Assembly: GCA_034190545.1 (NCBI GenBank)
Contig: JAXIOF010000097.1
Span: 1 to 42,426, forward strand
Reading direction: 5' to 3'
Source of the DNA: Candidatus Afararchaeum irisae
Lineage (GTDB): Archaea; Halobacteriota; Halobacteria; Halobacteriales; Afararchaeaceae
DNA length: 42,426 nucleotides
How positions within the stretch are numbered: the stretch's first letter is position 1; every line of letters begins with the position of its first letter. Position numbers and translations under genes: made by a program. Under the pieces are notes generated by a model. That model did no database searches, was not told the DNA's origin, and was given only the letters and a program-made list of their open reading frames with translations. This document shows positions 1 through 42,426 of this stretch, one piece after another.

Positions 1-344
1 TCACGGTGAGAGACATCTCTACCAAAAAAGGGATAACTCCTGCTATCCGAATACACATAATAGACGAACTGTCTCGAGTATTGGAGTACGATCGACTTGG
101 TCTGACTCCCGACGAAAGGCAGTCATTCCTCGAGATAGTAGTCACCGAGTTTCACGTTGTGAGACCCGATCCAGGTCTCGATATCGACGCAGTCGACGAC
201 CCCGATGACAGTGTGTTCTTGGAGTGTGCTGTCTCAGTCGACGTGGACTATGTTATTTCGGGAGACAGACATCTTCTGGATCTCACGGAGTACGACGGTA
301 TCCCTATCTTAACTCCTGACGACTTTCTAAAAAGAGACGTCTGA
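1..344 (+). CDS. PIN-domain protein, 5' end cut by window edge
   Basis: This is the C-terminal part of a PIN-domain protein, probably a COG1569-type putative ribonuclease/toxin. Visible are a helical stretch with DELSRVL and LTPDERQSFL, an acidic DDPDDSVFLECA segment typical of the second PIN acidic cluster, and the late motif VDYVISGDRHLLDL followed by IPILTPDDFL. In this family the first catalytic Asp sits in an N-terminal D-T-N strand that is absent here, so the true start probably lies before base 1. A GTG at base 6 is the first start visible in the window but would give a protein lacking that Asp. The gene ends two bases before the convergent topA stop. Whether an antitoxin lies upstream cannot be seen. 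The frame is clear; the toxin role is inferred from the family. Confidence 0.75.
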   Translation, partial: TVRDISTKKGITPAIRIHIIDELSRVLEYDRLGLTPDERQSFLEIVVTEFHVVRPDPGLDIDAVDDPDDSVFLECAVSVDVDYVISGDRHLLDLTEYDGIPILTPDDFLKRDV

Positions 345-346
345 TT

Positions 347-2824
347 CTACGCCGACTGCCATTTCTGTATCCTGTCAGCCGAGACGCCGTCGACCTTCTC
401 GGCTAGCTCCTCGGGGTCTGCCTCCTTGAGGTCGTCGACCTCCTCTATTCCGGCGTCGTTGAGCTTCTCCTCTGTCACGTCGCCTATCCCCTTTATCGCC
501 TGGAGACCCTTGTCCTTCTCCTGCTGTTTCTTGTAGTTCTCGTAGTTACAGATAGGACAGCCGAGCTCCCACGGCTCGCTTCCCGAGTGTATCACCATCT
601 CGGGGAGGTCGTGTTCGTCACAGATCTCGTCGGTGATCTCGAGGTCGCCACGTCTCGGTAGAGGGAGTGAGTAGTCACAGTCGGGGTACCGCGTACAGCC
701 CACGAGACGTCCTCCGCTTCTCGTGCGTTTGACCGCTAACTCTCCGCCCTCGTCGTCTCCACATTCGGGACAGTCGCCGATCACCGTCTCCTCGTCGTCC
801 TCCGCTTCCTCCTCCTTACATATAGGACAGCCGTGTATATGTGTCGAACGTCCCGCGAGCATCTTGACCTTCTGGAGCCCGTGTTCGTCACACTCGTCGT
901 CGACTAAGACGGGGTCGCCCTTGTTCGGAAGCGGGTAGGTGTTCTCACAGTCGGGGTAGGCGTCACAGCCTATGAACTGGCTTCCGCCTCTCGTCCTTCT
1001 TATCACGAGGTCTCCGCCACACTCGGGACAGTCTCCGAGTGTCCTGTCCTCCTTGAGACCCTCACGGAGAGACTCGCCTATCTCCTCCTCCTTCTCCTCG
1101 AGTATCTCGAAGATCCTTTCGAGCATCTCGCGTGACTCCTCCATGACCTCTTCCTCCGAGATCTCCCCTTCGGCTATCCTCTCCATGTCCTTCTCAAGAC
1201 GTCTCGTCATCTCGGGATCTGTGACTACGTCTGCGTACTCCTCCATCGCCTCTATCACGGCGCGCGCGAGACCCGTCGGACGCGGCGGATCTTCCTCTAT
1301 GTAGCCGCGGTCGTAGAGTTTCTGTATCGTATTGTGGCGTGTACTCTTCGTCCCGACCCCCATCTCCTCCATCTTCTCGACGAGACGTGACTGACCGTAC
1401 CTCTTCGGGGGCTGTGTCTCCTTCTCCTCGATCTCCGAGTCTACGACACTGACTGTGTCGCCGGCTTCGAGGTCAGGGAGGCTCGTCTCCTCAGTCGAGA
1501 AGTAGGGGTAGTAGGCGTGGTAGCCCTCCTCTATGAGACGTTTTCCGTTCGCCTTGAAGCTCTCGCCGTCGATATCGAAGACAGCCTTGACGTGTTCCCA
1601 TTTCGCAGCGTCGGCGAGAGTTGCGAAGAACCGTCTCACGACTAGCTCGTATATCTTCCACTCGGCGTCGTTGAGCTCGTCACGTGAGGCGAGCGAAGTG
1701 GGATATATCGGGGGATGGTCTGTCGTCTCCTTGTCTCCCGACGTCGGCGTCGGGTCGCTCGCGAGTAGCTCCTCGGCGTCGTCGGAGAAGTCGTCGTGGT
1801 TGGCGAGGACTTCTAGGACGCCGTCGATCTCCACCTCGTCGGGGTAGACGGTGTTGTCAGTCCTCGGATAAGAGATGAAACCGTTGGTGTAGAGATCCTC
1901 GGCTATGCTCATTGCGTTCGAAGCCGAGAAGCCTATCGCGCCCGCCGCACGTATGAACTGGGTCGTGTCGAAGGGCGTAGGAGGATAGTCGTTTCTCGTA
2001 CGCGTGTTGACCGAGTCGACTACCGCCTCTTCGGCGTCGGAGACCTTCGAGTAGACCTCGTCGGCGGCGTCGGAGTCCCAGATCCTCTCTTGCTCCTTCC
2101 CGTCCTCCTTGTAGAAGTACTGCGACTCGACCTCCTCGTCTCCCTCGTCAGACGGATCGACGTCGGCGTATATCTCCCAGTAAGGATCGGGGTCGAACTC
2201 CTCTATCTCCTTCTCCTTGTCGACGAGTATCTTGAGAGTCGGAGACTGAACCCTACCCACCGACAGGAATGCGTTCCCGAGACGGTTTGACGCCAGAGAG
2301 ATGTACCGTGTCAGAGCCGCGCCCCAGATGAGGTCGATAATCTGGCGCGCCTCACCCGCCGCAGCGAGGTCGTCGTCTATCTCCCCGGGGTTCGAGAAGG
2401 CGTCCCTTATCTCACCCGGAGTGAGCGACGAGAAACGGACGCGTTTGACGGGTATGTCGGAGACGTCCTTTATGATCTCGTACGCCTCCTTTCCTATGAG
2501 CTCCCCCTCCGAGTCGTAGTCAGTCGCTATTATAGCCCTACGGCTCTCACGTGCGACCTTCTCGACAGCGCCGACTATGTCCTTCTTGCTCGGCTTCTTG
2601 GTGACGTCGGCGTCTATGAGGTCGGAGGGATCTGTCGAGTGCCAGTCGTTGTACTCCTCGGTGAAGTCGACCTCGACGACGTGACCCGCGAGACCGATAC
2701 ACCGTCTGTCGTCCCACTCGTAGACGGGAACACCGTTGACCTTCGTCGTCGAGAAGTCCTTCTGACTCAGAACCTCGGAGATACGCCGTGCGGCGTTATT
2801 CTTCTCGGCAACTATTAGTTCCAC
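347..2824 (-). CDS. topA: DNA topoisomerase I (type IA)
   Basis: Relaxes negatively supercoiled DNA through a transient 5'-phosphotyrosine on one strand. The 825-residue protein starts with the TOPRIM fold (MELIVAEKNNAARRI) and its acidic triad TDYDSEGE at residues 101-108. The catalytic Tyr is Y319 in FISYPRTDN. The C-terminus has four Cys-rich zinc-binding segments (C599/C602/C620/C626; C645/C666/C669; C685/C688/C710/C716; C735/C756/C759). It finishes with a helix-hairpin-helix domain (about 775-822, AIKGIGDVTEEKL). The start is GTG with a TATA-like box about 27 bp upstream, so the message is probably leaderless. The gene converges on the PIN gene and diverges from the malic enzyme. Full length and intact; identity is secure. 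Confidence 0.96.
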   Translation of the reverse strand: MELIVAEKNNAARRISEVLSQKDFSTTKVNGVPVYEWDDRRCIGLAGHVVEVDFTEEYNDWHSTDPSDLIDADVTKKPSKKDIVGAVEKVARESRRAIIATDYDSEGELIGKEAYEIIKDVSDIPVKRVRFSSLTPGEIRDAFSNPGEIDDDLAAAGEARQIIDLIWGAALTRYISLASNRLGNAFLSVGRVQSPTLKILVDKEKEIEEFDPDPYWEIYADVDPSDEGDEEVESQYFYKEDGKEQERIWDSDAADEVYSKVSDAEEAVVDSVNTRTRNDYPPTPFDTTQFIRAAGAIGFSASNAMSIAEDLYTNGFISYPRTDNTVYPDEVEIDGVLEVLANHDDFSDDAEELLASDPTPTSGDKETTDHPPIYPTSLASRDELNDAEWKIYELVVRRFFATLADAAKWEHVKAVFDIDGESFKANGKRLIEEGYHAYYPYFSTEETSLPDLEAGDTVSVVDSEIEEKETQPPKRYGQSRLVEKMEEMGVGTKSTRHNTIQKLYDRGYIEEDPPRPTGLARAVIEAMEEYADVVTDPEMTRRLEKDMERIAEGEISEEEVMEESREMLERIFEILEEKEEEIGESLREGLKEDRTLGDCPECGGDLVIRRTRGGSQFIGCDAYPDCENTYPLPNKGDPVLVDDECDEHGLQKVKMLAGRSTHIHGCPICKEEEAEDDEETVIGDCPECGDDEGGELAVKRTRSGGRLVGCTRYPDCDYSLPLPRRGDLEITDEICDEHDLPEMVIHSGSEPWELGCPICNYENYKKQQEKDKGLQAIKGIGDVTEEKLNDAGIEEVDDLKEADPEELAEKVDGVSADRIQKWQSA

Positions 2825-2847
2825 GTTCGTAGCTAAGTTGGGATCGG

Positions 2848-2855
2848 TATAAAAA
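2848..2855 (-). promoter_or_regulatory. TATA-like box for topA
   Basis: Read on the minus strand this is TTTTTATA, centred about 27 bp before the topA GTG. That is the spacing expected for an archaeal TATA box on a leaderless transcript. Position and composition are seen; promoter activity is inferred. Confidence 0.55.
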
Positions 2856-2923
2856 CATACTGACGCTCACGAGACAAGCCTCTCCCGTGTCGAGGCGTCT
2901 CACGCGTGCCGCCGATTTGTAAA

Positions 2924-2932
2924 CGTTTATAG
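2924..2932 (+). promoter_or_regulatory. TATA-like box for malic enzyme
   Basis: The sequence CGTTTATAG lies about 40 bp before the TTG start of the malic enzyme. This leaves room for a short leader carrying the GGTGA ribosome-binding site at 2960-2964, six bases before TTG. The 2825-2970 gap holds this promoter and the divergent topA promoter and no convincing gene. Confidence 0.5.
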
Positions 2933-2970
2933 TTAGACAAACCTGATTTGAGAACCCAAGGTGAAACCAA

Positions 2971-4275
2971 TTGTCCATACGTGAGCGCGCTCTCGAACTC
3001 CACAGAAAGCGCCAGGGAAAGATATCCGTCGAAAGTAAGGTTCCCGTAGAAAACGGGGACGACCTGTCTCTAGCTTACTCTCCGGGAGTAGCCGCGCCGT
3101 GTGAGAAGATCGACGAGAACCCCGACTCTGTCTACGACTACACTATAAAGGGCAATACCGTCGCGATAGTCTCCGACGGAAGTGCCGTCTTAGGTCTCGG
3201 AGACATCGGTGCGGACGCCGCCCTCCCAGTCATGGAAGGTAAGGTGGTTCTCTTCAAGGAGTTCGCGGGAATCGACGCCTTCCCCGTCTGTCTCAGGACT
3301 GAGAGCGTCGACGAAATCGTCGAGACGGTCGAGAGGCTCGAACCCGTCTTCGGAGGCGTCAACCTGGAGGACATAGGCGCACCCGAGTGTTTCGAGGTCG
3401 AGAACCGTCTCAGGAGTAGCATGCAGATACCTATCTTCCACGACGACCAGCACGGAACCGCGATAATCACACTCGCGGGGATACTCAACTCCGCCGACCT
3501 CATCGACAAGGACGTAGAGGAGATGACCGTCTCGATAAGCGGCGCGGGTGCGAGCGCGACCGCGATAGCACATATTCTCTTAGATGCTGGAGTCAAGGAC
3601 GTCTTCATGACTGACTCGACCGGAGTCATACACAGGAGCCGGAGGGATCTCAACGAGGAGAAACGTAAGCTCGCGGGTCTCACGAACGACGAGGGACGTA
3701 CGGGAGACCTCGAAGACGCGATGCGTGACACAGACGTCTTCATAGGACTCTCTGTCGGAGGAATCGTCGACAAGGAGATGGTCGAGGAGATGGCTGACGA
3801 CCCCATAGTCTTCGCTATGGCGAATCCCATCCCCGAGATCTGGCCCGAGGACGCCAGAGAGGCTGGAGCACGTATAATAGGTACGGGAAGAAGCGACTAC
3901 CCCAACCAGGTCAACAACGTCCTAGGCTTCCCGGGGATATTCAGGGGTGCTCTCGAAGTCAGGGCGAGCGACATAAACGAACAGATGAAGGTCGCCGCCG
4001 CCGAGGCGATAGCCGAGATTGCCCGCGAGGAAGTCCCCGAGGACGTCCAGGATAGATACCCCGACGAGGATCTGGAAGAGGGCTTCAACGAGGAGTACGT
4101 CATACCCAAGCCTTTTGACTCCCGCGTCGTGCCACGTGTCGCCTCCGCAGTCGCTCAGGCTGCTATAGACACAGATGTCGCGCGTCTCAAACGCGACCCC
4201 GACGAGATAGAGGACAAGGTTAGACAGAAGATAAGTGAGATGGAGTCGTCCCAGACAGCTACGAGTGCCGACTGA
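2971..4275 (+). CDS. maeB: NAD(P)-dependent malic enzyme, short form
   Basis: Oxidative decarboxylation of malate to pyruvate, feeding gluconeogenesis or NADPH supply. The 434-residue protein carries the malic N-terminal domain with LAYSPGVAAPCEKI (Tyr36 region), the Lys94 segment (KVVLFKEFAG) and the metal-binding FHDDQHGTAI (about 157-165). The Rossmann motif is SGAGASATAIA (190-200), and GRSDYPNQVNN lies further on. It lacks the C-terminal phosphotransacetylase-like domain of the long bacterial MaeB. The TTG start is chosen because GGTGA lies six bases upstream and MSIRERALELHRK matches the usual N-terminus of the family. Its stop directly abuts the stop of the convergent SRPBCC gene. NAD versus NADP preference cannot be read from the sequence. 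Confidence 0.93.
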   Translation: MSIRERALELHRKRQGKISVESKVPVENGDDLSLAYSPGVAAPCEKIDENPDSVYDYTIKGNTVAIVSDGSAVLGLGDIGADAALPVMEGKVVLFKEFAGIDAFPVCLRTESVDEIVETVERLEPVFGGVNLEDIGAPECFEVENRLRSSMQIPIFHDDQHGTAIITLAGILNSADLIDKDVEEMTVSISGAGASATAIAHILLDAGVKDVFMTDSTGVIHRSRRDLNEEKRKLAGLTNDEGRTGDLEDAMRDTDVFIGLSVGGIVDKEMVEEMADDPIVFAMANPIPEIWPEDAREAGARIIGTGRSDYPNQVNNVLGFPGIFRGALEVRASDINEQMKVAAAEAIAEIAREEVPEDVQDRYPDEDLEEGFNEEYVIPKPFDSRVVPRVASAVAQAAIDTDVARLKRDPDEIEDKVRQKISEMESSQTATSAD

Positions 4276-4692
4276 CTAACTAAGCTCCGACACCATTCCC
4301 TTCTGGAGATGCCTAAGCTCGCGGTTGAATATCCTCTTGAACGCCGACTCGACTCCGGGAATACGTGAGTCGACCTCGAAGACGACTTTGACCTCAACCT
4401 CGTCGTCGTCTCCCTCCTCGCGTAACTCGTTGACGCCTCTGAGTGAGACTATCCTGTGTTCTCCCTTGAACTCGACTCTTTTTCCCTCGATTCTCTCTAT
4501 GTCGTGAGTACGGAAGCTGATAGTGCCTCCCACGACAGGGATATGTATGTCCCACTCGAACTCGCCGTCTCCGAGCGAACGGTAGCCCTTGACTGACGGA
4601 AGGAACCTCACCCTGTTGTTGGGATCACTGATGAAGTCCCAGACGCTCTTCTTGGGCGCGCTTATCCTGAAGCTACGTGAGACTTTCACCAT
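4276..4692 (-). CDS. SRPBCC (START/CoxG-like) family protein
   Basis: A 138-residue soluble protein with the SRPBCC helix-grip pattern: an N-terminal strand (KVSRSFRISAPKKSVWDFISDP), the NNRVRFLPSVKGYRSLG segment, a run of strands ending KVVFEVDSRIPGVE, and a long C-terminal helix (FKRIFNRELRHLQKGM). Members bind hydrophobic ligands in a cavity. Some resemble CoxG of CO-dehydrogenase clusters, but no such cluster is here, so no substrate is proposed. ATG start. Its stop TAG is immediately next to the malic enzyme TGA on the opposite strand, leaving no spacer for separate terminators. Confidence 0.8.
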   Translation of the reverse strand: MVKVSRSFRISAPKKSVWDFISDPNNRVRFLPSVKGYRSLGDGEFEWDIHIPVVGGTISFRTHDIERIEGKRVEFKGEHRIVSLRGVNELREEGDDDEVEVKVVFEVDSRIPGVESAFKRIFNRELRHLQKGMVSELS

Positions 4693-4756
4693 ACCTGTAG
4701 TAAGTCATCCGGAGAAATCAAGCTTGTCCCTGGCTTCGACTACCCTACAACGTCGT

Positions 4757-5362
4757 TCACGGCATCTCGCTCGCCTGTGACTGGGACTCCGACTCGCTCA
4801 TCACGCTTATCATACGGTCTACGTCGATGAGGACAATCAGGCTCACCTCCTCCTCCAACTCCTCCGTCTCCTCCTCGTTCTCCTCCGCGGCTCTTATCTC
4901 GTCCTCGTTTTCGAGCTCACGTATTATGCCCTTCACCATCTTCTCCTCTATGCCGTGGGTCTGTATGTCCCTGAGCTGTCCGTTCATGTCGACGCGGTCG
5001 GTCGTGTAGTCCCTGACCTCTATGACCTCGTCGACACGTATCCCGACCTTCTGTTTGTCGTCGTCCCTGTCGAGTACGAGTATCTCGTAGCTGTCGTCGT
5101 CGCGCGTCTCGACGTTGAGGAGCTTCGCGGGGTCTATTATCGCGGTCGTCTCACCTCTCAGGTCGACTATGCCGTCGACTGCGTCTGGAGCCCTCGGGAG
5201 ACGTGTGACCTTCTTCGACTCCATGTCGACTATGCTGCTGACCTTGTCTATTCCGAGTGCGTAGGTCTCGTCTCCCATCAGGAACTTGACCACGTTTATC
5301 TCGTCGGCGTCGCTTGAGGCGTGTGACCCTGTTCTCGTCTTAGAACCTGTCCTAGCTGCCAT
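4757..5362 (-). CDS. cheW: Chemotaxis adaptor CheW (first copy)
   Basis: CheW couples transducers to the CheA kinase. The start is set at the ATG of MAARTGSKTRTGS (201 residues), because an AGGAG lies just upstream and the upstream in-frame extension runs into the promoter. The core follows CheW: VVKFLMGDETYALGIDKVSSIVD, then TRLPRAPDAVDGIVDLRGETTAIIDPAKLL, then GIRVDEVIEVRDY. Before the last strand (SLIVLIDVDRMI) there is an acidic insertion of about 25 residues (ENEDEIRAAEENEEETEELEEE), and the tail is Ser/Gln-rich. The gene diverges from the HEAT-repeat gene across a short shared promoter region. It is the only che gene here on the minus strand and differs clearly from the second CheW at 7662. 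Confidence 0.9.
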   Translation of the reverse strand: MAARTGSKTRTGSHASSDADEINVVKFLMGDETYALGIDKVSSIVDMESKKVTRLPRAPDAVDGIVDLRGETTAIIDPAKLLNVETRDDDSYEILVLDRDDDKQKVGIRVDEVIEVRDYTTDRVDMNGQLRDIQTHGIEEKMVKGIIRELENEDEIRAAEENEEETEELEEEVSLIVLIDVDRMISVMSESESQSQASEMP

Positions 5363-5407
5363 TACTCCTATATATCCGCGTGTCCATAATAAAGTAAGGG
5401 ACAAGAG

Positions 5408-5416
5408 TATTATATA
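5408..5416. promoter_or_regulatory. Shared TATA-like element between cheW and the HEAT gene
   Basis: TATTATATA reads as a TATA box on both strands. Rightward it predicts transcription near 5440, which supports the ATG at 5455 over the upstream TTG at 5431. Leftward it predicts a short leader for the cheW at 5362. Whether one or two promoters are used cannot be decided from sequence. Confidence 0.45.
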
Positions 5417-5454
5417 CTCGGAACGGGTATTTGTACTACTGCCAGGCTTCGAGG

Positions 5455-6681
5455 ATGTCCGAAACTACTCTGTATAATCTCGAAAAGGACGGAGACGTCG
5501 AGGGTCTGATCTCCTACATAAAGGAGAGTTCGAACCCGGCGGTCAGGGCACGTGCCGCCGAGATACTCAGCGACGTCGACGCTGACGGCGATCTTCAGGA
5601 GAGGAAGTTCGAGACTCTCATAGACGCTTCTCTCGACGACGAGGACGAGAGGGTACGCAAAGCCGCGGCGGAGTCGCTCGCGTGGTCCGACGACGTCAAC
5701 GTTGTCAAGCTACTCATAGACAGATACAGAGGCAACTCGGACACCCAACTCTCCGAGACTGCCGACTGGACTCTCGTCAAGCTACTCACCGACGCACTCG
5801 AAGACGGGGCTGCGGTTATAAGGATGGACGCCGCCCTTGGACTCGGACGTATAGGCGACGACAGGGCTTTCGAGCCACTCGTCGACGCCTTAGACGATCC
5901 CGACCCACAGGTCAGGGAGAACGCCGCATGGAGCCTCGGTGAGCTAGGCGACGAGAGGGCTGTAAAGCCGCTCACTAAGCTACTCACCGACTCGAACCAG
6001 GAGGTTCGGAAGCAGGCGGCGACGGCTATAACAGACCTCGGGGGCGAGATGGCTGTCGACTCACTCATAGACGCACTCGAAGACGACTACACCTACGTCC
6101 GGAAGCAGGCGGCGTTCGCTCTCGGAACCGTAGGAGGCGAGAGGGTCATAGAACCCCTCCTTGACGCACTCGAAGACGAGGATCTGACTGTGAGGGAGAG
6201 TGCGGCGTTCTCACTCATAGAGGTGATGTCGAACGCCCCCGCAGACAAGAGCCACGAGATACGTGAGACCGTCTCGTCACGTCTCGAAGACCTAGAATCC
6301 GAGGTAAGCACACAGCCCATAATCTCGGCGCTCGAACAGGCTACTGAGAAGCCCATAAGACGTAACGCGGCGTGGCTCCTCGGACGTGTCGGCGGAAGCG
6401 AGGCTGTCGAGCCCCTCGTGTCGGCGCTCGACGACGACGAACAGGTTAGACGGTTTGCGGCTACGAGCCTCGCCGAGATAGGCGAGCACGCGGTCGACGA
6501 TCTGATAGAGTCGCTCGACCACAAGAACCCCGAGGTCAGGAAGATGGCGGCGTTCGCGCTCGGAAAGATAGGTGACAAACGCGCTCTGGGTCCTCTCAAC
6601 GAGGTGATAGAGGATGAGGACGAGGAGGTTCGTAAGTTCGTGTTCCGCGCGGTTAACAAGCTCGGAGGTCAGGTAGAGTGA
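5455..6681 (+). CDS. HEAT/PBS-lyase repeat protein of the taxis system
   Basis: A 408-residue protein made almost wholly of HEAT-like repeats of about 31 residues. Examples are DAALGLGRIGDDRAFEPLVDAL, AWSLGELGDERAVKPLTKLL, AFALGTVGGERVIEPLLDAL, AWLLGRVGGSEAVEPLVSAL and AFALGKIGDKRALGPLNEVI. It is acidic with no membrane segment. In Halobacterium salinarum a HEAT-repeat protein (OE2401F) is encoded beside two CheF proteins and works with them between CheY and the archaellum. The same arrangement here suggests this is its counterpart, probably a scaffold. The ATG at 5455 is preferred to the TTG at 5431, which precedes the predicted transcript start. Its TGA overlaps the cheF1 GTG start (GTGA), so the two are probably translationally coupled. 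The link to OE2401F rests on context and fold, not on an alignment. Confidence 0.85.
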   Translation: MSETTLYNLEKDGDVEGLISYIKESSNPAVRARAAEILSDVDADGDLQERKFETLIDASLDDEDERVRKAAAESLAWSDDVNVVKLLIDRYRGNSDTQLSETADWTLVKLLTDALEDGAAVIRMDAALGLGRIGDDRAFEPLVDALDDPDPQVRENAAWSLGELGDERAVKPLTKLLTDSNQEVRKQAATAITDLGGEMAVDSLIDALEDDYTYVRKQAAFALGTVGGERVIEPLLDALEDEDLTVRESAAFSLIEVMSNAPADKSHEIRETVSSRLEDLESEVSTQPIISALEQATEKPIRRNAAWLLGRVGGSEAVEPLVSALDDDEQVRRFAATSLAEIGEHAVDDLIESLDHKNPEVRKMAAFALGKIGDKRALGPLNEVIEDEDEEVRKFVFRAVNKLGGQVE

Positions 6682-7574
6682 GCAAGTCAGAGAAGAAAGT
6701 CGCAGACATAACCGGCAAGTTCATACATCCTCTCATACGCGGCTCGACACAGCGTAAGGACGCCTCTTGGACCAACGGACGCATAATACTCTCGAACAAG
6801 AACATCTGGCTCATAACCAGCGATAAGAAGCAGAAGGTTCCCCTGGAGTCACTCAAGAAGATAGGTGAGAGCTTCGACCTCAACCAGTCGATAGTCAGGA
6901 CGACCAACTACGTCAGCCTCGTCTATGAGCGCGAGGGCGAGAGACACGTCTCACTCGTGACTAGCTCGAACGAAGACAGCCTCTCCGAGCTACGTGACTC
7001 GCTCTACAACGTTCTCCTCAACGGAACCATTGTCTACCTCAAACATCCCGTCAAGAGAGGCGGTGTCATACAGGACACGGCTGACTGGCAGAAGGCACAG
7101 GCAGCCCTTTCGAGCGAGTCGGTTCGTTTTGCGACTGAGGACGGCGACATAATCAAGGTCGAACTCGACGAGGTACAGAACATAGAGGCTGAGGAGAAGA
7201 CGATAAAGGGAGACAGGAGGAAGGTACTCGTCGTCGAACACGCCGAGTCAGACGGAACGACCGTTGTCTCACACATCTATGCACCTCCGCGTGAGATCAG
7301 TGCTCTCAAGGGATTTATAGGCGCGGAGTTCGAGGAGGAGGTCGAGTCCGACATAGAGCTCAGCGACAGGGACAGACAGGTTCTCACAGCACTCTACTCG
7401 GGAGTCTCGCCGTTCGACATACCCGACTTCATAGGAGCCGACGTCGACGAGGTCGAGGAGATTTACGAGGAACTCATAGAGCTGGGTGTACTCAACGAGG
7501 TCAGGAAGAGACGTGAGGTCACACTCACTACACGTGGACGTAATCTCGCCTCGAAGTCGATAGGAGAGGACTGA
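6678..7574 (+). CDS. cheF: CheF, taxis-archaellum adaptor (paralog 1)
   Basis: CheF is archaeal; it binds phosphorylated CheY and the ArlC/D/E platform, passing the taxis signal to the motor (established in haloarchaea). This 298-residue protein has the CheF opening SEKKVADITGKFI, the strand NGRIILSNKNIWLIT, the central YNVLLNGTIVYLKHPVKRGGVI, and a C-terminal winged-helix-like part (SDRDRQVLTALYSGVSPFDIPDFIG ... TTRGRNLASKS). GTG start overlaps the HEAT gene stop by four bases; GGAGGT and AGGT lie upstream. It is clearly paralogous to the CheF at 8156, which has the same layout. Which partner each copy prefers cannot be inferred. Confidence 0.9.
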   Translation: MSKSEKKVADITGKFIHPLIRGSTQRKDASWTNGRIILSNKNIWLITSDKKQKVPLESLKKIGESFDLNQSIVRTTNYVSLVYEREGERHVSLVTSSNEDSLSELRDSLYNVLLNGTIVYLKHPVKRGGVIQDTADWQKAQAALSSESVRFATEDGDIIKVELDEVQNIEAEEKTIKGDRRKVLVVEHAESDGTTVVSHIYAPPREISALKGFIGAEFEEEVESDIELSDRDRQVLTALYSGVSPFDIPDFIGADVDEVEEIYEELIELGVLNEVRKRREVTLTTRGRNLASKSIGED

Positions 7575-7616
7575 CGTGCGTTTGATTTATGTTGCATCCG
7601 TGTCTACGGTGTTACA

Positions 7617-7661
7617 ATGAGGTTCAGAGGGTCACGACAGCCACGAAGGGGGTCTGAGTAG
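7617..7661 (+). CDS. Possible 14-codon leader ORF before cheW2
   Basis: An ATG at 7617 opens a 14-codon frame encoding a basic peptide (MRFRGSRQPRRGSE). Its TAG stop at 7659-7661 is directly followed by, and in frame with, the cheW2 ATG at 7662. A TATA-like TTTGATTTATG about 30 bp upstream would make it leaderless. It could be a leader peptide that couples translation to cheW2, or chance. No coding statistics are possible at this length. Confidence 0.25.
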   Translation: MRFRGSRQPRRGSE

Positions 7662-8090
7662 ATGTCGACGCAGGCTCAGTCACAGGTTCTGGAGTTCGAC
7701 CTCGGATCTAAGAAGTACTGTGTCGACATCACGGAGGTCTCGGAGATAATAGACAAGGGAAGCCTGACTCCTATTCCCAACTCGGCTCCTCACGTCGAGG
7801 GTGTCATGGATCTACGTGGACAGACTACCAAGATAATAAATCCGAAGAAGGTTCTCGGAATCGAGGGAGGAGACGAGAAACGTATAATTGTCTTTGACGG
7901 ATCGGGGTCTGAGTCTGGAACCGACGAAACCCAGACCGACCTCTCGGGCTGGCTAGTAGACGAGGTTCACGAGGTCATAAAGGTCTCGGAGGACGACCTC
8001 GACGAGTCTGTCGGCGACGACAACGTCAAGGGCGTCATAAGAGACGACGGCGACTTCGTTATCTGGATAGAGCCCTCCGGCATAAACTGA
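7662..8090 (+). CDS. cheW: Chemotaxis adaptor CheW (second copy)
   Basis: A compact 142-residue CheW: VLEFDLGSKKYCVDITEVSEIID, then TPIPNSAPHVEGVMDLRGQTTKIINPKKVLG, then GWLVDEVHEVIKVSEDDL, ending VIWIEPSGIN. It lacks the acidic insertion of the other copy. ATG start follows GGGGGT and a stop codon of a 14-codon upstream frame. It sits between the two cheF genes, giving the order HEAT-cheF-cheW-cheF. Two CheW proteins are common in haloarchaea, where one is often needed for transducer arrays. Here position suggests, but does not prove, a closer tie of this copy to the CheF/CheY output side. Confidence 0.9.
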   Translation: MSTQAQSQVLEFDLGSKKYCVDITEVSEIIDKGSLTPIPNSAPHVEGVMDLRGQTTKIINPKKVLGIEGGDEKRIIVFDGSGSESGTDETQTDLSGWLVDEVHEVIKVSEDDLDESVGDDNVKGVIRDDGDFVIWIEPSGIN

Positions 8091-8115
8091 GACAGTGACC
8101 CGAGACGAGCAAAAA

Positions 8116-8125
8116 ATGTTAAATA
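8116..8125 (+). promoter_or_regulatory. TATA-like box for cheF2
   Basis: TGTTAAATAC lies 31-40 bp before the cheF2 ATG at 8156, placing transcription start near 8147 with a very short leader. The 8091-8155 spacer otherwise shows nothing beyond an 11-codon frame overlapping this box. Confidence 0.45.
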
Positions 8126-8155
8126 CAAACACGGGGAAATACGACTTATAGACAG

Positions 8156-9055
8156 ATGGACAGCGGAGAGAAGAAGCTCGCTGACTTCATGGGCGAGTAC
8201 GTGGCTGGCTCCGAGCTCAATAACACGAATCTTGAGTTTGAGAAGGCACGTATTCTCCTGAGTAACAGACGTCTCGTAGTCGCTGGGAAAGACGACAGGA
8301 CTACTGTCCCACTCAAGTCGGTTCTAGACGTCGGGAAGAGTAACCTTCCCCCGAGCGTCCAGGACTACATGTCGAACGCCATCTCAGTCGGCTACAAGTC
8401 GAAGAAAGACGGGAGACAGCGGTCTGTGATAGTGCGTGGCGACGAGGAGAGGCTCGAGAAGCTACGTGACCTACTCTACAAGGCTATACTCAACTCCGCC
8501 GAGGTATACATACAGCATCCCGCGAAGGTCAGCGGACGTGTCATGGGAGCCGACTGGAAGAAGTCGAAGATAGTCGTCAAGAGGGACTCTATAAAGGCGA
8601 AGGGTGTCACCGAGATAGACCTCACGACCGTACAGGACGCCGAGATATCCGAGAGGGAGATAAAGGGGAGTAAGAAGACCGTCATAGGAATACGTCACAC
8701 GACCGACAGGGGAATAGTCACGACACGTATCTATGTCCCCGACAGGAGACATCTCAACATACTCGGACGTTATCTCAGGAAGGAGTACCAGGAGATAGTC
8801 AAGGAGGTCGAGGACATATCCCTCTCGGAGTCGGAGAAACGCATAATCGTCGCGCTCTTCTCGGGGGCTACGGAGGATCAGCTTCCGATGGTTCTCGAGG
8901 AGGAGGCGAGCGAGGTGAGGAGACTCGTAAACGGTCTCATTGATAAGGAGATACTCATGGAGTCGGACGACGGACTCGAACTCACGAGCAAAGGTAAGGT
9001 CTTCTCGAACAGAAACATAGAGGAGGTCAACGCAGGCGCGGGCTCCTCAGTCTAA
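8156..9055 (+). CDS. cheF: CheF, taxis-archaellum adaptor (paralog 2)
   Basis: A 299-residue CheF with the same plan as the copy at 6678: EKKLADFMGEYV, then KARILLSNRRLVVAGKD, then LRDLLYKAILNSAEVYIQHP, then SKKTVIGIRHTTDRGIV. The C-terminal winged-helix-like region is LSESEKRIIVALFSGATEDQL ... LTSKGKVFS. The two are too divergent to be a recent duplication. A TATA-like box lies just upstream, so it may be transcribed separately from cheW2. Paired CheF paralogs occur in Halobacterium; in Haloferax CheF is essential for directional switching. ATG start. Confidence 0.9.
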   Translation: MDSGEKKLADFMGEYVAGSELNNTNLEFEKARILLSNRRLVVAGKDDRTTVPLKSVLDVGKSNLPPSVQDYMSNAISVGYKSKKDGRQRSVIVRGDEERLEKLRDLLYKAILNSAEVYIQHPAKVSGRVMGADWKKSKIVVKRDSIKAKGVTEIDLTTVQDAEISEREIKGSKKTVIGIRHTTDRGIVTTRIYVPDRRHLNILGRYLRKEYQEIVKEVEDISLSESEKRIIVALFSGATEDQLPMVLEEEASEVRRLVNGLIDKEILMESDDGLELTSKGKVFSNRNIEEVNAGAGSSV

Positions 9056-9084
9056 CTAAAAAGAAAGAGAGGTGACTACAACAG

Positions 9085-9210
9085 ATGATTCCGAACTACT
9101 ACATCCAGACGCAGACGCAGACGCAGACGCAGACTCAGACTCAGACTCAGATGCGTAGAAGAGACAGACTCACAGACACGTATGCCGAACCTCCAAGGGG
9201 GGACTACTAA
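9085..9210 (+). CDS. Candidate 41-residue Gln-Thr repeat small protein or leader, coupled to cheY
   Basis: The ATG at 9085 is nine bases after GAGGTGA (9069-9075), a seven-base match to the complement of the archaeal 16S 3' end and the strongest ribosome-binding site in this spacer. The frame encodes MIPNYYI, then seven Gln-Thr dipeptides, then a basic and charged tail (MRRRDRLTDTYAEPPRGDY). The TAA stop at 9208-9210 overlaps the cheY ATG (TAATG). No family is recognised. It may be a real microprotein, or a translated leader that sets cheY expression. The site and the overlap are seen; expression is inferred. The repeat could also make the frame fortuitous. Confidence 0.42.
   Translation: MIPNYYIQTQTQTQTQTQTQTQMRRRDRLTDTYAEPPRGDY
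9106..9150 (+). repeat. Hexanucleotide tandem repeat before cheY
   Basis: About seven and a half copies of the hexamer CAGAC(G/T). The first copies end in G and the later ones in T. It is entirely inside the 41-codon frame, where it encodes Gln-Thr pairs, so copy-number change would stay in frame. Such tracts are prone to slippage. Confidence 0.9.
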
Positions 9211-9566
9211 TGGCAAACGAAGTAATGGTCGTCGACGACTCGGAGTTCATGCGGAACCTCCTCAAGCAGATACTCGAAGACGAGTTTGAGATAGTCGGTG
9301 AGGCGGAGAACGGAGTCGAGGCTGTCGAGATGTACGAGGAGAAGAAGCCAGACCTCGTTATGATGGACATAGTCATGCCTATACGTGACGGCATAGAGGC
9401 GACAGCCGAGATAAAGGACAAAAACCCCGATGCTAACGTCATAATGTGTACGAGTGTCGGACAGGAGGAGAAGATGAGGAAAGCCGTCGAGGCGGGCGCC
9501 GACGGCTATATCACGAAGCCGTTCCAGAAGCCGAGTGTGATGGAAGCCATAGACGACGTCGTCTGA
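9210..9566 (+). CDS. cheY: Response regulator CheY
   Basis: A 118-residue single receiver domain. The acidic pocket is VMVVDDS (D9, D10), the phosphoacceptor is D53 (DLVMMDIVMP), the conserved hydroxyl position is T81 (IMCTSVG), and the conserved Lys is K103 (YITKPFQKP). When phosphorylated by CheA it signals through CheF to the archaellum switch. The ATG overlaps the stop of the upstream 41-codon frame, with a G-rich run before it. CheB follows after seven bases. Length and motifs match stand-alone archaeal CheY. Confidence 0.96.
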   Translation: MANEVMVVDDSEFMRNLLKQILEDEFEIVGEAENGVEAVEMYEEKKPDLVMMDIVMPIRDGIEATAEIKDKNPDANVIMCTSVGQEEKMRKAVEAGADGYITKPFQKPSVMEAIDDVV

Positions 9567-9573
9567 TCGTCTA

Positions 9574-10659
9574 ATGACAGACCTACGCGCGGTAGTCGTC
9601 GACGACTCCCAGTTCATGAGGACGGTGATCTCCGACATACTTGAGGACTCGGGGATAGACGTCGTCGCCAAGGCTAGTGACGGCGAGAAAGGCGTCGAGT
9701 CTGTCACCTCGGAGAAGCCCGACGTCGTCACGATGGACGTCCAGATGCCGCGGATGGGCGGAATAGAGGCTGTCGAGAAGATAATGGAGGAGGAGCCGAC
9801 ACCTGTTCTGATGCTGAGTGCCTACACAGAGGAGGGAGCCGACGCCACCTTCGAGGCTCTCGACAAGGGAGCGGTCGACTTCCTCCAGAAGCCCGGGGGC
9901 GAGGTCTCTATGGACATACAGGATCTGCGTGACAGCCTAGTCGAGAAGGTTAGGACTGTAGCCGAGGCAGACGTCGGGAGACAGACACAAAAGACCACCT
10001 CCCGATCTACTTCCACATCCACGTCCACATCCGCGACCGCGTCGCAGAGACGTCCAGAGACACGCGAGGAGTACGTCGACAGCCCCACGGTAGTCATAGG
10101 AGCATCGACTGGGGGTCCGAGCGTCCTCGAAGACGTCGTCTCACATCTCCCCGTCGAGGCAGAGATGCGTCTCCTAATAGTCCAGCATATGCCCGACGAG
10201 TTCACCCGACGTTTCGCGGAACGTCTCGACTCTGTCACGGAGTACTCGATACGTGAGGCTCAAGACGGAGACAGGATAGGCGGCGGAGAGGGTCTCGTCG
10301 CCAAGGGCGACTACCACATGGAGGTCTCGGGATACTCGGGAGGACGTCTGCGTGTGCGTCTCAACCAGGAGCCCAAGATACATGGTGTAAGACCCGCTAT
10401 AGACGTAACAATGGAGACGGCGTCCGATAGGATCTCCGACAGACTCGTAGGAGTCGTCCTGACCGGTATGGGAAAGGACGGTGCCGAGGGGATAAGGTCT
10501 ATAAAGGAAGCAGGAGGACATACGATAGCTCAGGACGAGGAGACCTCGAAGGTCTTCGGAATTCCGGCGAGAGCGATAGAGACGGGATGTGTCGACGACG
10601 TTCTACCCATAGACGAGGTTGCTCAGGGGATAAGAAGACGGATAACGACAGATAGATGA
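9574..10659 (+). CDS. cheB: Protein-glutamate methylesterase/deamidase CheB
   Basis: Removes methyl groups from, and deamidates, transducer glutamyl sites for adaptation. Residues 1-125 are a receiver with D10/D11 and phosphoacceptor D55 (VVTMDVQMP). A Ser/Thr-rich linker (about 139-158) is encoded by imperfect TCCAC(A/G) hexamers. Residues 172-358 are the methylesterase, with catalytic Ser178 (IGASTGGP), His205 (VQHMPDEF) and Asp302 (TGMGKDGAEGI). ATG start lies seven bases after cheY. The protein is complete at 361 residues. Confidence 0.96.
   Translation: MTDLRAVVVDDSQFMRTVISDILEDSGIDVVAKASDGEKGVESVTSEKPDVVTMDVQMPRMGGIEAVEKIMEEEPTPVLMLSAYTEEGADATFEALDKGAVDFLQKPGGEVSMDIQDLRDSLVEKVRTVAEADVGRQTQKTTSRSTSTSTSTSATASQRRPETREEYVDSPTVVIGASTGGPSVLEDVVSHLPVEAEMRLLIVQHMPDEFTRRFAERLDSVTEYSIREAQDGDRIGGGEGLVAKGDYHMEVSGYSGGRLRVRLNQEPKIHGVRPAIDVTMETASDRISDRLVGVVLTGMGKDGAEGIRSIKEAGGHTIAQDEETSKVFGIPARAIETGCVDDVLPIDEVAQGIRRRITTDR
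10012..10035 (+). repeat. Imperfect hexamer repeat in the CheB linker
   Basis: Four near copies of TCCAC(A/G), the last TCCGCG, encode the Ser-Thr linker between the receiver and the esterase domain. This is one of several short hexamer tracts in the window. Confidence 0.75.
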
Positions 10660-10696
10660 TACGTAACGTAAGAAAACTCAGGAGGTTTCCCAACCC

Positions 10697-12775
10697 ATGG
10701 ACGACTACCTAAAGGACTTCATACGTGAGAGCGAGGAACAGATAACAGAGCTCAACAACGCTCTCCTCGAACTCGAAAGCGATCCCGGGAATGAGGAGGC
10801 GATGGACTCTATATTCCGTATCGCCCACACTCTAAAGGGCAACTTCGGGGCGATGGGGTTCAACGACGCGAGCGACCTCGCCCACGCAGTCGAGGATCTC
10901 CTTGACGAGATGCGCCAGGGGGAGATAGAGGTCACCCCCGACGTGATGGACACTGTCTTCGACGGCGTCGACGAGATAGAGGCTCTCCTCGACGAGATAG
11001 CCGACGACGGTAATACCTCGACAGACCCGACCGACTCTATCGAGGAGATACGTGGCGTGATAGAAGACGAGGAGTCGGAGTCCGACGGTGACGAGACTCA
11101 GGCTACCGCGACCCAAGAGGGCGGTGACGACGAAACAGACACAGATACGGATCCAGATGCTGACTCGGGCGCAGACGTAGACCTCGATGAGGCTCTCGGT
11201 TCGGAGTCGGTCGACGTCTCACATATCCGTGATGCCGAAGAGGTCGTCTACGCCGAGGTCAGTACGAAGGCGGGAGAGATGAAAGGCGTCGATGCTATGC
11301 TTGCCCTCGACGAGATTGACGGAATCACAGAGATACTTGAGACAACACCCGAGACAGACGAGATACAGGAGGGCAGCTTCGACGAGAGCTTCGGCGTCTT
11401 CGTGACCCCCGTCGACGACGTCTCGGGGACACGTGAAGAGATAGAATCGATAGGCAAGGTCGAGTCGGTCGGTGTCGTAGAAGTCCCCGACAGCCTCGAA
11501 GAGGGAGCCGAAGAAGAAGACGAAGCAGAGACCGAGTCACCCGACGACTCCGACTCTTCGTCCGAGACGGAGACGACAGAAGAGACCTCAAGCGGCTCCG
11601 ACGACAAAGACAGTTCGAAGACGAAGACCGAGTCGGTCGATGAGGTACAGTCGATACGTGTCGACGTCGACCAGCTCGACAAGCTTCTCAACCGTGTCGA
11701 GGAGCTAGTCACTAGCCGTATAAAGCTCAGACGTGCTGTCGAACACGACGAGCTTGAGGACGCCGAGGACGAGCTAGACGAACTCGACAAGATCTCGTCG
11801 AGCCTCCAGGACACTGTGATGGACATACGTCTCGTCCCTCTTGAGAAGATAGTCGGCAAGTTCCCGCGTCTCGTGCGTGACCTCGCGCGGTCACAGGACA
11901 AGGAGATAAACCTCGTTATGGAGGGGAAGGACATAGAGCTCGACAGAACCGTCCTCAACGAGATAGGCGACCCTCTGATGCATCTCATACGTAACGCAGT
12001 AGACCACGGAATAGAGTCTCCCGAGGTGCGTGAGGAGAAGGGGAAGCCGCGTGAGGGAACCGTCTACCTCCGTGGTGAGAGGGAACGCGACCGGGTCACT
12101 ATAGAGATAGAGGACGACGGACGCGGTCTCGACAAGGAGGCTATAAAGTCGAAGGCTGTCGACGAAGGGATAATGACGCGTGACGAGGTTGAGGCTCTCG
12201 ACGAGTCGGAGGTATACGAGCTCATCTTCCACTCGGGGTTCTCGACCACCGACGAGGTCACCGAGGTCAGCGGACGCGGCGTCGGAATGGACGTCGTGAG
12301 CAACACGATAAGAAGCCTCGACGGCTCCCTCGAAGTCGAGAGCGAACCCGACGAGGGCACCCTCGTCCGTCTCACACTCCCCGTCACAGTCGCTATAGTC
12401 AAGGTACTCCTCGTTGAGACGGGCGACGAGGAGTACGGAATACCCGTTAAGAACGTCGAGGAGATCGGCAGGATGGATGACGTACGTACAGTCGAAGGGG
12501 AGGAGGTCACTGTCCACGACGACCAGGTCTACTCTCTCGTCCGTCTCGGTGACGCACTCGACGTTCCCGCAGAGACGAAGAACGGCGACGGAATGCTCGT
12601 ACGCATAAAGGACTCGGTAAGACAGATCACCGTACACTGCGACTCGGTGTTAGGACAGGAGGAGGTCGTCGTGAAGCCGTTCGAGGGAATTCTGAGCGGA
12701 ATCCCCGGGATGAGCGGTGCCGCAGTCCTCGGAGAGGGCGATGTCGTCACCATACTCGACGTCGAGACACTCTGA
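10697..12775 (+). CDS. cheA: Chemotaxis histidine kinase CheA
   Basis: The 692-residue kinase autophosphorylates and passes phosphate to CheY and CheB. P1 (HPt) has phosphoacceptor His44 in RIAHTLKGNFGAMG. After an acidic linker, P2 (about 176-265, VDVSHIRDAEEVVYAEV ... VESVGVVEV) binds the regulators. A second acidic Ser/Thr linker leads to the P3 dimer helices (IRVDVDQLDKLLNRVEELV). The P4 ATPase has an N box (LIRNAVDHGIESPE), a G1 box (DDGRGLDKEAI) and a G2 box (GRGVGMDVVS). P5, the CheW-like domain, closes the protein. ATG start follows AGGAGGT about ten bases upstream, one of the best ribosome-binding sites in the cluster. All catalytic boxes are intact. Confidence 0.96.
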   Translation: MDDYLKDFIRESEEQITELNNALLELESDPGNEEAMDSIFRIAHTLKGNFGAMGFNDASDLAHAVEDLLDEMRQGEIEVTPDVMDTVFDGVDEIEALLDEIADDGNTSTDPTDSIEEIRGVIEDEESESDGDETQATATQEGGDDETDTDTDPDADSGADVDLDEALGSESVDVSHIRDAEEVVYAEVSTKAGEMKGVDAMLALDEIDGITEILETTPETDEIQEGSFDESFGVFVTPVDDVSGTREEIESIGKVESVGVVEVPDSLEEGAEEEDEAETESPDDSDSSSETETTEETSSGSDDKDSSKTKTESVDEVQSIRVDVDQLDKLLNRVEELVTSRIKLRRAVEHDELEDAEDELDELDKISSSLQDTVMDIRLVPLEKIVGKFPRLVRDLARSQDKEINLVMEGKDIELDRTVLNEIGDPLMHLIRNAVDHGIESPEVREEKGKPREGTVYLRGERERDRVTIEIEDDGRGLDKEAIKSKAVDEGIMTRDEVEALDESEVYELIFHSGFSTTDEVTEVSGRGVGMDVVSNTIRSLDGSLEVESEPDEGTLVRLTLPVTVAIVKVLLVETGDEEYGIPVKNVEEIGRMDDVRTVEGEEVTVHDDQVYSLVRLGDALDVPAETKNGDGMLVRIKDSVRQITVHCDSVLGQEEVVVKPFEGILSGIPGMSGAAVLGEGDVVTILDVETL

Positions 12776-12807
12776 CACAGAACACAATACACGACACACG
12801 ACCTACC

Positions 12808-13404
12808 ATGAGCCTGATGATAGACATAAGGAAGCTGAGTACCTTCAACCGGATGGCGAAGGAGGGAGCCAACACCGTAGCCGACCATCTCAGTCAGATG
12901 ACGGGAACTGAGACGAGGATGGAGATTACGAAGATCAACTTCGTCGAGACCGACGACCTCCAGAGACACGTCGGAGACGACACTGAGGTCGGCATAAACA
13001 TACAGCTCACTGAACCGCCGTACGGATACGTCCTGATGCTCTTCACTGAGACGAGCGCGAAGAACATAGCCGACCTCATGATGGGTGGAATGGGAGGCGG
13101 AGACCACGACGGCTTCAGCGAGATGGAGATGAGTGCAGTCCAGGAGATAGGCAACATAATGACGAGCGGATTCATCGACGGCTGGGCGAACGTCTTAGAC
13201 ACCACGATAGACATGACTACACCCGAGTTCTCACACAAGCCCGCCGCCGAGATAGTCGACTCTCTCGTGGGCGACAGGGACGACGAGATAGCGATGGTAT
13301 TCGACTCGCACATATACGCTCCCGACGCCGACGTCGAGGCTAAGATCTACTGCTTCCCCGAGCTAGAGGAGCTAGTCGAGATGATGAACTCGTTAGAGGT
13401 GTGA
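12808..13404 (+). CDS. cheC: CheC-family phosphatase, single domain
   Basis: CheC proteins dephosphorylate CheY-P and partner with CheD. This 198-residue copy has the opening STFNRMAKEGANTVADHLSQ, the strand VEITKINFV-like region, and one active-site helix SAVQEIGNIMTSGFIDGWANVL (the E-x-x-N pattern). The second E-x-x-N helix of classical CheC is not evident, so it may have one site per chain. The 12776-12807 spacer is A/C-rich without a clear ribosome-binding site. It is the first of three CheC units in a row, the next two being fused in the following gene. Confidence 0.9.
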   Translation: MSLMIDIRKLSTFNRMAKEGANTVADHLSQMTGTETRMEITKINFVETDDLQRHVGDDTEVGINIQLTEPPYGYVLMLFTETSAKNIADLMMGGMGGGDHDGFSEMEMSAVQEIGNIMTSGFIDGWANVLDTTIDMTTPEFSHKPAAEIVDSLVGDRDDEIAMVFDSHIYAPDADVEAKIYCFPELEELVEMMNSLEV

Positions 13405-13408
13405 CTCG

Positions 13409-14695
13409 GTGAAGGTAGACGTAGACTCTCTTGGAACCTTCAACCGGATGGCAAACGAGGGTGCCGAGACAGCGGCGAGGTCGCTGTCACAGATGACGGG
13501 GATAGAGACACTTGTAGACGTTACCAAGATAAACTTCATTCCGACTTCCGAACTCGGTGAGTCGCCGGTAGAGCCCCCGGGCTCCGACTCCGAAACGGCT
13601 TCCGAAGAAACCGACTACGTCGGAGTACGTATAGCCCTCGAAGGCGTCCCGAGCGGTGACATGGTGGTTCTGTTCGAGAGGGACTCAGTCTCACACGTCG
13701 TTGAGCTACTCACAGGAGCCTCCGCGGATGAACTCGACGAGATGGGACGAAGCGCAGTCCAGGAGGTCGGAAATATAATCACGAGTAGCTTCATCGACGG
13801 CTGGGCGGACGTCCTCGGCACTACGATAGACATATCCACTCCCGACCTCGTAGACGGAAGCCGTTCAGAGGTCTTCTCCGACGTCATCGACAGCTACGAC
13901 GACGAGTACGCCGTCTTCTTCGAGAGCGAGATAGACTCGCCCGAGACGACTGACACCGACATAGGCTTCGGCGTCTACATGTTTCCCGAACAGAACTCGA
14001 TGGAGGAGGCGGCGTCGCTCGTCGGCGGCGACCGGAGCATAGACACTAGCCAGCTTGTGACCTTCAACCGGATGACACGTCTCGGAGCCGACCGGGTCTC
14101 GGATCACATGACACAGATGACAGGGATCGACACCGACGTCGAGGTTACCTACGTCAACTTCGTGAGGCTCGAAGACGTCCCGAGCGAGGTCGAGGAGGGA
14201 CGGAAGGTTGGCTTGGTCTTCGAGTTCGAGGGCTTCCTCGGGGGTTACATACTCATACTCCTCGACGACGAGTCGGCGAAGGAGATCACGAGGCTTCTTC
14301 TCCCGTCCGCCGCTGAGAACGACAACGACACCGATGTCGGCGACGACGGCTTCGACCCCACTGAGAGAAGCGCTATACAGGAGATGGGCAACATAATGAC
14401 GAGCGGCTTCGTCGACGCGTGGGCGAACGTCCTAGACGCGACGATAGATATCTCGACTCCCAAGTTCGTCCACGACATGGGACGTGCTATAGCCGACTCG
14501 ATCACCGCACGTCTCGGACAGAGACAGAAGTACTCGTTCGTATTCGACACGAGGATCAACGCCCAGGATCACGAGTTCGACTGTGAGGTCTATATGCTTC
14601 CGTACCAGGACGGCTTCGAGGAGACACTCCAGAGTCTCAACATCGAGGAGGTCGACAGATCCGAGATAGAGCCCGACGACAGCCAGATGATATAG
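13409..14695 (+). CDS. cheC: Two-domain CheC-family protein
   Basis: A 428-residue protein made of two fused CheC units. Unit 1 (about 1-205) has FNRMANEGAETAARSLSQMTG and the active-site helix SAVQEVGNIITSSFIDGWADVL. Unit 2 (about 212-410) has FNRMTRLGADRVSDHMTQMTG and SAIQEMGNIMTSGFVDAWANVL. Both keep E-x-x-N. Each closely echoes the single-domain gene upstream, so all three arose by duplication. Unit 1 has an acidic loop (GSDSETASEETD) absent from the others. GTG start lies four bases after the previous stop, with GAGGTGTGA upstream. A fused pair could act as a built-in CheC dimer. Some haloarchaea have long CheC proteins, so the fusion is not necessarily unique. Confidence 0.88.
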   Translation: MKVDVDSLGTFNRMANEGAETAARSLSQMTGIETLVDVTKINFIPTSELGESPVEPPGSDSETASEETDYVGVRIALEGVPSGDMVVLFERDSVSHVVELLTGASADELDEMGRSAVQEVGNIITSSFIDGWADVLGTTIDISTPDLVDGSRSEVFSDVIDSYDDEYAVFFESEIDSPETTDTDIGFGVYMFPEQNSMEEAASLVGGDRSIDTSQLVTFNRMTRLGADRVSDHMTQMTGIDTDVEVTYVNFVRLEDVPSEVEEGRKVGLVFEFEGFLGGYILILLDDESAKEITRLLLPSAAENDNDTDVGDDGFDPTERSAIQEMGNIMTSGFVDAWANVLDATIDISTPKFVHDMGRAIADSITARLGQRQKYSFVFDTRINAQDHEFDCEVYMLPYQDGFEETLQSLNIEEVDRSEIEPDDSQMI

Positions 14696-14697
14696 AG

Positions 14698-15258
14698 ATG
14701 AAGGTATACGGACGAGACGACTCCCCGCTCGACGACGAAGACGAGTCCTCGGCTACGGGTGAGACTTTCGAGAAGACTGACGCCTCGAAATCCACAGTCA
14801 AGGTCGGAATAGCCGACTACGCAGTTACCGACTCGGGCGACTTGCTGACTACGAACGGACTGGGTTCGTGTGTGGGTGTCGCTGTGAGATCGAAAGACAG
14901 CTCTGTCTCGGGTCTAGCCCATGTCATGCTGCCGTCGTCGGAGGAGGTCGACGACGAAAATGAGGCGAAGTTCGCCGACACAGCCATACAGGCGATGGTC
15001 GACGAGATGAGACGCAAGGGAGCCTCTATCGGCGACATGACTGCGAAGATAGCCGGCGGGAGTAGTATGTTCGACTTCTCGGGCGACGAGAGCATAGGCG
15101 AGAGAAACGTCGCCGCAGTGAGACGGAAGCTTGACAGCCTCGGAATACCTATCGAGTCGGAAGACGTCGGGGGTGACTCGGGGAGGTCGATAGAGTTCGA
15201 CCCCGAGACGGGTGGCTTAACTATAAAGAACGCAAACAGAGAGGTGAAGGAGATTTGA
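14698..15258 (+). CDS. cheD: Chemoreceptor glutamine deamidase CheD
   Basis: Deamidates transducer Gln residues and is controlled by CheC. The catalytic triad is visible: Cys58 in TTNGLGSCVGV, His75 in SGLAHVMLPS and Thr52. GGSSMF, FDFSGDESIGERN and the closing strands match the family. The 186-residue protein has an N-terminal acidic stretch of about 30 residues (after MKVYGRDDSP). MKVY openings are usual in haloarchaeal CheD, so the ATG is kept. It starts two bases after the cheC stop and its TGA overlaps the cheR TTG. Confidence 0.94.
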   Translation: MKVYGRDDSPLDDEDESSATGETFEKTDASKSTVKVGIADYAVTDSGDLLTTNGLGSCVGVAVRSKDSSVSGLAHVMLPSSEEVDDENEAKFADTAIQAMVDEMRRKGASIGDMTAKIAGGSSMFDFSGDESIGERNVAAVRRKLDSLGIPIESEDVGGDSGRSIEFDPETGGLTIKNANREVKEI

Positions 15259-16103
15259 ACACAGACAAGACCGCCAAAGACGGAGAACCGGAGGAAGAGA
15301 GCTTCGACGAGATACTCGGCTTCGTGGAGGATGAGATGGGCTTTGCCACGAGCCATTACGAGACGAGCTACCTCGACAGACGTATATCTTCGAGGATGAG
15401 ACGCACGGGTTCTGAGAGCTACGCCGACTACCTCGAAGTCCTCAGAGCCGAGGAAGACGAGAGAGCGGCTCTTCTCGACGCTCTCAGCGTAAACGTCACG
15501 AGCTTCTTCCGCAACCCCGAAGTCTGGGAGAAGATACGTGAGATTCTGAGAGATATCACCGACGACCGCAGGTCGGTCAAGCTCTGGAGCGCGGCGTCGT
15601 CCGACGGCAGAGAGGCGTACTCGATGGCGATGCTCTCGCTCAAAGACCACGAGATAGACGCCTCTAAGATCTCTATTAAGGCAACCGACATAGACGCCGA
15701 GATAATCAAGACTGCGAAGAAGGGGGTCTACGAGACCACGAAGACCGAGGACATCTCCGAACAGCTTTGTCCTCTCGACGACTACAGTCAGTACATAGAC
15801 AGAGATGGCGACTCGTTCGAGGTTACAGACGAGGTCAAGGAGATGGTGAGCTTCGAACAGCACGACCTCATAAACGGACGCCCCAAGTCGGGGTTCGACC
15901 TCGTCGCGTGCCGTAACCTCTTCATCTACATTGACTCCGAGTACAAGGTTCCTATACTCACGACGATAAGGGACTCACTCGTCGACGACGGCTACCTCGT
16001 CATAGGAAAGACCGAGTCGCTACCGTCGGATCTCAAGAACGACTTCGAGTCGGTCAACAGCAGACTACGTGTCTACCGTAAGTCGACTTATACTGAAGGA
16101 TAA
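15255..16103 (+). CDS. cheR: Chemotaxis methyltransferase CheR
   Basis: S-adenosylmethionine-dependent methylation of transducer Glu residues, opposing CheB. The 282-residue protein has the N-terminal all-helical part with YLDRRISSRMRRTG, the marker SVNVTSFFRNPEVW, the SAM-binding loop KLWSAASSDGREAYSMAM, the acidic KATDIDAEI, and the late motif FDLVACRNLFIYI. The loop SAASSDGREAYS stands where bacterial enzymes have a C-x-T-G-E-E-P-Y-S form, a change common in archaea. It starts at TTG overlapping the cheD stop (TTGA), preceded by GAGGTGAAGGAG. It ends the che run; arlCE follows after 162 bp. Confidence 0.93.
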   Translation: MNTDKTAKDGEPEEESFDEILGFVEDEMGFATSHYETSYLDRRISSRMRRTGSESYADYLEVLRAEEDERAALLDALSVNVTSFFRNPEVWEKIREILRDITDDRRSVKLWSAASSDGREAYSMAMLSLKDHEIDASKISIKATDIDAEIIKTAKKGVYETTKTEDISEQLCPLDDYSQYIDRDGDSFEVTDEVKEMVSFEQHDLINGRPKSGFDLVACRNLFIYIDSEYKVPILTTIRDSLVDDGYLVIGKTESLPSDLKNDFESVNSRLRVYRKSTYTEG

Positions 16104-16184
16104 GATAGGCGGACTCTCGAAGAAAGTCGGATACGTACCCGACGTTCTCTGTATCCCATTCAGATCACTCTGTCCTTCAGTATA
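16089..16184. repeat. 12-bp perfect inverted repeat spanning the cheR 3' end
   Basis: TATACTGAAGGA at 16089-16100 and its exact reverse complement TCCTTCAGTATA at 16173-16184 are separated by 72 bases. The left arm is the last four codons of cheR. A pyrimidine-rich run (CTCTTTTCTCTTCCCC, about 16188-16203) follows the right arm. The structure could fold at the 3' end of the che message and take part in termination or stability, separating che from arl. It could also be the scar of a small element. The arms are seen; the function is inferred. Confidence 0.7.
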
Positions 16185-16209
16185 GAAGCTCTTTTCTCTT
16201 CCCCGGTAG

Positions 16210-16219
16210 ATTTAATAAA
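16210..16219 (+). promoter_or_regulatory. TATA-like box for the arl operon
   Basis: ATTTAATAAA lies about 50 bp before the arlCE ATG. This predicts a leader of about 25 bases, which includes AAGTGAG near 16253 as a weak ribosome-binding site. The rest of the 162-bp spacer holds the inverted repeat and a pyrimidine tract. Confidence 0.5.
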
Positions 16220-16265
16220 GTTTGGAGCGAATAAGTAGTAGGTCTAACTAAAAAGTGAGTCCTTC

Positions 16266-17798
16266 ATGTCATCTGTAGATGAGATAGCACAGCGTATACG
16301 CGGAATGATCTCCGACGGCGAGGAGTCCGAGGACTCTGCTGAGGAGAGCGGTGACGACTTCATGGACGACGACATGGGAGATGATGACCTCTTCGGGGAC
16401 GAAGGCGGCGAGGCGGACGACGACGACTTCGGCTCACTCGACGACGGATTCGGAGACGAGGGTGACGAGAGGATTACGGAGCTAGAAAACCGCGTCGACG
16501 ACCTCGAAAACGAGGTCGGGAGCATCTCATCTACGGTCTCGACAGTCAGAAGCGAGAACGAGTCGATAAGCGAGAGCGTCGAGGAGGTCGAGGAGAACGT
16601 CAGAAAGCTTCTCGACATATACGAGATGGTGACACGTGGAGTCAACCCGTTCGTCGACGAGGCAGGCGGAATGGGGGAGGGAATCGCAGCCGAGGGTGAC
16701 GGAGGATTCGGACTCTTCGGGGGCGACGACGACGAAAACGACGAGATCGACGAGGAGCTAGCCGATAAGGACGCCGACTACTTCTTCGAGGAGGACTTCG
16801 AGGATCTCGAAGACGACGATGCTATGGGGATGGGTATGGAGGAGGAGTCAGACGACTTCGACGACGAGATGGCTGGCATCGACGACGACATGGGAATGAT
16901 GGAGGAAGACATGAGCATGGACGAAGGAGGCGAGTTCGAGGACGACATGATGATGGAGACCGACGACGAGATGGGCATGGGGATGGAGGAAGAACAGGAG
17001 CCCGAGGACAAGTTCGAGGAGATGAAACAGGAGTTCGAGGAGGAGTCTCAGGAAGACGAAGAAGATCTCGAAGCTGAGGAGGAAGAACAGGAGCCTGAGG
17101 ACAAGTTCGAGGAGATGAAACAGGAGTTCGAGGAGGAGTCTCAGGAAGACGAGGTCGAGGCTCTCGAAGAGGCTGAGATAGAGACGTCTGAGACCGAAAC
17201 TCAGGCTGAGACAGATACGGAGACAGAAGACGAGGAGGCTGTTGAGGCGGTTAAGGATGAGACGGAGACGGAAACAGAAGCCGGAGCCTCTACACATACA
17301 CAGTCGGCTGCCTCTTCCCCCGACACCGAGTACTACCTCGAAAGCCTTTCGAAGAACTACGTCTCCGACATCGTCGCCATGAACTGGGTCGACTTCCTCG
17401 TCTGGCGCGTCGGAATCGTAGGTTTCCAGGACACACTCGACTTCTACGTCGACATAGGCTGGATATCCCCGGGAGTGAGGGATCACCTCTCGAAGTACAC
17501 ACGTGCTCTCTCGACTTCGAAACGCCGTCAGTCCGAACGCGACGAATCCCAGACAGCTACTCGGGAGTACGACGTCAAGACGAGACACGGTGACAGCATG
17601 GAGGTCGAAGTCGAAGCCGACGACACGCTCAGCGTCGAGGATCACGTCAGATCGCTCCTCTTCATATCGAAGCTCTCACAGCTCGATGTCTCCGACGGAT
17701 CGAACGGAAGCCTTGAGGGCGACGACCTCTCGGGCGACGTAGACGACATAGAGGAAGAGGTAGAGGAGATTCTAAAGTTACAGAAGTATGGGCTTTAG
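16266..17798 (+). CDS. arlCE: Archaellum switch protein ArlCE (fused ArlC and ArlD/E-like)
   Basis: In haloarchaea ArlC and ArlE are one protein that forms the cytosolic ring receiving CheF. This 510-residue version begins with an ArlC-like part: acidic Asp/Gly/Met stretch, then coiled coil (about 66-120, RITELENRVDDLENEVGSI) and KLLDIYEMVTRGVNPF. A very acidic, Met-rich linker (about 150-350) follows. The ArlD/E domain (about 354-425) has YLESLSKNYVSDIVAMNWVDFLVWRVG and ends GWISPGVRDHLSKY, followed by a C-terminal extension. Inside the linker a 75-bp unit is duplicated with a 93-bp period. No separate arlD is present here. The last codons overlap arlF by 11 bases. Confidence 0.92.
   Translation: MSSVDEIAQRIRGMISDGEESEDSAEESGDDFMDDDMGDDDLFGDEGGEADDDDFGSLDDGFGDEGDERITELENRVDDLENEVGSISSTVSTVRSENESISESVEEVEENVRKLLDIYEMVTRGVNPFVDEAGGMGEGIAAEGDGGFGLFGGDDDENDEIDEELADKDADYFFEEDFEDLEDDDAMGMGMEEESDDFDDEMAGIDDDMGMMEEDMSMDEGGEFEDDMMMETDDEMGMGMEEEQEPEDKFEEMKQEFEEESQEDEEDLEAEEEEQEPEDKFEEMKQEFEEESQEDEVEALEEAEIETSETETQAETDTETEDEEAVEAVKDETETETEAGASTHTQSAASSPDTEYYLESLSKNYVSDIVAMNWVDFLVWRVGIVGFQDTLDFYVDIGWISPGVRDHLSKYTRALSTSKRRQSERDESQTATREYDVKTRHGDSMEVEVEADDTLSVEDHVRSLLFISKLSQLDVSDGSNGSLEGDDLSGDVDDIEEEVEEILKLQKYGL
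16985..17152 (+). repeat. Near-perfect direct repeat within arlCE
   Basis: A 75-bp unit at 16985-17059 recurs at 17078-17152 (period 93 bp, 31 codons). I see one mismatch (CCCGAG versus CCTGAG, synonymous). It encodes EEEQEPEDKFEEMKQEF plus EEESQEDE in each copy. The near identity points to recent duplication or continuing conversion in the acidic linker. Confidence 0.92.
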
Positions 17799-18228
17799 TG
17801 TATCAGCCTCAACCGCGATAATCTTCATAGGAGTCTTAATTGCCGCTAACTCGGTCTACGGCGCGTGGTCCTACTCACAGAAGCAGCTTGAGACTGCACG
17901 TGACGACGAGGCACACGACTTACTCGAAAAGCGTCAGACTTCGGTCGAGATAGTCGCGACATCTTACTCCTCGACCACCGACACCTTGACAGTCAACGCC
18001 TCGAACACCGGGGAGACGTCTCTCTCGGCTTCGGAGACTACGGCTATAGTAGACGGGGAGTTCGCTCCGAAGGAGACCGTGACTGTCAAAAACTCCTTCG
18101 GGAACGAGAAGAACAGTAAACTGTGGCTCCCGGGCGACTACCTCGTTGTCAACGTCACGTCGCCGACTAGCCCTAATAGAGTAAAGCTGACTGCCGAGAA
18201 CGGTTTCGGCGATGTCGAGGTGAGATAG
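17788..18228 (+). CDS. arlF: Archaellum stator protein ArlF
   Basis: A 146-residue protein with one N-terminal membrane helix (STAIIFIGVLIAANSVYGAWSY) and an extracellular beta-sandwich domain (TDTLTVNASNTGETSL ... WLPGDYLVVNVTSP). ArlF and ArlG form the stator complex that binds the S-layer. MGFSVSAST is the usual opening. The ATG is inside the end of arlCE (11-base overlap), and arlG begins directly after the stop, so the set is one transcript. Confidence 0.92.
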   Translation: MGFSVSASTAIIFIGVLIAANSVYGAWSYSQKQLETARDDEAHDLLEKRQTSVEIVATSYSSTTDTLTVNASNTGETSLSASETTAIVDGEFAPKETVTVKNSFGNEKNSKLWLPGDYLVVNVTSPTSPNRVKLTAENGFGDVEVR

Positions 18229-18693
18229 ATGGCGAGTACGAGCATAGACACCATGATAATATTCATCGCCTCGATGCTCGTCGCTGTCTCTGTCTCAGCT
18301 GTCTTCACGACGGAGGTTCAGTCGATGGCGGACGCTTCGAGGGACTCAGCCGAGGATCTCTCGGAGAAGATACGGAGTGACATAACCATAATAAACGACC
18401 GTACCAACGTTCCCTACGACGACACCGACGGCGACGGAACCAACGACAGTCTCGTCTTCTACGTCAAGAACACGGGCTCGTCGACGTCTCCCGTCGACCC
18501 GGATCTGTTCACAGTCCTTATAGACGGTCAGTTCGAAGACGTGAGTAGCGTCAGCTTAATTCAGGGGTCGGGAAGCTGGAGTCCCGGAGAAGTCGTCAGG
18601 CTCAATGTCTCGGCTAAGGGACTCTCAGGAGACCACACCGTCAAGATCGACTCCAGGTCTTCGAGCGACACCATAGATATAAGACTCGGATAA
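18229..18693 (+). CDS. arlG: Archaellum stator protein ArlG
   Basis: A 154-residue protein with an N-terminal membrane helix (TMIIFIASMLVAVSVSAVF) and a beta-sandwich domain (SLVFYVKNTGSSTSPVDPDLFTV). It pairs with ArlF outside the cell membrane. An Asp-rich loop, YDDTDGDGTNDS (about 64-75), resembles a calcium-binding thrombospondin type 3 loop. Such a loop would suit a salt-exposed stator but is an inference. ATG immediately follows the arlF stop, and GAGGTGA lies five to eleven bases upstream. Confidence 0.92.
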   Translation: MASTSIDTMIIFIASMLVAVSVSAVFTTEVQSMADASRDSAEDLSEKIRSDITIINDRTNVPYDDTDGDGTNDSLVFYVKNTGSSTSPVDPDLFTVLIDGQFEDVSSVSLIQGSGSWSPGEVVRLNVSAKGLSGDHTVKIDSRSSSDTIDIRLG

Positions 18694-18702
18694 ACTAAAA
18701 CC

Positions 18703-19431
18703 ATGCCAGGTAGCAAGCTTTACGACATAGGTCTTGAAGACCGCGACCGTCTCAAGGAGAACCTCGGCGGAGGGGTTCCGAAGGGCTCCATAGTCGTGAT
18801 AGAGGGCGAGTACAGTGCGGGAAAGAGTGCCCTTTCACAGAGATTCACCTACGGCTTCTGCCGTGAGGGATACACGACGACTCTCCTTTCGAGCGAGCTT
18901 ACTGTCAAGGGATTCATCGACCAGATGCACTCTCTCGGCTACGACATAGAGGAGTACCTCCTCAACGAACAGCTTCTCTTCCTCCACGCCTATGTCGACC
19001 AGCAGAACGAGGATCAGGATCTCCTCTCGCGTCTCATGAACGCCGACACTATGTGGCAGAGTGACATAGTCATAATCGACACATTCGACGCGATACTCAG
19101 AAACGACGGAACCTTCGACAGCCTCGTGAGACAGAACGAGGAGCGTCAGGGCGCTCTCGAAATAATCTCTTTCTTCAGGGACGTAATCGGAAACGGGAAG
19201 ACGATAATACTCACTATCGATCCCACTACACTCAACGAGGAGGTCATGTCACCCTTCCGTGCTATAGCCGACGTACATCTCGAACTCGAGATGACCGAGA
19301 TAGGAAACGAGACGAGCCGTTCGATAGTCGTCAACAGGTTCTCGGGAATGGGAGAACAGGTCGGAGACATGATTGGATACGGAGTCCGTCCCGACATAGG
19401 TATAGTCATAGAGTCGAGAAGCGTCGCATAG
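18703..19431 (+). CDS. arlH: Archaellum motor ATP-binding protein ArlH
   Basis: A KaiC/RecA-fold protein of 242 residues that binds ATP, docks on ArlI and joins it to the ArlCE ring. The Walker A loop is [14 protein letters not shown] (about 34-47). The Walker B strand is [13 protein letters not shown] (about 122-134). The C-terminus ([38 protein letters not shown]) matches the family. ArlH is thought to be a regulatory switch more than a strong ATPase. ATG start lies nine bases after arlG. Confidence 0.94.
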
Positions 19432-19451
19432 ACCCCGACTCTGACAGCCGT

Positions 19452-19480
19452 AAAGCTAAATAAACTCAGTTATTTAAATA
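19452..19480 (+). promoter_or_regulatory. Candidate internal promoter before arlI
   Basis: The 58-bp arlH-arlI spacer is AT-rich and has two TATA-like tracts, CTAAATAAAC (about 19455-19464) and TTTAAATATA (19473-19482). The first is 26-35 bp before the arlI ATG, fitting a near-leaderless transcript for arlI-arlJ. It breaks the tight gene overlap seen elsewhere in the operon. Confidence 0.45.
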
Positions 19481-19489
19481 TACAAAAGG

Positions 19490-21205
19490 ATGTCCGTAAC
19501 CTCATCTCAGGGAAGCCGTGACATCTCCCCAGAACTCCGCGAGCTGGCGTCACGTAACTCGCATCTCCAGAGCCATCTCGCCGAGTTCAAGAGGATTACG
19601 GGCAAGTTCCCGATGCTCGTAGAGGAGCCCGACGACGAACACGAGGTCAGATACCCCAACATACTCTACCAGACGGGCGATGTCCTCTTTACTCACGTCT
19701 ACGGAGCACAGGGACAGGACACCAAGTACTACGCAGTCGAGCCCACTCTCAACGAGGACGAGGCTGACATATACGACAAGACACGTCGCGCGATCATAGA
19801 CGAGAGTGTCAACCTCCCCGCCCCGACAGAGGACTCCGAGTTCGACGAGAAGATAGAGACATTACTCGACAGGAACACAGTCATAAAGGACGAGGTCACC
19901 GAGGAGAGTCTCTGGGAGAGGATAGTACGTATTCTCAAACGCATAATAGGAGAGGAGAGGATCGAGCTCACGAAGGAGGCGTATAGGAAGATACGTTACC
20001 GCCTCAACAGGGACATCATAGGACTCGGTCCTCTCGAACCCATAATGCGTGACCCTCACAACGAGGACATACACGTCGTCGCACCCGATGAGGTCTTCGT
20101 CGAACACGACATATTCGGTCTGACGGGCACCACGGTTGACTTCGGCACTGACGACGAGTACGACCAGTACCTCAGGTCGATGGCGGAGCGCATAGGAAAG
20201 CCCGTGAGCGACTCGAATCCGATTATAGACGCGACGATGCCCGACGGCTCGCGTCTCAACCTCATATACAGCGACGACGTCTCGATACGTGGACCCTCGA
20301 TGACACTACGTCAGCAGGAGGAGACTCCTCTGACGATAGCTCAGATTACGAAATGGGGAACATTCTCGCCAATGGCAGCCGCTTACATGTGGATGGCTCT
20401 CGAAAACGACATGAGTGCTTTCGTCGTCGGAGAGACTGCTTCGGGTAAGACGACGACACTCAACGCCATCACGTCGTTCATACCTCCCGGCTCGAAGATT
20501 TACACCGCGGAGGACACCGCCGAGGTCGTTCCACCCCACGACGCGTGGCAGCAGCTCCTGACACGTGAGAGCGGCGGTGACGAGGAGGAAGCCGGAGACG
20601 TGAGCATGTTCAACCTCGTCGAGGCGGCACTGCGTTCACGTCCCGACTACATAATAGTGGGTGAGGTTCGTGGTGAGGAGGGACGTATGGCTTTCCAGGC
20701 TATGCAGACGGGACATCCCGTGATGCTGACTTTCCATGCGGGAGACATAAAGAGCCTCATACAGAGGTTCACGAGCTCGCCCATAGAAGTCCCCGAGACC
20801 TTCTTCGGCACGCTCAACATAGCTATATTCCAGAACTTCGTACTGCGTAAGGGAGAGGGAATACGACGTGTGACCTCGATACACGAGATAGAGGGCTACT
20901 CCGACGAGCTCGACGGAATCGTCACGCGTGAGGTCTTCACATGGGATCCCGTCGACGACGAGATAATCTTCAAGGGAATGAACAACTCGTACATACTTGA
21001 GGACAAGATAGCCGAGAAGAAGTCGTACGAGGACACCCGCCGTATTTACGACGACCTCGAACTCCGTAGACGTATAATGGAGAAGATGATACAGGAGGGG
21101 ATACTCGGCTACAACGAGGTCAACGAGACCATCAACACCTTCCAGCGTGACGGCGTCGAGGGACTCCCCTTCGAAGTCGAGAAGCCCGAAGGGGCGGGTA
21201 TGTAA
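19490..21205 (+). CDS. arlI: Archaellum motor ATPase ArlI
   Basis: The 571-residue type IV-filament family ATPase drives assembly and rotation. The N-terminal half contains [17 protein letters not shown]. The catalytic half has Walker [12 protein letters not shown] (about 313-323), a [15 protein letters not shown] segment (about 385-399) with the Walker B and catalytic Glu region, and the His-box [12 protein letters not shown] (about 408-419). The N-terminal extension of about 100 acidic residues is usual in haloarchaeal ArlI. ATG start; TAA overlaps the arlJ ATG by one base. Confidence 0.95.
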
Positions 21206-22947
21206 TGGCAGAGGCTGACTCCGACGCCGAAGCCGAGACGGAGAAGATACCCGACGGAGTTCCGTGGAAACGTGCCCTCCGAACCACGACGGGTGAGTCG
21301 GTCTCGGGCTACCTCCTCAAGTACGTCGCTCCGACTGCCCTCGGCGGTCTCGTGGTTTCTGTGGTACTTCTCTTTCTCCTCGGCGACCTACTCGGGAGTC
21401 TGAGTCCCGTCGTCTTCGTGATACCCCTATTTCTCACCTTTGTAGTCGGCGTCTATCCCAAGGTGATCGCCGACAGGAGACGTGTCGAGATCGAACAGAT
21501 GCTCCATCTCTTCATAACAGACCTCGGTGTTCTGAGTTCGACCAACATACCCCGTGTCGATGTCTTCACCGCGTTCGCAGAACAGGAGGAGTACGGCGCG
21601 GTCGCCGAGGAGATGAGGAAGATCGTAGAGCTCGTACAGACGTGGAATATGTCTCTCGACGAGGCGGCGAGGTTCCAGGCGAAAAGAACCCCGTCTCCTA
21701 TTCTCTCCGACTTCCTCGAACGTCTCGCGTACAACATAGGCGCTGGACAGGACATGGAGGAGTTCCTGATGGAGGAACAGAGCGTCGTGATGTCGCAGTA
21801 CGAGACGATGTACAAGGGGTCTCTCGACAACGTCGACATAGTCGTCGACCTCTTCCTCTCTATGTCTCTCTCGACCTCCTTCGTCATAGTCTTCGCGACT
21901 ATAATACCTATACTCACGGGGTCGAGCCCTCTGATGCTCCTCGGAGGCGGCGTCGTCCTATATGCCTTCATAGAGGTCGGCTTCCTCTACGGAACCCTCG
22001 TCCTCATACCCAACGACCCCGTCTGGTACCATCCCGAGAAGACGACCGATCTCGACAGAAAGATACTCCTCGCACTCGGCGTCGGAATCGGTCTCACGGC
22101 TGTCACCTTTCTCGTGGCAGCCGGGGCTTACTTCGGCTACATACCCGACCTCCTTCCGTTCCTCAACATACCTATACCGTTCTACGTCGCGCTTCCGGTT
22201 ACTCCTCTGATATACCCCGGCGCAGTCGTCTACCTTGAGGAGAAGAAGATAAAGAACAGGGACGAGGAGTTCCCGTCTTTCCTGCGTTCTCTCGGAGCGA
22301 GTGAACACGCTAAGCAGTCGACGACGACAAAGGTTCTCGAGACGCTCTCGAAGAAGGACTTCGGAAAGCTCACCGATGAGATAAGGAACCTCTATAACCG
22401 CCTCAACATGCGTATCGACCAGGAGCTAGCCTGGGAACATTTCTCGCGCGAGACGAGGTCGTATCTAGTCCAGAAGGGAAGTGAGATGTACAGGATAGGA
22501 AGGTCGAACGGAGGAAACACCAAACGTATCAGTAACGTCATATCCGACAACCTCGAGACACTCCAGGAACTCCGTCAGAGCCGTAAGCAGACCGCGGTCA
22601 ACTTCATGGGTGTGATGTACGGCATGACCGCCGCAAACGTCTTCGCCTTCTTCATAGGAATCGAGGTCGTAGATCTCATGGTACAGATAACCGCCGAGGT
22701 GAACCTGCCACAGGACGGTCCCACGGGACAGCTTCTCCACACACAGGTATACGACATAACCTCTGTCACCTTCATAATACTCGCGCTCATACTCGTCAAC
22801 GCGGTTCTCGGGTCTCTCATGATAAAGGTCGTCGACGGAGGAAACAAGATCAGCGCTTTCGTCCATCTCGTAGCTCTGACATGGGTCGGAGCCTTAGTCG
22901 CGACAGTCACACGTATATTCGTCTCTGGCTTCATCTCTGTCGGCTGA
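21205..22947 (+). CDS. arlJ: Archaellum membrane platform protein ArlJ
   Basis: A polytopic membrane protein of 580 residues with two T2SF-type domains, forming the platform on which ArlI acts. Roughly nine membrane helices are visible: a pair at about 35-85, a pair near 210-270, two near 285-340 (KILLALGVGIGLTAVTFLVAAGA and PFYVALPVTPLIYPGAVVYL) and three near the end. Cytosolic domains contain FQAKRTPSPILSDFLERLAYNI and EFPSFLRSLGASEH. The N-terminus is acidic and cytosolic. It ends the arl operon. No prepilin peptidase or archaellin follows. Confidence 0.93.
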   Translation: MAEADSDAEAETEKIPDGVPWKRALRTTTGESVSGYLLKYVAPTALGGLVVSVVLLFLLGDLLGSLSPVVFVIPLFLTFVVGVYPKVIADRRRVEIEQMLHLFITDLGVLSSTNIPRVDVFTAFAEQEEYGAVAEEMRKIVELVQTWNMSLDEAARFQAKRTPSPILSDFLERLAYNIGAGQDMEEFLMEEQSVVMSQYETMYKGSLDNVDIVVDLFLSMSLSTSFVIVFATIIPILTGSSPLMLLGGGVVLYAFIEVGFLYGTLVLIPNDPVWYHPEKTTDLDRKILLALGVGIGLTAVTFLVAAGAYFGYIPDLLPFLNIPIPFYVALPVTPLIYPGAVVYLEEKKIKNRDEEFPSFLRSLGASEHAKQSTTTKVLETLSKKDFGKLTDEIRNLYNRLNMRIDQELAWEHFSRETRSYLVQKGSEMYRIGRSNGGNTKRISNVISDNLETLQELRQSRKQTAVNFMGVMYGMTAANVFAFFIGIEVVDLMVQITAEVNLPQDGPTGQLLHTQVYDITSVTFIILALILVNAVLGSLMIKVVDGGNKISAFVHLVALTWVGALVATVTRIFVSGFISVG

Positions 22948-22948
22948 T

Positions 22949-22958
22949 CTTTTTATAC
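22949..22958 (+). promoter_or_regulatory. TATA-like box for the epimerase operon
   Basis: TCTTTTTATAC lies about 27-35 bp before the ATG at 22985, so the transcript would be leaderless or nearly so. It directly follows arlJ in the 37-bp spacer. Confidence 0.6.
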
Positions 22959-22984
22959 TCGGAGTCCAACTAAGGAACAAGAAC

Positions 22985-23917
22985 ATGAGAGTCCTCGTCA
23001 CGGGAGCCTCAGGCTTCGTCGGGAGTAACCTGATACCCTCACTCGTCGAGTCGGGACACGATGTCCGGGCGATGGTACGTGACCCCGAGACCTACGAGCC
23101 GCCGTCTGAGGTAGACGACGAGATCGAGGTCGTCGAGGGAGACCTCCTCGAACCCGAGACGCTCGAAGGCAACTTCGACGGAGTCGACGCGTCTTACTAT
23201 CTTGTCCACTCGCTCAAGGCGGGGGAGGAGTTCGCCGAGCGCGACAAGAAGATAGCACGTAACTTCACGCACGAGGCGGAGTCGGCAGGCGTCGACAGGG
23301 TGATATACTTGGGCGCGCTCGCCGAGGTCAAGAGAGGTCTCTCTGAACATCTCTCGTCGAGGCGCGAGGTCGAGGAGGTTCTCGAAGACGCCGACTACGC
23401 CCTCACGACACTACGGGCGGCGATAATCGTAGGCGACGGAAGTGCGAGCTTCGCCATAATACGTCAGCTTGTCGAGAAGCTCCCCGTGATGGTGACACCC
23501 AAGTGGCTTCTCACTCCGTGTCAGCCCATAGGAATTGACGACACAGTCGGCTTCCTCGTCGGTGTCTTGGAAGAGACCCAGACAGAAGGCGAGTCGTACG
23601 ACATCGGCGGACCAGACGTCTTTACTTATGCGGAGGTTCTGAAGAAGACGGCGAGGCTCACGGGGAAGAGGCTCACGCCTCTGATTCTACCCGTTCCCGT
23701 CCTCTCGCCGTCGCTCTCGTCGTACTGGGTAGGCTATGTCACCGACGTCCCGAAGTCGGTCGCCTACCCGCTCATACTCGGTCTCAAGAGCCCCGTCGTG
23801 GCACGCGAACAACGTATACTCGAACACGTCGACGTCAACCGGACACCAATCGATGTCGCAATACAGCGCGCTGTTCTTCCCCTCGACGAGGACAAGGACG
23901 AGGAAGAAGCAGAATGA
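22985..23917 (+). CDS. NAD(P)-binding SDR/epimerase-like protein
   Basis: A 310-residue atypical short-chain dehydrogenase. It has the Rossmann motif VLVTGASGFVGSNLIP (about 3-18), the arginine of MVRDPE that often selects NADP, an EGDLLEPETL strand, and YLGAL in place of the canonical Y-x-x-x-K active site. The C-terminal half (FTYAEVLKKTARLTGK) resembles NDUFA9-like and NmrA-like haloarchaeal proteins. Substrate is unknown; the missing Y-x-x-x-K suggests a regulatory or noncanonical role. The stop overlaps the start of the following membrane protein (ATGA), so the two are probably made together. Confidence 0.82.
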   Translation: MRVLVTGASGFVGSNLIPSLVESGHDVRAMVRDPETYEPPSEVDDEIEVVEGDLLEPETLEGNFDGVDASYYLVHSLKAGEEFAERDKKIARNFTHEAESAGVDRVIYLGALAEVKRGLSEHLSSRREVEEVLEDADYALTTLRAAIIVGDGSASFAIIRQLVEKLPVMVTPKWLLTPCQPIGIDDTVGFLVGVLEETQTEGESYDIGGPDVFTYAEVLKKTARLTGKRLTPLILPVPVLSPSLSSYWVGYVTDVPKSVAYPLILGLKSPVVAREQRILEHVDVNRTPIDVAIQRAVLPLDEDKDEEEAE

Positions 23918-24609
23918 ACCGCGGGAACGACACGTGGGTCTACGAGAGCATAGTCAGCGAGTTCCCGGGTCTGTCAGTCTCCGAGACGGGTGCAGTCGTC
24001 GTCCAGTTCGCAGTCTTTGAGGCTGTCATCGTCTTTCTGGCGTTCGTATACGAGCTTCCGCGTATACTCGTTCCGGGCACCCTCTCGGTCATCGTCGCAG
24101 TCGTGGGTAGCGGCTTCATGCTCTACCTCGGTGAGTCGGTGCGTTCTCTCGACTCTCCTGAAGAGTACAGGGCTCTCCTCTTCGACACTAGCATAGAGGT
24201 CGTTCTCGGCTTGCTCGCTTTCACTGGCTTCGTGACCTACGTCTTCGTCGTCGATCCCGTCTTCCTGACCTCGGTACTCGGCGAGAGCCCGCCAGCCCCC
24301 CTCGTCTATGTCGCCCTCCTCATAGCGTGGGACATCTGTTACCGTATAGGAACAGCGTGGTGGGCTAGCCTCGTAGGACTCTGGAGGTCATACTGGTACG
24401 TCTCGGGGTACTCCCTCGACTCTCCGCGTGAGTACGCCTACGCCGACACAGTCAACATAGGCTTCGCCGCCGCACAGCTTCTCCTACTTCCTATAATCTC
24501 GGAGAGCCGTCTCCTAGTCGTCGCGCTCGTGGGACACGTCCTCGCCGTGGCTACCGTCTCGGGTATGTCGGTCGTCCTACTCTGGTACTCTTCCACATAC
24601 TTTAAGTAG
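23914..24609 (+). CDS. Six-helix membrane protein of unknown function
   Basis: A 231-residue integral membrane protein with about six hydrophobic helices (near 26-48, 52-74, 92-113, 127-150, 178-197 and 202-226). A polar loop holds RIGTAWWASLVGLWRSYWYV and LDSPREYAYADT. The opening DTWVYESIVSEFPGLSVSETGA resembles a haloarchaeal DUF family (possibly DUF7530, from memory and unsure). The ATG overlaps the epimerase stop by four bases. Conserved coupling with a Rossmann protein suggests a shared membrane-associated task, but none is assigned. Confidence 0.75.
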   Translation: MNRGNDTWVYESIVSEFPGLSVSETGAVVVQFAVFEAVIVFLAFVYELPRILVPGTLSVIVAVVGSGFMLYLGESVRSLDSPEEYRALLFDTSIEVVLGLLAFTGFVTYVFVVDPVFLTSVLGESPPAPLVYVALLIAWDICYRIGTAWWASLVGLWRSYWYVSGYSLDSPREYAYADTVNIGFAAAQLLLLPIISESRLLVVALVGHVLAVATVSGMSVVLLWYSSTYFK

Positions 24610-24614
24610 ATCTG

Positions 24615-24634
24615 AGTACAAATACGTTTGTACT
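24615..24634. promoter_or_regulatory. Operator-like 8-bp inverted repeat before cbiX
   Basis: AGTACAAA (24615-24622) and its exact reverse complement TTTGTACT (24627-24634) flank a four-base centre, TACG. The element ends eight bases before the cbiX ATG and falls about where transcription would begin if TTTAAGT (24601-24607) is the TATA box. This is a typical place for a repressor operator. No regulator is encoded next to it. The symmetry is seen; binding is inferred. Confidence 0.6.
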
Positions 24635-24641
24635 ACATAAA

Positions 24642-25841
24642 ATGGATTTGAACTCGGGCGATGCGACTCGTCGTGAATGTGTCCTTCTCGTCGGACACGG
24701 TTCGAGGAGGGAGAAGTCGAACCAGCAGGTTCGTCGGATGGCTTCGATGCTACAGGACAGCCTGGGGATCGAGGTCAAGACGGGCTTTATAGAGCTCGCC
24801 GAACCCTCTATAGAGGACGCCGCAGACGAAGCCGCCGACGAGTACGACTCGGTGACAGTCCTCCCGCTGTCGCTCTTCGGTGCTAGCCACGTCAAGAACG
24901 ACGTACCTCTTGAGGTCAACCAGGCGCGTTCGCGCAACCCCGAGACGGAGTTCTACTACGGACGCCATCTCGGAGTCCATCCCTCGATGGCTAAGATAGT
25001 CGACGACCGCGTCGCTGCTGTCGAGGACGAGACGGGTATCGACAGAGACGACGACTTGACCGTCGTTCTCTGTGCGCGAGGGTCGAGCGACCCAGACGCA
25101 AACGCCGACGCACACAAGCTGTCACGTCTCGTCTACGAAGGTAGGGAGTACGGTGTCGAGACGTCTTTCATAGGGGTCACCGAGCCCCTCTTAGACGAGA
25201 CTCTACACACCGTCTCGAAGTCGCGCCCAGACGCCGTCGTAGTCGTGCCTTACATGCTCGGCGACGGCGTCCTGACACAGAGGATACACGATACCGCTGA
25301 GGAGTTCGACTCGCGTTACCCCTACATGGACGTTGAGTCGGGCGGACACATAGGAACTGACGATAAGGTAATCGAGGCTCTGATAGACAGATGGGAGGAG
25401 GCGAGGAGTGAGTCGGTCGAAATGTCGTGTGACACGTGTAAGTATAAGGTAGAGCTCGAAGGATTCGAGGACGACTTAGGCGGCGCGCGAGCCAGAATGC
25501 GCGCCCTCTCGAACAAGGTCGAACACTCATACAGGGACGAGGTCGACGACGACCCACACGTCCACGACAGACAGTCAAAACACGCCGTCGTCTGTACCAA
25601 CCAGACGTGTGCGAAACAGGGCTCTCTCGAAGTCCTCGAAAGCCTGAGGAACGTGTCGGACGACGACGTCAAGATAACACGGTCGTCGTGTCTCGGGAGA
25701 TGTGGCGACGGTCCGATGGTCGCCGTCTACCCTGATGGAGTCTGGTACAGCGGTGTCGACGGGGAGGACGCCGATGAGATCGCCCGGAGCCATTTCGAAA
25801 ACGACGAGGTCGTCGGAAGACTCGTGGATCAGATAATATAA
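24642..25841 (+). CDS. cbiX: CbiX-type sirohydrochlorin chelatase fused to [2Fe-2S] ferredoxin domain
   Basis: CbiX inserts cobalt into sirohydrochlorin in the anaerobic cobalamin pathway. Residues 13-130 form the first chelatase half with the metal-site motif VGHGSR (His19) and LPLSLFGASHVKNDVP. Residues 135-265 form a second half, in which the HGS motif is replaced by LCARGSSDP, so only the first half looks catalytic in that respect. Residues about 308-375 are a thioredoxin-like [2Fe-2S] ferredoxin domain with four Cys in two pairs (VCTNQTC and SSCLGRC). The 399-residue fusion suggests electron transfer or cobalt redox control tied to chelation. ATG start; an inverted repeat lies just upstream and DUF3209 follows. 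Confidence 0.88.
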   Translation: MDLNSGDATRRECVLLVGHGSRREKSNQQVRRMASMLQDSLGIEVKTGFIELAEPSIEDAADEAADEYDSVTVLPLSLFGASHVKNDVPLEVNQARSRNPETEFYYGRHLGVHPSMAKIVDDRVAAVEDETGIDRDDDLTVVLCARGSSDPDANADAHKLSRLVYEGREYGVETSFIGVTEPLLDETLHTVSKSRPDAVVVVPYMLGDGVLTQRIHDTAEEFDSRYPYMDVESGGHIGTDDKVIEALIDRWEEARSESVEMSCDTCKYKVELEGFEDDLGGARARMRALSNKVEHSYRDEVDDDPHVHDRQSKHAVVCTNQTCAKQGSLEVLESLRNVSDDDVKITRSSCLGRCGDGPMVAVYPDGVWYSGVDGEDADEIARSHFENDEVVGRLVDQII

Positions 25842-25879
25842 TAGACAACACACAACATAAGACAAGACAAAACCAAACT

Positions 25880-26311
25880 ATGTCCTGCCAAGAGATAGAA
25901 GCACTCAGACTCGGACTCATGAACGTGATAGGTATAGAAGACAGGTCGGCGGAGAGACACGCCGAGAAGGAGCTCGGAGACGCACTCGAAGAAGACGGTC
26001 CTCTCAAGGCACTCGCGAACGCCGAGAGCCTCTCGGAGATACAGAGACATCTCGACGCCGCGATAGTCGACCTAGAGGACAAGGTCGCAAACGCCGACGA
26101 GTCGCGCGACGTTCGCGAATCTGAAGATTCGCGTGCACGCGAGGACTCTATGACTCCTCGGGATGACTACGATTACCTCCGCGGTCTCTTACTCACTCTG
26201 AGAGAGGCCGAGAAGACTGTCGAACGTCTCTCCGAAAACGCCGAGACCTTCTTCGAGGGTCTGAGCGACTCACACGAGGAGCTCCACGAGACATTTCCTG
26301 TCGAAGAGTAA
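25880..26311 (+). CDS. DUF3209 family protein
   Basis: A 143-residue helical acidic protein opening MSCQEIEALRLGLMNVIGI, which I recognise as the haloarchaeal DUF3209 family found beside cobalamin genes. The end is VERLSENAETFFEGL plus HEELHETFP. Function is unknown; context suggests a helper for cobalt insertion or handling. Residues about 71-95 (NADESRDVRESEDSRARED) look like an insertion in a normally shorter loop, and its DNA contains a near-perfect palindrome. The spacer from cbiX is A/C-rich, with no ribosome-binding site seen. Confidence 0.85.
   Translation: MSCQEIEALRLGLMNVIGIEDRSAERHAEKELGDALEEDGPLKALANAESLSEIQRHLDAAIVDLEDKVANADESRDVRESEDSRAREDSMTPRDDYDYLRGLLLTLREAEKTVERLSENAETFFEGLSDSHEELHETFPVEE
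26114..26133. repeat. Palindromic element inside the DUF3209 gene
   Basis: CGCGAATCT and AGATTCGCG are exact inverted arms of nine bases around a two-base centre. Further CGCG-rich sequence on each side (TCGCGCGAC and GCACGCGAG) could extend the stem imperfectly. It encodes part of the inserted acidic/Arg loop, so it may be a small palindromic insertion that kept the frame. Confidence 0.75.
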
Positions 26312-26319
26312 GAATAGTC

Positions 26320-26325
26320 AAAAAA
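26320..26325 (-). terminator. Candidate T-run terminator after nrdJ
   Basis: On the minus strand TTCTC is followed by six T residues about 30 bases after the nrdJ stop. The same pattern, CTC then T6, follows the acyl-CoA synthetase stop near 42257. Archaeal termination depends on such T-runs; activity is inferred. Confidence 0.45.
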
Positions 26326-26352
26326 GAGAACCGATCTTCTTCCTACTCCTAC

Positions 26353-29300
26353 TTAACACTCGGAGTAGCCGCACTCCTCGCACTTGACACAGCCCTCGCT
26401 GTAGGTGAGCTGTGATCCGCAGTCGGGACACTCGGGGTTCATGCCGTTCTGGACGAGCTGTTCGAAGTCCGACCTTCCGCTGTCGTCGGTCTCTGCCTCA
26501 GTCTCCTCCGTCTCCTCCGTCTCCTCGTCCTCCTTCTCTTCCTCTACGGGAAGCTGTGACTGGACGGGTGAGACGTCTATCTCGTCGTTGCGGTGTCTCT
26601 GCATCGCCTTCGCAATCGCGTCGGGCACCGAGTGTATCTGTTCGCCCCTGTCCCACGAGACCTTCGGCGAACGTATGCCCTCAAGCTGGTCTATGACCTG
26701 TTCGGCGGGTATGCCCGACCTGAGACACAGCGACAGGAGACGTGCTATCGCCTCTGTGAAGGACGCCGTGTATCCACCCGACTTGCCTATCTGGGTGAAG
26801 ACCTCGAACATACCTTCGTCGTCCTCGTTTATCGTGACATAGAGACCGCCGTACGACGTGTCGATCTTCTGTGTCGTTCCCTGTATAGTGTCGGGACGGG
26901 GACGCGGCTCCCTCTCTCCCGCGCTTATGCTGTCGGTCTCCGTCTCCCGTATCTCGACCTCAGTCGAGTCGGTTGCGGCTATCTCCTCTATGACCTCCTC
27001 GGAGTCTATCTCGCCCGTCTCGACGCGGTCACGTAGCTCCTGTATCAGAGCGTCGTTGTCTGCGTCCGAACCGAGCTTGTTGTCGGCGCGCGTCGTGAGA
27101 ACCTGCTTCGACCTGGTTCCGTCGCGGTAGACGGTGACTCCCTTTCCGCCGTTCTCGTAGATGTAACGGTAGACCTCCTCCATCTCGTCGACTGTGGCGT
27201 CGTTGGGGAAGTTACACGTCTTAGAGATCGACGAATCGACCCCGTCCTGGAGAGCACACTGAACGCTTGCGTGCTCCTTGCCCGTGAGATCCTGTGTAGT
27301 CACGAAGAGGCTGCTGATCTCGTCGGGGACTGTCGAGAGACCGTCGATTCCGTCGAAGTCGTTGTTCGACATCTGTTCCTTCGCTTCCTCCTTGACCTCA
27401 TCGACGTCTATGTCGTTCTCCTCAAGCGTCCTGAGGAAGTAGTCGTCGAACTCGACAAGCATCTCGTCTCCCTGGACGTCGTCGCTCACGTTCTTGTAGT
27501 AGGCGACGTTGTAGATCGGCTCACAGCCTCCCGTAGTGTTTCCGATCATCGAAGTGGTATTGTGGGTCACGAATCCGTTTGCGACATACGTGTTGTTCGA
27601 CGGGACACTGATGTCTTTGGTGTATGCAACCTCTTCAGTAACCGACTCGACGGGTGCGGCGTAGAAGTCAGTCAGACGCCGACCGTCGACACGTACCGTC
27701 TCGCCTGTCTCCTTCTCGACGTCACGCACGAGCTTCCGACTGACTGAGCCGTTTATGACTGACTGGTTTACCCTGTGTTTCGTCTCTTCTCTGATCTCCT
27801 CGTAGCCGTCGAGGCTACGGAGATGTTCGACCACAGCAGGTGGGTACGTGTCGTTTTTGTACGACTGGGATGTGAGCTCTATCTCAGTCGTCTTCGTTAT
27901 GAAGCCGATCTCTTCGAGGAAACGCTTATCCTCGCGCTTGTTTGCCCCCCGGACAGTATACTGTGGTCTGTCACCGTAGTGGTCGTCTCTCTCTTCTGTC
28001 TCAAGCACGTCCTGCACGAAGACACAGCCGAGCGAGAGGAGAACTGTCTGTACCTCGTCGGCAAGCGTCTCCGAGACAGTCGAGAGTTCTACTTTCCGTG
28101 AAGCCGTACCGTCCGCCTCGAAGAGCCCGCGCAAGAACGCCTTCGCGCAGTCCTCGTCACTACTCAGAACCTCGTCGGGCACGAACGCAGTTGCGGCACC
28201 CTCACCTCTATTTCCGTCGTCCTTCTTCCAGCCGTTGTTCTCGAAGTACCGCGGGAGATGCCGTCCGCCGAAGGTGAGTATGTGACGCGTGTCACGTCTC
28301 TCGACGGTCGGCGTCACTCCGAAGACTGACTCACCGAGGTCACGCAGGTATTCGTCGAGTTTCTCGGCGTCGGACTCGACGACGAGCTTCACACCGACCC
28401 CTTCGTGGACATAGCCGTCGCCCATGAAGTAGCCTAAGAACTCGGCTAGCTCGGGTGACATCTCTTCGGGAAGTACGAGACTCTCGTCTGTGTTGTGGTG
28501 GAAGCTATCACGTTCGCTTGTGTCGAGTCTCGCGCGCGAACTACTGTCGAAGGTGTTACGCTGGAGGACTATCCTGTCACCCGGCTCGAAGCTGTCTGCT
28601 TCCTTCCACGTGTACTCGGCTTCTTGAGTGAGTGTCCGGAACCTGTGGTTCGGAGTCGCGGCGACACTGAATCCGCCTTCTGTCTCTAAACGTCGCACGT
28701 CTGCGAAGCCGTTGTCGTAGACTGCAGTTGCTGTCTTCGTACCTCCGTCTGTGGTGACACCTTCGTCTATCTCACCCCACTGTTCGAACTCCGCACCTGT
28801 GTTATCGAGATCCTTGATGGAGCGCAGACCCTCGTCAGTCGAGACGAGCGAGTCCTCGTCGACACATCCCGTAGGGGCGATTGTCGTCGTGTTGTGGTTC
28901 CTGAGGGGATAGCCGTCCTCCCAGTCGTCTGCGGACTCTCCAGTCTGTTTCTCGAACCAGTCGCGGTACTCCGTCGGGTTCGCGTACTTCGAGTTGTCCC
29001 ACTCGTCGAACCTGCCGCGTTCCTGTGCGAGTTCATGTGACTTCGACTTCGATCCGTGGTTGATACGCGTCATTATCTGACGCGCCATCTCGTTGGCGGG
29101 CTCGCTTCCGTACTCGACTCCGAGCTGTATGTAGAGCTGTGCGAGACCCATTATTCCGAGTCCGATCTTCCTCATCGAGGAGACCTTCTCCTCTATCTCT
29201 TCTATCGGGAAGTCGGACATCGTGACGACGTTGTCGAGGAAATGGGTACTCGTATCTATACGTCTGTCGAGTTCGTCGAGATCGACGCCCTCCTCGATGA

Positions 29301-32300
29301 ATCTCCCGACGGCTTCTTCGAGGTCGAGGTCGTCGTGGCTCTCACGCCAGTCCTTCCAGTGGGGCGCGTCCTCCGCCGCGAGCGTCGAGAGGTTGATGTG
29401 TCCGAGGTTACACGCCTCGTACTCCTCCAAGGGTTGCTCCCCGCAGTTATGAGTTACAATACCGTTTGCGACGAACGAATGTGTGTCGGGCTCGGTGAGG
29501 TCGTAGACATCCTCGTGACCGTCGTACTCTACCGACTCGACGGTCGCCTCGAACTTCTCGGAGTAAGGTCCTCTGTCGTAGCTTTCGAGACGCTCCTCAA
29601 CTGCGTTGTTCTTGTAGTCGAGAAGGAATCCGATCTCCTCGGCGAAACGGACGAGGTTGTCTTTGACTATGACGAGTTCGTGCTGATCTTTCGTCTCGTA
29701 CTCCCTACTGCCGCCCTTTCCGTCGGGCATTTCCCTCTTACCGGCTTCCTTCCTGTCCTCGTATATCTTCGATGCGATACCGAAGTTGAGGAGGAGTCTC
29801 TGTGTATCCTTCAGGAGATCCTTTTGGGTGCTCCAGAGACGTACCGAGACACCTTTCTCGACAGTTCCCTGGACGCTTCCGTCGGCTGTGAAGAGTGCCT
29901 GAAGGAAGCCACGTGCCATCTCCTCGGAGCCTCTCATGACGGAGTCGGGAACCTGATGTTTTTCTTCGACGAGACCGCTCTCTTCGGCGATCTCGTACAG
30001 ACGTGACGACCTAACCCTCTGTTCTACGGCTTCTGCACCGCGGTATCCGTCACCGCGTTTTATCTCGTTGACACCGATCTCGTAGTTCGAGTTGCCAACG
30101 GGATCACGTACGACTTCGTTGACGTCCTCGGCGAGGCTCTCAGACAGTTCGGCGTCCTCGTCGTAGAAGTTGAGGACTGCGCGTTCCTCACCGTGTTTGA
30201 GATGTCCGTCTCCGACGAGCCATCCGAGGACACGTCCCTCCTCCTCTCTACCGTGGCTGCCGAACTCCCCCTTTCTGTTGAGTATATGTACTGTGTCTCC
30301 CTCGTCGAGATTCTGGGCTTCCTTCCAGCCTTCGTGAGTCATCACGCGGTGGTCTGCTGTGAGACGTAGCTCGTATCCCTCGTCCGTACTCAGGCGGTAG
30401 ACGTCCTTCTCGCCTGTCTTGTAGACGCTGCTGGCTTCCTTTACCTTGTCGTCACTCAGGCGTCCGTCGACGACTACGTCCTGTGCGACGCCTTTCTCGT
30501 ACAGCTCCTCCGCGGGAACCAGACCGTTCCGGGTGCTTATGACTGTATCACCAGTCACACACGGATTAGTCGCTAGAATACGGTGGTCGGGGTTCTCCTC
30601 GACGTCGAACGAGTGTTCCTTGTTGACTCTCTCCAGGTAGATAACTCCGGGCTCTCCGTTCTCGTGGGCACCCTCGACTATCCTGTCCCAGATCTCCTGT
30701 GCGGGGACTGAGAGCTCCTCGCCGACCTCGACGTACTCTCCTAAGCCGAACCTGTCGTAGAGCTCCTTCGTGTGTTCGGTGGCTATGTGGGGCTCCTCGG
30801 TTCTCGGATTCGTGAAGGTGAACTCCTCTCCGTTTTCGAGAGCCTCCATGAATCCGTCGGTGATACCCACAGAGATGTTGAAGTTCGAGAGATGTCCCTC
30901 TGCGGCGTTCCTGAGATGCTCGGGGACACGTCCCTCGTCGTCTATGAGTTCGCGCGCCTCGTCGAGTGCCTCGGTGAAGCTGTTGTGTGTGTAGTCGTCG
31001 GGGTCGTTGAGACGTAACGTGTGTGCGAGAGAGACGTCCTTGTTCTTCGCGTGTATGAACTGGATCACGTCGGGGTGTGAGACCCTCATCACTCCCATCT
31101 GGGCTCCTCTACGGGTGCCTCCCTGTGCTATCGTCTCACAGTTGTGTACGACTATGTCCTCGGCGACGTAGGTGTGAGTGCCCTCGACCTCGGCGTTGTG
31201 GACGGAGCCTTCGTACTCCACCCGGTCAACCGACTCTACCTTAACGACCTCACGTCCGTGTTTTTGGTTGGTTCTGTCTACGGCTCTGAATCCGTCGGGG
31301 GTATCCTCGAAGAGGCTTTCGAGAGGAGTGCCGAGTGCCGTACTCACACTCACACCGACGGAGTAGGTCGGCTGTCTCTCCTCGGGCTCACGGTCGTGGC
31401 GCGAGAACTGGACGCCACACCGGAGACCCGTCTGGAAGACGAAGTCTATTATTTCCTCGTTGACAAGCTTGAGAGTCGCTCTCTGGCTGTCGCCTCTTTT
31501 TTCGAGACGCCCGTCGCCGTCAAACAGGGCTTTCGTCACACGTGCCTGAACCTCGACGGGAGCTTCCCAGAGACCGTCGGGGATCTCTTTCTCCGACGCT
31601 CCTGTTCCGAAGGCTCCCTCTATGAACTGGGCGAAGCTAGTGTTCTTGACGTGGACGTGAACCGTGTTTCTGTCCTCGACCTCACGTACGCGTGACGAGA
31701 CACCGAACGAGTCGAGAGCCTCACGTATCTCGTCGACGAACTCCGTTTCATCGCTGTTGAGTGTGAATGTCACCGTCCCAGGGATGCCGCGCTGGTACCG
31801 TATGCTACCTTCGGCGAGGTACCATCCCGCTATCTTTGCGAAGTCATCGGTCGGAACCTCTGAGTCGAACTCGACAGGTGTGGTTCCCTTAGACGCTCCG
31901 TAGTACTCTCTGTTGACTCTCAGACCTCCGTCAGTGAAGACGAGTGGCCCCGAAGCGATCCGGGTCATGTCGACTGTGCCGTCGTCTCCTAAGTCGTTCT
32001 CACGGCTAGAGTGTCCGAGAACTAAGTAGTCACCCTCGTGTACGTCGCCCGCGTCCACCCACTCGAAGCCGTCTTCACGTGCCACCTTGAATGGATGTTC
32101 GCGCGTTGTTCTGAGAGGCTTGTTAATCCTCTCGGGAGTAATCTCGACTATCTCCTCGTTGACGTGTCTCTCCATCGTCTCGGTGACACGCTGTTCGTTG
32201 CCGTTTTCGTCTATGACTAGATCGCCTTCTTCGAGACTCTCTATCTCAACCTGTCCTGATGGGGTCAGAACCTTGGTTCCGGGTACGAAACACATCTGAT

Positions 32301-32997
32301 CGTATGTCCGCATAAACGTGATCGGACCCGATGCGATGCCTCCGGTCGATCCAACGGGATCGCCGTACGGACGTAGCTTCCAGAAGGCATACCCCATTCC
32401 GCCGCCGCTCTGGAAGACAGCCGCCGCCTCCTTCTCGGTCTCGTGTATGTCGAGTATGTCGTCGTCGGGCGAGTCGACGAAACACGCCGATAGCTGCTGT
32501 AGCTCGTCGCCCGCGTTCATCAGAGTCGGCGAGTTGGGTATGAACGAGAGTCCCTCCATAGCCTCCTGGAACTCCTTGCGAGTCTCCTCGACCCTCTCAC
32601 GTATCTCGTCGTGAAGCTCGGGTACTACCTCGTCGTAGGCGAACTTCTTGACGTTGTCCTCGGTCAGCTTGACGACTGACTCTCCGTCGTCGTCGTCGTC
32701 GAAGACCTCGTCTATTATCCCCTCGCGGTTCGAGTGGTCGGGCTTGACCTGGTCGGGCGTCACATAGATCTCCCTGTCTAGCTCGTCGGCGGCATAGACC
32801 GCGTCGGCGAGCGCGATGTTCTTAGCGACGCGCTCGAAGAGATCCTCCGGCTCCTCGACTATCTCGCCGTCCTCGTCCTTTTTGAGGTATCTCGCGGGAA
32901 GAATCCTGTTGTAGGCGTTCTCCGTAAGACGTTCCTCTAAGCTGTCCCCCGTAACTCGTTTAATAGGTAAATCGACAGACTGCTGGCTCTTGCTCAA
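26353..32997 (-). CDS. nrdJ: Adenosylcobalamin-dependent ribonucleotide reductase NrdJ with three inteins
   Basis: Class II enzyme reducing ribonucleotides to deoxyribonucleotides with a B12-derived radical. The 2214-codon frame includes three inteins (384, 372 and 436 residues); the joined exteins make 1022 residues. Catalytic residues by family comparison: C172 (LSACFVDSPDD) and C1196 (EACNLGH) form the disulfide pair, and C1185 (the C of NPCGE after splicing) carries the thiyl radical. A phosphate-binding SKTCNFPNDAT lies at 1926-1935. After an acidic Glu/Thr linker (about 2152-2172) comes a zinc ribbon (CPDC, CVKCEEC, SEC) at 2190-2214. No ATP-cone is seen at the N-terminus. TTG start has GAGGTG five bases upstream. 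B12 genes lie convergent to it. Confidence 0.96.
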   Translation of the reverse strand: MSKSQQSVDLPIKRVTGDSLEERLTENAYNRILPARYLKKDEDGEIVEEPEDLFERVAKNIALADAVYAADELDREIYVTPDQVKPDHSNREGIIDEVFDDDDDGESVVKLTEDNVKKFAYDEVVPELHDEIRERVEETRKEFQEAMEGLSFIPNSPTLMNAGDELQQLSACFVDSPDDDILDIHETEKEAAAVFQSGGGMGYAFWKLRPYGDPVGSTGGIASGPITFMRTYDQMCFVPGTKVLTPSGQVEIESLEEGDLVIDENGNEQRVTETMERHVNEEIVEITPERINKPLRTTREHPFKVAREDGFEWVDAGDVHEGDYLVLGHSSRENDLGDDGTVDMTRIASGPLVFTDGGLRVNREYYGASKGTTPVEFDSEVPTDDFAKIAGWYLAEGSIRYQRGIPGTVTFTLNSDETEFVDEIREALDSFGVSSRVREVEDRNTVHVHVKNTSFAQFIEGAFGTGASEKEIPDGLWEAPVEVQARVTKALFDGDGRLEKRGDSQRATLKLVNEEIIDFVFQTGLRCGVQFSRHDREPEERQPTYSVGVSVSTALGTPLESLFEDTPDGFRAVDRTNQKHGREVVKVESVDRVEYEGSVHNAEVEGTHTYVAEDIVVHNCETIAQGGTRRGAQMGVMRVSHPDVIQFIHAKNKDVSLAHTLRLNDPDDYTHNSFTEALDEARELIDDEGRVPEHLRNAAEGHLSNFNISVGITDGFMEALENGEEFTFTNPRTEEPHIATEHTKELYDRFGLGEYVEVGEELSVPAQEIWDRIVEGAHENGEPGVIYLERVNKEHSFDVEENPDHRILATNPCVTGDTVISTRNGLVPAEELYEKGVAQDVVVDGRLSDDKVKEASSVYKTGEKDVYRLSTDEGYELRLTADHRVMTHEGWKEAQNLDEGDTVHILNRKGEFGSHGREEEGRVLGWLVGDGHLKHGEERAVLNFYDEDAELSESLAEDVNEVVRDPVGNSNYEIGVNEIKRGDGYRGAEAVEQRVRSSRLYEIAEESGLVEEKHQVPDSVMRGSEEMARGFLQALFTADGSVQGTVEKGVSVRLWSTQKDLLKDTQRLLLNFGIASKIYEDRKEAGKREMPDGKGGSREYETKDQHELVIVKDNLVRFAEEIGFLLDYKNNAVEERLESYDRGPYSEKFEATVESVEYDGHEDVYDLTEPDTHSFVANGIVTHNCGEQPLEEYEACNLGHINLSTLAAEDAPHWKDWRESHDDLDLEEAVGRFIEEGVDLDELDRRIDTSTHFLDNVVTMSDFPIEEIEEKVSSMRKIGLGIMGLAQLYIQLGVEYGSEPANEMARQIMTRINHGSKSKSHELAQERGRFDEWDNSKYANPTEYRDWFEKQTGESADDWEDGYPLRNHNTTTIAPTGCVDEDSLVSTDEGLRSIKDLDNTGAEFEQWGEIDEGVTTDGGTKTATAVYDNGFADVRRLETEGGFSVAATPNHRFRTLTQEAEYTWKEADSFEPGDRIVLQRNTFDSSSRARLDTSERDSFHHNTDESLVLPEEMSPELAEFLGYFMGDGYVHEGVGVKLVVESDAEKLDEYLRDLGESVFGVTPTVERRDTRHILTFGGRHLPRYFENNGWKKDDGNRGEGAATAFVPDEVLSSDEDCAKAFLRGLFEADGTASRKVELSTVSETLADEVQTVLLSLGCVFVQDVLETEERDDHYGDRPQYTVRGANKREDKRFLEEIGFITKTTEIELTSQSYKNDTYPPAVVEHLRSLDGYEEIREETKHRVNQSVINGSVSRKLVRDVEKETGETVRVDGRRLTDFYAAPVESVTEEVAYTKDISVPSNNTYVANGFVTHNTTSMIGNTTGGCEPIYNVAYYKNVSDDVQGDEMLVEFDDYFLRTLEENDIDVDEVKEEAKEQMSNNDFDGIDGLSTVPDEISSLFVTTQDLTGKEHASVQCALQDGVDSSISKTCNFPNDATVDEMEEVYRYIYENGGKGVTVYRDGTRSKQVLTTRADNKLGSDADNDALIQELRDRVETGEIDSEEVIEEIAATDSTEVEIRETETDSISAGEREPRPRPDTIQGTTQKIDTSYGGLYVTINEDDEGMFEVFTQIGKSGGYTASFTEAIARLLSLCLRSGIPAEQVIDQLEGIRSPKVSWDRGEQIHSVPDAIAKAMQRHRNDEIDVSPVQSQLPVEEEKEDEETEETEETEAETDDSGRSDFEQLVQNGMNPECPDCGSQLTYSEGCVKCEECGYSEC
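27559..28866 (-). mobile_element. Intein 3 in NrdJ (436 residues, LAGLIDADG endonuclease)
   Basis: Lies between NTTTIAPTG and TTSMIGNTTGG. Residues 1378-1813 begin CVDEDSLVSTDEG, with block B ATPNHRFRT, DOD motifs FLGYFMGDGYVHEG and FLRGLFEADGTAS, and end TYVANGFVTHN. The +1 residue is Thr, unlike the Cys used by the other two, so splicing uses an oxygen nucleophile at the second step. It is the longest of the three and appears intact. Confidence 0.95.
29446..30561 (-). mobile_element. Intein 2 in NrdJ (372 residues, LAGLIDADG endonuclease)
   Basis: Splits the active-site motif NP-CGE. Residues 813-1184 begin CVTGDTVISTRNG, with block B TADHRVMTHEGW, DOD motifs VLGWLVGDGHLKHG and FLQALFTADGSV, and the end SFVANGIVTHN. 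The +1 Cys is the reductase radical Cys (C1185 in precursor numbering), so the enzyme cannot be active before splicing. Splice and endonuclease residues are all present. Confidence 0.96.
31141..32292 (-). mobile_element. Intein 1 in NrdJ (384 residues, LAGLIDADG endonuclease)
   Basis: Lies between TYDQM and CETIAQGGTRRG. It begins Cys (CFVPGTKVLTPSG, block A), has block B around TTREHPFKV, DOD endonuclease motifs IAGWYLAEGSIR and VTKALFDGDGRLEK, and ends TYVAEDIVVHN before +1 Cys. Removing residues 236-619 restores a continuous reductase sequence. All splicing residues and both endonuclease acidic motifs look intact, although the first motif has Glu (LAEG). Confidence 0.95.
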
Positions 32998-33040
32998 ATT
33001 TACACCTCGTTAAGATCCATCTAACCATGATTCTCAGCCA

Positions 33041-33049
33041 CTATATATC
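33041..33049 (-). promoter_or_regulatory. TATA-like box and ribosome-binding site for nrdJ
   Basis: CTATATATC (a TATA box read leftwards) is about 45-52 bp before the TTG start, giving a leader of around 20 bases. That leader includes GAGGTG at 33003-33008, five bases before TTG. The 117-bp gap to the gap gene therefore separates the two genes transcriptionally. Confidence 0.55.
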
Positions 33050-33114
33050 TTGTCTGACTCGTCTAAATGTGTCAGAAAATAGATATGAATCCGGGCTGAT
33101 AGGCTCCGACCTGC

Positions 33115-34119
33115 CTAAAGACCTATAGCGTCGTCCGTCTTACGTATACTCTCCTCGGCGTCCTCGAATCCCGTCATGGCTCTTATCGCGTCGACGTTCT
33201 CGGGGACGACGTCGCTCTCCTGGTGTATCGCCTGGAAGAGGTAGAGCTCTCCGTCCTCGACAGTTATCGAGTCCTTCCAGACGCAGTTCTCCCACGCGTC
33301 TCCACGCGGACGTCCGATGTCTTTCATCATCTCCTTTATCTCACCTGTGCTCGAAATTCCGTTTTCTTCAGAGACAAACCTTATACGTGACTCGTCTTCG
33401 AGTGTCTCTATTATCTCTTCCTCGGTCACGTCTCCGACCTCTATGTTGACCGAGTGCATGTGCATCAGTGTCGCGGGAACCTTGAGACCCGTAGTGAATA
33501 TGTCGACGTCGGGAAGAACAGTATTGACGTCAGGACCGTGGTGAGACGGGAGTCCTATCGGATTCGGGAGTATGTCGTTTATGGGTCCGCGTCCGTGCTG
33601 TGGGGGGTCGCCACCCCGTCTCACGAGTGTCGCTCGTACAGTACCGACGCCGAAGCTCTCCTTGAGAGGCTCTATGAGACGTGAGAGACCCGTGGTGTTA
33701 CACGAGACGACACGTAGAGAGTCGGCTTCGACACAGTCGTCGTAGTTGACCTCGGCGACGAAACTCTTCTCAGCTATTCCGTCGTCCTCTCCTCCCTGGA
33801 GTATGTACTTCGTGTCGGCTTCCTCGTACATCGAGGCGTTCTGTTCGCCGACTCCCGAGGGTGTCGCGTCGACTACGACGTCCGCGGTCTCGACCATCTC
33901 CGACACCATGCCCTCTATCTCTATCCCCGCGTCCTCGAAGAGGTCGGCGCGATCCTCGACGGCTGCATAGAGCGGATAGCCCTTCTCGACAGCCTGACGA
34001 GCCTCGAAGTTGGGCTTTGTCTTGGCGACACCGACGATCTCCATGTCGTCCTGTCGGTCGACAGCGTCGGCGACTCTCTTCCCTATAGTCCCGTAACCGT
34101 TGACAGCGACGTCTACCAT
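33115..34119 (-). CDS. gap: Glyceraldehyde-3-phosphate dehydrogenase, archaeal type II
   Basis: Phosphorylating GAPDH of the archaeal homotetrameric class, mostly used for gluconeogenesis. The Rossmann opening is [19 protein letters not shown], and the nucleophile is Cys140 in [25 protein letters not shown] and MHMHSVN are class-typical. I take the ATG at 34119 (334 residues); a GTG two codons earlier at 34125 is possible, since both fit a leaderless transcript from the TATA-like box at 34144-34150. Complete and intact. Confidence 0.94.
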
Positions 34120-34143
34120 ACTCACGTATCTACACCAGAAGGC

Positions 34144-34150
34144 TTTATAT
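34144..34150 (-). promoter_or_regulatory. TATA-like box for gap
   Basis: Read leftwards the sequence is ATATAAA, centred about 26-28 bp before the chosen ATG at 34119. This fits a leaderless message. The 34120-34210 spacer otherwise contains a short hexamer repeat. Confidence 0.55.
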
Positions 34151-34185
34151 TTTCTGAGGTGTTCCGGTCACGTCGCGTTATACTT

Positions 34186-34203
34186 CAGTATCAGTATCGG
34201 TAT
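34186..34203. repeat. Three-copy hexamer repeat between gap and a membrane gene
   Basis: CAGTAT, CAGTAT and CGGTAT stand in tandem, followed by the variant CGTATA. It is noncoding, just after the stop of the small membrane gene and about 40 bp upstream of the gap TATA box. Confidence 0.65.
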
Positions 34204-34210
34204 CGTATAG

Positions 34211-34585
34211 TCACCATCTCCTGAACTCGATGTCGTCCTCCTCCGTCTCTTCTTCTTTCTCCACGGATGACATCTGTATACTCGGAGGCGAAGCGAAGTC
34301 GTGGTTCAGCTTCCACGAGACGTATCTACGTGTCTGTCTGCGTATACGTCTGTTAGGATTCGAGTAAGTCATTATCTCGAAGAGGACGTAGAGACCCACA
34401 GTTGCGACTACTAAAAACGAAGCCAGGGCAACTATCTTAACTGCGAGAACGTCTCCCTTGGTTTCGAGGTTCCCGTCCTTCCGAGTTACGACATCCGACT
34501 CGGTGAAAAAGACCAGACTTACGTAGAAGACCGCAGACAGAACTAGTATTATAGCGAGTATATTTATAACGCGCCTCTTCTCCAT
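34211..34585 (-). CDS. Small two-helix membrane protein, unknown
   Basis: A 124-residue protein with two membrane helices (about 8-28, NILAIILVLSAVFYVSLVFF; about 48-71, VKIVALASFLVVATVGLYVL) joined by a short charged loop. A basic stretch (NRRIRRQTRRYVSW) and an acidic tail (EKEEETEEDDIEFRRW) follow. I do not recognise a family. The basic residues after helix 2 suggest both termini are cytosolic. A TATA-like TTATATA (34614-34620, minus strand) lies about 30 bp before the ATG. It is transcribed in the same direction as gap but probably has its own promoter. Confidence 0.6.
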   Translation of the reverse strand: MEKRRVINILAIILVLSAVFYVSLVFFTESDVVTRKDGNLETKGDVLAVKIVALASFLVVATVGLYVLFEIMTYSNPNRRIRRQTRRYVSWKLNHDFASPPSIQMSSVEKEEETEEDDIEFRRW

Positions 34586-34673
34586 CTATAACTTACTTTA
34601 GACAGGTCATAGGTATATAAATCTTCGCGCGGCTACGTATCTCAGGCTGAACAGTTCAGATCTTATCCGAGGT

Positions 34674-35393
34674 TTACGGGTCGACCGACTCGACCATGCC
34701 CTCGAAGACACGTCTGCCGTCGTCGCTTCCTATTAGGGATTCACTCGCGCGCTCGGGATGTGGCATCATCACTCCGACGTTTCTGTTCTCTCCTAGGACG
34801 CCGGCTATGTTGTCGATGCTTCCGTTGGGGTTCGCCTCGTCTGTCGCCTCTCCGTTCTCGTCGACGTACTTGAAGAGTATCCTGTCGTCGTCGTAGAGAG
34901 AGTCGATGTCTTCGGGTATATAACGTCCCTCGGCGTGTGCGATGGGTATCTGTATCACCTCGCCCTCCTCGAACTCCGAGGTGAAGGGTGAGTCGGTCGT
35001 CTCTACACGCAGGTTGACCCACTCACACTGGAACTTCGCCGAGACGTTCTGGGCGTACGCCCCCTCGACAATTCCCGACTCACACAGTATCTGCGCGCCG
35101 TTACAGATTCCTAGGACGGGCTTTCCGTCGTCGGCTATCTCAACCACGTCTTCCATTATGTCCGTCTCAGAGGCTATCGCGCCCGCTCTGAGGTAGTCTC
35201 CGTAAGAGAATCCACCGGGAAGAACGACGCCGTCGTGTCCTTCGAGGCTTTCCTTGTACCAGACCAGCTCGGCGTCCTCTCCCATTGAGTCGAGAACCTT
35301 CTTGACGTCGATGTCACAGTTCGAGCCACCGAACTTGAGGACTCCCACGGACGTGGACTCGGACACGGATTCGGATCTGTCTGTCGCAGTCAT
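34674..35393 (-). CDS. purQ: Phosphoribosylformylglycinamidine synthase, glutaminase subunit PurQ
   Basis: Supplies ammonia from glutamine to PurL for FGAM synthesis (purine pathway step 4). The class I glutaminase shows GGFSYGDYLRAG, nucleophile Cys97 in LGICNGAQIL, and the His-x-Glu pair in MMPHPERA. The 239-residue protein has about 15 extra residues before VGVLKFGGSNCD (MTATDRSESVSESTS), encoded by near-repeating hexamers. A GTG at residue 17 is an alternative start that would give the usual length. It lies just downstream of purS; purL is not in the window. Confidence 0.94.
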   Translation of the reverse strand: MTATDRSESVSESTSVGVLKFGGSNCDIDVKKVLDSMGEDAELVWYKESLEGHDGVVLPGGFSYGDYLRAGAIASETDIMEDVVEIADDGKPVLGICNGAQILCESGIVEGAYAQNVSAKFQCEWVNLRVETTDSPFTSEFEEGEVIQIPIAHAEGRYIPEDIDSLYDDDRILFKYVDENGEATDEANPNGSIDNIAGVLGENRNVGVMMPHPERASESLIGSDDGRRVFEGMVESVDP

Positions 35394-35404
35394 CTTTATC
35401 TATC

Positions 35405-35426
35405 TATGTCTATGTCTATGTCTATG
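35405..35426. repeat. Hexamer repeat at the purS-purQ junction
   Basis: Three full and one partial copy of TATGTC (GACATA on the coding strand) overlap the purS stop and occupy most of the short gap before purQ. Copy-number change would alter the spacing between purS and purQ without touching either frame much. Confidence 0.8.
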
Positions 35427-35667
35427 CGGCTCTTATCTCGACTGTGTAGTCGTGTATTACGGGGTTCGTCAGGAGACGCTCACACATCTCGTCGACCCTC
35501 TGTCTCGCGTCCTCCTCCGAGTCGGCTTCGAGGTCTATTATGTACTCGTCGGCGGTACTGAGGTCTTCGAGGTCGAAGCCGAGACGTTCGAGTGACTTCT
35601 GTATAGTCTTCGCCTCGGGATCGAGGACGCCCTTCTTGAGTGAGACGCGGACAACAGCCTCGTACAT
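35422..35667 (-). CDS. purS: Phosphoribosylformylglycinamidine synthase subunit PurS
   Basis: Small subunit that bridges PurQ and PurL in the FGAM synthase complex. The ATG at 35667 gives 81 residues beginning MYEAVVRVSLKKGVLDPEAKTI, with FDLEDLSTADEYIIDLEAD and ending NPVIHDYTVEIRAA, the normal PurS length and shape. An in-frame extension to 35859 is rejected because it would cover the uspA start and its promoter. Divergent from uspA, with a 91-bp shared spacer. Confidence 0.92.
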   Translation of the reverse strand: MYEAVVRVSLKKGVLDPEAKTIQKSLERLGFDLEDLSTADEYIIDLEADSEEDARQRVDEMCERLLTNPVIHDYTVEIRAA

Positions 35668-35725
35668 TAGACGTAGCTTCGGGGGTTGTGACAAAAACAG
35701 TTGTGTTTCTACCCGTCGAACCAAA

Positions 35726-35735
35726 TCTATAATAG
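35726..35735 (+). promoter_or_regulatory. TATA-like box for the UspA gene
   Basis: TCTATAATAG is about 25-33 bp before the ATG at 35759, predicting a leaderless transcript. Read leftwards it could also serve purS with a leader of about 35 bases. Confidence 0.5.
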
Positions 35736-35758
35736 CCTTCTTCCCCTGATATTCGTCT

Positions 35759-36169
35759 ATGTACAACGTGTTACTCGCCGTCGACGAGAACGAGGACAGA
35801 GCCATAACAGAGGCGGAGACGATCTCGGAGCTTCCGGGTAAGGAAGACCTCAAGGTCACAGTCCTCTATGTCTTCACCGACAACCCGAGCGGTGCCTCTG
35901 CGACACAGATCGCCACGGTGAGGGACGCGATAGAACACCTCGAAGACCACGGAATCGAGACTGAGGTTCTTGAGTCGAGCGGAGATCCCTCGACCGAGAT
36001 ACTCGACACCGCCGAGGAGGAGGACGTCGACATGATCTGTCTCGGTGGCAGAAAGAGGTCTGCGACAGGAAAGGTACTCTTCGGAAGCGTGACTCAGTCG
36101 GTGATACTCAACACCGACAGACCCGTGATGGTCACCGGAACTAAGGAGTACGACGAGGGCGAGGTCTAA
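35759..36169 (+). CDS. Universal stress protein UspA family
   Basis: A 136-residue single UspA domain: MYNVLLAVDENEDRA, LKVTVLYVF, the alpha/beta middle, DMICLGGRKRSATGKVLFGS (the G-x2-G-x9-G-S nucleotide-binding pattern) and a final strand NTDRPVMVTGTK. The pattern predicts ATP binding. Such proteins respond to stress in many archaea, but the role here is unknown. It is a monocistronic gene: upstream purS is divergent, and downstream genes run the other way. Confidence 0.9.
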   Translation: MYNVLLAVDENEDRAITEAETISELPGKEDLKVTVLYVFTDNPSGASATQIATVRDAIEHLEDHGIETEVLESSGDPSTEILDTAEEEDVDMICLGGRKRSATGKVLFGSVTQSVILNTDRPVMVTGTKEYDEGEV

Positions 36170-36265
36170 GTCCACCTCACGTATAAAAGTCCTCGGACTC
36201 CGAGATACTTATACTGTAGAGGCTTACGAGGAAGAGACGCCGACTCGTTATAAGAGAAAAGCGAT

Positions 36266-36970
36266 CTAGTAGACCGACTCGATGATCTCTTCTACTTCGT
36301 CGGGGCTCGTGTATCCCTCAGTCTTCTCGACGAGCTCGCTGTCGGAGAAGAAGAGAAACGCGGGAGCCACGTCGACCCCGTACTCACGTCTGAAGTCGGC
36401 GACCTCCTCGCCGTTTACTCCCGCGAAGCGAACGTCTGTCTCACCTACTACATCTACATCTACATCTGCGAACTCCTCTTTCATCTCGTCACACGGCGCG
36501 CAGTCGAACTTCCAGACTGTCACGACTGAGTCGGGGTTCTCGTCGAGGAAGTCGGCGTAGGTCTCGTCGTCTATCTCGTCGATGTACTCGGGAACTGCAG
36601 AGACCGGGCTGACCTCTCCGACTACATCCGCCATCACGGTTAACTCGGTCTGGGGGAGGTCGCGGCTGACCTCCGACTTCACAGCCATGTAGGTGATGAA
36701 GTCGTCACGTGTGACACCTATCTCCTCTATCCTCTCTGCTGCCTCGTCCCTACTTATACCGAAGACGTCGGCGACGGATCTCTCGAACTCGTCGTCGGAG
36801 ACCTCCGAGTAGGTGTTGTAGTAGACCGACCGAGTCTTCTCGTACTCCGACGTCGTCGTCACGGTTCCGCCGTCTCCGACTCTCAGAACGCCCTCGTCTA
36901 TGAGGACGTCGACTCGTTCCTCGGCTCTGTCTCCATCTTCTCCGTCGTCGGTGTCTGTGTTCGTTGACAT
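36266..36970 (-). CDS. Thioredoxin-like protein at the end of the liv operon
   Basis: The ATG at 36970, one base after the livF stop, gives 234 residues. Residues 1-105 are acidic and helical with no family I can name (ERVDVLIDEGVLRVGDGG). Residues about 145-234 are a thioredoxin fold: SVVTVWKFDCAPCDEMKEEF with the redox pair C157-x-x-C160, then VAPAFLFFSDSELVEKTEGYTS with the cis-Pro region (VAPAF). Similar long thioredoxin-domain proteins occur in haloarchaea. Tight linkage to an ABC importer is notable. Upstream of the ATG only a weak GGGTG is seen, so translation may depend on livF. A start at 37012 inside livF is less likely. Confidence 0.78.
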   Translation of the reverse strand: MSTNTDTDDGEDGDRAEERVDVLIDEGVLRVGDGGTVTTTSEYEKTRSVYYNTYSEVSDDEFERSVADVFGISRDEAAERIEEIGVTRDDFITYMAVKSEVSRDLPQTELTVMADVVGEVSPVSAVPEYIDEIDDETYADFLDENPDSVVTVWKFDCAPCDEMKEEFADVDVDVVGETDVRFAGVNGEEVADFRREYGVDVAPAFLFFSDSELVEKTEGYTSPDEVEEIIESVY

Positions 36971-36971
36971 C

Positions 36972-37715
36972 TTATACACCCAGGTACTCCTCTCTCGTCT
37001 CTGTGTCTTCACGTAGCTCGTCGGCGCTGCCCTCGAAGACTACCTCTCCGTGGTCTACGACGTAACACCGGTCGGCGATCTTCATCGCCGCGACGGCGTT
37101 CTGTTCGACGAGTAGGACGGTCTTCCCCGACTCGCTTATGTCGGTGATCGCGTCCTCGACGTTGTCTATTATCTGTGGCGCGAGTCCCTCGTAGGGCTCG
37201 TCGAGCATGAGTAGGTCGGTGTTCTGCTTGAGGGCACGCGCTATCGCGAGCATCTGCTGCTCTCCTCCCGACAGAGTCCCGGCTTTCTGTGTCTTCCTCT
37301 CTCTCAGACGTGGGAACTCGTCGTAGACCTCGTCGGTTGACATTCCCGTCTTCTCTATGTCGAGTGATCTTCCGAGCGTGTTCGGAAGGTCGGCATAGAC
37401 CTCCGAGAGATGGAGGTTCTCCGCGACAGTGAGATCCGCGAAGACACGTCTCTCCTCGGGTACGAGTGAGATACCCTTCACGGCTATGTTCTCGGCGGGC
37501 TGTCCCGTGATGTCTTCTCCCTTAAACTTCACCGATCCTCCACGTATCTCGGGAGGCGTAGCCCCGGATATCGACCTGAGTGTCGTCGTCTTTCCGGCTC
37601 CGTTACGTCCTAGGAGAGCACATATCTCTCCCTCCTTGACCTCCATCGAGAGATCACGGAGTATGTGGCTCTCTCCGTAGTACGAGTCGAGTGAGTCGAC
37701 TTCGAGAAGGCTCAT
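36972..37715 (-). CDS. livF: ABC transporter ATPase LivF (branched-chain amino acid type)
   Basis: One of two ATPases of a LivFGHM-type importer. It has Walker A GRNGAGKTTTL (about 35-45), signature LSGGEQQMLAIARAL, and Walker B LLMLDEPYEGLAPQ. The 247-residue length and the short form without the extra C-terminal helix fit LivF. Starts ATG with GGAGGTG upstream, four-base overlap with livG. The next gene begins one base after its stop. Confidence 0.93.
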   Translation of the reverse strand: MSLLEVDSLDSYYGESHILRDLSMEVKEGEICALLGRNGAGKTTTLRSISGATPPEIRGGSVKFKGEDITGQPAENIAVKGISLVPEERRVFADLTVAENLHLSEVYADLPNTLGRSLDIEKTGMSTDEVYDEFPRLRERKTQKAGTLSGGEQQMLAIARALKQNTDLLMLDEPYEGLAPQIIDNVEDAITDISESGKTVLLVEQNAVAAMKIADRCYVVDHGEVVFEGSADELREDTETREEYLGV

Positions 37716-38470
37716 ATCTCAACACCTCCTAGGTAGGCTTCCTGAACTTCGGGGTCTCCCTTCACCTCGTCAGGGGTTCCGTCGGCTATGACCTCTCCCC
37801 TGTTGAGGACTATTATACGGTCGGATATGTTGAAGACTATCTCCATGTCGTGTTCGACTAAGAGGAAGGTAAGGTCGAGTTCCTCGTAGACCTCCTCTAT
37901 AAGTTCGACTGTCGAGGCGGTCTCGTCGGGCGACATTCCCGCTGTGGGCTCGTCCATCAGGAGGAGATCGGGCTCTCCGGCTAAGGCGAGCGCGATTTCG
38001 AGACGCCTCTTGTCACCGTACGGCAGATCCTTCGCCGTGACGTCTTTCTGTTCGAGAAGACCCACTGACTCAAGAGAGTCACGTGCGAGTCCGTCGACGT
38101 TTCCGTAGTTCCTCCAGTGCTTGAGGAAGTTGAAGCCGAAGGGTCCCTCCTCCGACGCGAGTGCGGCTATCTTAGCGTTCTCCTCGACTGTGAGATCGGG
38201 GAATATCGACGCTGTCTGGAACGACTTCGAGACTCCCTTCTGGACGACCTCGTGGGGTTCGAGATCCGTTATGCTCTCGCCCTTGAAACGTATGTCACCC
38301 TCGGTGGGGTCGAGACGTCTCGTTATGAGGTTTATGAGGGTCGACTTACCGGCTCCGTTGGGTCCTATGAGGCTGACCCTCTCTCCCTCTTCGAGAGATA
38401 TATTCACGTCGTCCGTTGCCACGAGTCCGTCGAAAGACTTGACGAGGCTGTCAGTTTCGAGAAGTGCCAT
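37712..38470 (-). CDS. livG: ABC transporter ATPase LivG
   Basis: The partner ATPase of LivF, 252 residues. Walker A is GPNGAGKSTLINL, the signature is the relaxed form LPYGDKRRLEIALAL usual for LivG, and Walker B is LLLMDEPTAGMSPDE. SKSFQTASIFPDLTVEEN and the C-terminal VQEAYLG are family marks. ATG preceded by GGAGGTGA. Its start overlaps the livM stop by one base (TAATG). Confidence 0.93.
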   Translation of the reverse strand: MALLETDSLVKSFDGLVATDDVNISLEEGERVSLIGPNGAGKSTLINLITRRLDPTEGDIRFKGESITDLEPHEVVQKGVSKSFQTASIFPDLTVEENAKIAALASEEGPFGFNFLKHWRNYGNVDGLARDSLESVGLLEQKDVTAKDLPYGDKRRLEIALALAGEPDLLLMDEPTAGMSPDETASTVELIEEVYEELDLTFLLVEHDMEIVFNISDRIIVLNRGEVIADGTPDEVKGDPEVQEAYLGGVEI

Positions 38471-39570
38471 TATCTATCACCTCCTGACCGCCGTACTAAC
38501 GAACGTATCTTCGTGATTGCTCCCCAGACTCCGCTCGGGAAGAAGGCTATCGTGATGACGAAGACGACACCGAGTATGAGGTGCCAGAAGTCGCCAATCA
38601 CGGGAAGACTGACCACGACGTTCTCGATGTAGAGGTAGACTCCGGCTCCGAATATCGGACCGAAGAGCGACCCCGTTCCTCCGAGTATCGACATTATGAC
38701 GACCTCACCGCTCGTGGTCCAGTAGAGTGACTCAAGCGGAACGTAGCTTCCGTGGATAGCGAAGAGGCTTCCGGCGACCCCCGCGAAGAAGCCCGATATC
38801 ACGAACGACATCAGCTTGTACCTTCCGACGTTGAGTCCCACGAACTCCGCCCTCTGTTCGTTCTCGTGTATAGCGTGGAAGACGAGACCGTACGGCGAGT
38901 TGAGTATTCTGTAAGCTATTCCTACACAGATCACGCCTATGATCGCCACGAAGACGTAGAGCCAGCCTCCTATGAAGTCTCCTAAGACTATGAACTCGCT
39001 TCCCAGGTCGTAGGTTCCGAAGAGCTCTCCGACCTTCATGTTGGTGAAGCCGTTCTCTCCGTTGGTTATGAACGAGAGTGGCGAAGACGCAAGGTAGAAC
39101 ATCATCTGTGCGAAGACGAGTGTGAGTATCGTGAAGTATATGCCTCCACGTCTCAGCGAGAGATAGCCGAGTAGCCACGCCGTCAGAACTGCGACTACGG
39201 TTCCGACTACGACTATCAGAATCGGGCTCGACGAGACGTGGGCACTGAAGTATCCCGCCGAGTAGGCTCCGACTCCCCAGAATGCGGCGTGTCCGAACGA
39301 GAGGAGACCCGTGTATCCGAGGAGAAGGTCGTATCCCATAGCGAAGATACCCCAGATAAGTATCAGAGAGGCTAGCTCATCCCAGCCTCTCATGTTGTCG
39401 AGAAGGCCGGCTATGCCTTCCATTCCCGCGGATTCGAGCGACTCGACTACCATATTCATCACGAAGAAGTCGGTGAGTAGGTACGGGAAGACTGCGAAGA
39501 CCACCAGAACCGCACCCATCACGAAGAGCTCTCTCTCCTTTATGCTGTCCCAAGTCTGTGCGAGACTCAT
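38470..39570 (-). CDS. livM: ABC transporter permease LivM
   Basis: A 366-residue polytopic permease with about nine or ten membrane helices. Typical LivM marks include DLLLGYTGLLSFGHAAFWGVGAY, LSLRRGGIYFTILTLVFAQM, and SPYGLVFHAIHENEQRAEFVGLNVGRYKL. It pairs with LivH to form the channel. ATG preceded by GGAGGTG inside the end of livH; ATGA overlap with livH. There is a longer N-terminal region with an extra helix before the core. Confidence 0.92.
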   Translation of the reverse strand: MSLAQTWDSIKERELFVMGAVLVVFAVFPYLLTDFFVMNMVVESLESAGMEGIAGLLDNMRGWDELASLILIWGIFAMGYDLLLGYTGLLSFGHAAFWGVGAYSAGYFSAHVSSSPILIVVVGTVVAVLTAWLLGYLSLRRGGIYFTILTLVFAQMMFYLASSPLSFITNGENGFTNMKVGELFGTYDLGSEFIVLGDFIGGWLYVFVAIIGVICVGIAYRILNSPYGLVFHAIHENEQRAEFVGLNVGRYKLMSFVISGFFAGVAGSLFAIHGSYVPLESLYWTTSGEVVIMSILGGTGSLFGPIFGAGVYLYIENVVVSLPVIGDFWHLILGVVFVITIAFFPSGVWGAITKIRSLVRRSGGDR

Positions 39571-40532
39571 GCTTCCACCTCCTTACCGAAGAGTCCCTGA
39601 GGACGCACGAGTAGGACTACCGCGGCGACTGCGTACATTCCGACCTGTGACCACGGTGCGAAGTTGAGCGTGAACGACCCGATTGTCAGACTTGGAAGAG
39701 CTATCAGAGTCGACTCGACGAATCCGAGTAGCAGCCCTCCAACGATGGCTCCGCGGGTACTACCCACACCTCCTATCACGACAGTGATGAACGCAGGTAC
39801 GAGTATTCCCGTGCCGACGTTCGGGTTGACGAGTTCGAGGGGTCCTCCGACGACTCCCGCGACTCCCGCGAGCGCGGCACCTATTCCGAAGACGATGAGG
39901 TACTGTCTGTCGAGTCTGACACCTAAGAGACGTACCATCTCGGAGTCGAGCGTACCGGCTCTGACTATCAGACCGAAGTCGGTGTACTCTATCAGACCAA
40001 TCACAAGGATCACGAGTAAAGCCGTGATACCTATGACCCAGAGACGCCACTCGGGGAAGTTACCCACCACGGGGAGATTAACTGCGCCGCTCGCCCACTT
40101 GGGCTGGCTGAAGTTCTGGGAGTTTCCGCCGAACATCGCTCTGAAGAGCTCCTGGACGATCACTGCGAGACCGAACGTCACGAGTATCTGATCCGTGTCG
40201 GGTCTGTCATAGAAGGGTCGCGCGACGAACCTCTCCATAAGGAGCCCTATCACGAACACGAGTATAGGAACCAGAATTAGGGCGGCGGCGTAGCCGAGGT
40301 CGAGTCCGATAGTCGACATTCCCCACTCCTGTAACTTTCCGTTGCTCAGACTCATCTCTCCGGCTATCAGAATACCCGCGTACGCGCCTATGAGGTAGAG
40401 AGCACCGTGAGCGAAGTTAACAAACTTCAGGGTTCCGAGTATAATCGAGAGACCCACGGCGAGCAAGACGTATATGGCTCCCGTCTGAAGGCTGTTGAGG
40501 AGAACACTGGCGATATCGGCTGCCAGACTCAT
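39567..40532 (-). CDS. livH: ABC transporter permease LivH
   Basis: A 321-residue permease with about eight helices. NSLQTGAIYVLLAVGLSIILGTLKFVNFAHGALYLIGAYAG, split here only by length, is the classic opening; GTLDSEMVRLLGVRLDRQYLIVFGIGAALAG is the coupling region. It forms the channel with LivM. The ATG is preceded four bases upstream by TAAGGAGGTGA, the best ribosome-binding site of the operon. The 126-bp spacer to the binding-protein gene contains only weak symmetry around ATAGATGTATATCTAT. Confidence 0.92.
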   Translation of the reverse strand: MSLAADIASVLLNSLQTGAIYVLLAVGLSIILGTLKFVNFAHGALYLIGAYAGILIAGEMSLSNGKLQEWGMSTIGLDLGYAAALILVPILVFVIGLLMERFVARPFYDRPDTDQILVTFGLAVIVQELFRAMFGGNSQNFSQPKWASGAVNLPVVGNFPEWRLWVIGITALLVILVIGLIEYTDFGLIVRAGTLDSEMVRLLGVRLDRQYLIVFGIGAALAGVAGVVGGPLELVNPNVGTGILVPAFITVVIGGVGSTRGAIVGGLLLGFVESTLIALPSLTIGSFTLNFAPWSQVGMYAVAAVVLLVRPQGLFGKEVEA

Positions 40533-40658
40533 GGGGTCACCTCCTTACCTCTGTCTATACGGCTGTTATGATAGTTCTCTGACATATTTGCTGTTAGATA
40601 GATGTATATCTATGTCTATAAATGATGTATTTGGTGGTTTTTGGAGTAGCTACGCAGT

Positions 40659-42113
40659 CTACTTGTATCCGCCAAGTTCACACTTAGCGGCAGGACCTTC
40701 GTCACATCCGTACGATATGTCGTCACGCGGTGTCTGGTTGACTAGCTCGAAGTACTTGCCTTCTTCCTGCTCCGACTTGGGGAGTCCTTTGACGACAGGG
40801 ATCTTGTGGAACGCCTGATGGTCGCACTTTCTCATCTCTTCTTGACCGTATCCTACGTTGTCGTACTGATGACCCTCAAGCTGCTTTATGACCTCGGGCG
40901 GGTAGAAGGTTCCGGCGCGCTCGACCGCGGCGGCGTACTGGAGCGTCTGCGCGTACGCGAGGAGAGCGGGACCCGAAGGTATACGCCCATTGTACTCGTT
41001 TCCAAATGCCTCGGTGAAGGCGTTCGAGTACTCGTTGTCTATCAGCGAAGTCCATGCGACTGTGCCGTAGACACCCTCTATCGAATCCGCGGCTGCCTCA
41101 GCCATCAGACGGTTATAGAGGGGGACGACTATCTTCATATCCTCCTTGATTCCTGCGTCAACCGCCTGTGGGAGCGAGTTCGCGGCGTCGAGTCCGTAGT
41201 GGTTGAGTATGAGCACGTCGGCTCCTGAGTTCGCGGCGTCTGAGAGGTAGTTCGAGAAGTCGCTCGTACCGAGAGGCGTAGCGACGCTGTCGACCTGTTC
41301 CCAGCCTGCGACATCTGTGAGGAACTGTTTCATCGAAGCTTGCTGTGTCTGTCCCCACGAGTAGTCGGCGTAGAGCTGGTAAAACTTTAGACCCTCACCG
41401 TATTCCTCCTTCAGGACTGGGGCGAGTGCCTTTCCTGTCATGTATGCATTGAAACACTCACGGAACGAGTAACGCACACAGTTCTTACCTGTGGTGTCGT
41501 TCGAGTGAGTCATACACGCCATGAACTGAACCTTCTCCTCCTGCGCTAGCCCCTGCTGAGCTATAGCGACAGCACTCGAAGATCCTCCGGAGAACATTAT
41601 GACGTTGTCACGCTGTATCATACGCGACGCCGACTGTCTTCCGGTGTCGGGGTCTGTTGCTGTGTCTCCGTTGACGGAGGTAACCTTGTTTCCGAGGACA
41701 CCCTCACCGCTGAGGTTGTCCCAGTCGTCGACCCATCCGCCACCGTTGTTGAGGTGCTTGACAGCGAGCTTATAGGCTCTGAGTTCGTCCTCACCCTCTG
41801 CGGAGTAGGATCCTGACTGAGGTACGTTGAATCCGAAGACGACGTCTTCCTCTCCGGCGTCGAGTCCCGGCGTGTAGTTTCCTATCTCGGGGTACTCGGA
41901 GCCTCCTCCTCCGTCACTGCCTCCGTCTCCACCGTCGCCGCCGTTTCCGCCGTCTCCTCCGTCACCGCCGTCGCCACCTTCACCGCCACCGCCTCCTCCG
42001 GTACAGCCTGCGAGTCCGGTTATTCCTGCGACACTCGTTGCTCCTGCCATCTTCACTACGTCTCTTCTCGAAAGCCCGTCTGAATCTCGAGCTTCGTTGT
42101 TATCTCGAGCCAT
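40659..42113 (-). CDS. Tat-exported lipoprotein, periplasmic-type LivJ/LivK-like substrate-binding protein
   Basis: The substrate receptor of the importer, 484 residues. The signal is twin-arginine (GLSRRDVVKMAGA, R16-R17) with lipobox LAGC (Cys37), so it is exported folded and lipid-anchored, the haloarchaeal norm. Residues 38-72 are a Gly-Asp-rich linker. The mature type I binding fold has VVFGFNVPQSGSYSAEGEDEL, FSGGSSSAVAIAQQG, TSDFSNYLSDAANSGADVLILN and a C-terminal lobe. Ligand could be branched-chain amino acids, amides or related acids; it cannot be read from sequence. ATG is leaderless-like with ATTATTAATAC about 25-35 bp upstream. Confidence 0.9.
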   Translation of the reverse strand: MARDNNEARDSDGLSRRDVVKMAGATSVAGITGLAGCTGGGGGGEGGDGGDGGDGGNGGDGGDGGSDGGGGSEYPEIGNYTPGLDAGEEDVVFGFNVPQSGSYSAEGEDELRAYKLAVKHLNNGGGWVDDWDNLSGEGVLGNKVTSVNGDTATDPDTGRQSASRMIQRDNVIMFSGGSSSAVAIAQQGLAQEEKVQFMACMTHSNDTTGKNCVRYSFRECFNAYMTGKALAPVLKEEYGEGLKFYQLYADYSWGQTQQASMKQFLTDVAGWEQVDSVATPLGTSDFSNYLSDAANSGADVLILNHYGLDAANSLPQAVDAGIKEDMKIVVPLYNRLMAEAAADSIEGVYGTVAWTSLIDNEYSNAFTEAFGNEYNGRIPSGPALLAYAQTLQYAAAVERAGTFYPPEVIKQLEGHQYDNVGYGQEEMRKCDHQAFHKIPVVKGLPKSEQEEGKYFELVNQTPRDDISYGCDEGPAAKCELGGYK

Positions 42114-42137
42114 GTGACAAAAAGAACCGGTCTAGGT

Positions 42138-42148
42138 ATTAATAATTA
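42138..42148 (-). promoter_or_regulatory. TATA-like box for the liv operon
   Basis: Read leftwards, the AT-rich ATTATTAATAC lies about 25-35 bp before the ATG of the binding-protein gene. The flanking region (42150-42268) is also extremely AT-rich and includes a 16-bp palindrome. Confidence 0.5.
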
Positions 42149-42197
42149 CGGTTATGTACGACATTTTATATGATAATAGACGTTTAGGTTAATTGAA

Positions 42198-42213
42198 GAT
42201 AATTTAAATTATC
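42198..42213. promoter_or_regulatory. 16-bp perfect palindrome upstream of the liv operon
   Basis: GATAATTT followed by its exact complement AAATTATC. It is about 85-100 bp upstream of the binding-protein start, in the 155-bp gap between the liv operon and the acyl-CoA synthetase. Its position fits an activator or repressor site. AT-richness raises the chance of a random palindrome. Confidence 0.45.
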
Positions 42214-42251
42214 GGACTCTATTATAATATTGAACTATTATAAATACGTCT

Positions 42252-42257
42252 AAAAAA
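42252..42257 (-). terminator. T-run terminator after the acyl-CoA synthetase
   Basis: Six T residues preceded by CTC on the minus strand, 11-16 bases past the stop at 42269. It mirrors the CTC-T6 after nrdJ. Confidence 0.5.
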
Positions 42258-42268
42258 GAGGGTGTTCA

Positions 42269-42426
42269 CTATCCCTGACCGACCATGCGGTCTTCGTCCT
42301 CCCACTCCCTCTCACGTAGCTCGTTTTTCTTGACCTTGCCGGTCGCGGTCGTGGGAAGAGAGTCGACGAAATCGGCGTCCTTGATAATCTTGTAGGAGGC
42401 GAGGTTTTCGCGGCAGAACTCGATGA
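42269..42426 (-). CDS. Acyl-CoA synthetase (AMP-forming), C-terminal fragment
   Basis: The last 51 codons of a gene continuing beyond the right edge. Visible are FCRENLASYKIIKDADFVD and SLPTTATGKVKKNELRERE. The second is the C-terminal motif of the ANL superfamily, where the Lys of TGK takes part in adenylation. The end is WEDEDRMVGQG, stop TAG. Substrate cannot be told from the tail. It lies upstream of the liv operon in the same direction with its own T-run terminator, so it is probably a separate unit. Confidence 0.88.
   Translation of the reverse strand, partial: IEFCRENLASYKIIKDADFVDSLPTTATGKVKKNELREREWEDEDRMVGQG

Follow-up and report, generated by a model that had tools for sequence, protein, structure and literature searches.

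The HEAT-repeat protein, CheF1 and CheF2 encoded in the 42,426-nt stretch of Candidatus Afararchaeum irisae DNA analysed here (the window) probably constitute a haloarchaeal switch-coupling module, with HEAT and CheF1 as its core, HEAT as a helper that can be bypassed and CheF2 as a degenerate reader linked with feedback through CheC and CheD. The HEAT-CheF module itself is already known and was described in 2009 in Halobacterium salinarum. New here are the genome comparison, the HEAT-less relatives, the retention of HEAT upon CheF2 loss, the strand loss in CheF2, the rarity of the cheW order and the occurrence of the HEAT/cheF1 overlap in only a minority of loci.

The genes for HEAT (5455..6681, + strand; 408 aa, 24 helices, model pLDDT 92.5; PF13646, E 5.6e-86), CheF1 (6678..7574, +; 298 aa), CheW (7662..8090, +; 142 aa; PF01584, E 6.5e-23) and CheF2 (8156..9055, +; 299 aa) were recovered as open reading frames with Pfam matches where the initial annotation had placed them; the two CheF proteins matched PF04283 at 1e-52 and 2.9e-53. 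A second cheW, recognised by sequence match, is divergent from HEAT (4757..5404, −). Downstream on the + strand, Pfam identified cheY (9210..9566), cheB (9574..10659), cheA (10697..12775), a cheC with a single CheC domain (12808..13404), a cheC with two (13409..14695) and cheD (14698..15258; PF03975). The next frame (15255..16103, +) has a profile match and, with its sequence also considered, is taken to be cheR. It is followed by what are presumably arlCE, arlF, arlG, arlH, arlI and arlJ (16266..22947, +), named after the archaellum operon. The che/arl cluster is operon-like and extends as far as arlJ, at 22947.

The HEAT gene starts at ATG 5455, as originally placed: orthologues begin with MSLYxLE at the same point, and the window protein begins with a variant of this motif, MSETTLYNLE. 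The alternative start, TTG 5431, was ruled out because the orthologue N-termini align at ATG 5455. In length (the type spans ~400–440 aa), in consisting of HEAT repeats only, in its MSLYxLE-like N-terminus and in its location upstream of cheF1, the protein belongs to the OE2401F type, an assignment based on orthologue alignment, Pfam and the model. Elsewhere in the genome we found one weak HEAT-protein match, in a 232-aa frame. Fold searches returned exclusively generic HEAT, ARM and designed proteins. Like alphaRep, the PP2A scaffold subunit and other HEAT-repeat proteins, window HEAT is a helical solenoid, but the likeness is one of generic fold, and no chemotaxis relative was among the matches listed. 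OE2401F-type proteins were stated in 2009 to be confined to haloarchaeal che regions (PMC2666748). The range is wider: G111 (448 bits) and G223, which represent a different family within the phylum, each have an orthologue that precedes cheF1. This leaves the membership of window HEAT in the type unaffected. Because these two genomes carry HEAT, CheF1 and CheF2 together, the module either predates the sampled haloarchaea or passed between the groups.

We then examined how HEAT and CheF are distributed among 194 order-level relatives. HEAT was present in 108 genomes, all of which also encode CheF; 8 genomes have CheF without HEAT and 78 have neither. HEAT was never found without CheF, and it is located upstream of cheF1 in 107 of the 108. 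Together with the H. salinarum pull-down of CheF1 by HEAT and the deletion phenotypes (PMC2666748), this bears out the HEAT–CheF1 link. The earlier view that the role of HEAT is wholly open is outdated: in H. salinarum, deletion of HEAT or of CheF1 leaves 96–100% of cells rotating clockwise and removes phototactic and chemotactic responses, whereas deletion of CheF2 does not abolish switching (PMC2666748). The published requirement for HEAT in rotation switching comes from H. salinarum only (PMC2666748). Mirror-tree analysis gave partial correlations with HEAT of 0.67 for CheF1, 0.72 for CheF2, 0.62 for CheA, 0.06 for CheB and 0.07 for CheR (the pairs are not independent), and distance correlation did not separate CheF1 from CheF2 as the partner of HEAT.

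The resemblance of the HEAT and CheF1 deletions (PMC2666748) would also be expected if HEAT were a chaperone or stabiliser of co-made CheF1 that stays outside the switch, the CheF1 of HEAT-less lineages folding unaided. Consistent with this, most loci have the two genes near each other or overlapping, and HEAT has been lost without an accompanying change in CheF1 contact residues. However, HEAT is strongly conserved from end to end, a distinct patch standing out at ~299–312, and it pulls down CheD as well as CheF1 (PMC2666748), so that we consider a purely chaperoning role unlikely. The HEAT–CheD pull-down, which is reported again in PMC3579733, could instead place HEAT in the CheD/adaptation arm, acting on switching through CheD. 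This is very improbable and is largely refuted by the phyletic pattern, since HEAT is kept in 4/4 CheD-less genomes and CheD is present in 9/9 HEAT-less genomes.

HEAT is absent from a Haloferax-like group and from family f11, both of which keep CheF1 and CheF2, and most of the 8 HEAT-less, CheF-bearing genomes share their gene order with that published for Haloferax volcanii. The existence of these 8 genomes suggests that HEAT can be bypassed. HEAT was lost at least once, perhaps twice: the best CheF1 tree splits the two HEAT-less groups, but a single clade is not rejected (p-AU 0.09). The initial annotation had named HEAT loss unlinked to CheF as an observation that would count against the pairing, and this is partly what the genomes show: of 116 that bear CheF, 8 lack a HEAT orthologue yet retain a CheF1 in which we detected no parallel change. 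The search for CheF1 columns changed in parallel in both HEAT-less groups, meant to map the HEAT-binding face, gave 0, a comparison of little power as control pairs of groups mostly gave 0–3 and in a few cases up to 14. Shared or faster evolution of CheF2 in the HEAT-less groups was dropped, as the seven HEAT-less rows cluster with weak support (55/90) and long stems make this unsafe. A second HEAT class was detected in 9/194 genomes (294–379 bits). None of its 8 examined loci adjoined che genes, both of two loci tested had a DUF7504 neighbour, and among HEAT-less genomes only G355 carries it; we therefore rejected it as a replacement for HEAT.

CheF1 and CheF2, which share 30% identity, account for all CheF matches in the 1.9-Mb genome, itself 98.9% complete. 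Window CheF1 has two PH-like domains, a helical C-terminal domain, the motif GVSPFxIPxFLG and the RxRRE strand (Pfam, model and conserved columns), and it groups with the cluster-linked CheF1 of other haloarchaea (clade support 99 and 100/100 in two trees). Its best solved matches are Pyrococcus horikoshii CheF (7ovp) and the C-terminal domain of M. maripaludis CheF (7od9), with a Foldseek E-value of 1e-14 and values of 4.2e-24 and 4e-17 in a further search. In archaeal CheF, the C-terminal domain binds CheY-P, and docking on ArlCDE has been proposed for the PH domains (PMC9126983). For M. maripaludis CheF, the affinity measured for CheY-P is 1.24 uM. Window CheF1, an adaptor of the CheY-P reading type, would likewise read CheY-P with its C-terminal domain and dock on the ArlCDE ring through its PH domains. 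HEAT may act as a helical scaffold and, together with CheF1, allow bound CheY-P to flip the motor; its involvement is shown genetically in H. salinarum, and its mode of action we infer. In outgroup-type CheF loci, unlike the window, a HEAT gene is beside cheF in none of 24 cases (the upstream side is cut off in L122).

CheF2 falls with the second haloarchaeal CheF (clade support 99) and lacks residues that other CheF proteins conserve. All 31 CheF1 and all 12 single (outgroup) CheF have R278, as against 0/31 CheF2, and the R276 column is deleted in all 31 CheF2. By these alignments, CheF2 has lost a strand of the CheY-reading domain that is otherwise conserved. In CheF1, mean identity is highest in the C-terminal domain (65.8%), which is not so in CheF2 (37.6%), whereas PH1 has 50.2 and 45.1%. 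CheF2 is probably an old paralogue that kept its PH domains and lost the reading strand. In H. salinarum, CheY used as bait pulled down CheF2 (PMC2666748), which misfits a CheF2 that is strictly a non-reader unless the contact goes via CheF1.

HEAT is retained in all four genomes that lack CheF2 (G039, G280, G009 and G014). CheD is missing in 4/4 of these genomes and CheC in 3/4, compared with 0/17 others in each case. Against a tie between them, single-CheF archaea keep CheC and CheD without CheF2. Our reading is that CheF2 probably does not serve as a second adaptor for CheY-P and may instead be the motor-side subunit of a feedback arm formed with CheC and CheD. Alternatively, it could be a second, weaker adaptor for CheY-P, or a partner in a CheF1–CheF2 heterodimer that tunes the switch, lost with CheC and CheD through general decay. 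The H. salinarum data agree with this, as the CheF2 deletion is nearly wild type (PMC2666748) and the CheY pull-down is positive. Two of the four genomes are incomplete (G014, 76%; G009, 92%) and the che loci of the other two, G280 and G039, are pared down, so the joint loss could be mere general decay. Against a weaker adaptor stand the loss of the reading strand in all 31 CheF2 and the less conserved C-terminal domain; we regard it as a distinct possibility, but a doubtful one.

The initial annotation had read the HEAT/cheF1 overlap as a sign of a fixed ratio and the intervening cheW as a hint of contact between the input array and the output adaptor. The HEAT stop (TGA 6679–6681) and the cheF1 start (GTG 6678) overlap by 4 nt, an arrangement found in 18/47 loci; one locus has an 11-nt overlap, and the others have gaps of 0–174 nt or an insertion of 2.1–2.2 kb, which contains a chemoreceptor gene in the one case checked. 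A cheW between the cheF genes occurs in 1/28 cheF pairs, that of the window. Neither observation therefore backs those inferences. The window gene order could still mean that the four genes, cheW included, form one complex joining the sensory array to the switch, but this is extremely unlikely given the rarity of the order and the location of CheW1 in receptor-kinase complexes and of CheW2 on receptors (PMC3579733). The only other match to the same CheW query in the genome is at 4991–5302 (−), inside the ORF at 4757–5404. The intervening cheW is probably an ordinary array adaptor, placed there by the gene order of the lineage.

The closest known system is H. salinarum OE2401F-OE2402F-OE2404R (HEAT, CheF1, CheF2), in which, as in the window, HEAT is directly upstream of cheF1 and a divergent second cheF is adjacent within a che cluster (PMC2666748). 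The strand order implied by the OE numbers recurs in loci L061, L064, L103 and L104 of family f12. The window differs in being on a single strand throughout, in having cheW between the cheF genes, and in continuing directly into cheY-cheB-cheA-cheC-cheC-cheD-cheR-arlCE-F-G-H-I-J. H. volcanii also has CheF1 and CheF2 types and an arl operon, with transcription units given as CheB/A/R/F1 and Arl...J/CheF2, but the accessible part of that report names no HEAT between cheR and cheF1 (PMC13286277). This order, as far as given there, matches the HEAT-less genera g31 and g38 (L097, L098, L101, L141–L144).

We tentatively propose that CheF2 has ceased to read CheY-P and instead anchors the feedback arm of CheC and CheD, which is a CheY-P phosphatase, to the archaellum switch, that HEAT and CheF1 are the minimal switch core, and that HEAT was bypassed at least once, so that H. 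volcanii and H. salinarum would couple CheY-P to the motor differently. This known module comes with useful natural experiments among its relatives. What is published on the HEAT phenotype concerns H. salinarum, while the in vivo work on CheF considered here was done in H. volcanii, whose published gene order names no HEAT at this position. If HEAT is essential in the former yet absent in the latter, HEAT/CheF1 swaps would directly reveal what HEAT contributes. The CheF2 result may offer a simple reason for two CheF proteins, one that is open to binding assays.

The window carries a divergent cheW (4757–5404, − strand) followed by HEAT (5455–6681), cheF1 (6678–7574), a second cheW (7662–8090) and cheF2 (8156–9055), with every gene from HEAT onward on the + strand. 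This confirms the four-gene observation of the initial annotation. After cheF2 come, in order, cheY, cheB, cheA, cheC, a double cheC, cheD and cheR, and then arlCE-F-G-H-I-J, which ends at 22947. A run of hexamer-like CAGACG/CAGACT repeats lies a short way upstream of cheY (9101–9151), and arlCE (16266–17798) has a strongly acidic linker in which ~ 30 residues are repeated in tandem almost exactly (EEEQEPEDKFEEMKQEFEEESQEDE twice). The window is one of the 117 contigs of a haloarchaeal genome (1.9 Mb, 98.9% complete), and our sample of relatives included no further genome of its family.

The same trio of HEAT, CheF1 and CheF2 was studied in Halobacterium salinarum (Schlesner et al, 2009; PMC2666748), where the HEAT protein OE2401F was found to partner with CheD and CheF1. 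Deletion of HEAT or CheF1 gave 96–99% and 100% clockwise cells, respectively, compared with 58% in the wild type and 51% upon deletion of CheF2; all strains still swam (PMC2666748). CheF acts as a dimer whose C-terminal domain binds CheY-P, with ArlCDE as the proposed docking site of the PH domains (PMC9126983), and in Haloferax volcanii the major effect came from cheF and not from cheF2 (PMC6509185). At its core the finding is therefore not new, and the role of HEAT is not the blank it was initially taken to be. A 2012 interaction paper called the reason for keeping more than one CheF unknown (PMC3579733). The window holds a module already described, in a new, compact arrangement. A cheW was found between two cheF genes in only one of 28 cheF pairs lying within 9 kb in the fetched loci, the window itself, and we see in this order no sign of the functional contact between input array and output adaptor at which it had seemed to hint.

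We compared HEAT and CheF across an order-level sample of 194 genomes, for which ≥ 95% completeness was requested, using a HEAT profile built from 27 orthologues. The separation was clean, with orthologues at 478–594 bits and everything else at or below 379 bits. HEAT orthologues occurred in 108 genomes, all 108 of which had CheF, whereas eight had CheF without HEAT and 78 had neither. (The raw count was 109; G355 was removed since its 311-bit match is a paralogue unlinked to its cheF.) HEAT lies upstream of cheF1 on the same strand within 300 nt in 84/108 genomes and ~ 2.1–2.3 kb away in 23; only in G363 does it not adjoin a listed CheF. At the one locus checked, from family f17, the two are separated by a gene for a chemoreceptor with PAS and MCP signalling domains (L062:7035–8987). 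The 4-nt HEAT/cheF1 overlap of the window had been read as a sign of a fixed ratio. It occurs in only 18 of 47 loci read in detail (13 of the 18 from Natrialbaceae or family f8), and is thus one of the states in which this closely spaced pair is found, and no rule. Family f4 has extra CheF1-like paralogues outside the che cluster and without HEAT (L054, L058, L081, L083), like those noted in 2009 for Haloarcula marismortui. A second HEAT class, scoring mostly 294–379 bits against the HEAT profile, lies at about 9–11 kb in L145, L146 and L148–L153 next to a 272–301-aa protein (DUF7504 in the two tested), with no che genes adjoining.

The CheF-positive genomes that lack HEAT belong to family f11 (G010, G025) and to genera g31 (G192, G283, G355) and g38 (G228, G332, G335) of family f5; a ninth, G037 (f11, 93% complete), lies outside the 194-genome sample. 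CheD and CheC are present in all nine. In both f5 genera, the place of HEAT in relatives is taken by cheR, at most 10 nt from cheF1. This gene order matches the one published for H. volcanii, for which a 2026 paper gives the transcription units CheB/A/R/F1 and Arl...J/CheF2 (PMC13286277), and g38 is probably Haloferax. A literature search, with most subscription papers outside its coverage, returned no statement that Haloferax lacks HEAT. Among CheF1 columns conserved in HEAT-containing groups, none was changed in both HEAT-less groups, and CheF1 there does not appear visibly altered in sequence. One or two losses of HEAT are both compatible with the data (p-AU 0.09 for HEAT-less CheF1 as a single clade).

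The converse case, HEAT and CheF1 without CheF2, was found in four genomes from four families: G039, G280, G009 (92% complete) and G014 (76% complete). In a set of 21 chosen genomes (nine HEAT-less, four CheF2-less and eight others), CheD was absent from 4/4 and CheC from 3/4 of the CheF2-less genomes, and both were present in 17/17 others. Pared-down clusters therefore retain HEAT and CheF1 together with CheA, whereas CheF2, CheD and, in most, CheC are gone. General decay is a possible explanation, as two of the four genomes are incomplete. The reduced locus of G280 (L160:5236–8480) also has a DUF7500 gene adjoining cheY, and no H-kinase_dim domain was detected in its CheA.

The 2009 authors placed CheF2 on a separate branch that lacks conserved residues (PMC2666748). 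Where both paralogues are present (31 genomes), pairwise identity averaged 65.8% for CheF1 versus 37.6% for CheF2 in the C-terminal domain, 50.2% versus 45.1% in PH1 and 47.8% versus 36.7% in PH2. R278 is found in 31/31 CheF1, 12/12 single CheFs of other archaea and 0/31 CheF2, and E280 in 30/31, 12/12 and 2/31, respectively. This stretch aligns with the strand preceding the last helix of the solved CheF, a strand that makes the dimer sheet (PMC9126983). CheF2 would thus probably be unable to read CheY-P the way CheF1 does, although a CheY bait did pull down CheF2 in H. salinarum (PMC2666748).

The HEAT model has 24 helices (mean pLDDT 92.5). Its most conserved helix, 299–312 (RRNAAWLLGR), and the conserved stretch preceding it, SNAPxxxSHxxR (259–270), are candidate contact sites. 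The CheF1 model (pLDDT 84.3) has the 7ovp CheF as first match. With the other proteins controlled for, the evolution of HEAT in 20 genomes tracked that of CheF1, CheF2 and CheA, but neither that of CheB nor that of CheR; the test consequently does not tell CheF1 from CheF2.

HEAT genes were described in 2009 from haloarchaeal che regions and from none of those of other archaea (PMC2666748). In G111 and G223, which belong to a different family of the phylum, we found HEAT and cheF1 directly after arlJ and a CheF2-type gene at another place in each genome; mcrA was not found in either. The range of the module is therefore wider than stated, and the module is either older than the sampled haloarchaea or moved between lineages. 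In a quick tree without a mixture model, ArlI of G111 and G223 branches just outside the haloarchaea and that of the window is the first branch within those sampled (support 97). Of 27 further loci fetched, from outside both the haloarchaea and G111/G223, 24 had an outgroup-clade CheF. None showed HEAT adjoining cheF (the upstream side is cut off in L122), and L108, L121, L123 and L126 have a HEAT-like gene 6–9 kb away (scores 190–252). In G075, a genome with mcrA, a CheF2-type gene and fragments of CheF lie with no che genes nearby (L093:2349–3172 and 17233–18108; L094:9467–10325), as if its taxis system were decaying.

What these comparisons add is a pair of natural experiments, one in which HEAT was lost and CheF1 kept and one in which CheF2 was lost and HEAT kept. 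Both favour a HEAT–CheF1 core with CheF2 in a separate arm, and they open the question of HEAT to tests that compare two laboratory species.
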